Shown: positions 1 to 50,059 of the stretch, one piece after another
Layout of the letters: every line of letters begins with the position of its first letter
How positions within the stretch are numbered: position 1 is the stretch's first letter
Source: Clostridiales bacterium
Lineage (GTDB): Bacteria; Bacillota; Clostridia; Lachnospirales; Lachnospiraceae
Length of the DNA stretch: 50,059 nt
Reading direction: 5' to 3'
Assembly: GCA_012520655.1 (NCBI GenBank)
Contig: JAAYNW010000080.1
Coordinates: forward strand, 1 to 50,059
Notes under the pieces: generated by a model
Database searches by the model: none
The model's input: only the letters and a program-made list of their open reading frames with translations
What the model was told of the DNA's origin: nothing
Position numbers and translations under genes: made by a program

Positions 1-105
1 TACACTCCTTCGAGTAGTCAGAGCTACAGGAAACAAATCAAAAGTCCACAGTATCTGAATGTATTGAACCACGATATTAAAAGAAAGGAAATATATGATT
101 ATTAG
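1..105 (+). CDS. C-terminal end of an unrecognised ORF cut by the left edge
   Basis: An open frame enters from the left edge and runs 34 codons to a TAG. The piece is polar and basic, with a KSPQYLNVLNHDIKRKE stretch. I do not recognise the family. No start codon can be assigned because it lies outside the window. It could be the tail of a real upstream gene or chance open frame; the only support is that it stays open to a stop just before a hairpin. Confidence 0.25.
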   Translation, partial: YTPSSSQSYRKQIKSPQYLNVLNHDIKRKEIYDY

Positions 106-120
106 CTTCTAAATAATCAT
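95..120 (+). repeat. Perfect 9-bp inverted repeat with 8-nt loop
   Basis: ATGATTATT at 95-103 is perfectly complementary to AATAATCAT at 112-120. It contains the stop of the incoming ORF and sits just before the ribosome site of the nitroreductase. There is no T-tract after it, so it is at best a weak terminator; it may instead be a processing or operator-like site. Confidence 0.4.
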
Positions 121-132
121 ACAAGGAAGAAT

Positions 133-657
133 ATGGATTTTTTAACACTGGCAAAACAACGTTGCACAACACGAGGTTTTACAGGGGCTCAGATTCCCAA
201 AGGGGACTTAAATAAGATATTATCGGCTGGACGTGTCGCCCCTACAGCCTGTAATAAACAACCGCAAAGAATTATTGTTGTTCAGAGCGAAGAAAATATT
301 AAAAAAATTAAAAAGGCATATCCAACTTTTGGATCCAAGTGCGTTTTGATCGTGTGTCGGGATCGGCGGGATGAATTAATACGGCCGTTTGACCAAAAAT
401 GTTCCGGCGATTTGGATATAGGTATTGTCTGCGACCACATGATGTTGGCAGCAAGAGAAATAAATATCGGGAGCGTGATGGTTGGTTTGTTTGATCCCGC
501 GATTATAAGCAATGAATTCAATTTACCGGAGTATATAGAACCGACAGCTTTACTCCTGATGGGATATCCGGAGAAGGACTTTTTAAGTCCGGAGAGACAT
601 GTTTCTCAACGCAAAGAAATAAGTAAAACGGTAATGTATGAAAAATACATAGATTAA
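133..657 (+). CDS. Nitroreductase family protein (FMN-dependent)
   Basis: A 174-residue single-domain nitroreductase-fold protein, expected to be cytoplasmic, FMN-binding and NAD(P)H-dependent. The N-terminus has the family FMN-phosphate motif (RCTTRGF, residues about 10-16), followed by the substrate/FMN segment GRVAPTACNKQPQRI (about 33-47). A central IGIVCDHMMLAAREINIGSVMVG helix-turn and a C-terminal LMGYPEKDF segment are also typical (family members usually read GYP). Length fits the short clostridial subgroup. The start is the ATG preceded by AAGGA at 123-127. The DUF523 gene follows 30 bases downstream, so the two may be co-transcribed. The natural substrate (nitro compound, quinone or flavin) cannot be deduced. 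Confidence 0.88.
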   Translation: MDFLTLAKQRCTTRGFTGAQIPKGDLNKILSAGRVAPTACNKQPQRIIVVQSEENIKKIKKAYPTFGSKCVLIVCRDRRDELIRPFDQKCSGDLDIGIVCDHMMLAAREINIGSVMVGLFDPAIISNEFNLPEYIEPTALLLMGYPEKDFLSPERHVSQRKEISKTVMYEKYID

Positions 658-687
658 GGCATAAGTTTTCCATAGGAGTTATTGATT

Positions 688-1149
688 ATGAAAGTATTAG
701 TAAGTGCATGTGCAATAGGATGTAATTGTAAATATAATGGGAAAAACAATCGCAATGAATCGGTGCTTGAATACCTAAAAGGCAAAGAAGTTCTAAGTAT
801 TTGTCCTGAAATGTTAGCCAATATGCCCATTCCCCGACCCTGTGTTGAGATTGTTGACGGAGTGTTGATGGATGATAAGGGAAATAATGTTGATTCTCAA
901 TATAGAAATGCTGTGGCACTCGCACTGGAAAAGATTAAAGACGAGAGAATTGATTTGGCTATTTTGCAGTCCAGAAGTCCAACATGCGGAGTAAACAATA
1001 TATATGATGGAACGTTTACCGGGAGGTTAATAGTCGGTCAGGGCATTTTTGCAAAGGCCTTGATTGATAAAGGGTATAATGTAAGAGATACAGAAGATTT
1101 TAATGTAATAGAGGATACAGCATGCAATCAAAAAATGAACAGACTGTAA
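688..1149 (+). CDS. DUF523 family protein
   Basis: A 153-residue protein of the DUF523 family, whose biochemical role is not established. Family hallmarks are visible: VSACAIGCNCKYNG near the N-terminus, ICPEMLANMPIPRPCVEI in the middle, and SPTCGVNNIYDGTFTGRLIVGQG towards the C-terminus. The conserved cysteines in these motifs suggest metal or iron-sulfur binding or thiol chemistry, but this is inference. The open frame could begin at TTG 682, but ATG 688 is better placed, with TAGGAG at 673-678. The C-terminus overlaps the start of the broken response regulator by 28 bases. Confidence 0.85.
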   Translation: MKVLVSACAIGCNCKYNGKNNRNESVLEYLKGKEVLSICPEMLANMPIPRPCVEIVDGVLMDDKGNNVDSQYRNAVALALEKIKDERIDLAILQSRSPTCGVNNIYDGTFTGRLIVGQGIFAKALIDKGYNVRDTEDFNVIEDTACNQKMNRL

Positions 1150-1504
1150 AAAATGCCGGATTTATAAATAAACAAAGGATATTCTTAGTTGAGGATGATA
1201 AAGCAATTGCAAAAAACCTCGTACTGTTGCTCCGTTCGGAGGGATTTACAGTAGCCCACGCCTCTACGCACAAAGAGGCACTTGAAGCGCTTAGTGAGAA
1301 TAAAATTGACTTGGCGCTGATTGATATTTCTTTGCCCGACGGGAACTGATTGCACGGATCAGAACTGCCCTGCGTAAAAGCGGATGTTCCCCATTGGCCT
1401 TTGAGATCTAAGGACTTCATGTCGATACGGCAAGCGGTATAGTGAAAAAGAATGGCCGGGAGGTGTTTCTTTCCGCTTTGGAATACCGGCTGCTCTTGGC
1501 ATAA
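1122..1504 (+). pseudogene. Remnant of an OmpR-type response regulator
   Basis: The first 75 codons (1122-1349) encode most of a receiver domain: LVEDDKAIAKNL with the acidic pocket, then LALIDISLPDGN with the phosphoacceptor Asp. A TGA ends this frame. In another frame from about 1347 the linker ELIARIRTALRKS appears, followed by the start of a winged-helix domain (DTASGIVKKNGREVFLSALEYRLLL) that ends at a TAA and contains a further in-frame stop. About 40 residues between the receiver Asp region and the linker, and most of the DNA-binding domain, are gone. This is clear decay by deletion, frameshift and nonsense mutation. Any surviving receiver fragment would lack a DNA-binding output. Confidence 0.8.
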
Positions 1505-1509
1505 CATTC

Positions 1510-2029
1510 TACATATTTACCAATATGGTGATTGCTCCTTACGAGGTGAAAACGCAGTTTGATGCACTGGGCGCGACTGTTAAGCCTACAAAGCTGGGAA
1601 TAACCTTCCAGTTAGAAAATCCCGGTTGATCTACATCTGAAATGCAGGAGATAATAGATGGAGCCGGCATAACCCCGACTATAATCTGTATAATCACTAT
1701 GGTATCTTGGAGCAAAATCGAAATATCACATTTATAGTAAATCTATTTTCAATCGTCTTTATCGCTATGATTTCATTGATTGCGGTTGCCAACGTATTCA
1801 ACACAATTTGTACCAATATCAAGCTGCGCAGACGTAAGCTTGCCATGCTTCGCTCTGTAGGGATGTCTGACAGAGACTTCAATAAGATGATGCGCTTTGA
1901 ATGCGCTCCCTATGGAGCACTGACGATGCTTTGGGGAGTGCCCTCTCGGTATTCATTACTACGCTGTATGCCATTCACAGGATAAAGCGGGAAAATATCA
2001 TTGACGCGCTGTGGGATGATACGGCTTGA
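1510..2029 (+). pseudogene. Remnant of an FtsX-type ABC transporter permease
   Basis: Directly after the truncated regulator the sequence switches to permease-derived coding. It starts with FTNMVIAPYEVKTQFDALGATVKPTKLGITF, which ends at a stop near 1627. A second frame then carries a membrane helix (NLFSIVFIAMISLIAVANVF) and the FtsX signature RRRKLAMLRSVGMSDRDFNKMMRFE (ORF 1707-1985). A third frame carries a tail (RIKRENIIDALWDD) ending at TGA 2027-2029. At least one nonsense codon and two frameshifts break it. The regulator-permease junction implies that the kinase, ATPase and most of the permease of an antibiotic-sensing type transporter cluster were deleted. Confidence 0.78.
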
Positions 2030-2078
2030 AAAACGATGCTTAGACAGGAAAACACCTATGCTTAAATACTATTTATAC

Positions 2079-2113
2079 CCCTCCATACACATAAGGTTTG
2101 GAGGGATTTTTTT
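2079..2113 (+). terminator. Rho-independent terminator
   Basis: CCCTCCA at 2079-2085 pairs with TGGAGGG at 2099-2105, followed closely by seven T at 2107-2113. It lies after the decayed permease and before the sugar operon, so it separates the two regions. Confidence 0.75.
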
Positions 2114-2182
2114 GAGCTCAGGTGTAGTCTGTTATGAACACGCCGGATTGGACAGAGGCGAAGAAAAAGAATAGATATAAAA

Positions 2183-2211
2183 TTTTCTTTTATATAATTA
2201 TATGTTATAAT
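2183..2211 (+). promoter_or_regulatory. Possible promoter of the glycosidase operon
   Basis: A consensus -10 TATAAT at 2206-2211 lies in a very AT-rich stretch about 70 bases ahead of the first glycosidase. The matching -35 (TTTTCT, 2183-2188, 17-base spacer) is poor, so an activator may be needed or the promoter may be elsewhere. No operator palindrome was identified and no sugar regulator gene is adjacent. Confidence 0.35.
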
Positions 2212-2282
2212 TTAGTAAAATTGGCATAAGAAATAGGTGTATTAAATTAAAATATATTGAAAATAAACAAATGGAGGGGGAT

Positions 2283-3566
2283 ATGGAAGTTAAATTCAAA
2301 AATCAATTATCATTAGGGGTTGCATCGGCAGCAACTCAGATTGAAGGTGGTGAATGCGGGCATAACTGGAATGACTGGTATGCAAGAGGGAATATCAAGG
2401 ATCATTCCAATCCGGCTCGGGCGACGGATCACTATCGATTATGGAAAGAAGATGCAGATCTTATGGCTTCGATGCAGATCAAGCATTATCGGATGGGAAT
2501 TGAATGGGCGAGAATATGTCCGGGTGAAGGAGAAGTGGATGAGACAGTCATTGCACATTATAAGGAGGAACTGCAATATTTAAAGGAACAGGGAATTGCG
2601 GTTCTGCTTACAATTCATCATTTTACCAATCCTATGTGGTTTGAGGAAAAAGGAGCATTCACAAAGCAAGAGAACATAGGATATTTCCTCGATTTTGTGA
2701 AGCTTATTGTCAACGAATTCGGAGACCTTGTTTCTGAATACATAACCATTAACGAGCCTAATGTATATGCGGCTAATTCCTATTACTTCGGGGAGTGGCC
2801 TCCCGGGGAAAAATCATTTTCCCAAGCGATTTCGGTCATGTCCAATATGGCCGTCTGTCATATTATGGCCTACCGGATGATACATAGCATGCGAGAGTCA
2901 ATGGGGTATGAGGATACAAAGGTGAGCTTTGCCAATCATGTTCGTGTTTTTGAACCGCAGAATCCGGGAAATCCCTGGCATTGCATTTGTGCGAAGCTAC
3001 TAGAAAGGTTTTTTCAAGGCGCTGTAGCCGAAGCGATATCCACAGGTAACTTTAAATGGCCGTTAAAAAGGTCAAAAGATATCCTACATGGTGAATATCT
3101 GGATTTCGTTGCAATAAATTATTATACACGGAGTACGGTGTCGGGTTTTGGCGATGGAGTGAAGAAGGTTGCACCGAAGAATGATCTGGGCTGGGAGATT
3201 TATCCGGAAGGGATTATCCGTTGTGCTAAACATATGTATCACATATTAAAACGGCCGATTTATATTACGGAGAATGGAACCTGCGATAATCAGGACGAGT
3301 TCCGATCAAAATATATCTACGAACATTTAAAAGCAATAAGTGAGTCCGACCTTCCGATAACAAGGTACTATTATTGGTGCTATTGTGATAACTTTGAATG
3401 GCTGGAAGGAGAAAGTGCACGCTTTGGGCTGGTACATGTCAATTACGAGACCCAGGAAAGAGCGATCAAAGATTCAGGCAGGTTTTATACGAGGATGATT
3501 GAAGAAAACGGCATATCGGAAGAACTCTATAGAGAGTACGTGGAACCATTAAAGTATCACTATTAA
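2283..3566 (+). CDS. GH1 beta-glucosidase/beta-glycosidase
   Basis: A cytoplasmic retaining glycoside hydrolase family 1 enzyme (427 residues), expected to cleave beta-glucosides or beta-galactosides. The acid/base is E158 in TINEPN and the nucleophile is E330 in YITENG. The N-terminal glycone motif (ASAATQIEGG), the HYRMGIEWARI strand and the aglycone-side NFEWLEG segment are present. The frame can be opened at ATG 2271, but GGAGG at 2273-2277 would then lie inside the gene, so ATG 2283 is preferred. It is slightly shorter than many GH1 enzymes (about 450). Because the operon encodes a symporter and not a PTS, an unphosphorylated substrate is more likely than a 6-phospho-glycoside. Confidence 0.9.
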   Translation: MEVKFKNQLSLGVASAATQIEGGECGHNWNDWYARGNIKDHSNPARATDHYRLWKEDADLMASMQIKHYRMGIEWARICPGEGEVDETVIAHYKEELQYLKEQGIAVLLTIHHFTNPMWFEEKGAFTKQENIGYFLDFVKLIVNEFGDLVSEYITINEPNVYAANSYYFGEWPPGEKSFSQAISVMSNMAVCHIMAYRMIHSMRESMGYEDTKVSFANHVRVFEPQNPGNPWHCICAKLLERFFQGAVAEAISTGNFKWPLKRSKDILHGEYLDFVAINYYTRSTVSGFGDGVKKVAPKNDLGWEIYPEGIIRCAKHMYHILKRPIYITENGTCDNQDEFRSKYIYEHLKAISESDLPITRYYYWCYCDNFEWLEGESARFGLVHVNYETQERAIKDSGRFYTRMIEENGISEELYREYVEPLKYHY

Positions 3567-3648
3567 TATCTGCGAGATGAATGAAAACTGCATGAATTAT
3601 AGTTATGCAAGCGACTATGAGATATAGAATGCGAAAGGAGAGTGTGAT

Positions 3649-5985
3649 TTGATTTCAATTGATGGAACAAGCTTTCGTTTGGATACGGATGGGACAACCT
3701 ATCTTTTCAGAAGAACAAAGTATGGGCACATAGAGCATGTTTATTATGGAAACCGATTAAGTAAAGAGGATGGGGCGAATGCTCTGGCTCAGAAACGGTC
3801 CATTACGATTGGCAGCAGTATTCTTTACAGCAGGGAAGACGATATTTACAGTCTGGATAGTATGTGTTTGGAATGGTCGGACAATGGACGGGGCGATTAT
3901 CGTTACAGTCCGACAGAGGTTAAGATGCCTGATGGCAGCTTTGTTACCGACTTCGTTTATGAAAGTCATAAAATACTTGAGGGTACTGTTGCGATGGAGT
4001 CTATGCCTACAGCCTATGGCGGTGATCAGACGCTCATAATAATGTTAAAGGATAAGACATATCCGATTTTTATTGACTTGTATTATACGGTATTCGAGCA
4101 AACAAATGTAATAAGCAGGAGAGCGGTTGTAAGGAATGAAGGAAAGGACCCTATAACAATTCAACGTATCATGAGCTTTTCTGTGGATCTGCCGGATGAG
4201 TGTTTTCAGATGTACACCCTGGATGGAGGCTGGATTAAAGAAGCCAACTTGCATAAGCGACCGGTCTCTTACGGAATTACGATAAATTCTTCCACAACAG
4301 GAGCGAGCAGTAATCGTCACAATCCTGCATTTTTATTAGCAGAAGCTGATGCGAATGAAGACTATGGAAGCGTATATTCCTTCAATATGATTTATAGCGG
4401 CAATCATTATAGTGTAGTAGAAAAGAGTGAGCGTGATTACGTCCGTGTATGTATGGGAATTAATCCGCATTTATTCGAATGGATATTATTTCCGGATGAG
4501 AAGTTTGAGACGCCGGAATGCGTGATGAGCTATAGCAGTCAGGGATTCAACGGTACCAGTCACAATATGCATGATTTCATCAATGAGCATATCGTAAGAG
4601 GTAACTATAAGAAGAAGGAAAGACCGATTCTGCTAAATAATTGGGAGGCCCACTTTTTCGATTTTAATAAAAGGAAACTCTTACAGCTGGCCAAGGATGC
4701 GAAAAAGCTGGGGATAGAACTGTTTGTATTGGATGACGGCTGGTTTGGCGATCGTAATAATGATAAAGCCGGGCTTGGAGATTATAGGGTAAATCCCAAG
4801 AAATTACCCGGAGGGATAAAGGCTTTTGCAGATGAAATAAGAAACATTGGGTTAGACTTCGGCCTTTGGTTTGAACCGGAGATGGTGAATGAGGACAGTG
4901 AGTTATATAGGAGTCATCCGGAGTATGCTATTAAACTGCCAAACCGTCCGCCTGTTCTGGGAAGAAATCAGTTGGTGTTGGATCTATGCAAAAAGGAAGT
5001 TCGGGATTATATTGTAGAGCAAGTCAGCAACATTCTGGATGAGGCGAAGATTTCTTATGTGAAATGGGATATGAACCGCCATATTGCGGAAGCATTTTCT
5101 GAGGCTTTGAAAAACCAAGGCGAGTTCTATCATCGTTACATTCTTGGTCTCTATGAGGTACTGACCAGAATATTCAAACCCAGACCCCATATTTTACTGG
5201 AGAGCTGTTCCAGTGGCGGCAATAGGTTTGACCTAGGAATGCTTTGCTATAGCCCGCAGATCTGGGCTTCCGATGATACGGATCCCATCGAGCGGCTGAA
5301 GATTCAGACGGGCTTATCCTATTTTTATCCCCAGTCTACTATTGGGGCTCATGTTTCGCAGGCGCCTCATCAGCAGACCTTACGCGAGACACCCCTTGCA
5401 ACCCGTTTCCATGCTGCTTGTTTCGGATGCTTAGGGTACGAGCTGGACTTAAAGTATCTGACACCGGAGCAAAGAAAAGATATTGCGGAGCAAATAGCAT
5501 TCTATAAGCAGTATCGAAAGAGCTTTCAGTATGGAAGATTTTATAGGGTTAAGTCCTACAAATCCAATAAAATCATATGGGAAACGGTAAGTGAGGACAA
5601 GACAATAGCGCTAACGGGGCTTTTTCAGACTTTAGCTGCCGCGGCGGAAAGCAGCGACAAGCTGAAGGTTATTGGTCTGGAAGAAGGACGGTTCACCGTT
5701 CGGACAAGACCACAAATGCTTTATATTGAGCGCTTTGGAGGATTAATAAAGCACGTTGCGCCTGTAGGGTTAAATCCCGACGGTGTAATAATGCGGGTAG
5801 CCAATCGATATTATAGCTTGAAGGACTGCGTGGAAACCTATAGCTGTTCTTCAGAGGCGCTTGCGGCAGGCATACCTTTATGTGAGCAGTTTATCGGGAC
5901 AGGGTATCATGAAAATGTACGAATGCTCGGTGATTTTGGGTCAAATATGTATATTACGGTGAAGGAAAGCGAACGGCAAATGTAG
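3649..5985 (+). CDS. GH36 alpha-galactosidase
   Basis: A 778-residue alpha-galactosidase of family GH36, acting on melibiose, raffinose-family oligosaccharides or similar. The order is an N-terminal beta-supersandwich domain, a catalytic barrel starting near residue 320 (LLNNWEAHFFDF), and a C-terminal beta domain. The nucleophile is D474 in KWDMNRH and the acid/base is the Asp in ASDDTD near residue 542; the cysteine-containing SCSSGGNRFDLGML loop is also present. There is no signal peptide, so it works inside the cell on imported sugar. The start is TTG 3649 with AAAGGAG eight bases upstream. It lies 82 bases after the GH1 gene and 40 bases before the transporter, in the same operon. Confidence 0.95.
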   Translation: MISIDGTSFRLDTDGTTYLFRRTKYGHIEHVYYGNRLSKEDGANALAQKRSITIGSSILYSREDDIYSLDSMCLEWSDNGRGDYRYSPTEVKMPDGSFVTDFVYESHKILEGTVAMESMPTAYGGDQTLIIMLKDKTYPIFIDLYYTVFEQTNVISRRAVVRNEGKDPITIQRIMSFSVDLPDECFQMYTLDGGWIKEANLHKRPVSYGITINSSTTGASSNRHNPAFLLAEADANEDYGSVYSFNMIYSGNHYSVVEKSERDYVRVCMGINPHLFEWILFPDEKFETPECVMSYSSQGFNGTSHNMHDFINEHIVRGNYKKKERPILLNNWEAHFFDFNKRKLLQLAKDAKKLGIELFVLDDGWFGDRNNDKAGLGDYRVNPKKLPGGIKAFADEIRNIGLDFGLWFEPEMVNEDSELYRSHPEYAIKLPNRPPVLGRNQLVLDLCKKEVRDYIVEQVSNILDEAKISYVKWDMNRHIAEAFSEALKNQGEFYHRYILGLYEVLTRIFKPRPHILLESCSSGGNRFDLGMLCYSPQIWASDDTDPIERLKIQTGLSYFYPQSTIGAHVSQAPHQQTLRETPLATRFHAACFGCLGYELDLKYLTPEQRKDIAEQIAFYKQYRKSFQYGRFYRVKSYKSNKIIWETVSEDKTIALTGLFQTLAAAAESSDKLKVIGLEEGRFTVRTRPQMLYIERFGGLIKHVAPVGLNPDGVIMRVANRYYSLKDCVETYSCSSEALAAGIPLCEQFIGTGYHENVRMLGDFGSNMYITVKESERQM

Positions 5986-6025
5986 CAATTATATTTTACA
6001 AGCATACGTAGAAATGAGGACAAAT

Positions 6026-7399
6026 ATGGAAGCAAGAACAAAAAGAAATCGTAATCGTTATATGTTCGGCCTCGGAACGGTTGGCAGAGATATGCTTTAT
6101 TCAGTTGTAAGCATGTATCTTCTATTCTTTCTGACGGATATTTTGGATTTACCGGATTCCACTATGTGGTGGATGACGGGAGCAATGACTATACTTCGTA
6201 TATTTGACGCTGTAAATGATCCGATCATGGGATTTTTAGTAGATAATACTCACTCACGATTCGGTAAATTTAAACCATGGATTGTGATAGGGGCTATACT
6301 TGGCGGTATTCTTACGGCACTATTGTTCCACGATTTCGGACTAAAGGGAGCAGGCTATGTGGCGATGTTTGTAGTAGTATATCTTCTCTGGGACATAACC
6401 TACGGCGCAAATGATATCGCTTATTGGTCGATGCTTCCGTCCCTGACACTCGACCAAAAAGAACGTGAGAAAACCGGTTCCTTTGCCAGAATATGTGCCA
6501 ATATCGGTCTGTTTACGACTGTAGTCGGTATATTGCCGGTTACTAATGCCCTGGGTGGAGATAAAAAAGCCTGGCAGATTACAGTAATAGCAATTGTATT
6601 GATTACATGGGCATTTTTAATGTTTACGGTATTTGGAGTAAAAGAAGATAAAAATATTAATGTGAAACAAGAGTCCACTTCCTTAAAAGAAATGTTCAAA
6701 GTGCTATTCCAGAATGACCAGCTGTTATTTACAGCTATTTCAATGGGATTATTTATGATTGGTTATTCTACTACCACTGCTTTTGGAGTATATTACTTTA
6801 AGTATGTTTTTAAGAACGAAGGAATGTACTCGGTGTTTGCTGCGATTCTCGGAGTCTCGCAGCTGGCTGCCTTATCGGTATTTCCTCTATTCTCCAAAAA
6901 GTACAGCAGGAAAGCTTTATATGCTTCGGCAACTATATTGGTAGTAGCCGGATATGTAGTGTTCTTCCTTTCACCGATGAATATGCTGATTATCGGCATG
7001 GCCGGTATCCTTATTTTTACCGGTCAGGCATTCATACAGCTGCTGATGCTGATGTTTTTGACAGATACGGTAGAGTACGGACAGTGGAAGCTGGGACGCC
7101 GTAACGAAAGTATCACCTTTTCTGTACAGCCGTTTATCAACAAAATCGGAGGAGCAATTGCAAATGGGATTGTAGGAGTGACCTTGATTATTTCCGGCAT
7201 TAATTCCGCTAAGACACCGGAGGATGTTACGGATTCCGGATTACTTACCATGAAGCTTGCTATGTTAATTTTACCGCTTATCTTTATTGTGGTCGGTTAC
7301 ATAATTTATCATAAGAAGTTCAAGATTGATAACCGGATGTATGATAGCATAATATCCGAATTGGCGGCTCGCGGTGAAATAAACAGAGAACAGGAGTGA
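6026..7399 (+). CDS. GPH-family (MelB-like) sugar:cation symporter
   Basis: An integral membrane transporter of the glycoside-pentoside-hexuronide:cation symporter family, about 457 residues with about 12 predicted helices. Family features include the N-terminal FGLGTVGRDMLYSVVSMYLLFFLTD segment, DPIMGFLVDNTHSRFGKFKPWI with the conserved Asp and Arg of the helix 2-3 loop, and the later DTVEYGQWKLGRRNE motif. It likely imports alpha-galactosides, isomaltose-type or beta-linked sugars for the flanking intracellular glycosidases. The frame is open from ATG 6014, but AGGA at 6017-6020 fits ATG 6026 better. Gene spacing (40 and 6 bases) supports one operon. Confidence 0.9.
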   Translation: MEARTKRNRNRYMFGLGTVGRDMLYSVVSMYLLFFLTDILDLPDSTMWWMTGAMTILRIFDAVNDPIMGFLVDNTHSRFGKFKPWIVIGAILGGILTALLFHDFGLKGAGYVAMFVVVYLLWDITYGANDIAYWSMLPSLTLDQKEREKTGSFARICANIGLFTTVVGILPVTNALGGDKKAWQITVIAIVLITWAFLMFTVFGVKEDKNINVKQESTSLKEMFKVLFQNDQLLFTAISMGLFMIGYSTTTAFGVYYFKYVFKNEGMYSVFAAILGVSQLAALSVFPLFSKKYSRKALYASATILVVAGYVVFFLSPMNMLIIGMAGILIFTGQAFIQLLMLMFLTDTVEYGQWKLGRRNESITFSVQPFINKIGGAIANGIVGVTLIISGINSAKTPEDVTDSGLLTMKLAMLILPLIFIVVGYIIYHKKFKIDNRMYDSIISELAARGEINREQE

Positions 7400-7405
7400 T
7401 ATACT

Positions 7406-9277
7406 ATGTTGACCAAAAACAGTCGTATCAAGGATGTATATGCAAATCCGATTGGAAAGGACGTCATTGACCGAGTCCTCTTACAAATGAATATAAGCAA
7501 GAAGGCAGTTACCAATTCGATTGTAGGCAACCTAAAGCTAAAGGCTTTGCCGAAGCTGCTTAAAAGCCGGCTGGATGAGGACTTCGTGAATACTTTGATT
7601 ACACTTTTAAACACGGAGTATGAAACAGCAAAGGCCGATGATGAGCCGATTCAAAAAGCTTGGTGGAAGGAAGCAGTATTTTATCAGATTTACCCCCGAA
7701 GCTTTATGGACAGTAATGGAGATGGCATTGGCGATTTGCAGGGCATTATAAGTAAATTGGATTACATAAAAGAGTTGGGTATAGATGCCCTCTGGCTCTC
7801 ACCGATCTACGATTCTCCTAACGATGACAATGGGTACGACATAAGAGACTACCATAAAATCATGGATGAGTTCGGAACGATGGAGGACTTTGACAGGTTG
7901 TTATCCGAGACTCATAAACGCGAGATGCGGCTTATTATGGACCTTGTGGTAAACCATACCTCAGATGAACATGAGTGGTATCAGAAAGCTGTTCACGAGC
8001 CGGATTCCAAGTATGCAGACTATTATATTTTTAAGGAACAGCCTAACAACTGGACCTCGTTTTTCAGCGGCAGCGCGTGGAATTATGTAGAAGAACGGGG
8101 GCAGTATGCGTTGCATCTGTTCTCAAAGAAGCAGATGGACTTAAATTGGGAAAATGAAAATCTGCGTCATGAGATTCATGATATGGTAAGGTGGTGGCTG
8201 GAAAAAGGTGTGGATGGGTTTCGTCTGGATGTCATCAATTACATCTCTAAGCGTAGCGGCCTGCCGGACGGTAATGAGAGTATCGGCAGACTCATGGGTT
8301 ATCATGGGGTAGAACATTATTTCTATGGACCTCGTCTCCACGAATATCTGCATGAATTGAAAGAGAAGGCGTTTATTCCATATAATGCTTTTTCTGTTGG
8401 AGAAACTCCCGGGACGGGAATGGAAATGAGCAGACTGCTGACTGCCGATTACCGGAAAGAGCTGGATATGGTGTTTTCCTTTGACCATCTGGAAACACCG
8501 GGTCACACGCGTTTTGATGATTATCGTTATGACCTTAATTATTTAAAGAGTTATATGATTAACTGGATGGAGAATTACGGGAATCATTGTCAGCCGTCAT
8601 TGTTTTTTGAAAACCACGATAATCCACGTATGATTTCTAAAATAAATCCCGATCCGCAGTATCGGAATGTGCTGGGGAAGCTCTTGGCCGTAATACAGCT
8701 TACGCTGTGGGGCACACCATTTATATACCAGGGGCAGGAACTTGGGATGATTAATCAGAATTTTAAGTCCATTTTGGATTTTCGTGATGTGGAGTCGTTG
8801 AATCTTTATGAAGAGTTATGCCATACCATGAAAAAAGAAGAGGCATTTGCAAGAGTATTGGCCGGTTCAAGAGATCATGCCAGGACGCCTATGCAGTGGA
8901 GCAATGGGCAATATGCGGGATTTTCCGTAGGAAAGCCTTGGATTATGATGGATGAAGATTATAAGAATTGCAATGTAGAGGCGCAGCTTCAAGATGAGAA
9001 CTCTATCCTTTGCTTTTTTAAGAAACTGATTGCGCTGCGCAAGCAACATAAAGTCATCTGCTATGGAGTTGTACAAATTACGAATCAAAAAGAAAAAAAT
9101 CTATTCACCTATTATCGTATGGATGAAACAGAAACGCTGTATATTGAGATAAATCTAAGCTCATCCGTTAAGAAACGAAAAAAATATCCCAAGGGCATTC
9201 GGCTGCTGTCGAACTATACAGAGGGTTCGGTGCCATTCCTGAGACCATATGAGGCGAACATATGGAAATGCGAATAA
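7406..9277 (+). CDS. GH13 oligo-1,6-glucosidase-type alpha-glucosidase with N-terminal extension
   Basis: A 623-residue cytoplasmic GH13 enzyme. The catalytic part starts near residue 84 (WWKEAVFYQIYPRSF). The triad is D275 (FRLDVIN), E333 (SVGETPG) and D405 (FENHDNPR). QMDLNWEN and the Val after the nucleophile resemble the alpha-1,6-specific subgroup acting on isomaltose or panose; trehalose-6-phosphate or sucrose activity is less likely without a PTS. Residues 1-80 form a helical extension (SRIKDVYANPIGKDVIDRVL onward) absent from standard oligo-1,6-glucosidases. The start follows an AGGAG six bases after the symporter stop, so the genes are probably cotranslated. C-terminal beta domain is present; length of the catalytic part is normal. 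Confidence 0.88.
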   Translation: MLTKNSRIKDVYANPIGKDVIDRVLLQMNISKKAVTNSIVGNLKLKALPKLLKSRLDEDFVNTLITLLNTEYETAKADDEPIQKAWWKEAVFYQIYPRSFMDSNGDGIGDLQGIISKLDYIKELGIDALWLSPIYDSPNDDNGYDIRDYHKIMDEFGTMEDFDRLLSETHKREMRLIMDLVVNHTSDEHEWYQKAVHEPDSKYADYYIFKEQPNNWTSFFSGSAWNYVEERGQYALHLFSKKQMDLNWENENLRHEIHDMVRWWLEKGVDGFRLDVINYISKRSGLPDGNESIGRLMGYHGVEHYFYGPRLHEYLHELKEKAFIPYNAFSVGETPGTGMEMSRLLTADYRKELDMVFSFDHLETPGHTRFDDYRYDLNYLKSYMINWMENYGNHCQPSLFFENHDNPRMISKINPDPQYRNVLGKLLAVIQLTLWGTPFIYQGQELGMINQNFKSILDFRDVESLNLYEELCHTMKKEEAFARVLAGSRDHARTPMQWSNGQYAGFSVGKPWIMMDEDYKNCNVEAQLQDENSILCFFKKLIALRKQHKVICYGVVQITNQKEKNLFTYYRMDETETLYIEINLSSSVKKRKKYPKGIRLLSNYTEGSVPFLRPYEANIWKCE

Positions 9278-9421
9278 TGACATATGAAAATATGAATAGA
9301 TGTGTGTACTTTTTTAAAGAAATCATTTATAATATAGTTACATGAAATAACATAGAGGTCATATGAATGGCTAAGCATTTTGCAGAACAATAAAATATAT
9401 CTTGCGTGAATTTTAGTAGAC

Positions 9422-9444
9422 AGAACTTCCATAATGGGAGTTCT
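9422..9444 (+). repeat. Stem-loop upstream of the hydrogenase-linked operon
   Basis: AGAACTTCC at 9422-9430 pairs with GGGAGTTCT at 9436-9444 (nine pairs including one wobble, five-base loop). It is followed by ATTTGC and not by a real T-tract, so terminator function is uncertain. It lies about 40 bases before the next start codon and could belong to the 5-prime leader of that operon. A -10-like TATAAT occurs at 9328-9333 without a good -35. Confidence 0.35.
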
Positions 9445-9481
9445 ATTTGCTATATGGGAGCTTTAAAAAAGGAGGATAAGA

Positions 9482-11332
9482 ATGAGCCGTTTAAAAATTG
9501 TTACACCCGATAAAGCACAGCTTACGGTAGAGCGACTTTATAAGGATTTGGAGCGTCACATTGTTGCCAGTCCGCCGGGATTGTGTCCCGTGGATTTACA
9601 GTTGTCTTTTTTAAAAGTCTGTCATGCCCAGACCTGCGGAAAATGCGTACCGTGCCGTGTAGGCCTTAAGCAGCTGCAGCATTTATTAGAGGATGTACTG
9701 GACGGCAGAGCTACGATGGAGACACTTCGGCTGATTAAATGCACTGCCAGCGATATTACCGATTCGGCGGACTGCGCCGTTGGTTATGAGGCAGCACATA
9801 TGGTGCTTGTGGGAGTGGAAGGGTTCGAAGAAGACTACATACACCATATTGAAAAAGGAAAATGTTCCTATCATATTACCCAGCCTGTTCCTTGTGTGGC
9901 GCTTTGCCCGGCAGGTGTGGATGTTCCGGGATACATAGGTTTGGTGGGAGAAGGACGTTATGCGGACGCGGTTAAGCTTATCCGCAAGGACAATCCCTTT
10001 CCTACTGCCTGTGGTCTTATCTGTGAGCATCCCTGCGAGGCCCGCTGCCGGAGAAATATGATTGACAGCTCCGTAAATATCAGAGGGTTAAAAAGGATGG
10101 CAGTGGACAACGCTCGTGCCAATACGGTGCCTGTACCGGAAAAGGCGGAAGCTACAGGCAAGCGGGTAGCCATTATCGGGGGAGGTCCCGGCGGTCTGTC
10201 TGCGGCCTATTATCTCGAACTGATGGGACATCATGCGGTTATATTTGAAGAAAAGCGCAAGCTTGGCGGTATGCTTCGTTATGGTATTCCGAATTACCGT
10301 TTTCCGCGCGAGAGACTTCAGGAAGATATTGATGCTATCCTTTCCACAGGAGTGGAAGTGCATTTAAATACCAGAATCGGAACAGGGGAAGGGGAGATTC
10401 CCTTTAATAAGCTAAAAGATGAGTATGATGCCGTATACATAGCTATCGGGGCGCATACGGATAAGAAAATCGGTATTGAAGGAGAAAACTCCAAGGGAGT
10501 AATCTCCGCTGTAGAGATGCTGCGTAATATCGGTGATGATAAGATGCCTGATTTTAAAGATAAAACAGTTATTGTTATCGGCGGCGGCAATGTAGCTATG
10601 GACTGCACCCGGTCAGCAATCCGTTTGGGAGCTAAGAAGGTAGGAATTGCTTATAGAAGGCGTCAGGATGACATGACTGCCCTGCCGGAGGAAATAGAAG
10701 GTGCCATTGCTGAAGGCGCGGAGCTTTACAGCCTGAAAGCACCTTACAGGATAGAAGCAGACGAGCAGGGAAATGTAACCGCCTTATGGGTGGAACCGCA
10801 GATTATCGGTCCTATCGATGCATGGGGGCGTGCGCGCCCCATTCAAGCAGATGTGTCTCTCATGAGAATCCCTTGTGATATTGTGGTAGTTGCGGTTGGG
10901 CAGGGAATTGCTATTCGACCTTTCGAAGAGTCCGGGGTAACGGTTCATAAAGGAATGATTTCTGCCATGAGTGACAGTGAAGTAACTGACGTTAGAGGTG
11001 TATACGCGGGAGGTGACTGTGTGACAGGGCCGGCTACAGTGATTCGCGCCATAGCGGCGGGCAAAGTAGCTGCTGCCAATATTGATGAGTATCTGGGATA
11101 TAGGCATATTATTTCCTGCGATGTGGAGATTCCTCAGGTAAACTATGCAGATAAGAAGCCGTGTGGACGCGTCCAGCTTTCCGAGAAGGAAGTAGGAGGA
11201 AGAAAGGACAATTTTGATGCCTTTGAATGTTGTATGACCGAGCAGGAAGCGCGTCAGGAAGCCGGAAGATGTCTGCGCTGCGATCAATACGGATACGGCA
11301 ACTTGAAAGGAGGGCGGGTATCGAGATGGTAA
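9482..11332 (+). CDS. NuoF-iron-sulfur/GltD-like NAD(P)H flavoprotein, probable hydrogenase partner
   Basis: A 616-residue cytoplasmic flavoprotein. Residues about 35-110 resemble the C-terminal 4Fe-4S domain of NuoF/HydB (TCGKCVPCRVGLKQL), without the FMN/NADH part. Next is a GltD-type iron-sulfur region (PCVALCPAGVDVPGYI and GLICEHPCEARCRR), then an FAD-binding motif (IIGGGPGGLSAAYY, about residue 233) and an NAD(P)-binding motif (VIGGGNVAMDC, about 362). The C-terminus carries another CLRC motif. The stop overlaps the hydrogenase start by seven bases, so the two are translationally coupled and probably form a complex passing electrons between NAD(P)H and ferredoxin or H2. A glutamate synthase role is unlikely because no large GltB subunit is adjacent. 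Bifurcation is possible but unproven. Confidence 0.85.
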   Translation: MSRLKIVTPDKAQLTVERLYKDLERHIVASPPGLCPVDLQLSFLKVCHAQTCGKCVPCRVGLKQLQHLLEDVLDGRATMETLRLIKCTASDITDSADCAVGYEAAHMVLVGVEGFEEDYIHHIEKGKCSYHITQPVPCVALCPAGVDVPGYIGLVGEGRYADAVKLIRKDNPFPTACGLICEHPCEARCRRNMIDSSVNIRGLKRMAVDNARANTVPVPEKAEATGKRVAIIGGGPGGLSAAYYLELMGHHAVIFEEKRKLGGMLRYGIPNYRFPRERLQEDIDAILSTGVEVHLNTRIGTGEGEIPFNKLKDEYDAVYIAIGAHTDKKIGIEGENSKGVISAVEMLRNIGDDKMPDFKDKTVIVIGGGNVAMDCTRSAIRLGAKKVGIAYRRRQDDMTALPEEIEGAIAEGAELYSLKAPYRIEADEQGNVTALWVEPQIIGPIDAWGRARPIQADVSLMRIPCDIVVVAVGQGIAIRPFEESGVTVHKGMISAMSDSEVTDVRGVYAGGDCVTGPATVIRAIAAGKVAAANIDEYLGYRHIISCDVEIPQVNYADKKPCGRVQLSEKEVGGRKDNFDAFECCMTEQEARQEAGRCLRCDQYGYGNLKGGRVSRW

Positions 11333-13059
11333 ATTTGACGATAGACGGAGTAAAGGTAAGTGTGCCGGAAGGTACTACAATCATGAAAGCAGCGTCTTCA
11401 GCAGGAATAGAGATTCCTCATTTGTGCTATCTGGAGGGCATTAACGAAATCAGTGCTTGTAAGGTGTGTGTCGTGGAACTTCAGGGCAGAACTAAGCTGC
11501 TGACAGCTTGTAATAATGAAGTGGAGGAAGGGGTAACAGTGTATACCAATTCGCCGAAAGTCCGCTCCGTAAGGAGAACCAATGTGCAGCTTTTGTTGTC
11601 TCAGCACGACTGCCACTGCGCCACCTGTGTCAGGAGCGGTAACTGCAGTCTGCAGAAGCTGTCCAATGATTTGGGAATCTTGGATGTTCCCTATGCGGAG
11701 GATGTTACCAGAGCTCCATGGAATAAAGATTTTCCTTTGTTTCGGGATTCCAGGAAATGCATAAAGTGTATGCGTTGTGTACAGATATGTGATAAGGTGC
11801 AGGGACTTAATATCTGGGATGTACAGAATACGGGCTCACGGACTACGGTTGATGTATCCGGCAACATTACGATAGAAGATTCTGACTGCAGCCTTTGCGG
11901 GCAGTGTATTACCCATTGCCCTACGGGAGCGCTCAGAGAACGAAATGACATACCGAAGATTTTTGATGTTCTGGCGGATTCGAATAAGGTTACCGTAGTG
12001 CAGGTGGCACCTGCCGTCAGGGCGGCATGGGGGGAAGCGCTGGGACTTACCGATGAGGAAGCGACGGAAGGTCTTATGGTGGCGGCTTTGAAGCAGATTG
12101 GCTTTGATTATGTATTCGATACCAATTTTGCGGCCGATCTCACGATTATGGAGGAAGGCAGTGAGTTGCTGGAGCGGTTAAAGGAGCCGGAAAAGCATGT
12201 GTGGCCGATGTTTACATCTTGCTGCCCGGCATGGGTGAGCTTCGTTACGAAGAAATATCCCAAGTATCTTGCCGGCCTTTCGACAGCGAAATCGCCGCAG
12301 CAGATGTTTGGTGCAATGGCGAAATCATACTTTGCGCGGGAAAAGAGTATTGATCCGGCAAATATCTATTGCATTTCCATTATGCCCTGTGTTTCCAAGA
12401 AAAGGGAAGCCGAGCTTCCTTCCATGCGTAGTGCGGGGGCCGGGCAGGATGTGGATGCAGTGCTGACAACAAGGGAATTTGTGCGCATGATCAAGGCTGA
12501 ACACATTAACCTGTCTATGCTGAAAGAATGTCCTTTTGATTCTCCGCTAGGTGAGAGTACCGGAGCCGGAGTTATTTTTGGCGTGACCGGAGGCGTTATG
12601 GAAGCTGCCTTGCGCACTGCATACGCCGTAGTGGAAGGACACAACCCGCCGGAGGATGCTTTTCAGTCGGTGAGGGGAACAAACGGAAGAAGAGAAAGAG
12701 AGTTCAGGCTTGGCGATCAAACTCTGCGTACATGCATTGTCAGTGGACTTATGAATGCTGGTCAACTGATGGAAGACATTGAGGCAGGCAGATCAACCTA
12801 CGATTTTGTGGAAGTGATGTCCTGTCCCGGCGGCTGTGTGGGGGGCGGCGGGCAGCCTATCCATGACAACCGGGAAATGGCAGAGGAACGAGGCTGTGTT
12901 CTGTATATGCTGGACAAAAACAGGGGAATTCGCTTTTCTCATGAGAACCCGGAGATACAGAAGGCATATGAAAGGTTCTTGGGAAAACCTCTCGGCCATA
13001 AATCTCACGAGCTGTTACACTCCGATCATGTAAAGGAAAGAAATTATATGAATAAATGA
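11326..13059 (+). CDS. [FeFe] hydrogenase, M3-type catalytic subunit
   Basis: A 577-residue iron-only hydrogenase, close in length and layout to the Clostridium pasteurianum enzyme CpI. It begins with a 2Fe-2S domain (CYLEGINEISACKVC), then a His-plus-Cys-ligated cluster (HDCHCATCVRSGNC), then two 4Fe-4S motifs (CIKCMRCVQIC and CSLCGQCITHC). H-cluster ligands are C300 in TSCCPAW, C355 in MPCVSKK, and C500 and C504 in MSCPGGCVGGGGQP. All key residues are intact. The open frame extends upstream to 11227, but ATG 11326 with AAAGGAGGG at 11306-11314 gives the normal N-terminus. H2 evolution or uptake is expected, with electrons from or to the preceding flavoprotein. Maturases HydEFG are not in this window. 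Confidence 0.96.
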   Translation: MVNLTIDGVKVSVPEGTTIMKAASSAGIEIPHLCYLEGINEISACKVCVVELQGRTKLLTACNNEVEEGVTVYTNSPKVRSVRRTNVQLLLSQHDCHCATCVRSGNCSLQKLSNDLGILDVPYAEDVTRAPWNKDFPLFRDSRKCIKCMRCVQICDKVQGLNIWDVQNTGSRTTVDVSGNITIEDSDCSLCGQCITHCPTGALRERNDIPKIFDVLADSNKVTVVQVAPAVRAAWGEALGLTDEEATEGLMVAALKQIGFDYVFDTNFAADLTIMEEGSELLERLKEPEKHVWPMFTSCCPAWVSFVTKKYPKYLAGLSTAKSPQQMFGAMAKSYFAREKSIDPANIYCISIMPCVSKKREAELPSMRSAGAGQDVDAVLTTREFVRMIKAEHINLSMLKECPFDSPLGESTGAGVIFGVTGGVMEAALRTAYAVVEGHNPPEDAFQSVRGTNGRREREFRLGDQTLRTCIVSGLMNAGQLMEDIEAGRSTYDFVEVMSCPGGCVGGGGQPIHDNREMAEERGCVLYMLDKNRGIRFSHENPEIQKAYERFLGKPLGHKSHELLHSDHVKERNYMNK

Positions 13060-13133
13060 TAGATATGCTTAGGATAATGCTACCTGCAGATAAACCGTTC
13101 TATTTGCGCTTATATGTGCGCCGGGAGGGGTAT

Positions 13134-15629
13134 ATGAAAGAACAAAAGCTTAGCCTGCGACAGGCAATATTAGTTCCATTCACTGTAATAGTACTGGTGG
13201 TGGTATCTACCTTCGCTATTCTATGGAATTATGATTATGACCGGCTGGCAAAAAGGCAAGGAGAGAGTTTTACTCATATAATGAGTACGACGATAGAAAA
13301 CAAGATAACGAATTTGCTTCAGAACCCCTATATGTTGGCACAATTATCAGCCTCATATATATCCGAGGAGATGCTTTTCGGACAGGAAGATTTAAAAATA
13401 ATTCAGGAATATGAAATGAGCATTTATGATACTCTGGATTTCTCTTTGCCGCAAGTATCCGTTATATCTTATGGAGATGAGAACGGAAATTATGTGGGTA
13501 TAAGATTAAACAGCGACAGAAGCTATAATCTTATGCTGAAGGATGAGCGTACGGACGGCAGGCTTGTCATATATGAAGGGACGGATATATATTCCGATGA
13601 AATTTCTTCCTTTGACGAATACGACCTCAAACAACGCCCATGGTATATGCAGACCAAGGCCTCAGCACAAGGGAGGTGGTCGGATGTTTATACGAACTAT
13701 GATGAGAAAAGAAGAGAAACTATCTCTGCGATGGTTGGTGTTTATGATGAGGCCGGAGAATTCGCAGGGGCAATGTGTTATGATGTCTCCTTAGATGGAT
13801 TAAATGATTATTTAGCAAGTCAGTTTTCCGATAATGAAGGCATTGTCTACATTGTCGATAAGGATTGGAGGCTTATCGCGCAGTCGGTAGAAGAAATTCA
13901 GGAAAAGGAGACCGGCGGCGAACCGGCGGAACTCATAAATGCGTCGGAAAGCAATCTTCCTGCCATCAGAGAAAGCGCCGGATATTTTACAGGGCTGGAT
14001 GCCTTGCCGGATGAAGTTATCCGGAGAAAAATAGACGGTAAAGTTAGTTTTATGCATGTATCTGAGATGAAAGAACTCGGAAGCCTCGATTGGAAGGTTG
14101 TTATACTCCTTCCTGAAACGGAACTGATGGGGAATATGAAGTCGAACCAGATTTCCCTGATTATACTGGGATTGATAATAACTGCCGCGGGAAGCATTGC
14201 AGGAATTCTGCTTATCAATTCGGTTATCGTTCCCATTACCAAGAGTATTAAAGGGGCTTCCGAAATATCGGAGGGTAACTACGGAATATATGTCCAGAGC
14301 AAAAAAACAGTTATAAAAGAAATTTCCGAGTTGGTTTCGGCGTTTAACAGGATGTCGGACAAGCTGAAGGAATATATCGACCAAATAAAACGAAATGAAG
14401 AAGAATACAGGACATTGGTTGAAAATGTAGGTAACTCTATTTTCAGTATAGCGCCGGACGGAAGTATCTTATCGGTAAATAATGTTTTCGAATCGGTCTT
14501 AGGAGAGGATAGAGCGGATATTATCGGAAAACAATTTGACACATTATTCAGAGAACAGCAAGAGATCGATTATTTTGAGAAGCTATTTAAACAGGTAAAG
14601 GAAAGTAAGGAGAACTTCTCCTTCCGCCATCGCTTTTTAGATAAAGACAGAAATCAGCGAGTTTACATAATTAATTTCATTCCGCTGTTGAATGAAGAAG
14701 GCAGCTTACTCAGAATACTGGGAAGTACAACGGATATAACTGAACTGGACAGGGCACAAAGGGAAATCAAATATCTCCATGAAAAGGAAAAGGAAAGGCT
14801 GCAGGAGCTTGTAGAGGAAAAAACCTCAGAGCTGAATAAAGCGATGAAGGAAATCGTCGAGATGGAGAAGTTCGCCTCTCTCGGAAGTCTTGTTTCAGGT
14901 GTGGCTCATGAGATAAATACGCCCTTGGGTGTGGCGGTATCCGCAGCATCCTATATGGAAGAGACGAATAAGCACGGACAGAAGTTACTTCTGGAAGGAC
15001 AGATGACGAAAAGTGAATTTATTAAATATATTGACAGTATGAACGAGACTTCATTCATATTGAATAATAATTTAAAAAGAGCTTCCGAGTTAGTGAAAAG
15101 CTTCAAGCAAATGGCGGTCAATCAGAGTAATGAACAAAAGGCAAGTTTTAATTTTAAAGAATTTTTAAGCAATCTTTTAATCAACCTCAAGCATGAGTAT
15201 AAAAATACCGGAATACAGTTTGATATCGAATGTGATGAAGCGTTGTGGGTAAACAGTTATCCGGGTGCCTATTCGCAAATATTTACAAATTTGATTATGA
15301 ATTCTATTATTCATGCATTTTCTTATAAAGAAGGCATAATTAAAATAGCCGTTTCGGCTGATGAGCGTAATATTACAGTGCAATATTCGGATAATGGGAA
15401 GGGAATCAAAAGAGAGAACTTGGATCAGATCTTCAATCCCTTTTTTACTACAAACAGGAGCGGAGGCGGCAGCGGGCTTGGTCTGAGTATTGTATACAAT
15501 ATTGTAACCGCGCAATTGGGAGGAAAGATCACATGTAAAAGCACACTGAATAAGGGAACTTTGTTCTGTATAAAAGTGCCGGTCATTTTGGAGGAAAAAA
15601 CATATGATAAAGGAATGGGACAATATTGA
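13134..15629 (+). CDS. Membrane sensor histidine kinase (dCache-HAMP-PAS-HATPase)
   Basis: An 831-residue sensor kinase. A helix at residues about 14-35 and another near 345-368 frame an extracytoplasmic Cache-like domain (RPWYMQTKA and GAMCYDVSLDGL are typical). HAMP follows (about 370-425), then a PAS domain (about 430-545), a coiled coil, and a HisKA domain with H592 in VAHEINTPLG. The ATPase domain has N, G1 and G2 motifs (NLIMNSIIHAF, DNGKGI, GGGSGLGLS). The frame opens at 13056, overlapping the hydrogenase stop, but GGGAGGGG at 13123-13130 fits ATG 13134. It overlaps the next gene by 26 bases, so the two form a signalling pair. The ligand is unknown; the hydrogenase context suggests a redox or fermentation signal. 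Confidence 0.9.
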   Translation: MKEQKLSLRQAILVPFTVIVLVVVSTFAILWNYDYDRLAKRQGESFTHIMSTTIENKITNLLQNPYMLAQLSASYISEEMLFGQEDLKIIQEYEMSIYDTLDFSLPQVSVISYGDENGNYVGIRLNSDRSYNLMLKDERTDGRLVIYEGTDIYSDEISSFDEYDLKQRPWYMQTKASAQGRWSDVYTNYDEKRRETISAMVGVYDEAGEFAGAMCYDVSLDGLNDYLASQFSDNEGIVYIVDKDWRLIAQSVEEIQEKETGGEPAELINASESNLPAIRESAGYFTGLDALPDEVIRRKIDGKVSFMHVSEMKELGSLDWKVVILLPETELMGNMKSNQISLIILGLIITAAGSIAGILLINSVIVPITKSIKGASEISEGNYGIYVQSKKTVIKEISELVSAFNRMSDKLKEYIDQIKRNEEEYRTLVENVGNSIFSIAPDGSILSVNNVFESVLGEDRADIIGKQFDTLFREQQEIDYFEKLFKQVKESKENFSFRHRFLDKDRNQRVYIINFIPLLNEEGSLLRILGSTTDITELDRAQREIKYLHEKEKERLQELVEEKTSELNKAMKEIVEMEKFASLGSLVSGVAHEINTPLGVAVSAASYMEETNKHGQKLLLEGQMTKSEFIKYIDSMNETSFILNNNLKRASELVKSFKQMAVNQSNEQKASFNFKEFLSNLLINLKHEYKNTGIQFDIECDEALWVNSYPGAYSQIFTNLIMNSIIHAFSYKEGIIKIAVSADERNITVQYSDNGKGIKRENLDQIFNPFFTTNRSGGGSGLGLSIVYNIVTAQLGGKITCKSTLNKGTLFCIKVPVILEEKTYDKGMGQY

Positions 15630-17184
15630 ACTGGATTATGATTTTCTGAAGGAGAAGGAAGAAAATCGTGTAAGAACTTACGGCAGCTACAAGGTTCTCA
15701 TATCGGACGATGAACCGGAGGTACATAGTGTAACCAAAATGATATTGAAGGATTTCGTGTTCGAAAATCATTCTCTGGAATTTCTGGATGCATATAGCGA
15801 GGCAGAGACTATAGAAGCCTTCGAAAAGCATAAGGATATTGCTGTATTATTCCAGGATGTGGTTATGGAGAAGAACAGTACCGGGCTGCATATTATTAAC
15901 TATTTGAGACGCGAGATGAGAAACCAGATGACACGTATTGTCCTGCGTACGGGACAGCCGGGAGAAGCGCCTGAAGAGACGGTCATCAAGGACTATGATA
16001 TCAACGATTACTGTCTGAAGACAGATATTACGGTTGCCAGGCTTAAGACGATTATGCTCACGGCCCTGCGCGGTTACCGGGATATTACCCGGTTGGACAG
16101 ATACCGCAGAGGGCTGGAAAAAATTATCGAGACAAGTGCCAACCTTTTTACTCATAATACGTTATCAGACTTTCTGACCAGTATTCTGAACCATTTATCC
16201 GGTTTTTATTATGAGACGGAAGGAATCATGTATATCAGAGAGGAGAGCGAGGAAAACAAGTATAATGGATTTGTGACTATGGAGCAGAGCAACACGCCCA
16301 TCGTTATGGCGGCTACGGGTAAATATATCCAATACATCGGGAAAAACGTTGGGGAAATTGATGAGCTTTCTTCCATATTTCAATGGATGCGGACAGCCGA
16401 AGATGAGAATTCTCAGATCACTTTTGTAGGAAAAGGCTTTATCATCAGGAATAACTCCAATGAGGCACCGAATAACTATATTTTCATTGAAGGGGACAAG
16501 GAACTTTATAATTTTGATTTGATTAAACTTTTTCTCTCTAACTATTCGGTGGCGTTAGATAACTATCTGGCGTTAGATAACTATCTTCTGAATAATATGC
16601 TATTTAGTGCACAGAAGGAAATTATAGTCGTTTTGGGAGGAATAGCGGAAAAGCATTTTGATGAAACGGGAGAGCATGTGGATCGGGTATCCGAAATGAT
16701 GTATAATTTCGCCAAAATATTAGATTATCCACCCACAGAATGTGAGAAAATCAAGCTGGCAAGCATTCTTCATGATATAGGTAAAATAGGGGTGCCGGAT
16801 ACCATTTTAAAAAAGCCGGGCAAACTTACGGAAGAAGAATTCAACATCATCAAAGAACATACGAAGATGGGATATGAAATGCTGTCGAAGTCCAAGTTGG
16901 AGATTCTTCGTATGGCATCTGAAATAGCGCTGTGCCACCATGAGAAATATGATGGTACGGGTTATCCCAGAGGGCTTAAGGGTGAGGCTATACCTGAGGT
17001 TAGCAGAATGCTGGCAATTATCGACGTATATGATGCGATGTGCCATAAAAGAGTTTATAAGGAAGTCTCGTCATATAAAGAAGCCTTGAAATATATAGAA
17101 TCGCACAAGGGTCGGCATTTTGACGGAAGATTAGCGGATATATTCTTGGATAATTATGATGATATTGCTGTTTCGGAATGCTGA
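15604..17184 (+). CDS. Response regulator with DUF3369-like linker and HD-GYP phosphodiesterase domain
   Basis: A 526-residue output protein. Residues about 28-160 are a receiver with phosphoacceptor D85 (FQDVVMEK). The middle, about 165-340, matches the GAF-like DUF3369 layout. The C-terminus is an HD-GYP domain with H390-D391 (LHDIGKIGVPD), HHEKYDGTGYP (GYP at 453-455) and IIDVYDAM. It probably hydrolyses cyclic-di-GMP when phosphorylated by the overlapping kinase, linking a periplasmic cue to second-messenger level. An 18-base tandem duplication inside the linker adds six residues. The start is ATG 15604 after GGAGG within the kinase 3-prime end. Confidence 0.92.
   Translation: MIKEWDNIELDYDFLKEKEENRVRTYGSYKVLISDDEPEVHSVTKMILKDFVFENHSLEFLDAYSEAETIEAFEKHKDIAVLFQDVVMEKNSTGLHIINYLRREMRNQMTRIVLRTGQPGEAPEETVIKDYDINDYCLKTDITVARLKTIMLTALRGYRDITRLDRYRRGLEKIIETSANLFTHNTLSDFLTSILNHLSGFYYETEGIMYIREESEENKYNGFVTMEQSNTPIVMAATGKYIQYIGKNVGEIDELSSIFQWMRTAEDENSQITFVGKGFIIRNNSNEAPNNYIFIEGDKELYNFDLIKLFLSNYSVALDNYLALDNYLLNNMLFSAQKEIIVVLGGIAEKHFDETGEHVDRVSEMMYNFAKILDYPPTECEKIKLASILHDIGKIGVPDTILKKPGKLTEEEFNIIKEHTKMGYEMLSKSKLEILRMASEIALCHHEKYDGTGYPRGLKGEAIPEVSRMLAIIDVYDAMCHKRVYKEVSSYKEALKYIESHKGRHFDGRLADIFLDNYDDIAVSEC
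16551..16586 (+). repeat. Perfect in-frame 18-bp tandem duplication inside the HD-GYP regulator gene
   Basis: The 18 bases at 16551-16568 are repeated exactly at 16569-16586, giving the duplicated hexapeptide ALDNYL in the linker domain just before the HD-GYP part. It does not disturb the frame. A recent slippage event is the simplest explanation since both copies are identical in sequence. Confidence 0.9.
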
Positions 17185-17344
17185 GAAACTGATTGACTGC
17201 CGGACTGCTTCTTCGTATTTCGGCTTTCGCTGTCCAATGCACTCTCAGCCATGGTATAAATGCAATTCAGTAACCTGCAAGTATAAAAACCTGATTTTTG
17301 CAAATTATATTAGGGCATTAAATTGTTATGTAAGGTGGTGAAAC

Positions 17345-17518
17345 ATGGCTAAAGCAGGTATGAAAAGACCGGATCCCAAGGAACCGCACGGAACGGAAAG
17401 CAATAAAAAAATGAATATAAAAAAGAATGATGCGGAACCTGTCCCGGAAATACATGGCAAAGCAAAAGCAGGGCATAATAAAGCGAACAACATGTATGAT
17501 AACAAGCAGAACAAATAA
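17345..17518 (+). CDS. Small hydrophilic Lys/Asn/Pro-rich protein of unknown function
   Basis: A 57-codon ORF starting MAKAGMKRPDPKEPHG and ending in a Lys/Asn-rich tail. It has an AAGGTGG ribosome site at 17332-17338, six bases from the ATG, which together with the non-random composition argues that it is translated. It has no Cys, no membrane segment and no signal peptide, and is probably disordered. The MKRPDPKEPHGTESN part looks like a motif I associate with small conserved clostridial proteins, but I cannot name a family. It lies between two signalling loci and is followed by a perfect hairpin. Confidence 0.65.
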   Translation: MAKAGMKRPDPKEPHGTESNKKMNIKKNDAEPVPEIHGKAKAGHNKANNMYDNKQNK

Positions 17519-17527
17519 AAGTAAAAG

Positions 17528-17567
17528 GATATCGTTACTTATTCCGATATAGGTAACGATATCTTTC
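17528..17567 (+). terminator. Candidate terminator, perfect 11-bp stem
   Basis: GATATCGTTAC at 17528-17538 pairs perfectly with GTAACGATATC at 17553-17563 across a 14-base loop, followed by TTTCTG. It sits ten bases after the small ORF stop. The T-tract is short and the stem only moderately GC-rich, so termination efficiency is uncertain. An operator role for the next gene is an alternative. Confidence 0.5.
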
Positions 17568-17618
17568 TGTCGCAACCGGTTGTGGGAAATATTGTTTGTA
17601 ATAACGCTCAAAACCTTA

Positions 17619-17647
17619 TTGATTAATAAGATAAATTGCTGTAAAAT
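17619..17647 (+). promoter_or_regulatory. Candidate sigma-A promoter for the chemoreceptor
   Basis: TTGATT at 17619-17624 and TAAAAT at 17642-17647 are separated by 17 bases. The match is good in an intergenic stretch and points at the downstream chemoreceptor, leaving a leader of about 185 bases. Confidence 0.45.
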
Positions 17648-17840
17648 TTTATTTAACAACAGTTATATAAATTACCGATTGCATGATTAAATTTTCTTGT
17701 GAAGGGGGAGAAAAAAGTAAGCAAGAGGCACATAGTTAAACTGGCAATGGTTAGATTGATTAGGAAGGTGTTGTCGAACTGATCAGAAGAGAAAGGAGAG
17801 TATGTGCATTTCATGATAATGCATCATACAATAAGGACAA

Positions 17841-19841
17841 ATGAAGAAAAAAAGTCTCAGATTAAACAGTATCCGGGTAAAACTTATTGCAGGAATAGCG
17901 ACTATTTGTTTAATTCCCTTGTTGACTTTAGGAATCGTAAATTATTTACAATCTCAAGCTTTATTACAGCAAAAACTTCAGACAACCAGCACGCAGACGC
18001 TTGTGCAGATAAATAATAGTCTGCAGGAGTATTTCAGCGGTATGAAAAATATTGCTCTTATTACAGCGGAGAATTATCATATCGTTCATATGAAGGAAGG
18101 GAACAATTCCTCTTACATATATGATTTATTAAAGAGTATTAGAGAGAATAACCAGGATATTATAAGTTCGTATTATGGGACAGCTTCAAAAGAGATAATT
18201 ATTTGTGCGGATACGGAACTGCCCGAGGGTTATGATCCTACATCGAGACCTTGGTATCAGGCAGCGCTCGCCAATAAAGACGATGTCATATTTACAACTC
18301 CTTACGCGGACGCCGGGTCGGGAGATAGTGTCATAACAATTGCAAAGGCAGTTTTAAAGGATGGACAGGTAATAGGCGTGGTTGCGATTGATTGTTCCTT
18401 GGGAACGATTACGGGCAAGCTTATAAATGAAAAAATCGGCGACAGCGGATATACGTTTTTTGCAACCAAAGAAGGTATAATTATAGCCCATCCGGATAAG
18501 AAGCTGATTGACACAGATACGGCAGCTCAATTATCATTCTGGAATGAAGCTAAGACAGAGGAAAGTGGCTTTGTAACATATCAATATGATGGTGTAGATA
18601 AATTTGGTGTATTTGAAACTAATGATATTACAGGCTGGAAGTTGGTTGCTTCTCTGGACAGCGATGAGTTGCATGACGATACACGGGTCATGCTATACTG
18701 CAATATTGTCGTCATAGTGATAATGGCGGTAGTTGCACTGCTAATGTCCGTGCTACTGAGTAATGGAATAGTAAAAAATATTATTAGGCTAAAGGAAGTG
18801 TTTGAAAAAGCGTCGGAAGGAGATCTTACGGTGGCGGTTCAGGCCTCTTCCAAAGATGAGTTCCGTGATTTGGCGGATTCTTTTAATATGATGCTAAGAA
18901 AAGTGTCAAGCCTTATGAGAAGTGTTGTGGATTCCTCAGGAACTGTAATGGAGACATCTTCAAATCTTGCCAATATGTCGTCCGAGGTTACGCTTGCGGT
19001 GGAAGAAGTGGCGAGAGCCATTGAGGATGTATCTAAAGGCTCTACGGAACAGGCACAGGATACGCAAAATGCTGCAAATGGTATTGATAACTTATCACAA
19101 ATCGTAGATGAAATCGGAAGAAATTCCAACGAAATGGATGGAATCACCAATGATACGCAAACTTTGAGTTCGAAGGGACTGGATATGGTCGAGACCTTAA
19201 TCGAGAAGTCTAATAGGACGAAGTCATCGACGAATGAAGTGAGTGTTATTGTCAAAGATATGTATGAAAGTACAAAGCTGATTAGTACGATTGCAGATAC
19301 GATTGTCGGTATAACCGAGCAGACGAATCTTCTATCCCTGAACGCCAGCATAGAAGCGGCTCGTGCGGGGGAGGCAGGCAAGGGGTTTGCTGTTGTGGCG
19401 GATGAAATAAGAAAACTCGCCGAGCAGTCCAAGACGTCTACGGAGGAGATCCAGGGAATTATTGAAATCATTCAGAAGAAATCTGCGGATGCGGCAGATG
19501 CAATTAATTCGGCTCAAACGGTAGTCGAAGAGCAGGATACTGCGGTAGGAGAAGCGAAAGACATTTTTGGAGAAATTCTGGAAGCTATTGAGAATATGCT
19601 CTTAAAACTTCAAGCTATAAGGAAATTAATTTCGGTTGCGAGCGAGAACAAGACACCCGTTGTGGAAGCTATGGAAAATATCTCATCGGTATCGCAGGAA
19701 ACAGCAGCAGCATCCGAAGAGGTTACTGCTTCTACGGAAGAAATAACCGCAACCATGGAAGAGTTTACAAGGTATTCGAAGGAATTGAAAAACCTGGCAG
19801 ACCAGCTGGGAGTTGAAGTAGGACGATTTAAGATACAGTAG
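17841..19841 (+). CDS. Methyl-accepting chemotaxis protein with dCache sensor
   Basis: A 666-residue transmembrane chemoreceptor. One helix lies at residues about 14-34, the extracytoplasmic dCache domain spans about 35-285 ([11 protein letters not shown] and [12 protein letters not shown] are typical), and the second helix lies near 290-312. HAMP follows, then the signalling domain whose hairpin tip ([19 protein letters not shown]) lies near 492-510. No C-terminal CheR-binding pentapeptide is visible. The Cache part resembles amino-acid or small carboxylate sensors, but the ligand is unknown. The ATG has only AAGGA three bases away, while a stronger ribosome site upstream serves the tiny ORF MCIS at 17802, so translation may depend on reinitiation. 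No other chemotaxis genes are nearby. Confidence 0.93.
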
Positions 19842-19879
19842 TATCGCATAGCGTTTTCATTGTCGATGACGGGCGTATT

Positions 19880-20482
19880 CTGCCGCTCGAAAGTCCTGAA
19901 GAGGTGAATGCTGCTGTAAGGGCTTTACGCTTGACTTAAACGGTAAAACGATGAGCAGTGAAAAACGGTGACGGCAAGGTGACCAGCAGAAATGCGGGTA
20001 ATCGTGTAGAATTCTGCGGGGCAATTAATCTAAAAGGGGGTAGCATATCTATTACCGGTGGCACTATAGAAAATACTACCAATTCGGCTGCTTCTTATGC
20101 AATTTATAATCGAGGTAGCGGTACAGCATTGGTTACCAGTGAAAATACAAGAATTGAATCCGGTACAATTGAACTGTCGTCCGGCTATAGCGAAGATGCT
20201 GTACTGGAAATCACAGGGGGAACCATAGAAAACACCTCTTCCGCAGGCTATGTAATTTATCACAAGAACCCTAACGCCGGAAAAATCGCAATTCCGAGCG
20301 GTTCGCCGGTTATCAAAGGCGGTCATATGGCGGTCATTATCAGCGCTAAGAACGGCAATCTTTTCGATCTGCAGAGTACTTTCACCCGAGCTGAGGCTTC
20401 AACGGCGCTTCGACGTTTCGCAGAACTTACGATTGCTGGTGATGCAATAACGGATTGGACGAGGAACGGTTTCGGACAATAA
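19880..20482 (+). pseudogene. Remnant of an SLH-type surface protein with glycine/threonine-rich beta-helix repeats
   Basis: Coding-like sequence in at least two frames. A short frame gives TLDLNGKTMSSEK (about 19930-19970). After a frameshift the main ORF (GTG 19958 to 20482) gives NGDGKVTSRNAG and two copies of a GGTIENT repeat, typical of right-handed beta-helix surface proteins. The end (TFTRAEASTALRRFAELTI then TDWTRNGFGQ) resembles an S-layer-homology domain and the segment that usually follows it. No start, ribosome site or signal peptide is visible. A separate bit at about 19849-19939 (DDGRILPLESPEEVNAAVRAL) resembles the tail of an alpha/beta hydrolase and may be another gene fragment. 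The whole stretch looks like decay, ending just before the rib promoter. Confidence 0.6.
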
Positions 20483-20504
20483 ATGTACAAGACTGATTTG
20501 CCTA

Positions 20505-20532
20505 TTGATTTTTTCCGGACACGTTATATAAT
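20505..20532 (+). promoter_or_regulatory. Promoter of the ribDEBAH operon
   Basis: TTGATT at 20505-20510 and a perfect TATAAT at 20527-20532 with a 16-base spacer. It lies about 28 bases before the FMN riboswitch, so the aptamer starts close to the predicted transcript start. Confidence 0.65.
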
Positions 20533-20559
20533 TGTAATGACAACTGAATATATTAAGAT

Positions 20560-20690
20560 GTCTTCAGGGCAGGGTGAGATTCCCGATCGGCGGTATAGTC
20601 CGCGAGCGTGCGAACGTTGGATTTGACATAGGTCAAGTCAGGATTTGGTGAGATTCCAAAACCGACAGTATAGTCTGGATGGAAGAAGAC
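20560..20690 (+). promoter_or_regulatory. FMN riboswitch (RFN element)
   Basis: The conserved RFN architecture is visible. The closing stem GTCTTC (20560-20565) pairs with GAAGAC (20685-20690). Inside are the conserved blocks AGGGCAGGGTGAGATTCCC, GGCGGTATAGTCCGCGAGC, GGTGAGATTCC and CCGACAGTATAGTCTGGATG. It precedes ribD, and an intrinsic terminator lies between aptamer and ribosome site. When FMN binds, the terminator should form and stop transcription of the riboflavin genes; without FMN an antiterminator should form. Confidence 0.97.
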
Positions 20691-20789
20691 GTGTTGAGAT
20701 TGTATTTAGTGCTTAAGAGGCTTTTTTATACTGTCAGAGCAGGATTTACTGTTCCGGCAGTTTATCGGGCACTTCTATATACTTTGATT

Positions 20790-20836
20790 TTAACACCTGA
20801 GAGACATTTTTAATGCTTTCAGGTGTTAATTTTTTT
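20790..20836 (+). terminator. FMN riboswitch expression-platform terminator
   Basis: TTAACACCTGA (20790-20800) pairs perfectly with TCAGGTGTTAA (20819-20829), followed by seven T (20830-20836). It ends directly before the ribD ribosome site GGAGAGG, so it is the OFF structure of the riboswitch. Confidence 0.93.
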
Positions 20837-20851
20837 GGAGAGGTGTTGATA

Positions 20852-21937
20852 TTGACAGATGAGATTTATATGAAACTGGCGTTGGAATACGCCCAAAAGG
20901 GATGCGGTTGGGTTAACCCTAATCCAATGGTAGGAGCCGTCATCGTAAAGGATGACCGTATCATCGGAGCAGGCTACCATCATCGATATGGAGGAACTCA
21001 TGCGGAACGGAATGCACTTTCTTCCTGCACGGAGTCTCCGCAAGGCGCGACTCTGTATGTGACTCTGGAGCCTTGCTGTCATATGGGTAAAACACCGCCA
21101 TGTACCGGAGCCATTATTGAAAGCGGTATAAGGCGCGTAGTAATCGGATCTTTTGACGAGAATCCCTTAGTCAAAGGCAAAGGAGTACAAATACTGCAAA
21201 AACATAAGATTGAAGTTACGGTGGGAATACTGCAGCAGGAATGCGATAAGCTCAATGAAGTATTCTTTCATTTCATTCGGAATAAAACACCGTATGTGGT
21301 GTTGAAATACGCAATGACAATGGACAGAAAAATTGCCGCCCGCACCGGAAAATCAAAATGGATTACAGGGGAGGCTGCGCGTGAGCGTGTGCAATGGGAC
21401 AGACACAGGTATTCGGGACTCATGGTTGGAGTGGATACTATTCTTACGGATAATCCGCTGCTGACCTGCAGGCTGCCGGATTGTAAGAGTCCCATCCGCA
21501 TTATCTGCGACACACAGCTGAGAACACCATTGCAGGCTAAAGTTGTACAGACCGCGAAGCAGTATGGAACCATTCTTGCAACTTGCTGTACGGATGATAA
21601 AAAAGTTCGGGTATACACAGAGGCAGGCTGTGAGGTACTTATTGTGCCTCAGCAGGATACGCATATTGATTTGAGAAAGCTGATGAATATTTTAGGTGAA
21701 AAAAATATGGACAGTATTTTGGTGGAAGGCGGTGGTACCTTACATTGGTCGGCGATAAAAAGTGGAATTGTAAATAAGGTACAGGCTTATATTGCTCCTA
21801 AGTTATTTGGTGGAGCAGATGCAAAGACTCCGATCGGCGGCATGGGTATTGAAGACCCCGGAGAAGCGTTCCGGCTTTCGCCTCCGTCGATCACCATGTT
21901 AGGGGAAGATATTCTTCTGGAAAGTCAGGTGGTTTGA
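20852..21937 (+). CDS. ribD: Bifunctional diaminohydroxyphosphoribosylaminopyrimidine deaminase / 5-amino-6-(5-phosphoribosylamino)uracil reductase
   Basis: The second and third steps of riboflavin synthesis. The N-terminal deaminase (about residues 1-145) has the zinc motifs THAERNAL and PCCHMGKTPPC. The C-terminal reductase (about 146-361) has the substrate and NADPH-binding segments KYAMTMDRKIAARTGKSKWI and ILVEGGGTLHWS. The open frame extends up to ATG 20813, but that codon lies inside the riboswitch terminator; TTG 20852, eight bases after GGAGAGG, is the likely start (TTG 20846 is an alternative). It overlaps ribE by one base (TGATG). Confidence 0.95.
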   Translation: MTDEIYMKLALEYAQKGCGWVNPNPMVGAVIVKDDRIIGAGYHHRYGGTHAERNALSSCTESPQGATLYVTLEPCCHMGKTPPCTGAIIESGIRRVVIGSFDENPLVKGKGVQILQKHKIEVTVGILQQECDKLNEVFFHFIRNKTPYVVLKYAMTMDRKIAARTGKSKWITGEAARERVQWDRHRYSGLMVGVDTILTDNPLLTCRLPDCKSPIRIICDTQLRTPLQAKVVQTAKQYGTILATCCTDDKKVRVYTEAGCEVLIVPQQDTHIDLRKLMNILGEKNMDSILVEGGGTLHWSAIKSGIVNKVQAYIAPKLFGGADAKTPIGGMGIEDPGEAFRLSPPSITMLGEDILLESQVV

Positions 21938-22575
21938 TGTTTACGGGAATTATTGAAGAAGTCGGAACTGTGCGCACAATCAGAAAAAAGGCACAATCTG
22001 CTGCATTAACTATCAGTGCGGCAAACATATTTAAGGACATAAAATGTGGGGACAGTATAGCGGTAAACGGTGTCTGCCTTACTGTGACCTCCTTTACACA
22101 TTCGGAGTTTACGGCAGATGTGATGCATGAAACAATACGCCGTTCTTCCCTAGGGAATCTCCACTCCGGGGCTATGGTCAATTTGGAGCGGGCTATGCCG
22201 GCAGGAGGAAGATTTGGAGGACATATTGTTACCGGGCATATTGACGGAACAGGAGTTATCAGTTCGACGGACAAGGACGGCAATGCAGTTTGGTATAGCA
22301 TACGGACAACGTCGAAGATTCTGCGCTACATAATAGAAAAGGGCTCGATAGCAATTGATGGCGTAAGTTTGACAGTGGCAAGAGTATCGAACACTGATTT
22401 CAGTGTATCGGTTATTCCGCATACTGCCGGAAATACAACACTGTCCCAAAGACGAGTCGGAGATATAGTAAATTTGGAAAATGACTGCATTGGGAAATAT
22501 ATTGAAAAGCTTCTCGGAGCATCGGTGCAGTCGACGGAGATAACAAAGGACTTTTTAAAAGAAGTCGGATATTAG
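21937..22575 (+). CDS. ribE: Riboflavin synthase (alpha chain)
   Basis: Catalyses dismutation of two 6,7-dimethyl-8-ribityllumazine molecules to riboflavin. The 212-residue chain has the two homologous lumazine-binding barrels, starting with the diagnostic [17 protein letters not shown] and [13 protein letters not shown] lie in the first barrel, IDGVSLTV in the second. Start ATG 21937 shares one base with the ribD stop. It is followed by ribBA eight bases downstream. Confidence 0.96.
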
Positions 22576-22583
22576 GAGGTAAG

Positions 22584-23783
22584 ATGTTTCAGTTCAATAC
22601 AATCGAAGAAGCACTTGACGATTTGCGTCAAGGAAAAATTATTCTTGTTACGGATGATGAAGATAGGGAGAATGAAGGGGATTTTATCTGCGGAGCGGAG
22701 TATGCCACTACCGAAAATGTTAATTTTATGGCAGTACATGGCAAAGGATTGATTTGTATGCCTATGAGCATTGAGCTTTGTCGGCGGCTCGCACTTCCGC
22801 AGATGGTAAGTGACGGCACCGATAACCACGAAACAGCCTTTACGGTTTCTATAGACTACGTGGGAACCACAACGGGCATTTCCGCAGAAGAAAGGGGACT
22901 TACAGCACGTTCCTGTGTAAAGGAAGAGGTAAAGCCGGAGGATTTTCGCCGTCCCGGGCACATGTTTCCTTTGATGGCAAGACAGGGAGGTGTGCTTGTA
23001 CGCAACGGACATACAGAGGCGACGGTAGACTTGCTTAAACTTGCCAACTTGAAAGAATGCGGTTTGTGCTGTGAAATCATGAGAGAGGACGGCACGATGA
23101 TGAGAACTCCCGAATTAATTGAAATGGCACAGAAGTGGGATTTAAAGATTATTACTATCAAATCCTTGCAGGATTATCGGAAAAGGTACGACACATTGGT
23201 GGAACGTGCAGCTATAACGGAAATGCCTACAGAATACGGGAAATTCATGGTGTATGGTTATATCGATAAACTGAACGGAGACCATCATATAGCCTTGGTC
23301 AAGGGAGATATCGGGGATGGAAATAATTTATTATGCCGTGTCCATTCGGAATGTTTGACGGGAGATACTTTCGGTTCTCTCCGCTGTGACTGCGGTCAGC
23401 AGCTTGCGGCGGCAATGGCACAAATCGAGAAGGAAGGGAGAGGAATCCTTCTCTATATGCGGCAGGAGGGACGTGGGATTGGCCTTATCAATAAGCTGCG
23501 TGCGTATGAATTGCAGGAAAAGGGCATGGATACACTGGAAGCGAATCTGGCTTTGGGATTTAAAGGCGATATGAGGGAATATTTTATCGGTGCACAAATC
23601 CTCCGAGACCTGGGGGCTAAAACTTTACGGCTATTAACGAACAATCCTGACAAGGTAAATCAACTTGCCGGCTTCGGCATGGAAATATCGGAACGTGTGC
23701 CGATTCAGATGGATGCAACGGTTCACGATTTGGCGTACCTTCGAACAAAGCAGTCCAAGATGGGACACATATTAAACTATTAA
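22584..23783 (+). CDS. ribBA: Bifunctional 3,4-dihydroxy-2-butanone-4-phosphate synthase / GTP cyclohydrolase II
   Basis: Supplies both branches of riboflavin synthesis. Residues about 1-200 are the DHBP synthase domain ([34 protein letters not shown]). Residues about 205-399 are GTP cyclohydrolase II with the zinc motif [15 protein letters not shown] and the catalytic RQEGRGIGL segment. All expected motifs are intact, so both activities are likely. Start ATG 22584 follows AGGAGG. Confidence 0.97.
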
Positions 23784-23796
23784 AGGAGATTATATT

Positions 23797-24264
23797 ATGA
23801 ATATATTTGAAGGCAAAATTGTATCTGAGAACATAAGAGTGGGTATAGTAGCAGCCCGCTTTAATGAGTTTATAACCTCTAAGCTGCTCGCCGGGGCACT
23901 GGACGCATTAAAACGTCATGATGTACAGGATGAAAATGTCGATGTGGCCTGGGTTCCGGGGGCTTTTGAGATTCCGCTGATCGCATCGAAGATGGCCAAA
24001 AGCAAGAAATATGATGCCATCATCTGCCTCGGAGCAGTTATTCGAGGTAGTACCAGCCATTATGATTATGTCTGCAGTGAAGTTTCAAAAGGAATTGCAC
24101 ATGTATCACTTGAAAACGAGATTCCTGTACTATTCGGAGTACTTACAACCGAAAATATTGAGCAGGCAATCGAACGTGCCGGAACCAAGGCGGGCAACAA
24201 AGGATTTGACTGTGCGGTCGGCGCCATCGAAATGATTAACTTAATACGTGCGCTTCGTATATGA
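23797..24264 (+). CDS. ribH: 6,7-dimethyl-8-ribityllumazine synthase
   Basis: Condenses the pyrimidine intermediate with DHBP to make the lumazine substrate of RibE. The 155-residue chain shows the family landmarks [41 protein letters not shown] (with the phosphate-binding loop and catalytic His) and [10 protein letters not shown]. It is the last gene of the operon, 13 bases after ribBA, with an AAAGGAG ribosome site. A small GTACAA/TTGTAC hairpin without T-tract follows at 24269-24284. Confidence 0.97.
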
Positions 24265-24388
24265 GCCGGTACAAACCCTTGTACACGGACAGAATGAATA
24301 CAATTTAGGAGGAATGTAAATTAATAGTGAAAATACTGGTAATTTGCAGTATAATCAAGTGAATATGTTAAGCTTTAAGGAGGACAAC

Positions 24389-25318
24389 GTGAAGAGAATG
24401 AAGAGTAGTAAAGCTATTTTGTTTGTATTATTAGTGGGTGTGGCGGCTTTAGGCGCGATAGGCTGCGGTTCTCCTAAAAGCAGTGCGGAAGACTTGTCTT
24501 TGAAAGTGGGACTTATGCCTGCGGTAGACGCGGTCCCTGTTTTGCTTGCCGAGAAGAACGGATATTTCGAAGAGCTCGGTTTGAATGTAGAGCTGCAGAT
24601 ATTCAATAATGCACAGGATAGACAGAGCGCGCTCCAGACGGATTCGATTGACGGCGCCATAACGGATCTGATAGCGGTTACCGCCAATGTGGAAGAAGGA
24701 TTTGATATAAAGACAACTACCATGACAAACGGTGTGTTCCCTGTCCTTTCGAATGAGGGAGCGGAAGAAAAGAAGGATATCAAGGTTGGTATGATGGAGG
24801 TCAGCGTTACCAATTTTCTGCTCGATGAATGGCTGGGTAGAGAATACACAATAGAGAAAGTTTATATCAACGATATTCCCGCAAGACTGGCAGCAATCGG
24901 AAGCGGACAGCTGGATATGGGACTTTTCCCGGAACCTATGGCATCTATGGGAGAACTAAACGGACTGACAAAGACTTTGTATCAGTCTGAAGAGGGATTC
25001 TGCCCGGATGTAATCGTATTTACGGGGAAAGCCATAGCAGAAAAGGAAGAAGCGATAAGATTGTTCCATGAAGCGTATAACAAAGCGGTTGATGAGCTGA
25101 ATCAGAACGAACAGGCAGGAAGAGATATCATCATGGAGAAGATTCCGAATTTGAAGCCTGAAATCGAGGGTAAGATTATTCTTCCCGAATATACGAGGGT
25201 AATGATCCCGGATGACCGGTATATAGATAAGATAATTCAGTGGACCGCGGAGACTATGAAAAAGGAATTGAAGGTCAAGGCAGACGATTTGGTTGAAAGG
25301 AAATTTGCGCAGCAATGA
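24389..25318 (+). CDS. NitT/TauT-type ABC transporter substrate-binding lipoprotein
   Basis: A 309-residue lipoprotein with a signal helix and lipobox ALGAIGC (lipid-modified Cys near residue 29). The mature part starts KVGLMPAVDAVPVLLAEKNGYFEELGLNVEL, typical of SsuA/TauA/ThiY-like periplasmic-binding folds. The frame is open from 24344, but GTG 24389, five bases after AAGGAGG (24377-24383), is the best start. Its stop overlaps the ATPase start by four bases. The substrate is uncertain. Proximity to ribDEBAH raises a vitamin or pyrimidine-type compound, but there is no separate riboswitch here, so sulfonates or other small anions stay possible. Confidence 0.85.
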   Translation: MKRMKSSKAILFVLLVGVAALGAIGCGSPKSSAEDLSLKVGLMPAVDAVPVLLAEKNGYFEELGLNVELQIFNNAQDRQSALQTDSIDGAITDLIAVTANVEEGFDIKTTTMTNGVFPVLSNEGAEEKKDIKVGMMEVSVTNFLLDEWLGREYTIEKVYINDIPARLAAIGSGQLDMGLFPEPMASMGELNGLTKTLYQSEEGFCPDVIVFTGKAIAEKEEAIRLFHEAYNKAVDELNQNEQAGRDIIMEKIPNLKPEIEGKIILPEYTRVMIPDDRYIDKIIQWTAETMKKELKVKADDLVERKFAQQ

Positions 25319-26049
25319 TAAGCGTAAGGAATCTGAGTGTAAATTACGGCAATGAGATTGCTTTGAAAAATATCGGCCTGGATATACCGAAAAATAAGAC
25401 TTGTGCAATTATCGGTCCCTCGGGCTGCGGTAAGACGACCCTGCTATACACTATGGCAGGGCTTCTTGCGCCTTCCGATGGAAAGATATTGATTAACGGA
25501 GAAGAGAGGACATCGATTCGAAAGGAAACGGGAGTAATTCTTCAGAACACGGGACTTCTCCCGTGGAAAACTGCCTGGGATAATGTTTCCCTCGGGTTGG
25601 AAGCAAGAAAGCTTAATAAAAATGAAATAAACCGGAAGGTCGCTTCTGCTTTGGAGGAGCTGGGAATTGGGGAGCATAAGAATAAATTCCCTGCGCAGCT
25701 TTCCGGCGGACAGAAGCAGCGAGTTGCCATTGCACGGGCACTTGTCTTGGAACCCGATCTGCTGCTGATGGACGAGGCATCATCTGCTCTTGATGCCATA
25801 AATAGAGAGCATATTCAGAATCTGATTCTAAAGCTATATAAGAAGAATCCGATTACTATGGTGACGGTTACTCACAGCATAGAAGAGGCAGTTTTTCTGG
25901 GACAGGAAATTGTTGTTATGAAAAGGGCATCAATCAAGCATATTATTGACAATCCGTATTTTGGAGACAAGGATATTCGTTACAGACAGGATTATTACAA
26001 TATGTGTCTCGAGGTAAGAAAATGGCTAGACGGGGAGGAGGAAGAATGA
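25315..26049 (+). CDS. NitT/TauT-type ABC transporter ATP-binding protein
   Basis: A 244-residue ATPase of an importer. Walker A is GPSGCGKTT (near residue 35), the Q-loop lies in VILQNTGLLPWKTAWDNV (which is typical of SsuB/TauB-type ATPases), the signature is [15 protein letters not shown], and Walker B is LLLMDEASSALD. The start overlaps the lipoprotein stop by four bases and the stop overlaps the permease start by four bases (ATGA), so the three genes are tightly coupled. Confidence 0.93.
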   Translation: MISVRNLSVNYGNEIALKNIGLDIPKNKTCAIIGPSGCGKTTLLYTMAGLLAPSDGKILINGEERTSIRKETGVILQNTGLLPWKTAWDNVSLGLEARKLNKNEINRKVASALEELGIGEHKNKFPAQLSGGQKQRVAIARALVLEPDLLLMDEASSALDAINREHIQNLILKLYKKNPITMVTVTHSIEEAVFLGQEIVVMKRASIKHIIDNPYFGDKDIRYRQDYYNMCLEVRKWLDGEEEE

Positions 26050-26804
26050 AAGCTTTAAGAAATCCGGCAGGCTGCAGAACTTTATTCGGAGCTTTTATCG
26101 TATTGCTCCTCTGGTATATACTGCATATTTGCGTAAGGTCAAATATTCTCCCGGGACCGTATGAGACCTTTGTTACATTTGCAAAGCTTATGACCGGCCC
26201 GTTATTGCCGCATGTAGCTATCAGCATTTACAGAATTGCCGCAGCCATAGTGGTTTCGATGGGTATCGGAGTGCCGCTCGGCCTGTGGCTGGGACTTTCC
26301 GAAAGGGCTGATTCCGTTATATCTCCGGTCGTATATATCCTCTATCCCATCCCTAAGGTAGCGTTTCTGCCGTTGTTTATGATTCTTTTTGGCTTGGGAA
26401 ACAGCTCTAAAATTATTTTGATTATTTCTATTATTGTATTTCAGACTGTGCTTACAGCCAGAGACGGTGTAAAAGAAATACCTGGGGAGCTGTATGCTTC
26501 AGTAAGAACTCTTGGCTTAAACCGGTGGCAGATATATAAGCATCTTGTATTTCCGGCGGCACTTCCTAAGATTTTTTCTGCGCTCAGAGTTAGTATAGGC
26601 GTCAGCATTGCCACGCTTTTTTTCGGCGAGAATTTTGCCACAACATACGGCGTCGGCTATTTTATTATGAACTGCTGGGTCATGGCGGATTATGAGCAGA
26701 TGTTTGCCGGAATCCTGGCGATGAGCCTTATGGGAATATTTATTTTTAAGGCAATCGACTTGCTGGAGAGAAAGGTTTGTCCTTGGATATGTTTACACAA
26801 TTAG
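26046..26804 (+). CDS. NitT/TauT-type ABC transporter permease
   Basis: A 252-residue inner-membrane permease with about six helices. It has the EAA-loop region (ELYASVRTLGLNRWQIYKHLVFPAALPKIFSALR, split over the ATPase contact) and the PIPKVAFLPLFMILFGLG segment characteristic of SsuC/TauC-like permeases. The frame is open from 26004, but ATG 26046 after GGGGAGGAGG and overlapping the ATPase stop is the real start. It completes an importer with the two genes before it. Confidence 0.92.
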   Translation: MKALRNPAGCRTLFGAFIVLLLWYILHICVRSNILPGPYETFVTFAKLMTGPLLPHVAISIYRIAAAIVVSMGIGVPLGLWLGLSERADSVISPVVYILYPIPKVAFLPLFMILFGLGNSSKIILIISIIVFQTVLTARDGVKEIPGELYASVRTLGLNRWQIYKHLVFPAALPKIFSALRVSIGVSIATLFFGENFATTYGVGYFIMNCWVMADYEQMFAGILAMSLMGIFIFKAIDLLERKVCPWICLHN

Positions 26805-26912
26805 TTTTGAAATATATACCGGATATAGATATATAAAATGCTTGAGGAAAGTTATGAACTTACGGATTTTTGAGCAATTGAATGTTTTGATATGAAGAAG
26901 GGAATAAGGAAA

Positions 26913-28142
26913 ATGAGCTTTTTGAGGGATAAAATATCTCGAAGATATTTCTTTTTATTGATGCTTTTTTCGTTGATGCTTGTCTGTGCAGCACTTTTCT
27001 TTTGCATCCGGCAAAGTGAAATGGCAAAGGAAATGCTGTTGGATCACGATAGGGCGATTGCCGCATCTTTGCTGGAACAGGGGGTGTCGGCTAAGATAAT
27101 CATGTCTGCACTTTCCGATACGCAGGTGAGCGAACAGGGAGATGTTCTTCTTCAAAAGGCAGGCATTATGGATCAAACTGCTTTCATTTTTTTCCCATTA
27201 ATTAATAATATGTTTTACAAAGAGCTTCTGTGGGCGATAATAGTAGCCCTTCTTTTGATTGCCCTATACCTTGGAACTTCAATCGTCTTTTTAAGTATAA
27301 AAGAAAATGTTTACAGGAGTGCCGTACAAGTAATCTTAAAATATAAAGAGGGTAATTTCTCCCCTCATCTTCCCCGTGCCGGAGGTGGAACTTTGTATCA
27401 GCTTTTTTCCTCCATAGAGCAGCTCGCTACACAGTTGCAAGCCCGGAATGAGGCGGAACAGAAATCGCGCCAATTTCTAAAAGATACTATTACCGATATT
27501 TCTCATCAACTGAAGACTCCGCTGGCTGCTTTGAATATGTATCATGAATTTATTGCGGAAGAACCGGATAATGTAAAAACGGTTACGCATTTTTCGGAAA
27601 AAACCGGTCTTGCGTTAGAGCGGATGGAATCGCTCATTCAGGCATTACTGAAAATCACACGTTTGGATGCCGGAAGTATTGAGTTCAAAAAAGAAGCTTG
27701 CACGGTATCGGAGCTTTTCATGCAGGCAACGGAAACACTTGCCACACGGGCCGCATTAGAGGATAAGCAATTGATTTGTGAGGGAAGTGATGAAGAAACG
27801 CTTGTCTGTGATTTGCAGTGGACAGGCGAAGCCTTGGGCAATCTCGTGAAGAATGCTCTGGATTATATTTCGCCGGGCGGGTGCGTCAGGCTGTCTTGGG
27901 AGCGTTCTCCCGCCATGCTGCGTTTATTTATCCGCGATAACGGAGCCGGAATTGCCCCGGAAGACCTGCATAAGATATTTAGACGCTTTTACCGCAGTAA
28001 AGGTTCTTTGGATAAGCAGGGCGTGGGACTTGGATTGCCTCTCGCAAAAGCGATTATTGAAGGACAGGGAGGAGTTTTAGCCGTGCAAAGCGTCCCCGGA
28101 CAAGGTACGGTGTTTACAGTTTCCTTTCTTACAGAATTGTAA
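26913..28142 (+). CDS. Orphan membrane sensor histidine kinase
   Basis: A 409-residue kinase with two N-terminal helices (about residues 11-30 and 100-125) framing a short extracytoplasmic loop, then a HAMP-like linker. HisKA contains the H-box DISHQLKTPLAAL (His near residue 199). The ATPase domain has NLVKNALDYI, RDNGAGIAPED and GVGLGLPLAKAI. Architecture matches kinases that sit beside MacB/Bce-type ABC transporters and sense peptides or cell-wall stress. Start ATG 26913 is chosen over 26892 because AAGGGA lies nine bases upstream. The usual response regulator gene is missing on both sides, so its partner must be elsewhere or lost. Confidence 0.88.
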   Translation: MSFLRDKISRRYFFLLMLFSLMLVCAALFFCIRQSEMAKEMLLDHDRAIAASLLEQGVSAKIIMSALSDTQVSEQGDVLLQKAGIMDQTAFIFFPLINNMFYKELLWAIIVALLLIALYLGTSIVFLSIKENVYRSAVQVILKYKEGNFSPHLPRAGGGTLYQLFSSIEQLATQLQARNEAEQKSRQFLKDTITDISHQLKTPLAALNMYHEFIAEEPDNVKTVTHFSEKTGLALERMESLIQALLKITRLDAGSIEFKKEACTVSELFMQATETLATRAALEDKQLICEGSDEETLVCDLQWTGEALGNLVKNALDYISPGGCVRLSWERSPAMLRLFIRDNGAGIAPEDLHKIFRRFYRSKGSLDKQGVGLGLPLAKAIIEGQGGVLAVQSVPGQGTVFTVSFLTEL

Positions 28143-28202
28143 GCTGCAATTCATCTTGCTGTAAGCTGGATGAGGTAATATATTGCAAAAGGAGGCGTAA
28201 AA

Positions 28203-28886
28203 ATGAATATTTTAAACGTAAAGAATCTATGTAAAACATATGGTCGGGGGGCAACGCAGGTAAATGCCTTGAAGGATGTATCTTTTACATTGGATAAAGG
28301 CGAATTTACAGCGGTAGTCGGAGAATCCGGATCGGGAAAAAGTACATTACTCAATTGCATAGGGGGCCTTGATAATCCTACCTCGGGGAAAATCTATCTG
28401 GCCGGTGAAGATTTGTTTGATATGAATGAAAATAAAAGAACTATTTTCAGACGGCAGAATATCGGATTTGTATTTCAGTCGTTTCAGCTTGTCTCAGAAC
28501 TTACAGTGGAACAAAACATTATATTTCCTGTTTTGCTGGATTATCGGAAGCCGGATAAGGATGAGCTTGAGGAGATGCTGGAAGTGTTGGGACTGACGGA
28601 TAGGCGCTATCATCTTCCCGGTCAGCTTTCGGGAGGGCAGCAGCAGCGTGTTGCCATCGGACGGGCACTTATTACAAAGCCTATGCTTGTTTTGGCAGAT
28701 GAACCTACCGGCAATCTGGATAGTAAGAATAGTCAGGATGTCATGGATTTACTATATCGTGCATCCAGACATTACCAGCAAACAGTTTTGATGATTACTC
28801 ATAATATGAATCTAACCGCCTGTGTCGACAGGGTATTACATGTTGCGGATGGTGTATTGAGCGATTTTGGAGGTGCGAGAACATGA
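28203..28886 (+). CDS. MacB/LolD-type ABC transporter ATP-binding protein
   Basis: A 227-residue ATPase. Walker [13 protein letters not shown] (near residue 41), Q-loop [18 protein letters not shown], signature [15 protein letters not shown], Walker [13 protein letters not shown]. These belong to the MacB/LolD/BceA group working with FtsX-type permeases rather than to importers. AAAGGAGG lies upstream of the start. It overlaps the permease by four bases and follows the kinase by 60 bases, giving a sensor-plus-transporter locus. Confidence 0.94.
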
Positions 28887-31231
28887 TGAAACGTTATCTT
28901 GACCTTGTGCCTATTTCGGCCCGCGTTCGCAAAAGGCAAAGCCGTATGACCCGGATATGCATTATCCTGGCGGTATCTCTTGTCACAGTTATTTTTGGAA
29001 TGGCAGACATGGAGGTTCAGAGTCAAAAGCTGGGAGCGCTGCAAACGGACGGAGGGTGGCATGCTATGTTCAGTTCCATCGATGAAGAACAAGCCGCCTT
29101 AATTTCTGCGCGACCGCAAGTCAAAAATAGTTCTTGGTATGGCGTTACAAATTATAGACTTGACATAGAGTATTCCATAGACGGGATTCAGACTGCCATC
29201 TGCGGATTTGATGAGGAATTTATGGAAATGTTTCCGGCAGCCCGACTTATAGAGGGAAGTTTTCCGACGGGTACGGATGAAGTAGCCCTTATGGCAAGTG
29301 CCAAAGAACGCCTTAACTTACAGATAGGAGATTCCATACAGCTAAGTACACCTGATTGTAAAGACATAACATTTACCATTGCCGGATTTACAGAAGATAC
29401 GTCCTTACTTACCAAAGCTGATGCCTTGGGGATAATCATGAATATAGCTACTTATAGTAAGTATATTCTGAAAGATTCGCAATCGGAGAATTTGGCATAC
29501 TATGTGGAGTTTTCTCCTTATTGCAGAATCCGTCCGATACTTACGGATATCAGGGAGCAATTAAACTTGTCGGAAAAACAAGTGCAGGAAAACATAAAAT
29601 TGCTGGGCCTAATGGGACAAAGCGATGATTCCTATATATTTTCGCTTTATAGGTCGGCAGCAATACTGATGGTTTTGGTAGTAATAGCCGGGGTACTGAT
29701 GATTGCCGGCAGTTTAAACAGTAATGTTGTTCAGCGCACGCAATTTTTTGGAATGCTGCGTTGTCTGGGGGCCTCTAAAAAGCAAATTATCCGCGTTGTT
29801 CGTTTGGAAGCGTTGAACTGGTGTAAAACAGCTATTCCGATTGGTATAATTGTAGGTACGTTTGTCATATGGGTATTGTGTGAGCTGCTAAAAGTACTCA
29901 GTCCGGGTTATTTTGAGAGCCTGCCGGCTTTGGGCATCAGCCTGCCGGGGATTTTTGCAGGAGTATGTGTAGGGATAGTAACTGTACTTCTGTCCGCTCT
30001 TTCGCCTGCAAAGCGAGCGGCAAGGGTATCTCCTTTAACTGCTGTATCGGGCAACGTGGATTCCGAACAGTTAGCCAAAAAGGAGGCAAAAACACGGTTT
30101 TTACGTGTAGAAACAGCATTGGGCATCCATCACGCAATAAGCAGTAAGAAAAATTTTATTTTAATGGTCGGTTCTTTTGCGTTCAGCATTATTTTATTCC
30201 TTTCATTTACACCTGCGGTGGATTTCCTGAATCATGCGATAAGGCCGCTGCGGCCATATACCCCCGATATATCAATTGTAAGCGCAGATAATACTTGCTC
30301 CGTTTCAGCTCAATTACTGAAGCAGTTGGAGGAGAATCCCGCAGTAAAACGTTTGTATGGACGAAAGTTTGCCTATAAGGTTCCGGCGACCGTGAATGGG
30401 CAGCAAGTGGTAGTTAATCTTATTTCTTATGAGAAGTATCAATTTGCATGGGCTAAGGAGGAACTTTTGGAAGGCGACATAGAAGACGGAAAAAGTGGCT
30501 CGGGTGTGTTGACCGTGTATGATGCCGCCAGCCCTTTACAGCTTGGAAGTGCTCTTACATTAAATCTCGGAACCGGTGAACAACAGCTGACAGTTGCGGG
30601 TGTTTTGTCTAATTCTCCGTTTAGTCCTGTTGAAGGTGAAGAAATTGTAATCTGCTCAGAAGAAATGTTCCGGCAGTTTACGGGAGAGACCGGATACACG
30701 ATCCTCGATATACAATTAAACCGTGATACGGCAAATGCAGAGGTTGCTGACATTCGCGAACTTGCAGGAGAGAATGTGACATTTTCAGACAGACGCATGC
30801 AAAATGCTGAAGCCAGAGGCGCATATTATTCTTTTGCTGTTTTTATTTATGGATTTTTGGCTGTTATTGCTCTTATAGCAGTATTTAATATAATAAACAG
30901 TATTGGGATGAGTGTCTCGGCGAGGCTGAAGCAATACGGAGCCATGCGTGCAATTGGCATGAGCAATCGGCAGGCTATCAGAATGATAAAAGCGGAAACT
31001 TTCACTTATATATTGTTTGGGGTAATAGTCGGTGGTGTAATCGGTTTAACTATTAATAAATTGCTGTTTGAGAAGATGGTAACTATGAAATGGGGAACAC
31101 CGTGGTATGTTCCGCTGGTTTCCATTAGTATCATCGTACTTGTAACGGCCTTGTCCTCCATAGCCGCAGTATATTATCCGGCAAAAAGAATTAGAAAACT
31201 GTCTATTGTAGATACGATTGTTGAATATTAA
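28883..31231 (+). CDS. FtsX-family ABC transporter permease (two FtsX units)
   Basis: A 782-residue membrane protein. Order: N-terminal helix, extracytoplasmic MacB-PCD-like domain (about residues 45-240), three helices forming the first FtsX unit (FFGMLRCLGASKKQIIRVVRLEA), a fourth helix near residue 420, a second large external domain, and the second FtsX unit (QYGAMRAIGMSNRQAIRMIKAE). It probably exports or dissociates peptides, lipopeptides or antibiotics. The preceding kinase likely controls or senses it. The CIRCE element begins 20 bases after the stop. Confidence 0.93.
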   Translation: MMKRYLDLVPISARVRKRQSRMTRICIILAVSLVTVIFGMADMEVQSQKLGALQTDGGWHAMFSSIDEEQAALISARPQVKNSSWYGVTNYRLDIEYSIDGIQTAICGFDEEFMEMFPAARLIEGSFPTGTDEVALMASAKERLNLQIGDSIQLSTPDCKDITFTIAGFTEDTSLLTKADALGIIMNIATYSKYILKDSQSENLAYYVEFSPYCRIRPILTDIREQLNLSEKQVQENIKLLGLMGQSDDSYIFSLYRSAAILMVLVVIAGVLMIAGSLNSNVVQRTQFFGMLRCLGASKKQIIRVVRLEALNWCKTAIPIGIIVGTFVIWVLCELLKVLSPGYFESLPALGISLPGIFAGVCVGIVTVLLSALSPAKRAARVSPLTAVSGNVDSEQLAKKEAKTRFLRVETALGIHHAISSKKNFILMVGSFAFSIILFLSFTPAVDFLNHAIRPLRPYTPDISIVSADNTCSVSAQLLKQLEENPAVKRLYGRKFAYKVPATVNGQQVVVNLISYEKYQFAWAKEELLEGDIEDGKSGSGVLTVYDAASPLQLGSALTLNLGTGEQQLTVAGVLSNSPFSPVEGEEIVICSEEMFRQFTGETGYTILDIQLNRDTANAEVADIRELAGENVTFSDRRMQNAEARGAYYSFAVFIYGFLAVIALIAVFNIINSIGMSVSARLKQYGAMRAIGMSNRQAIRMIKAETFTYILFGVIVGGVIGLTINKLLFEKMVTMKWGTPWYVPLVSISIIVLVTALSSIAAVYYPAKRIRKLSIVDTIVEY

Positions 31232-31250
31232 TAGAATTTTAACAAAATAA

Positions 31251-31277
31251 TTAGCACTCTACTCTTGACAGTGCTAA
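31251..31277 (+). promoter_or_regulatory. CIRCE operator for HrcA
   Basis: TTAGCACTC at 31251-31259, nine-base spacer, then CAGTGCTAA at 31269-31277. This matches the CIRCE consensus (TTAGCACTC-N9-GAGTGCTAA) at 17 of 18 arm positions. It overlaps the -35 box of the clpB promoter, so bound HrcA repressor would block RNA polymerase until heat or misfolding stress. Confidence 0.92.
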
Positions 31278-31293
31278 CAGCGCGCGTTATATT
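31265..31293 (+). promoter_or_regulatory. clpB promoter
   Basis: A perfect TTGACA (31265-31270) and TATATT (31288-31293) separated by exactly 17 bases. The -35 overlaps the CIRCE element. The leader to the clpB start is about 25-30 bases and contains AGGAGG. Confidence 0.88.
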
Positions 31294-31327
31294 TCAAATA
31301 GAACAATAAAACGAGGAGGCAGCATTT

Positions 31328-33910
31328 ATGAATATTTCAAAATTTACGCAAAAGTCCATACAGGCAGTAGAAAAATGCGAGAAACTTGCATATGAGTATG
31401 GCAATCAGGAAATTGAACAAGAACACTTGCTTTACAGCCTTCTGACGATAGAAGATAGTTTGATTTTGAAATTAATCGAAAAGATGGAAATCAATAAAGA
31501 TCATTTTTTAAATCGTGCGGAAGCGGCACTTAAGAAAAGGGTAAAAGTACAAGGCGGACAGGTATATGTCGGTAAGGATTTGAATAAAGTACTCATCAGT
31601 GCGGAGGATGAGGCAAAGCAACTGGGAGACGAATACGTTTCTGTGGAGCATTTGCTTTTATCCATGATTAAAAATCCGAACAAGGAAATAAGAGAACTTT
31701 TCAGAGAATACGGAATTACGAGAGAGCGTTTTCTTAAGGTGCTTTCTACCGTAAGGGGCAATCAGAGAGTTACTTCCGATAACCCGGAGGCTACCTATGA
31801 TACTCTCGAGAAATATGGACAGGATCTGGTGGAAAAGGCTCGGAATCAGAAGCTCGATCCCGTAATAGGAAGAGATAATGAGATTCGCAATATTATAAGA
31901 ATTCTTTCCAGGAAGACGAAGAACAACCCGGTACTTATCGGCGAACCCGGCGTAGGTAAAACAGCAGTAGTGGAAGGACTCGCACAGCGTATCGTAAAAG
32001 GCGACGTTCCCCAGGGACTGAAGGATAAAAAGATCTTTGCGCTGGACATGGGAGCACTCGTTGCGGGAGCAAAGTACAGAGGTGAATTCGAGGAACGCTT
32101 AAAAGCTGTCTTGGAAGATGTAAAGAACAGCGACGGTCAGATTATATTGTTTATTGATGAATTGCATACCATAGTGGGGGCGGGCAAGACAGATGGAGCG
32201 CTAGATGCGGGAAATATGCTAAAGCCTATGCTGGCCAGAGGCGAGCTGCATTGTATCGGAGCGACGACTTTGGATGAATACAGGCAGTATATAGAAAAGG
32301 ATGCGGCTCTGGAACGTAGATTCCAGCCGGTCATGGTGGATGAACCTACGGTAGAGGACACTATTTCCATATTGAGAGGATTGAAAGAAAGATATGAAGT
32401 TTTTCACGGTGTAAAAATAATGGATAATGCCCTTGTCAGTGCTGCGGTATTATCCCATCGCTATATTTCCGACCGTTTTCTTCCGGATAAGGCCATCGAC
32501 CTTGTGGATGAGGCATGTGCATTAATAAAGACTGAGTTGGACTCTATGCCGACAGAGCTGGATGAAATGCAGAGAAAAGTAATGCAGATGGAGATTGAAG
32601 AAACAGCGCTGAAAAAAGAAGACGACAGACTGAGCAAGGAGCGCCTTGCCGTATTGCAGAAAGAGTTGGCCGAGCTGAAAGAAGAGTTTAATAACAGAAA
32701 GGCGCAGTGGGATAATGAAAAGGCTTCCGTGGATAGACTGTCTAAGCTAAGGGAGCAGATCGACGCGGTTAACAATGAAATACAGATTGCCCAGAGAGAG
32801 ATGGATTTTGAAAGGACTGCGGAACTAAGCTATGGAAAGCTGCCGGCGTTGAAGAAACAGTTGGAGATCGAAGAAGAAAAAATAAGGTGCGAAGATTTAT
32901 CCTTGGTGCATGAGAGTGTCAGCGATGAAGAAATTGCGAAGATTATTTCCAGATGGACCGGTATTCCGGTGGCAAAGCTGACGGAAAGCGAGAGGAACAA
33001 GACGCTGCACCTGGATGAAGAATTGCATAAGCGCGTCATCGGACAGGACGAAGGCGTTACGAAGGTGACAGATGCGATTATCCGCTCCAAAGCGGGAATC
33101 AAAGACCCGACGAAGCCAATCGGTTCATTCCTGTTTCTGGGTCCTACCGGCGTGGGTAAAACAGAGCTTGCCAAGGCGTTAGCAGCATCGCTTTTTGATG
33201 ATGAAAATAATATGGTCCGTATCGATATGAGCGAATATATGGAAAAGTTCTCCGTATCCCGGCTGATCGGTGCGCCTCCCGGATATGTGGGCTATGAAGA
33301 AGGTGGTCAGCTGACGGAAGCGGTGAGAAGAAAGCCTTATTCCGTAGTGTTGTTCGATGAAATAGAAAAGGCTCATCCGGATGTATTCAATGTGCTCCTG
33401 CAGGTGCTGGATGACGGACGCATCACGGATTCTCAGGGGCGTACCGTGGATTTTAAGAATACAATCCTTATCATGACCTCCAATATCGGTGCAGGATATT
33501 TGCTCGACGGAATCAGGGAGGACGGAAGTATCGGTGAAGAGACGGAAAGCATGGTTATGAGTGAACTGCGCGCTCATTTCAGACCGGAATTTTTAAACAG
33601 ATTAGATGAAACAATTCTATTCAAGCCTTTGACAAAGGACAATATCGGCGGCATCATCCGGCTGATCATGGAGGATCTGAATGAACGGCTGGCAGACAGG
33701 AATCTCAGAATCGAGATTTCGCCCGAGGCAGCACGGTATATCGTAGATAATGCCTATGATCCGGTATACGGAGCAAGACCGCTTAAACGCTATATCCAGA
33801 AATATGTTGAAACTCTGTCGGCAAGACTCATTCTGGCTGATGAAGTAGAAGAAAACGATGTCATTGAAATTTTCCTTGAAAACGGAGATTTGAAGGCAAG
33901 GAAAAAGTGA
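31328..33910 (+). CDS. clpB: ATP-dependent disaggregase ClpB
   Basis: An 860-residue Hsp100 protein that dissolves protein aggregates together with DnaK. Domains in order: double Clp-N repeat (about 1-145), AAA-1 with GEPGVGKT (near residue 205), ClpB-type coiled-coil middle domain (about 400-525, rich in Glu/Lys heptads), AAA-2 with GPTGVGKT (near 605), and a C-terminal small domain. Length is normal for ClpB and the long middle domain excludes ClpA/ClpX; ClpC is less likely because the coiled coil is full length. CIRCE control fits a class I heat-shock gene. Confidence 0.96.
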
Positions 33911-33940
33911 TGATATAAAGACGGAATAAAAACAGAAGAG

Positions 33941-33980
33941 GCTGATTGCAGGCGTTAAGGGGCGCGGCAATCAGCTTTTA
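33941..33980 (+). terminator. clpB terminator
   Basis: GCTGATTGC (33941-33949) pairs perfectly with GCAATCAGC (33967-33975), followed by TTTTA. It separates clpB from the regulator downstream. Confidence 0.85.
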
Positions 33981-34005
33981 TAATTCCTACTCATTTAATA
34001 GGATA

Positions 34006-34034
34006 TTGACAAATGTATATTTATTTTTTATTAT
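34006..34034 (+). promoter_or_regulatory. Promoter of the Rrf2 regulator
   Basis: Perfect TTGACA (34006-34011) and TATTAT (34029-34034) with a 17-base spacer in an AT-rich gap after the clpB terminator. Confidence 0.75.
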
Positions 34035-34076
34035 ATTATACAAAACATATTGTTATAGTATGAAATGAGGGCAAAT

Positions 34077-34523
34077 ATGAGAATATCAGCAAAAGGTCGT
34101 TATGCGCTGGCTGCTGCAACAAATATGGCACAGCATCACAACAGCGGAGAGTATGTAACGGTACTCAGTATTTCAAAGGAGCTCGGAATATCAAAAATAT
34201 ATTTGGAGCAAGTTTTTTCCCTTTTAAAGAGAGGAGGAATTGTTATCTCTGCAAAAGGTGCGCAGGGAGGTTATCTGCTTTCGAGAAAGCCAAACCAGAT
34301 AACTGCATTTGATGTGCTGTCTTCGGTGGAAGATTCTTTATTTGAAGTGACACAGGAAACCGTACCGGAAAGAGCTATGGATATTGAGAATGCCCTGCGG
34401 ATATCAGTGTTTGATTCCTTAGATAAGGCGGTAAGCGATACATTGCGGAAGACCACACTTTTAGATCTTGTTAATGAAGCGGAGAGGCATAAAGGCGAAC
34501 ATGAAATAATGTTTTATATCTAA
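34077..34523 (+). CDS. Rrf2-family transcriptional regulator lacking cysteines
   Basis: A 148-residue winged-helix regulator. MRISAKGRYALAAATNMAQH and ISKIYLEQVFSLLKRGGIVISAKGAQGGYLLSR are the family DNA-binding signature. It contains no cysteine at all, so it cannot ligate an iron-sulfur cluster like IscR or NsrR. That places it with the CymR/non-Fe-S branch. CymR controls cysteine metabolism in Bacillus and Staphylococcus together with CysK; a cysteine/methionine locus lies 2 kb downstream, making a similar role plausible but unproven. The frame opens at 34065, but GAGGG at 34067-34071 fits ATG 34077. Confidence 0.85.
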   Translation: MRISAKGRYALAAATNMAQHHNSGEYVTVLSISKELGISKIYLEQVFSLLKRGGIVISAKGAQGGYLLSRKPNQITAFDVLSSVEDSLFEVTQETVPERAMDIENALRISVFDSLDKAVSDTLRKTTLLDLVNEAERHKGEHEIMFYI

Positions 34524-34597
34524 AAAGTGACAGGGTAAAGGTTTATCAGGGGGGCTTGTTATACAAGATATGCAGGCATCCGGAAGGCGGTGTAAGA

Positions 34598-35725
34598 ATG
34601 ACAATAGATAAAGAAAGACTAATCAAAGAATTTATGACGCTGGTATCTATCGACAGCCCTTCTCTTCTAGAAAGAAAGATTGGAGATTACTTGAAGCATA
34701 AGCTGGAAGAATTGGGATTTACCGTAACAGAGGACGATGCAGGCAGTAAGCTCGGAGGAAACTGCGGCAATATATATGGCTTCTTAGAGGGAAGTACGGA
34801 TATGTCGCCCCTTCTTTTTTGCGTTCATATGGATACGGTGGAGCCATCCGGAGGAAAACAGGCAGTATTAAGCAGTGACGGCATGATTCGGAGTATGGGA
34901 AACACCGTTTTGGGAGCAGATGATTTTGCAGGGATTGCGGCGCTTTTGGAAGCCTTGTACACAATTAAGGAGAACAAATTCACACATCGGCCTATTGAAC
35001 TGTTATTTACGGTTGCCGAGGAAATTTACTGCAAAGGCGCGAAACAGTTTGATTATACCAATATCATGTCCAAGGAAGCATATGTGCTCGATTTATCCGG
35101 AGACGTGGGAGCAGCTGCTTATCAGGCCCCTTCGATTCTTTCACTTTTGATAGACGTTAAGGGGAAAGCGTCGCATGCGGGATTCGCGCCTCAGGAGGGT
35201 ATTCATGCCGTACAGGCGGCAGCCGATGCTGTTGCTAAGCTGAAGCTGGGGAAGATAGACGATATTACTACGGTTAATATTGGATTGGTTCAAGGCGGGC
35301 TTGCTACCAATATTGTTCCCGAGTTGTGTACGGTTAGTGGAGAAATACGTAGCTATTCCCATAAAAGGGCTATGGAAGCGGCGGAGGAAGTCAGGAAGCA
35401 ATTTGAAAGGTCAGCGGAGGCTTTTGGAGCAAAGATAAATTTTGAAGTTATAACTAATTGCCAAGCCTATGAAACGCCGAAGGATCATTCCGTGGTCATC
35501 AGATTCGAAGAGGCCTGCCGGACGTTAAATATTCCTTTTTCCCTTCTGCGGACTTTCGGAGGCAGCGATAACAATGTGTTGGCAGAACACGGTATAACAG
35601 GGATCGTACTTGCCTGCGCTATGAACCGATGCCATTCCTGTGAAGAATACACTACGGTGGAGGAACTTGTTAGAATTGCGGAGTTGACGAGAGTGCTTAT
35701 GACAAGTGAGGTGAATGCAGGATGA
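34598..35725 (+). CDS. M20-family metallopeptidase (PepT-like)
   Basis: A 375-residue zinc exopeptidase of the M20/PepT group, expected to be cytosolic. Metal ligands and catalytic residues fall in LLFCVHMDTVEP, VLGADDFAGIAAL and FTVAEEIYCKGAKQF. The dimerisation insert and C-terminal LRTFGGSDNNVL segment (family usually has a metal His further on, AMNRCHSCEE) are seen. It would trim small peptides. The frame is open from TTG 34556, but ATG 34598 after AAGGCGG gives the normal N-terminus. It overlaps the C39-like gene by four bases. Confidence 0.88.
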   Translation: MTIDKERLIKEFMTLVSIDSPSLLERKIGDYLKHKLEELGFTVTEDDAGSKLGGNCGNIYGFLEGSTDMSPLLFCVHMDTVEPSGGKQAVLSSDGMIRSMGNTVLGADDFAGIAALLEALYTIKENKFTHRPIELLFTVAEEIYCKGAKQFDYTNIMSKEAYVLDLSGDVGAAAYQAPSILSLLIDVKGKASHAGFAPQEGIHAVQAAADAVAKLKLGKIDDITTVNIGLVQGGLATNIVPELCTVSGEIRSYSHKRAMEAAEEVRKQFERSAEAFGAKINFEVITNCQAYETPKDHSVVIRFEEACRTLNIPFSLLRTFGGSDNNVLAEHGITGIVLACAMNRCHSCEEYTTVEELVRIAELTRVLMTSEVNAG

Positions 35726-36342
35726 AGAATCCCTTGAATTATCAAGTTACCGAATATGACTGTGGACCGACTACTTTAATTAACGCGATGAGCTTTTTGT
35801 TCAGGAGGGAACAGATTCCTCCCGATATAATCAAACACATTATGCTTTTTTGCCTCGATGCCTACAATGAGAAAGGTGAATTCGGAAAAAACGGAACTTC
35901 GCGTATGGCGATGATGTTTATAAGCGATTGGCTGAACCAGTTCGGAAGAGTGAAAAAGATTCCCGTTTGGAGCGAATATCTTACGGGAGATGATGTGACT
36001 GTCGGAGAACACAGTAAAGTGATATCTGCACTGCAGCAGGGTGGAGCGGTGGTGGCTCGGGTTATGTACGGCTGCTGGCATTATGTGCTGCTTACAGGTA
36101 TCGATGAAAAAAGAGTCTGCCTGTTTGACCCGTATTACAGAAAAAAAGCTTTTAAGCAAGCGGAAATTAAGTTGATTACGAATATGCCCTACAGCTATAA
36201 CCGTATCGTACCCTACGATATAATGAATGATACAGGAAAGGGTCCATATTCGCTGGGACCGAAGGAAACGCGAGAAGCGGTCATTATCTTTAACAAAGAA
36301 ACGCAAAAGACACCGGCAAAAACTATCGAATATTTCATATAG
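35722..36342 (+). CDS. Peptidase C39-like protein
   Basis: A 206-residue papain-like fold protein with the C39 triad pattern: Cys in TEYDCGPTTLINAM (near residue 14), His in WHYVLLTGID (near 123) and Asp in FDPYYRKKAF (near 135). No transporter domain, signal peptide or membrane helix is present, so it is not a bacteriocin exporter. Its target is unknown. The four-base overlap with the M20 peptidase suggests that the two act on related peptide substrates. Confidence 0.75.
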   Translation: MKNPLNYQVTEYDCGPTTLINAMSFLFRREQIPPDIIKHIMLFCLDAYNEKGEFGKNGTSRMAMMFISDWLNQFGRVKKIPVWSEYLTGDDVTVGEHSKVISALQQGGAVVARVMYGCWHYVLLTGIDEKRVCLFDPYYRKKAFKQAEIKLITNMPYSYNRIVPYDIMNDTGKGPYSLGPKETREAVIIFNKETQKTPAKTIEYFI

Positions 36343-36362
36343 AATTCCCTTATGAAGGAAGC

Positions 36363-36408
36363 GCCTTTTTGACCATGAATATAATTCATCGGTTGACAAG
36401 GCTTTTTT
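36363..36408 (+). terminator. Long imperfect terminator hairpin
   Basis: GCCTT (36363-36367) pairs with AAGGC (36398-36402), and an inner ATGAAT-ATA-ATTCAT palindrome (36375-36389) continues the stem with mismatches; six T follow (36403-36408). It ends the peptidase transcript and insulates the cysteine/methionine operon. Confidence 0.6.
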
Positions 36409-36465
36409 GTTATAGAAATAAGAATCATAAAACATACTAAACATATATGAAATAATAAAATTATA

Positions 36466-36494
36466 TAAACAAAAGACCGAATATTGCTTATAAT
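36466..36494 (+). promoter_or_regulatory. Upstream alternative promoter
   Basis: TAAACA (36466-36471), 17 bases, then a perfect TATAAT (36489-36494). It lies 71 bases upstream of the consensus promoter for the same leader. It may be a second start site. Confidence 0.4.
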
Positions 36495-36536
36495 TTGGAT
36501 AAAGTGACAAAATTGCTAAAAACGACTTATCTTTGA

Positions 36537-36565
36537 TTGACAAACAAAAACTCAAAACATATAAT
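36537..36565 (+). promoter_or_regulatory. Perfect consensus sigma-A promoter for the cysteine/methionine leader
   Basis: TTGACA (36537-36542), exactly 17 bases, TATAAT (36560-36565): a full consensus match. Transcription should begin near 36572, about 46 bases before the leader peptide. A CCAAT/ATTGG inverted repeat (36567-36571 and 36589-36593) with TAGGAA between covers the predicted start and could be an operator, for example for the Rrf2 regulator at 34077. That link is inference. Confidence 0.85.
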
Positions 36566-36617
36566 ACCAATAAGTTTACTAGGAAATAATTGGGAATCCG
36601 GAAGGGAGAGAATAATT

Positions 36618-36728
36618 ATGCAAAACAGAACAGTTGCGGTTAACGAAATCATATGTGCCTCCATTGGAATGCAGTGTTGCTGTATTTCTTGTTGTGTTAT
36701 GCAAAAATATAGTCTCTCCGGAGGATAA
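36618..36728 (+). CDS. Cysteine-rich leader peptide of a candidate cysteine attenuator
   Basis: A 36-residue ORF with a good AAGGGAG ribosome site (36603-36609), starting MQNRTVAVNEIIC and containing six cysteines, five of them packed as QCCCISCCV (codons 36675-36695). The Cys codons are TGT and TGC. It follows a consensus promoter and is followed by an intrinsic terminator 32 bases after its stop, before a sulfur amino-acid transport and synthesis operon. This is the layout of peptide-leader attenuators: ribosomes stalled on Cys codons when Cys-tRNA is scarce would let transcription continue. The C-terminal SGG is encoded by a GGAGGA that can serve as a ribosome site for a second small ORF (TTG 36730-36777, with two more Cys codons). 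A secreted cysteine-rich peptide is a less likely alternative. Confidence 0.75.
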   Translation: MQNRTVAVNEIICASIGMQCCCISCCVMQKYSLSGG

Positions 36729-36753
36729 ATTGATTATATTATCTTGCTCATGC

Positions 36754-36793
36754 AAAAAAGCAGTCAGGATTGTATGATCCGGGCTGCTTTTTT
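36754..36793 (+). terminator. Attenuator terminator ahead of the metNIQ-type operon
   Basis: The 5-prime arm 36760-36770 (GCAGTCAGGAT) pairs with 36777-36787 (ATCCGGGCTGC) with one wobble and one mismatch, hexaloop TGTATG, followed by TTTTTT (36788-36793). It lies between the leader peptide and the first structural gene, so every transcript from the consensus promoter must pass it. Confidence 0.85.
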
Positions 36794-36807
36794 ATGTAAT
36801 AGGCAAT

Positions 36808-36852
36808 CGCATCATATTGCATAAAAATTCTCCGTAGGATGCATATCATGCG
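36808..36852 (+). repeat. Long imperfect hairpin in the leader after the attenuator
   Basis: CGCAT-c-ATAT-t-GCAT (36808-36822) pairs with ATGC-ATAT-c-ATGCG (36839-36852), 13 pairs with one mismatch and one bulge around a 16-base loop. There is no T-tract. It could stabilise the mRNA or form part of a second regulatory step. I do not recognise it as a known riboswitch. Confidence 0.55.
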
Positions 36853-36920
36853 GAAATATAAGATGCCATGAACGGCACTACTCGTGCTTATCTTATGAAA
36901 TCAAGAAAGGAGTGTGCGAC

Positions 36921-36944
36921 ATGCTTGCCACATCAACGGGCTAA
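36921..36944 (+). CDS. Seven-codon upstream ORF before the ATPase gene
   Basis: ATG 36921 has a strong AAAGGAG (36906-36912) eight bases upstream but is closed after seven codons (MLATSTG). It is not in frame with the ATPase, whose best start, ATG 36967, lies 22 bases after this stop and has no ribosome site. Reinitiation after the tiny ORF would explain the arrangement. It may equally be an unused relic. Confidence 0.4.
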
Positions 36945-36966
36945 GCTGTACAGCAGACATAATATT

Positions 36967-37755
36967 ATGGGGGACTACATCGAAATTAAAAATTTACATA
37001 AAACTTACCCTACGCAAAATGGACCGCTGGAGGTTTTGAGGGGAGTAGATCTTTCCATAAGGAAAGGAGAGATATTCGGAGCAATTGGCTTCAGCGGAGC
37101 AGGAAAGTCCACACTGGCCCGATGCATCAACAGGCTGGAAATCCCTGATAAAGGAGAGATTCTGATAGACGGTGTTGATATTTTAAAGCTGTCAAAGCAA
37201 GAGCTGTTAAGGGAACGACGAAAAATCGGAATGATTTTTCAAACCTTCAACTTGTTCGAGGCAAAGACGGTATATAGAAATATTTCATATCCGTTGGAAA
37301 TCAGCGGGGTACCCAAGGAAGAGATTAAACGACGTGTCCTGGATACGGCGGAGCTCGTAGGCTTGTCCGATAAATTATCCGCCTATCCGGGAGGACTTTC
37401 GGGAGGTCAGAAGCAAAGGGTAGGGATTGCCAGAGCTTTGGTAAATGACCCTCATCTCCTGCTGAGCGATGAAGCCACATCGGCTCTTGATCCTCAGACC
37501 ACGCTTCAGATCTTGGAACTGTTAAAGGAAATCAACAAGGCGACGGGAATTACGATTCTCATGATTACACATGAGCTGGATGCCATCAAATATACATGTG
37601 AGAGGATGGCAGTGCTTGAGGACGGACTTATTATAGAGTCGGGCCCGGTAAATGAAATATTCCATAATCCGCACAGTCATACAGGAGAGCTCTTCGCAAA
37701 GGTATTCCTTGAGTTCCAGAGAGCGGATAGCCTTATGAACGGAGAAGGAATCTAA
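36967..37755 (+). CDS. MetN-like ABC transporter ATP-binding protein without NIL domain
   Basis: A 262-residue ATPase of the methionine-uptake family. [16 protein letters not shown] is the usual N-terminus, followed by Walker [19 protein letters not shown], signature [15 protein letters not shown] and Walker [17 protein letters not shown]. MetN proteins usually reach about 340 residues with a C-terminal NIL domain that binds methionine and inhibits transport; here the chain stops at the end of the ATPase part, so that feedback is probably absent. The open frame extends to ATG 36868, but homology favours 36967. With the permease and lipoprotein downstream it forms an importer for methionine, cysteine/cystine or a derivative. 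Confidence 0.88.
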
Positions 37756-37819
37756 CGGAGCCTATAGCTTAGTAATGAGTTTCGTAAACGCAAAACAATC
37801 TTAAAAAAGGAGTGGCAAT

Positions 37820-38530
37820 ATGAGTTTATTGGATACACCTCTTTGGGAGGTAATTAAAGGTTCATTTGCTCCGGAGGTATGGGGGCGTATAGCGCCGGCT
37901 ATTTTTGAAACGCTTTACATGACGTTATTATCTTCGATTATCATGCTTATTCTTGGATTGCTTCTTGGAATTATGCTTACGGTGACAAATCCCAACGGAT
38001 TGGTGCCGATGGCAAGCCTTTATACCGGTTCGGGATGGTTGATTAACTGTCTGCGCTCCCTGCCGCAGATGATCATGATTATTTTAATGATACCGGTTGC
38101 CCGCCTGTTTTTTGGCAAGTCTTACGGTACGAACGCTTGTATCATTGCAATTGCGGCAAGCTGCATACCGATGTATGCGCGTATAGTGGAAAGCAGCTTG
38201 TTGGATATTGCCAAGGGCAAGGTAGAAGCCGCCAAATCCATCGGAAGCACAAACTTCCAAATTATCTTCCGCATACTTCTTCCGGAGACCGTCCCTTCCC
38301 TGATACGCGGATTTACGGTTGCGGTAATCGGGGTAATATCCATGACTGCTCTCGCGGGAATGTTCGGAGCAGGAGGAATTGGGGATATTGCTGTCCGGTT
38401 CGGTTATCAGCGTTTTCAGCATGATGTGCTTTTCGCGGCGGTATACATATTGATAATTCTTGTCCAGCTCGTGCAGTTTATTGGGGATTTCACTTCGAGG
38501 AGAATACTTAGAAAGAGAAATCTGTTATAA
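37820..38530 (+). CDS. metI: MetI-like ABC transporter permease
   Basis: A 236-residue permease with about five helices. LPQMIMIILMIPVARLFFG and AKGKVEAAKSIGSTNFQIIFRILLPETVPSLIRG (EAA loop) are MetI hallmarks, as is the GAGGIGDIAVRFGYQRF segment near the C-terminus. AAAGGAG lies eight bases before the start. It belongs to the importer with the flanking genes. Confidence 0.93.
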   Translation: MSLLDTPLWEVIKGSFAPEVWGRIAPAIFETLYMTLLSSIIMLILGLLLGIMLTVTNPNGLVPMASLYTGSGWLINCLRSLPQMIMIILMIPVARLFFGKSYGTNACIIAIAASCIPMYARIVESSLLDIAKGKVEAAKSIGSTNFQIIFRILLPETVPSLIRGFTVAVIGVISMTALAGMFGAGGIGDIAVRFGYQRFQHDVLFAAVYILIILVQLVQFIGDFTSRRILRKRNLL

Positions 38531-38596
38531 AAACGGAAGCTTTAAAACATGAAACTATAAAAACTTAAATTATTTTATGAGAAGAGGAGAAACAAC

Positions 38597-39532
38597 ATGA
38601 AGAAATTAAACTTATTACCTTTATTTGCTACAGTGATTCTTTCAACCGGTATTCTCGCCGGCTGCGGAGCGAAGGCCGACAACCCGGTACAGGAGACAAA
38701 AGCTGCCGTTACAGAAAGTACGGCAGATGCAGGCAGTGAGGGAAACGCAGATAGTGCGGAAGGTACAGACGGCGAAACAGACAGCGCTGCGGCGGAAGAA
38801 AAAGAAACTGTGACGATCAAGGGCATTGCGGATCTCGTACCGCATTCCGAGATTATCGAGTATGTAACGCCTAAGCTTGCGGAGCAGGGTATTATCGTTG
38901 AACTCGTAGCAACATCGGCAGATGCTACGACCAATGAGAAAACGGCAAAGGGAGAGATAGATTTCAATTATTTCCAGCATTATCCGTATTTGGAGGAGTG
39001 GAACACGACCAACGGTTTTGATTTAGTCAATGCGGGCGATATTCATGTGGAGCCTATCACGGCATATTCGGATAAGTATACGAGCACAGAGGAGATTCCT
39101 GATAATGCGGTAGTTGCGATTCCTAACGATGGAACAAATGAATACCGCGCCTTGCGTATTTTGGAGCAGAATGGCTTTATCAAACTGAATGAGGATACGG
39201 CTACTACATTAAGCGCTTCCCTGACCGACATCGAGGAGTACGTTCGTCCTCTGGAGATCGTTGAGCTCGATTCGGCCCAAATTATTCCAACCAGGGCAGA
39301 CTACGACTTTTTTATTACCAATACCAATAAAGCCTTAGAGGCAAAAATAACTTCCGCAAAGCTGTTCAGTGAAGGCAGTGACAGTCCGTATGCGAATATT
39401 ATCGCAGTGAAAGCTGAGGATAAGGATAATCCGGCAATCGTAGCTCTTGTCAAAGAACTTCAGTCGGAAGATACGAGAAAATTTATTGAAGAAAAATATG
39501 AAGGAGCCGTAATACCTGCCAACCTCAAATAA
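38597..39532 (+). CDS. metQ: MetQ/NlpA-family substrate-binding lipoprotein
   Basis: A 311-residue lipoprotein: signal helix, lipobox LAGCGAK with Cys near residue 23, then a long acidic Ser/Ala/Glu linker (about 25-70) and the NlpA domain. ADLVPHSEIIEYVTPKLAEQGI, GEIDFNYFQHYPYLEEWN, GDIHVEPITAYS and AIPNDGTNEYRALRIL are family motifs. It delivers D/L-methionine or a related sulfur amino acid to MetNI. Exact ligand unknown. Confidence 0.93.
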   Translation: MKKLNLLPLFATVILSTGILAGCGAKADNPVQETKAAVTESTADAGSEGNADSAEGTDGETDSAAAEEKETVTIKGIADLVPHSEIIEYVTPKLAEQGIIVELVATSADATTNEKTAKGEIDFNYFQHYPYLEEWNTTNGFDLVNAGDIHVEPITAYSDKYTSTEEIPDNAVVAIPNDGTNEYRALRILEQNGFIKLNEDTATTLSASLTDIEEYVRPLEIVELDSAQIIPTRADYDFFITNTNKALEAKITSAKLFSEGSDSPYANIIAVKAEDKDNPAIVALVKELQSEDTRKFIEEKYEGAVIPANLK

Positions 39533-39565
39533 AAAGGAAATTAGATAGAATAAGGAGGCAAAACT

Positions 39566-40723
39566 TTGAAAAATTATGAATACTTCGAATCTGCGTTGAT
39601 TCATGGCGGTATATACGGAGATGAACGCACAGGTGCGGTAAATACTCCGGTGTATCAGACATCGACCTATATGCAGGATGGATTAGGAAAAAACAGAGGA
39701 TATGAATATTCACGTACAGGCAATCCGACAAGAGAGGCGCTGGAAGCGCTCATTGCGGAACTGGAGGGCGGAAAGGCAGGCTTTGCCTTTGCCTCCGGTA
39801 TGGCTGCAACTACTGCGGTACTCAGCCTTTTTAAGAGCGGCGATAAAATAGTGATATCGAGCAATGTATATGGAGGCACTTTTCGAGTATTAGATAAGGT
39901 ATTTCAAAGGTTCGGATTTCAGTATGTTATTGCTGATACGACCAATCTGGAAACGCTTGAAGAAGTGTTCACACCGGATGTGAAAGCTGTATTAATCGAA
40001 AGTCCTGCGAATCCGCTTCTTACGGTAACGGATATCGCCGCTGTAGCTAAGATAGCAAAAAGTAAAGGGGCCTTGCTCATTGTAGACAATACTTTTATGA
40101 CACCTTACCTTCAGCGTCCCTTGGAACATGGCGCGGATATCGTGCTTCATTCGGCTACAAAGTATTTGGGCGGGCACAGCGATTTGATTGCGGGCTTGGC
40201 CGTAGTAAAGACGGAGGAGTTAGCGGAAAGGCTTCACTTCATACAGAACGCAACCGGAGGAGTACTGCAGCCCTTTGACTCCTTCCTGCTAATCCGTAGC
40301 ATAAAAACTTTGGGTGTCAGAATGGATCGCCATGTGAGAAATGCCGTGGAGCTGGCGAAGCTGCTGCGGGAACATAAAGCTGTTAAGGCAGTATATTACC
40401 CGGGAATACCGGATTCTCAAGGTTATGAAATAAATAAAAGGCAGGCCAAAAGCGGCGGTGCCATGATATCCTTCGAGCTTCGTGACGGCTATGATACGCA
40501 CAGGTTTTTTGAGAAACTGAAGATCATAGCGCTGGCAGAAAGCTTGGGAGGTGTAGAATCTCTCGTATGCCACCCCGCAAGTATGACTCATGCCTCCATT
40601 CCGAAAGAAATTCGGGAAAAGGTGGGAATTACGGATGGCCTTATCCGGCTTTCCGTAGGGATTGAGAATGTAAAAGACCTTAGCAAAGATTTACAATCCG
40701 CAATAGAGAGGGCAAAGCTATGA
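39566..40723 (+). CDS. Cystathionine gamma-lyase / gamma-synthase-type PLP enzyme (MccB/MetB-like)
   Basis: A 385-residue Cys/Met-metabolism PLP enzyme. The PLP lysine is K199 in HSATKYLGGHSDLIAG. YEYSRTGNPTREALE and GMAATTAVL are substrate/cofactor segments and SLGGVESLVCHPASMTHASIP the C-terminal motif. The start is TTG 39566, seven bases after AAGGAGG. It overlaps the next gene by four bases. With that beta-synthase-like partner it suggests reverse transsulfuration (homocysteine to cysteine), as in the mccAB pair. Gamma-synthase cannot be excluded from sequence. Confidence 0.88.
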   Translation: MKNYEYFESALIHGGIYGDERTGAVNTPVYQTSTYMQDGLGKNRGYEYSRTGNPTREALEALIAELEGGKAGFAFASGMAATTAVLSLFKSGDKIVISSNVYGGTFRVLDKVFQRFGFQYVIADTTNLETLEEVFTPDVKAVLIESPANPLLTVTDIAAVAKIAKSKGALLIVDNTFMTPYLQRPLEHGADIVLHSATKYLGGHSDLIAGLAVVKTEELAERLHFIQNATGGVLQPFDSFLLIRSIKTLGVRMDRHVRNAVELAKLLREHKAVKAVYYPGIPDSQGYEINKRQAKSGGAMISFELRDGYDTHRFFEKLKIIALAESLGGVESLVCHPASMTHASIPKEIREKVGITDGLIRLSVGIENVKDLSKDLQSAIERAKL

Positions 40724-41631
40724 GTCTATATCAATCCATGCAGGAATTAATCGGTAATACACCTTTAGTCAGACTGAATCATCTCGGTTTTTCGGAAAGT
40801 ATGCAGGTTTATGCGAAACTGGAACTTTATAACCCTGCCGGAAGCGTCAAGGACAGGATTGGAAAATATATGATCGAGGACGCCAGAAATCGGGAAATGC
40901 TAAGACCCGGAGATACCATTATAGAGGCTACAGCGGGAAATACGGGAATTGGTATTGCATTTGCGGCTCTCAATCAAGGTTATAAGTTGATTTTTACTGT
41001 TCCGGAGAAATTTTCTCAGGAAAAGCAGACCTTGTTAAGAGCGCTCGGTGCAGAGATTATAAATACGCCGCTGGAGGAGGGAATGGCCGGAGCAATTAGA
41101 AAGGCGGAGGAACTTCGTGCGGCAATTCCGAATTCGGTAACGCTTGAACAATTTAAAAACGGGAGCAATCCTCTGGCACACTATGAAACTACCGGTCCCG
41201 AAATATATAAGGATTTAAACGGAAGCATTGATTACGTGGTTGCGGGAGCGGGAAGCGGCGGGACTTTTTCAGGAATACTGAAATATCTGAAAGAAAAAAA
41301 TCCGGACGTAAAGGGTGTATTGGCCGACCCGATAGGTTCTACGATAGGGGGAGGCGAACATGCTGATTATGAGATTGAGGGAATCGGCAATGATTTTATT
41401 GCGGATACCATGGATATGAGCCTTGTGGATAAGGTAATTAAGGTAAGTGACACCGAAGCATATGCTGAGGTAAAAAATATTGCCAAATATGAAGGAATCT
41501 TTGCAGGATCTTCGTCAGGAGCGGCCCTGGCAGCTGTGAGAAAGCTGGCTGAAACAGTTTGTTGCGGCAAGATAGTAGTAATTTTTCCGGACAGAGGAGA
41601 CCGCTATTTCGGCAAGCACATTTACGGTTGA
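40720..41631 (+). CDS. Cysteine synthase / cystathionine beta-synthase-type PLP enzyme (CysK/MccA-like)
   Basis: A 303-residue fold-type II PLP enzyme. K44 in NPAGSVKDRIGKYM binds PLP, EATAGNTGIGIAFAA holds the substrate loop, and GAGSGGTFSGILKYL binds the phosphate. It makes cysteine from O-acetylserine and sulfide, or cystathionine from serine and homocysteine. Tight pairing with the gamma-lyase favours the MccA role. In Bacillus, CysK is also the partner of CymR. Confidence 0.92.
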   Translation: MSLYQSMQELIGNTPLVRLNHLGFSESMQVYAKLELYNPAGSVKDRIGKYMIEDARNREMLRPGDTIIEATAGNTGIGIAFAALNQGYKLIFTVPEKFSQEKQTLLRALGAEIINTPLEEGMAGAIRKAEELRAAIPNSVTLEQFKNGSNPLAHYETTGPEIYKDLNGSIDYVVAGAGSGGTFSGILKYLKEKNPDVKGVLADPIGSTIGGGEHADYEIEGIGNDFIADTMDMSLVDKVIKVSDTEAYAEVKNIAKYEGIFAGSSSGAALAAVRKLAETVCCGKIVVIFPDRGDRYFGKHIYG

Positions 41632-41694
41632 TAGGAAATTGCTTATTCCGCAGGCGAAGTAGGATTCGTATAAAGAGAAAGGTATGGTTATTTT

Positions 41695-42147
41695 ATGAAT
41701 ATTTTAAAAAATAAATATATTTACGGATTTTTAACCGTTGTAATCGGGTTTCTTATTGCAGCAGGCCCCCAGACTGTTTTTCAGGTCTGCGGAGTGCATG
41801 AACACTCTGAGAATGTGATGAAATGCTTTTGGACCGCACGTGCGGAATTGGGAGTCGGCGTCTCGATTTCTATACTCGGGCTGCTCTCCGCTATATTCGG
41901 CAATCCTATTCTGCGTCTTGGATTGACTGCCGGGGTTTTATTAAATGGGATATTGGCATTATTGATTCCTACGGTTTTAATCGGTGTCTGCGGGAGTAAC
42001 CATATGAACTGCCGCGCATTGACATTACCTGCCTTATCCGTACTGAGCATTCTTATTGTTGCAGTCTCCGTAATCCAAGCAGTTTACCTGCGTTATACCA
42101 ACAAGGAAGGAACGCAAGAAGATGGAAAGCAAACCGTTAACGACTAG
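41695..42147 (+). CDS. DUF4418 family membrane protein
   Basis: A 150-residue membrane protein with four predicted helices. Conserved cysteines occur in the external or loop parts: QVCGVHEHSENVMKCFWT and GVCGSNHMNCRAL. This HSE...MKC pattern fits the DUF4418 family, whose role is unknown. It starts a set with an FtsX-type permease (26-base overlap) and an ATPase, so it is probably an accessory subunit of that transporter. Cysteines and histidines suggest metal or thiol binding. Confidence 0.8.
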   Translation: MNILKNKYIYGFLTVVIGFLIAAGPQTVFQVCGVHEHSENVMKCFWTARAELGVGVSISILGLLSAIFGNPILRLGLTAGVLLNGILALLIPTVLIGVCGSNHMNCRALTLPALSVLSILIVAVSVIQAVYLRYTNKEGTQEDGKQTVND

Positions 42148-43342
42148 AAGGCTGTCTGCATATAATTTGCGGAGCAAGCCGTTTCGAACAGCCGGACTCG
42201 TATTTGTAGTATTTCTTCTTGCTTTTGCAACATTTGGCGGCTCCTTGCTGTCACAGAGCTTAAAAAACGGTCTGGGAAGCTTAAAGGAGCGTCTTGGGGC
42301 AGATCTCGCCATAGTTCCGCTCAATCATGAAGCGGATTACGAAGGAATCCTCTTAACGGGGCAACCGGAAAAGTTTTATTTCGACCAATCGATTGAACAA
42401 CAGATTGAGCAGGTGGAGGGAGTCAGCAAGGTCTCTTCCCAGTTTTTTATCTCTACTCTTGCGGCGGCATGCTGTTCCGTACCCGTTCAAGTAATAGGCT
42501 TTGACCCCGATACGGACTTCGTAATTCAACCGTGGATTGGGAAAGTATATCACGAAAAAATCGGCGATGGTCAGATAATTGCAGGCAGCGATATTGTTCT
42601 TAACGACACGGGAACCTTAAAGTTCTTTAACGACACTTATAAAGTGGTAGCCCAGCTTGAAAAAACGTCTACAGGAATGGATTATTCCGTATATGCGAAT
42701 ATGAATACAATAAAGATGCTGGTCGCAGGAGCGAGAAAAGCGGGCATGAATCTGAGTGTAGATGTTTACGGTACGGACGTTGACCGCTCCATATCCACAG
42801 TGTTGGTAAAGCTAAAGAAAGGATATGATGCTGATACGGTCACTACAAATATCCGGCGGAAGATTTCCGGAATAAGTATAGTGAAGTCGCAAAATGTCTT
42901 TGCTTCAACTGCCAATAACATGGATGTTCTTCTTACCTTTATAAATACTATTACTTTCGTGACCTGGATGCTGGCCCTATTCGTCTTGGCGGTAATGTTT
43001 TCAGCAATGATAAACGAAAGGAAGAAAGAGCTTGCACTTTTACGTTCGGTGGGAGCGACGAGAAGGAAAATATGCGGAATTGTTCTTACGGAATCCTTCT
43101 TCATAAGCTTACTTGGAGGAATTCTGGGAACGGCGACAGCTTCGCTTATTATATTTCCGTTCAGCACATATACCAGGGAAAAACTGGGGCTTCCATATTT
43201 ACTTCCCGATGCGGCGGCAACGTTGCGGTTATTGGGAATGAGTCTTTTGCTTTCCTTTGCGGCAGGTCCCCTTGCGGCAGCGTATTCGGCCGTTAAAGGG
43301 AGCAAAGCGGAAGCTTATGTCTCCATAAGAGAAGGAGAGTAA
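42122..43342 (+). CDS. FtsX-family ABC transporter permease
   Basis: A 406-residue permease of MacB topology: helix at residues about 22-45, an extracytoplasmic domain (about 50-275) with a notable AACCSVPVQVIGFDPDTDF segment containing vicinal cysteines, and three C-terminal helices with the FtsX motif KKELALLRSVGATRRKICGIVLTESF. The vicinal Cys pair is unusual in MacB-like external domains and may bind metal or thiols. It overlaps DUF4418 and is followed five bases later by its ATPase. Confidence 0.9.
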   Translation: MESKPLTTRRLSAYNLRSKPFRTAGLVFVVFLLAFATFGGSLLSQSLKNGLGSLKERLGADLAIVPLNHEADYEGILLTGQPEKFYFDQSIEQQIEQVEGVSKVSSQFFISTLAAACCSVPVQVIGFDPDTDFVIQPWIGKVYHEKIGDGQIIAGSDIVLNDTGTLKFFNDTYKVVAQLEKTSTGMDYSVYANMNTIKMLVAGARKAGMNLSVDVYGTDVDRSISTVLVKLKKGYDADTVTTNIRRKISGISIVKSQNVFASTANNMDVLLTFINTITFVTWMLALFVLAVMFSAMINERKKELALLRSVGATRRKICGIVLTESFFISLLGGILGTATASLIIFPFSTYTREKLGLPYLLPDAAATLRLLGMSLLLSFAAGPLAAAYSAVKGSKAEAYVSIREGE

Positions 43343-43347
43343 TCGGC

Positions 43348-44061
43348 ATGACGTTAGAAGTAAAGAATCTTACGAAAGAGTATATTAGAGGCCGAACAGC
43401 ATTTAGAGCAGTAAATAATGTGAGCTTTGTCGTCCGGCCGGGAGATTTCATAAATATTATCGGACGTTCCGGCAGCGGGAAAAGCACGTTGGTCAATATG
43501 ATTGCCTGCCTGCTGTCGCCTACGGAAGGAAGCGTCGAGATAGACGGATTAAACATTACCTCTTTGAAGGATAAGGAGGCTTCCGTTTACAGAAATTCAA
43601 AGATAGGTTATATATCCCAAGGCCAAAGCACACTGGCAAGTCTTAATGTACTGGATAATGTTAGGGTTCCGTTTCACCTCTCGAAGAGAAAAGGAACTTC
43701 CGAAGAAGCGGCGCGTTCATTGCTCGAACAGACAGGAATTGCGCATTTGTCAGAGGCTTTTCCAAGACATCTCTCCGGCGGAGAACTGAAGAGAGTTGCA
43801 ATTGCGAGGGCATTGATAAATCAACCGGACTTTGTGATCGCCGATGAGCCTACCAGCGATTTGGATGTGCAGACAACGGCAGAAATTATGAATTTGTTGA
43901 AAAATGTTGCAGAAACGGGAACCGCGGTTATTATGATCACCCATGATATGGAGGCTTTGGAGTCTGGAAGCCGTACCTTTGTAATGGAGGCGGGGATTCT
44001 GACCGAGCGCGCATCTGATTTATCTCGGAGCGGTACTCAGCCCCTTCGATGCAGAAAATAA
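43348..44061 (+). CDS. MacB/LolD-type ABC transporter ATP-binding protein
   Basis: A 237-residue ATPase with Walker [14 protein letters not shown]-loop region GYISQGQSTLASLNVLDNV, signature LSGGELKRVAIARAL and Walker B FVIADEPTSDLD. It pairs with the preceding permease. The nitrogenase-like gene begins 22 bases after its stop, which implies cotranscription of the transporter with the nitrogenase-like set. Confidence 0.93.
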   Translation: MTLEVKNLTKEYIRGRTAFRAVNNVSFVVRPGDFINIIGRSGSGKSTLVNMIACLLSPTEGSVEIDGLNITSLKDKEASVYRNSKIGYISQGQSTLASLNVLDNVRVPFHLSKRKGTSEEAARSLLEQTGIAHLSEAFPRHLSGGELKRVAIARALINQPDFVIADEPTSDLDVQTTAEIMNLLKNVAETGTAVIMITHDMEALESGSRTFVMEAGILTERASDLSRSGTQPLRCRK

Positions 44062-44083
44062 AAATTTTTAATAGGAGGATGTT

Positions 44084-45559
44084 ATGGGAAATATAGATTT
44101 GCAGATACCTGAGGTATCAATCAGAGAAATACGCCTGGGTTCTATTACGGGCTTTCAGGGGGGAGCGGAGGAACTTGTTAACAGCTCCCGCTGTGGGCTG
44201 AGGGACAAGAACAGAGCCTTTTCTCAGTGTCTCGGCTGTTCCGCCTCACAGGCGGCATGTATGGTTATTTTGGTTCAGGATGCGGCTGTCATCAGCCACG
44301 GGCCGGTAGGATGTTCTTCCTGCTTTCATGAATATGCGTTTACTTACAGGGTCAATTCTCCGCTTCGCGGCGTTGATAATCCTACACAGCGTAAGGTTTT
44401 CTCAACCAATCTGCAAGAGACGGATACCGTCTACGGAGGAGGACAGAAATTGGCGAAAGGAATTAGGGAAGTATACGAGAGAACGCACCCCAATGCCGTT
44501 TTTGTGCTGACCACATGTGCCGCGGGAATCATAGGTGACGATGTGGAAAGCGTATGCAATGAGGCAGAAGAGGAGTTGGGAATTCCTGTCGTAGCGATAT
44601 TCTGTGAAGGCTTCCGTTCCAAGGTCTGGACTACCGGATTCGATGCAAGCTATCACGGCATTGCAAGAAAGCTTATAAAACCCGCCCGCCGGAAACGAGA
44701 CGATGTAATTAATGTCATCAATTTCTGGGGCTCGGATATTTTCAGCGACTGGTTTAAAGCCTTTGGGGTAAAACCTCGCTATATCACGCCGTATTCTACC
44801 GTAGAGAATTTGTCCAGGGCTTCCGAAGCTGCGGCTACAATTCAGATTTGTCCTACCTTAGGTTCCTACCTCGGAGCTGCATTGGAGCAGGAATTCGGTG
44901 TGCCGGAGATTAAGGCGGCACCGCCGTACGGCGTAGCACAGACAGACCGGTGGTTTCGTGAATTGGGAAGAGTTCTTCATAAGGAAGAGGAGGCGGAGCG
45001 TCTGATTGCCGCCAAGAAAGAAGAATATCTGCCCAGAATCGAAGAATTGAGAGTAAAGTTAAAGGGGAAAACCGCATATGTGACAGCCGGAGCTGCGCAT
45101 GGTCATGCGCTGTTATCTATACTTGGGGAGTTGGGAATGAAGGCAAAGGGCGCCGCTATTTTCCATCATGATCCGCTTTATGACAGTGGCAGCGAAGAGA
45201 GCGATTTACTGGCAAGGAGAGTGGAGGAATATGGGGATGTCCCTAATTTCAATATATGTAATAAACAGGAATTCGAACTGGTAAATATGCTGAACCGTTT
45301 GCGGCCTGACGTTCTATTGGCAAGACACGGTGGAATGACGCTTTGGGGGGCAAAGCTCGGGATTCCGTCACTTCTTATCGGAGATGAGCATTACAGCATG
45401 GGTTACGAAGGAATTATGCGTTATGGGGAGCGCATTGTTGAAACATTGGAAAATGATGAATTTGTAAAAAACCTGGAGAAGCATGCCATCAATCCTTATA
45501 CCCAATGGTGGCTGCAGCAGGAACCGTATACTTTTTTAGAGGGAGGTAATATACAGTGA
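44084..45559 (+). CDS. Nitrogenase-like component 1, NifD-like subunit
   Basis: A 491-residue nitrogenase component 1-fold protein. P-cluster-type cysteines appear in the expected places: SQCLGCSASQ (C49/C52), HGPVGCSSC (C77, like NifD C88) and TTCAAGIIGDD (C145, like C154). C256 in QICPTLGSYLGAALEQEFGVP lines up with the FeMo-cofactor ligand C275. The cofactor His region is altered: the NifD HSWDYSGPYHGYDG is replaced by GDEHYSMGYEG. Presence of nifB and nifX nearby supports a NifB-derived cofactor. Gene context (cysteine synthesis before, metY after) argues for an organosulfur substrate instead of N2. Homologous systems include MarDK, VnfD/AnfD and Cfb/Bch; the extra cofactor Cys argues against the latter two Cfb/Bch types. 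Confidence 0.85.
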   Translation: MGNIDLQIPEVSIREIRLGSITGFQGGAEELVNSSRCGLRDKNRAFSQCLGCSASQAACMVILVQDAAVISHGPVGCSSCFHEYAFTYRVNSPLRGVDNPTQRKVFSTNLQETDTVYGGGQKLAKGIREVYERTHPNAVFVLTTCAAGIIGDDVESVCNEAEEELGIPVVAIFCEGFRSKVWTTGFDASYHGIARKLIKPARRKRDDVINVINFWGSDIFSDWFKAFGVKPRYITPYSTVENLSRASEAAATIQICPTLGSYLGAALEQEFGVPEIKAAPPYGVAQTDRWFRELGRVLHKEEEAERLIAAKKEEYLPRIEELRVKLKGKTAYVTAGAAHGHALLSILGELGMKAKGAAIFHHDPLYDSGSEESDLLARRVEEYGDVPNFNICNKQEFELVNMLNRLRPDVLLARHGGMTLWGAKLGIPSLLIGDEHYSMGYEGIMRYGERIVETLENDEFVKNLEKHAINPYTQWWLQQEPYTFLEGGNIQ

Positions 45560-46893
45560 GCGGAATGATCGAACAGGAACGTTATACATGTGCCATCGGA
45601 GCACTGCAAAGTGTGGTGGCTATTCCCAAGGCTGTACCGATTCTTCATTCCGGTCCCGGCTGTGGAAATATGATTCAAGGTTTCTTTGAGCGTTCCAAAG
45701 GCTATGCCGGAGGAAATACTTCTCCATGTACCAATTTCAGCGAAAGAGAGGTTGTTTTCGGGGGAATTGATCATTTGAGGGAAATAGTATCCAATACTTA
45801 TAAAGTGCTCGATACCGATTTGCAAGTAATTTTGACTGGATGTACTGCAGGCATCGTAGGCGATGATGTGGAATCACTGGCAGATGAGTTCAGGGATTCG
45901 GGAAAACCTATCGTGTCTGTGGAGACGGCCGGTTTCAAGTGCAATAATTTTGAATCTCACAGCCTCGTGGTAAATGCGATTCTGGATCAGTATGTCAGCA
46001 TATTCGAAAATGAGAATCCCCAAAGGAGCGAGAAGAATACGGTAAACCTATTTGCTTCTCTGCCTTACCAGGATCAGTTCTGGAAGGGAAATCTCAGGGA
46101 GTATAAACGTCTGTTGGAGGGGATTGGGCTAAAAGTACATATTCTTTTCGGATCTCAATCGGAGGGGGTAGAGGAATGGAAACGAATTCCCAGAGCAAAC
46201 TTCAACATTCTTGTGTCTCCCTGGTACGGCTTTCCCATTGTTGAACATCTGGAAGCAGTTTATGAACAGCCGTACACACATTTTCCTAACGTTCCGATAG
46301 GTGCCAATGAAACGGAACGTTTTCTGCGGCAGGTTATCGTGTTTGCCAAGAAACAGGGGGCTCAGATTGATGAAGAAGCTGCCGAAGAGTTTATAAGGAA
46401 AGAACGTGAGGCTTACTATGAAGAGATTGATAATCTAGCAACCTTCCTGCTGGAGTTCCGTTACGGACTTCCGAATCACGTACATATACTGCACGATGCG
46501 GGATACGTAGTCGGACTCTCCAAGTTCTTGCTCCACGAGGTAGGAATTGTACCTAAGGAGCAATTCGTTACGGACAATACGCCGGTGAAATATCAGGAGC
46601 AGATTAAAGAGGAGCTTAGGAGTACCTCTAAGAAACGTGATATTCCTCTGATTTTTGAGCCGGATGCGGGAAAGGCGCAGGAGACGATACGTTCTCTAAG
46701 CCATCAGGGCAGAGGTCTTATTATAGGAAGCGGTTGGGATAAAGAGCTTGCGAAGGAAAAGAATTATGATTTCCTGCCCGCTGCGTTACCCACACCATAC
46801 CGCCTTGTACTTACGACAAATTACGTCGGCTTTACTGGAGGGCTCAGGGTCATTGAAGATATTTATGATACGGTATTATCGACATACCGGTAA
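45556..46893 (+). CDS. Nitrogenase-like component 1, NifK-like subunit
   Basis: A 445-residue partner subunit. P-cluster-type cysteines are C12 (TCAIGAL, like NifK C70), C36 (HSGPGCGNM, like C95) and C96 (TGCTAGIVGDD, like C153); C58 is extra. It lacks the long N-terminal arm of true NifK, so it is shorter (445 against about 520). It ends with a standard component 1 tail (PLPTPYR-type LPTPYRLVLTTNYVGFTGGL). Start GTG 45556 overlaps the D-subunit stop by four bases after GGGAGG, so the two are coupled and should form a heterotetramer. The reductase NifH is not in the window and would have to lie downstream or elsewhere. Confidence 0.85.
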   Translation: MSGMIEQERYTCAIGALQSVVAIPKAVPILHSGPGCGNMIQGFFERSKGYAGGNTSPCTNFSEREVVFGGIDHLREIVSNTYKVLDTDLQVILTGCTAGIVGDDVESLADEFRDSGKPIVSVETAGFKCNNFESHSLVVNAILDQYVSIFENENPQRSEKNTVNLFASLPYQDQFWKGNLREYKRLLEGIGLKVHILFGSQSEGVEEWKRIPRANFNILVSPWYGFPIVEHLEAVYEQPYTHFPNVPIGANETERFLRQVIVFAKKQGAQIDEEAAEEFIRKEREAYYEEIDNLATFLLEFRYGLPNHVHILHDAGYVVGLSKFLLHEVGIVPKEQFVTDNTPVKYQEQIKEELRSTSKKRDIPLIFEPDAGKAQETIRSLSHQGRGLIIGSGWDKELAKEKNYDFLPAALPTPYRLVLTTNYVGFTGGLRVIEDIYDTVLSTYR

Positions 46894-46905
46894 GGAGGAA
46901 GAACG

Positions 46906-47235
46906 ATGAGAGTTGCCTTTGCCAGCATAGACGGCACATGGGTGGATCAGCACTTCGGAAGCGCCCGATATTTTCAGATTTTTGACTTGAAGGAGGAGAC
47001 ATATGAGTTCGTCGAAGCCCGTCGGACGGAAAGCTACTGCCGCGGCAATTGCGAAGGGGGCTTTGAGCATCTGCTGAAAGCACTTGATGACTGTGACGCC
47101 ATTTTCGTTGTGAAGATCGGGCAGGGCGCTGCGGCGTTCATGATTAACCATGGGAAAAGAGTTTTTGAAGCGTATGGACCTGTAAGAGTAATTTTAGATC
47201 GGCTTTTAAATGGAGATTTGATGGAAGGGAGGTAG
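46906..47235 (+). CDS. NifX/NafY-like iron-molybdenum-cofactor-binding domain protein
   Basis: A 109-residue single-domain protein of the dinitrogenase iron-molybdenum cofactor biosynthesis family. MRVAFASIDGTWVDQHFGSARYFQIFDL is the diagnostic start (conserved DQHFGSA), and GFEHLLKALDDCDAIFVVKIGQGAAAFM follows. Such proteins carry NifB-co or related cofactors between NifB and the enzyme. It lies between the NifK-like and NifB genes, 12 and 4 bases away. Confidence 0.9.
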   Translation: MRVAFASIDGTWVDQHFGSARYFQIFDLKEETYEFVEARRTESYCRGNCEGGFEHLLKALDDCDAIFVVKIGQGAAAFMINHGKRVFEAYGPVRVILDRLLNGDLMEGR

Positions 47236-47239
47236 AAGT

Positions 47240-48115
47240 ATGGCAAAATCCTTTGAAGAATTAGCAATGTCACATCCCTGTTTCGCGGTGGGAGCAAAGG
47301 TGAATAAAGGCAGAGTACACCTTCCGGTTTCTCCGGGGTGTAATATTCTTTGCCGTTTCTGTGACCGAAAGATAAACGATGTAGATATTCGGCCGGGAGT
47401 TACGGCAACCATTATTACGCCGGAGGAAGCGCTGGAGGTAGTACGAAAGGCAGTAGAGCTATGCCCGGACATTACGGTTGCGGGAGTTGCCGGTCCCGGA
47501 GATACGCTGGCAACGCCTTATGCGTTGGAAACTTTTCGCTTAATTAAGAAGGAGTTTCCGAACATGATTAAGTGCATGAGCACCAATGGTCTTCTCTTGC
47601 CGGAATACCAACAGGATATTATCGACGTGGGAATTGATTCTCTTACCGTTACGGTCAATGCGGTAGATCCGGAGATTCAAGCTCGGATTTGCAGCGGTAT
47701 TACTTATAAAGGAAAAAGGTACGAGGGAAGGGAAGCTGCCGAGATATTAATCCGCAATCAGCTTAGCGGCATAGAAGCAGTTGCCGATGACGGGGTTACC
47801 GTAAAGGTAAATACTGTTCTGATACCGGAAATAAATGCAGATCATGTGGAGACGGTTGCCAGAACAGTTTCGCAGGCAGGAGCAAAAATTTACAATATAA
47901 TACCACTTATCCCCCAGCATGAGCTGAGCTGGTGTTCAGCACCCGGCTGCGGCTTATTGAGTGAGGCCAGAAGCAAGGCGGAGCAATACATCAATGTGTT
48001 CAGACATTGCCAAAGATGCCGTGCCGATGCTGCAGGGATACCCGGAGGGCAGGATTTTTCCAAGCAGATTTATATCAGGCCCGTTGTTCAGGAAAATACT
48101 TTTTCTCACGGTTAA
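47240..48115 (+). CDS. nifB: NifB, radical SAM cofactor maturase
   Basis: A 291-residue radical SAM enzyme that makes the carbide-containing [Fe8S9C] precursor (NifB-co). The SAM cluster cysteines are C34, C38 and C41 (SPGCNILCRFCDRK). GVAGPGDTLATP, CMSTNGLLLP and TVTVNAVDPEIQARI are NifB motifs, and the C-terminal HCQRCRADAAGIPG supplies the auxiliary cluster ligands. It lacks the C-terminal NifX fusion, which is supplied by the separate upstream gene. Its presence shows that the nitrogenase-like enzyme probably needs a NifB-type cofactor. Confidence 0.93.
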   Translation: MAKSFEELAMSHPCFAVGAKVNKGRVHLPVSPGCNILCRFCDRKINDVDIRPGVTATIITPEEALEVVRKAVELCPDITVAGVAGPGDTLATPYALETFRLIKKEFPNMIKCMSTNGLLLPEYQQDIIDVGIDSLTVTVNAVDPEIQARICSGITYKGKRYEGREAAEILIRNQLSGIEAVADDGVTVKVNTVLIPEINADHVETVARTVSQAGAKIYNIIPLIPQHELSWCSAPGCGLLSEARSKAEQYINVFRHCQRCRADAAGIPGGQDFSKQIYIRPVVQENTFSHG

Positions 48116-48162
48116 TAACACTGGGAGGAATACGCCTATTTTATGAAGGGAGGTGATGGCAT

Positions 48163-48360
48163 ATGGAATGTGAGTGTAGTGTGTCAGACTGTTGCAGCAT
48201 TATAAAAAGAAAAGGAGAATTTATATGTCAGAGGAGACAATCAAAACAGCATATCGGTTCGATACGCAGAAGGTCAGAGCGGGCTATGAGCCGAAGGATC
48301 ACAAATATGCGGTATCACCGCCTATTTACCAAACCGCGTCTTATGATTTCAGGGACGTAG
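48163..48360 (+). CDS. Cysteine-rich upstream ORF overlapping metY
   Basis: ATG 48163 has a very strong GGGAGGTGAT ribosome site (48148-48157). The first eleven residues, MECECSVSDCC, hold four cysteines (codons 48169, 48175, 48190, 48193). The frame then continues over the metY ribosome site and start (48211-48227) and ends inside metY at 48360. Codons after about 20 are in another frame of metY and look like shadow. The likely role is regulatory: ribosomes stalled at Cys codons would leave the metY start free, whereas fluent translation would cover it. A genuine 65-residue protein is less likely. Confidence 0.5.
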   Translation: MECECSVSDCCSIIKRKGEFICQRRQSKQHIGSIRRRSERAMSRRITNMRYHRLFTKPRLMISGT

Positions 48361-49547
48361 AAAATGCAAAAAATTTATTCAGCTTCAAGGAGCACGGGTT
48401 TTTATACACCCGTGTAGGAAATCCGACGGTTGCCGTATTGGAAGAGAGGGTGCGCATACTGGAAGGAGCTGCGGCAGCTATCGCTGTGGCTTCGGGAATG
48501 GCAGCTATCAGCTATACGCTGTTAAACCTTGCCGAAGGCGGCGGGAGAATACTGACCTCACCCTTTTTATATGGAGGCAGCGCCGACAGCTTTAAAAAAA
48601 TTTATCCAAAATACGGCATTCATTTCGATATAGCAAAAAATCTGGATAATCCGGAGAAGCTGTCGGAAGAGATTAAGCCCGATACAAAAGCCATCTATAT
48701 CGAGAGCATCAGTAATCCGAATACTGTCCTTCTCGACTTGGATGCCATCTCCAAAGTAGCGCACGAACATGATATTCCGGTAGTGGTAGATAATACGGTG
48801 GCGACTCCGTATCTGTATCATCCGATTGAGCATGGTGCCGATATCGTTGTTTACTCCGCAACAAAAGGACTAAGCGGTCATGGGAATCTTATCGCGGGTC
48901 TGATCCTGGAAAGCGGAAAATTCAACTATGCGACAGAAAAGTTCCCTCAATTTTCAGAAAAATATTATACTCTGCGCAATGAAAGCGGTACGCATAGAAG
49001 TTTTCTGGAAGTCTTTCCCGAAGCGCCCTTTACTTCAAGAGTACGGTTTAACTACCTGAATTACTTCGGAGCCGCACTTTCACCCTTTGATGCGTATCTG
49101 TCCATTATCGGACTAGAGACGCTGTCGGAACGTCTCTCCAAGCAGGTGGAAAATGCTCATAAGCTTGCCATATACCTTTCTTCCCACGAAGGAGTGGAAT
49201 GGGTGAGATACCCGGCATTGGAATCAAGTCCTTACCATGAGTTGTATAAACGTGATTTCGGTAAGGGAGCAGGAGGTCTCCTTGCCTTTGGATTCAAAGG
49301 AACCGAAAAGCAGAAAGAAATCTTTTTAAATTCCGTAAAATTGTTTCACTATCATGTCAATATCGGTGATGCGAGATCATTAATCGTTAATTCGCCGCAG
49401 ACTACGCATGGAGAATTGGATGAACAGGAAAAGGAAGCGGCGGATATTCCGGAAAATCTTATTCGTATATCGGCAGGATTGGAAGATTCCGAAGATTTGA
49501 TTTCAGATTTGGAACAGGCGTTTCAAGAAGCGTTGTCCGCAAATTAG
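48225..49547 (+). CDS. metY: O-acetylhomoserine sulfhydrylase / aminocarboxypropyltransferase
   Basis: A 440-residue PLP enzyme of the Cys/Met family, longer than MetB as usual for MetY. YSATKGLSGHGNLIAG contains the PLP lysine K214. FLYTRVGNPTVAVLEERV, GMAAISYTLLNLAEGG, and the C-terminal FHYHVNIGDARSLIVNSPQTTHGELDEQ are typical of O-acetylhomoserine aminocarboxypropyltransferases, which use sulfide to make homocysteine or methanethiol to make methionine directly. It follows nifB by 109 bases and is covered by a Cys-rich upstream ORF. Start ATG 48225 has AAAGGAG seven bases upstream. Confidence 0.93.
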   Translation: MSEETIKTAYRFDTQKVRAGYEPKDHKYAVSPPIYQTASYDFRDVENAKNLFSFKEHGFLYTRVGNPTVAVLEERVRILEGAAAAIAVASGMAAISYTLLNLAEGGGRILTSPFLYGGSADSFKKIYPKYGIHFDIAKNLDNPEKLSEEIKPDTKAIYIESISNPNTVLLDLDAISKVAHEHDIPVVVDNTVATPYLYHPIEHGADIVVYSATKGLSGHGNLIAGLILESGKFNYATEKFPQFSEKYYTLRNESGTHRSFLEVFPEAPFTSRVRFNYLNYFGAALSPFDAYLSIIGLETLSERLSKQVENAHKLAIYLSSHEGVEWVRYPALESSPYHELYKRDFGKGAGGLLAFGFKGTEKQKEIFLNSVKLFHYHVNIGDARSLIVNSPQTTHGELDEQEKEAADIPENLIRISAGLEDSEDLISDLEQAFQEALSAN

Positions 49548-49565
49548 TTGAGGAGGGAAGATAAT

Positions 49566-50059
49566 ATGAAGATGGGAATGAAAAGCAGTGCAGTTTTTTC
49601 ACTTATTTTAGCCGGTGTGTTAGGGTTTACCGGCTGCGGAGCAAAGGAAGAGGCTGCGGCGAGCGCTACATCCGCGGCAGAAACGGATTACAAATACGGA
49701 AAAATAGATATTCCGGGCAAGGACGGAGCACTTTGCGGGGCACCTATTTATATAGCATATGAAAAAGGATTTTTTGCAGAGGAGGGCTTTGACGTGAATC
49801 TCATCTCTGCAGATACGGAAACGCGGAAAATCGGACTCAATAACGGAACCATCCCGATTGTAAACGGAGATTTCCAGTTCTTCCCTTCCATTGAAGAAGG
49901 GGTAAAAGTAAAGGTGGTCGACGGGCTTCATTACGGTTGTATCAAATTTGTCGTACCCATTGATTCGCCGATACAGACTGTAGAAGATTTTAAAGGCAAG
50001 AAAATAGGTGTTGACGAAATTGGTGGAACTCCGCACCAGGTTGCCAGCGTGTGGCTTGA
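49566..50059 (+). CDS. NitT/TauT/Ssu-type substrate-binding lipoprotein, cut by the right edge
   Basis: The first 164 codons of a binding lipoprotein. The signal helix ends in lipobox LGFTGCG (Cys near residue 24), then an Ala/Ser/Glu linker. GKDGALCGAPIYIAYEKGFFAEEGFDVNLIS and IGVDEIGGTPHQVASVWL are features of SsuA/TauA/NMT1-type binding proteins. It starts 18 bases after metY with AGGAGGG, so it is in the same operon and probably feeds the nitrogenase-like/MetY pathway with a sulfonate, thioether or related compound. Permease and ATPase genes are expected beyond the edge. Confidence 0.88.
   Translation, partial: MKMGMKSSAVFSLILAGVLGFTGCGAKEEAAASATSAAETDYKYGKIDIPGKDGALCGAPIYIAYEKGFFAEEGFDVNLISADTETRKIGLNNGTIPIVNGDFQFFPSIEEGVKVKVVDGLHYGCIKFVVPIDSPIQTVEDFKGKKIGVDEIGGTPHQVASVWL

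Follow-up and report, generated by a model that had tools for sequence, protein, structure and literature searches.

The stretch of DNA analysed here, referred to as the window, comprises 50,059 nucleotides of contig JAAYNW010000080.1 from an anaerobic, gut-type Clostridiales bacterium of the family Lachnospiraceae (assembly GCA_012520655.1). Towards its 3' end it contains nitrogenase-like genes embedded in a series of sulfur-related genes. The features are as follows, in window coordinates:

36537..36565, + strand, candidate sigma-70-type promoter TTGACA-17-TATAAT, 12/12 match to consensus
36618..36728, + strand, 36-codon leader peptide with the run Q-C-C-C-I-S-C-C, Shine-Dalgarno-like GGGAGAG in front
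36756..36795, + strand, intrinsic terminator 3' of the leader peptide, fold of -18.5 kcal/mol plus T run
36868..37755, + strand, MetN-type ABC ATPase, named from sequence and relatives; may start at 36967 instead
37820..38530, + strand, MetI-type permease, named from sequence and relatives
38597..39532, + strand, MetQ/NlpA-type lipoprotein (TIGR00363, 133.7 bits; cut-off 228.85)
39566..40723, + strand, MccB-like enzyme of the cystathionine gamma-lyase/homocysteine desulfhydrase family (NF005810, 557 bits; cut-off 594)
40720..41631, + strand, MccA/CysK-family enzyme (TIGR01136, 336.3 bits; cut-off 344.15)
41695..44061, + strand, three genes between the MccA gene and D: DUF4418, FtsX-like permease, ABC ATPase
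44084..45559, + strand, Mar-like D subunit, 491 aa (PF00148, 302 bits)
45556..46893, + strand, MarK-like K subunit, 445 aa (PF00148, 208 bits)
46906..47235, + strand, NifX-like cofactor-binding protein (PF02579)
47240..48115, + strand, NifB-like protein, radical SAM part only (best model TIGR01290, 275.1 bits; cut-off 343.65)
48192..49547, + strand, MetY-type O-acetylhomoserine sulfhydrylase, ATG start at 48225 (TIGR01326, 467.6 bits; cut-off 495.1)
49548..50059, + strand, N-terminal part of an SsuA/NMT1-type binding lipoprotein, cut by the contig end; matches NMT1 and, more weakly, SsuA

The positions given in the preliminary description for D, K, NifX, NifB, MetY and the lipoprotein agree with the open reading frame list, and metY and the Ssu-type binding lipoprotein indeed follow downstream (48192-49547 and from 49548). 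The cysteine/methionine block that it placed directly upstream is real as a MetNIQ-MccB-MccA block but does not directly adjoin D, as three genes lie between them; in the related locus L059 these three are absent from that position. The truncated lipoprotein gene continues on the end of contig C34 (locus L007), which is separated from the window contig (C49) by about 10 nt and also carries genes for a permease, an ATPase and NifH. A sulfur-linked locus in a Firmicute with a transporter next to it, as had been described, is supported by sequence.

Both component 1 subunits carry the three P-cluster cysteines noted previously, C52, C77 and C145 in the alignment of D and C12, C36 and C96 in K, the latter conserved in every one of the 88 K rows aligned. 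The cofactor-ligand-like C256 of D aligns with MarD Cys270 and is invariant in 40 of 40 rows, as are H415 and the Loop I residue R414 in the columns of MarD His429 and Arg428. The altered surroundings of the cofactor histidine were correctly observed and the residue itself is not lost, H415 being situated on a Mar-type loop. Judged by these sites, the DK pair has retained the residues that would ligate a P-cluster and an Fe8S9C (L-type) cluster. Pocket residues named for MarD, though not stated to be defining, are Cys73, Gln74, His194, Trp195, Phe199 and His375 (PMC12552129). Four of the six are kept in D as C59, W182, F186 and H361 (equivalent to Cys73, Trp195, Phe199 and His375), while V181 and M60 replace His194 and Gln74. 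The columns of NifD Gln191 and His195 hold W182 and F186 (residue equivalence from PMC12552129). At the His194 site, V, M or I occurs in all 85 rows of the window-type clade, and V, I, L or M is found in other Mar-like groups too; the non-histidine state may be ancestral and have little bearing on substrate.

Tree and fold group D with Mar; the phylogeny proposed in the preliminary description does not place it in a canonical N2-fixing group. D is nevertheless located outside the clade of Rhodospirillum rubrum MarD, the two falling into distinct groups (61 and 4 rows), each at 100/99 in a midpoint-rooted tree. The closest partner of the MarD clade is a further lineage (L050 type) and not the window clade, at 97/91 in a tree from which 38 of 107 rows (near copies, long branches and outgroups) were omitted and in which the join is flagged as long-branch, and at 98/95 in a second tree; all D trees were drawn with midpoint roots. 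By its position in these trees, D is a Mar-like enzyme of a separate clade and not of the characterised MarD clade; the relation to Mar suggested in the preliminary description is supported.

Separate NifX-like and NifB proteins, as listed above, had also been recognised. Residues 5-282 of the 291 of the NifB-like protein match solved NifB 7jma (289.8 bits), and TIGR01290 is matched at model positions 4-286 of 441, the C-terminal part missing. In L047-L049 a single open reading frame matches both NifB and NifX. The search beyond the window that had been recommended located NifH on the adjoining contig C34 and no nifEN; since only two PF00148 genes were found in the genome (94.6% complete), both of this operon, the reported absence of a nifEN scaffold beside NifB holds. 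The refuting outcome named in the preliminary description, a place among canonical N2-fixing groups together with nifEN, did not occur. A RACo-like gene adjoining NifH on C34 (L007, 7960-9450) was considered as a partner but is not put forward as one, because L059 has an opposite-strand LysR-type gene there. The Mar system (MarBHDK, R. rubrum; PDB 9fmg, 9d9u; PMC12552129) has NifB-type and NifH-type partners too, whereas the window differs in clade, in Val for His194 and in Met for Gln74, and may differ further in its separate NifX gene, SsuABC importer and Cys/Met leader peptides.

The region upstream of metN points to regulation by sulfur supply. Promoter-like sites number 28 in the region versus 23.9 in shuffles and only that at 36537..36565 scores 12/12; it is a candidate, as a consensus match alone is no proof of function. 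A leader frame with clustered cysteine codons followed by an intrinsic terminator is a feature of ribosome-mediated cysteine attenuators that the window shows, and the leader peptide is an apparent sulfur-sensing element of the operon. The whole window leader folds with a z of -2.97, and L059 has a related leader peptide at 548. For an antiterminator, 14 hand-chosen leaders (12 of the 14 near nitrogenase-like genes, without L072 and L117, plus L048 and L136 at 7231) gave 121 pairs when pooled, against a mean of 96.85 and a maximum of 118 in 100 shuffles; for the window leader alone, 57 of 100 shuffles were as good. When a terminator was required, six of 20 Cys/Met leaders lay away from nitrogenase-like genes. 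Single-residue scans under the same condition placed 9/14 near these genes for Cys and likewise 9/14 for Met, the highest values for other residues being 2/3 (Asn), 1/3 (Tyr) and 5/15 (Gly). Without the terminator condition the search returned 21 lines, many probably due to chance. Such leaders occur near nitrogenase-like genes in at most 14 of 102 loci scanned, and most loci show none by the scan used. Riboswitch control of the operon was dismissed, as the sole Rfam match in the window is an FMN element at 20556-20694; among seven relatives, Rfam yielded one T-box (L071, 3754-4003), about 6 kb from D and followed by a frame that we take to be trpB-like.

Cysteine leader-peptide attenuators are described for Actinobacteria (PMC1262725) and for cysS of Rhodobacterales (PMC8632094). 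They share with the window a short reading frame with clustered cysteine codons before a sulfur-related gene, and the cysS leader likewise has a terminator. The leaders reported here differ in residing in Bacillota and Synergistota, in often mixing Cys and Met codons and in preceding nitrogenase-like genes. In a limited literature search, we recognised no paper on cysteine leaders that treats nitrogenase-like loci; the word nitrogenase is absent from PMC8632094.

Across the relatives, an SsuC relative is encoded within 8 kb of D in at least 16 and MetY in at least 35 of 84 loci (91 loci minus three on the same contig and four without a D frame above 50% identity), both lower bounds because the length filter hides genes behind longer shadow frames and many contigs are short. 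Three kinds of importers, SsuABC, MetNIQ and Dpp, are found near D genes. Among cultured relatives, Clostridium sporosphaeroides DSM 1294 has an uninterrupted operon with a D at 86%, and Ruminococcus albus is another. SsuABC-type importers are known for sulfonates and similar anions, not for neutral thioethers, and the window binding protein is matched only weakly by its nearest solved proteins (3.7e-15). Because the source genome also encodes MetE and an S-methyl_trans (PF02574) protein, methionine synthesis does not depend on the thiol route.

A Mar-like enzyme in a cysteine/methionine operon with an importer and an apparent sulfur-sensing leader argues for organic-sulfur scavenging, which the operon very probably serves rather than N2 fixation. 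It appears likely to us that a Mar-like reductase is the core of this operon and that the operon scavenges sulfur. NifB would make the Fe8S9C cluster, NifX would deliver it to DK, and NifH would provide electrons with ATP. DK would then cleave the C-S bond of a thioether taken up via the SsuABC-type and/or MetNIQ-type importer, MetY would join the released thiol (methanethiol or a close analogue) to O-acyl-homoserine, yielding methionine or homocysteine, and MccA/MccB would pass sulfur on to cysteine. Shortage of Cys-tRNA would switch the operon on via the Cys-rich leader peptide and terminator. Against this reading stand the position of D outside the MarD clade and the lack of His194 and Gln74 beside the cofactor, the anionic substrates known for SsuABC-type importers and the weak solved matches of the binding protein, the linkage counts for the SsuC relative (16/84) and MetY (35/84), the presence of PF01077 in six of 15 genomes examined, the MetE/S-methyl_trans route, the leader count, and the window antiterminator, which by itself is no better than shuffles.

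Alternatively, DK may act on an imported sulfur compound of another kind, for instance an S-alkyl amino acid or thioether acid, and reduce it to a thiol other than methanethiol or to sulfide, from which MetY would form homocysteine. The separate clade with its uniform V/M/I at the His194 site and the three importer kinds near D agree with this idea, and the presence of MarD-type and window-type D in the same genomes (L098, L153 (G578) and G455) suggests different substrates. However, cluster ligands and the kind of sulfur neighbourhood are the same as in Mar, and the His194 site is non-histidine in other Mar-like groups as well; we regard this alternative as rather unlikely.

Much less probable is a sulfite-releasing sulfonate reductase fed by SsuABC, comparable to isethionate reductase Isr (IsrBHDK) of Rhodobacter capsulatus (PMC11423573). 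Isr and window have in common a nitrogenase-like DK, NifH, a radical SAM protein, an SsuABC-type importer and a tie to sulfur assimilation; Isr requires SsuCAB (PMC11423573), and an SsuA-type binding protein adjoins D. Yet in IsrD two of the three P-cluster cysteines are missing, as are both ligands of FeMo-co (it has no equivalents of NifD Cys62, Cys154, Cys275 and His442), and IsrB is not of the NifB lineage, resembling NifB in the radical SAM motif only (PMC11423573). The window keeps the cysteines, the cofactor histidine on the Mar loop and a NifB close to solved NifB, a distinction drawn solely from the published description of Isr. Moreover, sulfite reductase (PF01077) was not found in the source genome (94.6% complete) and is absent from seven of nine SsuABC-linked genomes, the source genome among them, which makes the sulfonate substrate that had been offered as an option unlikely. 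A divergent N2-fixing nitrogenase, for which the joint occurrence of NifH, NifD/K, NifX and NifB homologues could be cited, is hardly credible given the lack of nifEN in the 94.6% complete genome, W182 and F186 at the NifD Gln191/His195 sites, the grouping with Mar, and the neighbours and leaders from sulfur metabolism.

Returning to a Mar-like reductase for sulfur scavenging, MarHDK-like genes near type I mlp clusters (PMC10418091) are a further case in which nitrogenase-like genes of anaerobes sit in a sulfur/methionine neighbourhood. The sole example here resembling an mlp cluster is L058, adjoining URO-D, B12-binding and RACo-like genes; its D, a 31% relative from another clade, has Met in the Trp195 column and a gap in that of Arg428, and differs from that of the window. 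Tentatively, and with some doubt, the window-type enzymes could form a second class of Fe8S9C-cluster C-S reductases in anaerobes of several phyla, related to Mar but separate, whose substrate would be a thioether that Mar does not use and that is imported, non-volatile and perhaps charged; NifX would replace NifEN as cofactor carrier, and Cys/Met leader attenuators would switch the operons. The leader peptides offer a simple test of whether the enzyme serves sulfur or nitrogen metabolism, and the His-to-Val site a ready experiment on substrate choice in Mar-like enzymes. The operon would make nitrogenase-type iron-sulfur cofactors part of the routine metabolism of sulfur amino acids in anaerobes of gut and rumen, and cofactor assembly there seems cut down to NifB and NifX. 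Should the substrate prove to be a thioether, the reaction would release thiols, along with small hydrocarbons or acids, in the gut.

The draft genome (2.85 Mb in 97 contigs, 94.6% complete) carries the nitrogenase-like operon at the end of contig C49, which is the window itself:

44084-45559: D subunit
45556-46893: K subunit
46906-47235: NifX-like protein
47240-48115: NifB-like protein
48192-49547: MetY-like protein
after the MetY-like gene, interrupted by the contig end: SsuA/NMT1-type lipoprotein

All parts of the set named in the preliminary description, D-K-NifX-NifB with MetY and an Ssu-type lipoprotein, are present. The absence of nifEN, also claimed there, holds for a search of the 94.6% complete draft, because D and K are its only PF00148 genes. 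The description had suggested looking for nifH past the window end or elsewhere, and the same search yields a single full NifH (420 bits; three further matches reach 27-40 bits) on contig C34, which from its end inward encodes a binding-protein C terminus, a permease, an ATPase and NifH. Aligned separately to the intact binding-protein gene of L059, a locus from another genome, the window part stops at nt 569 and the C34 part starts at nt 579, so that about 10 nt are missing between them. L059 holds the entire gene order on one uninterrupted piece, and the inferred C49-C34 join is well supported by these comparisons. Genes for DUF4418, FtsX and an ABC ATPase (41695-44061) separate MccA from D and are absent there in L059. 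A RACo-like gene (2Fe-2S plus ASKHA domain; L007, the C34 locus, 7960-9450) lies directly 3' of NifH, a place where L059 has none. The FMN riboswitch at 20556-20694 (110.5 bits) bears no relation to the operon.

In trees of 107 (quick) and 69 D proteins (careful), the window D sits in an extensive group of 85 and 61 rows, respectively, apart from the MarD group of R. rubrum methylthio-alkane reductase (4 rows). Both groups have 100/99 support in the 69-protein tree. The expected affiliation with Mar sequences is recovered at the level of Mar-like enzymes and not within the characterized MarD group. The MarD group first joins the L050 type and not the window group (support 97/91 in the 69-protein tree, where a long-branch warning applies to this join, and 98/95 in a further tree). 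Judged by these trees, the window D belongs to a separate clade of Mar-like enzymes. The site of MarD His194 is His in 4/4 and 7/7 MarD-group rows of two alignments and in no other row of either, while V, M or I occupies it in 85/85 rows of the window group. His may be a derived state, since the other Mar-like groups mostly have I or V there too; sampling around MarD is thin. Window group members stem from Bacillota, Spirochaetota, Synergistota, one Elusimicrobiota bin and Chloroflexota (Chlorohelix, plasmid-borne, 57.6%). Within the family, a D relative reaches E 1e-40 or lower in 47/397 genomes. Twelve of these, own genome included, have a full-length D of at least 55% identity and one has a partial D at 54%; G315 from the same genus has no D relative in this survey. 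Across the phylum, 13/398 genomes have one at 1e-60. Window-type and MarD-type pairs occur together within one locus in L098 and L153 and within one genome in G455, which argues for different substrates of the two D types.

The neighbourhood was counted within 8 kb of D in 84 mutually related window-group loci, drawn from the best 80 of a longer list plus 11 family loci: NifH 54, NifB 53, NifX 49, MccB-type 36, MetY 35, MccA 33, MetI 27, MetQ 24, SsuC 16 and SsuA 15. These are lower bounds, given how short many loci are and that the ORF filter overlooked some genes. The importer varies, with SsuABC in the window's group, MetNIQ in many loci and a Dpp-type system near D in C. akagii; the two-permease system of Chlorohelix, adjoining a 557-residue binding protein, is taken for Dpp-type as well. 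In R. rubrum, marBHDK presumably adjoins the genes for A0774-A0791. Among the proteins A0774-A0791 are two O-acetylhomoserine sulfhydrylases and a cystathionine gamma-synthase, as well as MetN and MetQ/NlpA proteins (PMC4958253).

Some relatives feature further nitrogenase-like sets. Genome G769 has six D-like ORFs at three places (L150, L151, L152) and several different DK pairs, and G578 (L153) has three D types inside ~12 kb with MetY and MccAB near. In Candidatus Chlorohelix allophototropha (Chloroflexota), the set lies on plasmid NZ_CP128401.1 (L142, 28285-49736), accompanied by MetY, an ABC importer and an extra nitrogenase component 1 gene. In L058 (7088-19109), a 31% D relative adjoins glutamine-synthetase-like, URO-D-type, B12-binding and RACo-like genes, an arrangement similar to that of type I mlp clusters in the literature.

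A sulfonate reductase, an unlikely alternative for D, would release sulfite. Against this, profile searches detect no PF01077 sulfite/nitrite reductase in the own genome, in 9/15 genomes tested, or in 7/9 genomes with SsuABC-linked D, own included (among the seven are two less complete genomes, at 68% and 84%). Moreover, IsrD of isethionate reductase lacks cysteines that the window D keeps (PMC11423573). A thiol product fits the presence of MetY, together with a homoserine acyltransferase family that occurs in 14/15 genomes, the exception being 68% complete. MetE and S-methyl_trans genes also occur in the own genome, so the thiol route would be an addition.

Upstream of MetN, beyond the interval named in the preliminary description, the window contains:

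36537-36565: promoter (12/12 consensus)
36618-36728: 36-codon, Shine-Dalgarno-led ORF with QCCCISCC
36756-36795: intrinsic terminator

Cys- or Cys/Met-rich leaders with terminators precede operons of this kind at window 36537-36795, L059 460-725, L127 9760-9970, L120 1318 and L070 9797. ORFs no longer than 60 codons that hold five Cys within an eight-residue stretch occur four times in 1.72 Mb of loci, once in the window. A related peptide occupies the corresponding place in L059, where a terminator of -28.5 kcal/mol and then same-strand genes running towards its D follow. A scan of 102 loci for a Shine-Dalgarno-led ORF followed by a terminator gave 20 leaders in which Cys or Met fill four or more positions of a ten-residue stretch, and none in most loci. 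Of the 20, 14 start no further than 400 nt ahead of one of the operon set's genes (background at most 6.7%), and seven of these 14 precede D itself (L064, L067, L070, L072, L114, L120, L127). Other residues gave, for instance, Phe 0/17, Leu 2/49, Ser 5/60 and Arg 6/55 near set genes, with Gly 5/15 and Asn 2/3 as higher controls; the relatives are not independent and some control-residue rows are the same leaders. Antiterminator pairing of 14 chosen leaders together scores 121 versus a shuffle mean of 96.85 and maximum of 118 (100 shuffles), while the window leader alone does not exceed its shuffles. Apparently, these elements are sulfur amino-acid attenuators. Cys leaders have been reported from Actinobacteria (PMC1262725) and Rhodobacterales (PMC8632094); a limited literature search met none at nitrogenase-like loci.

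The analysis establishes gene set, ligand residues, clade, neighbourhood and leader anatomy, along with a predicted fold, and supports the core of the initial reading as a Mar-related, sulfur-linked nitrogenase-like system. In such a system, NifB would make the cofactor and NifX would carry it, the enzyme would reduce a thioether at the expense of ATP, MetY would consume the thiol released, and the operon would be controlled by Cys/Met supply.
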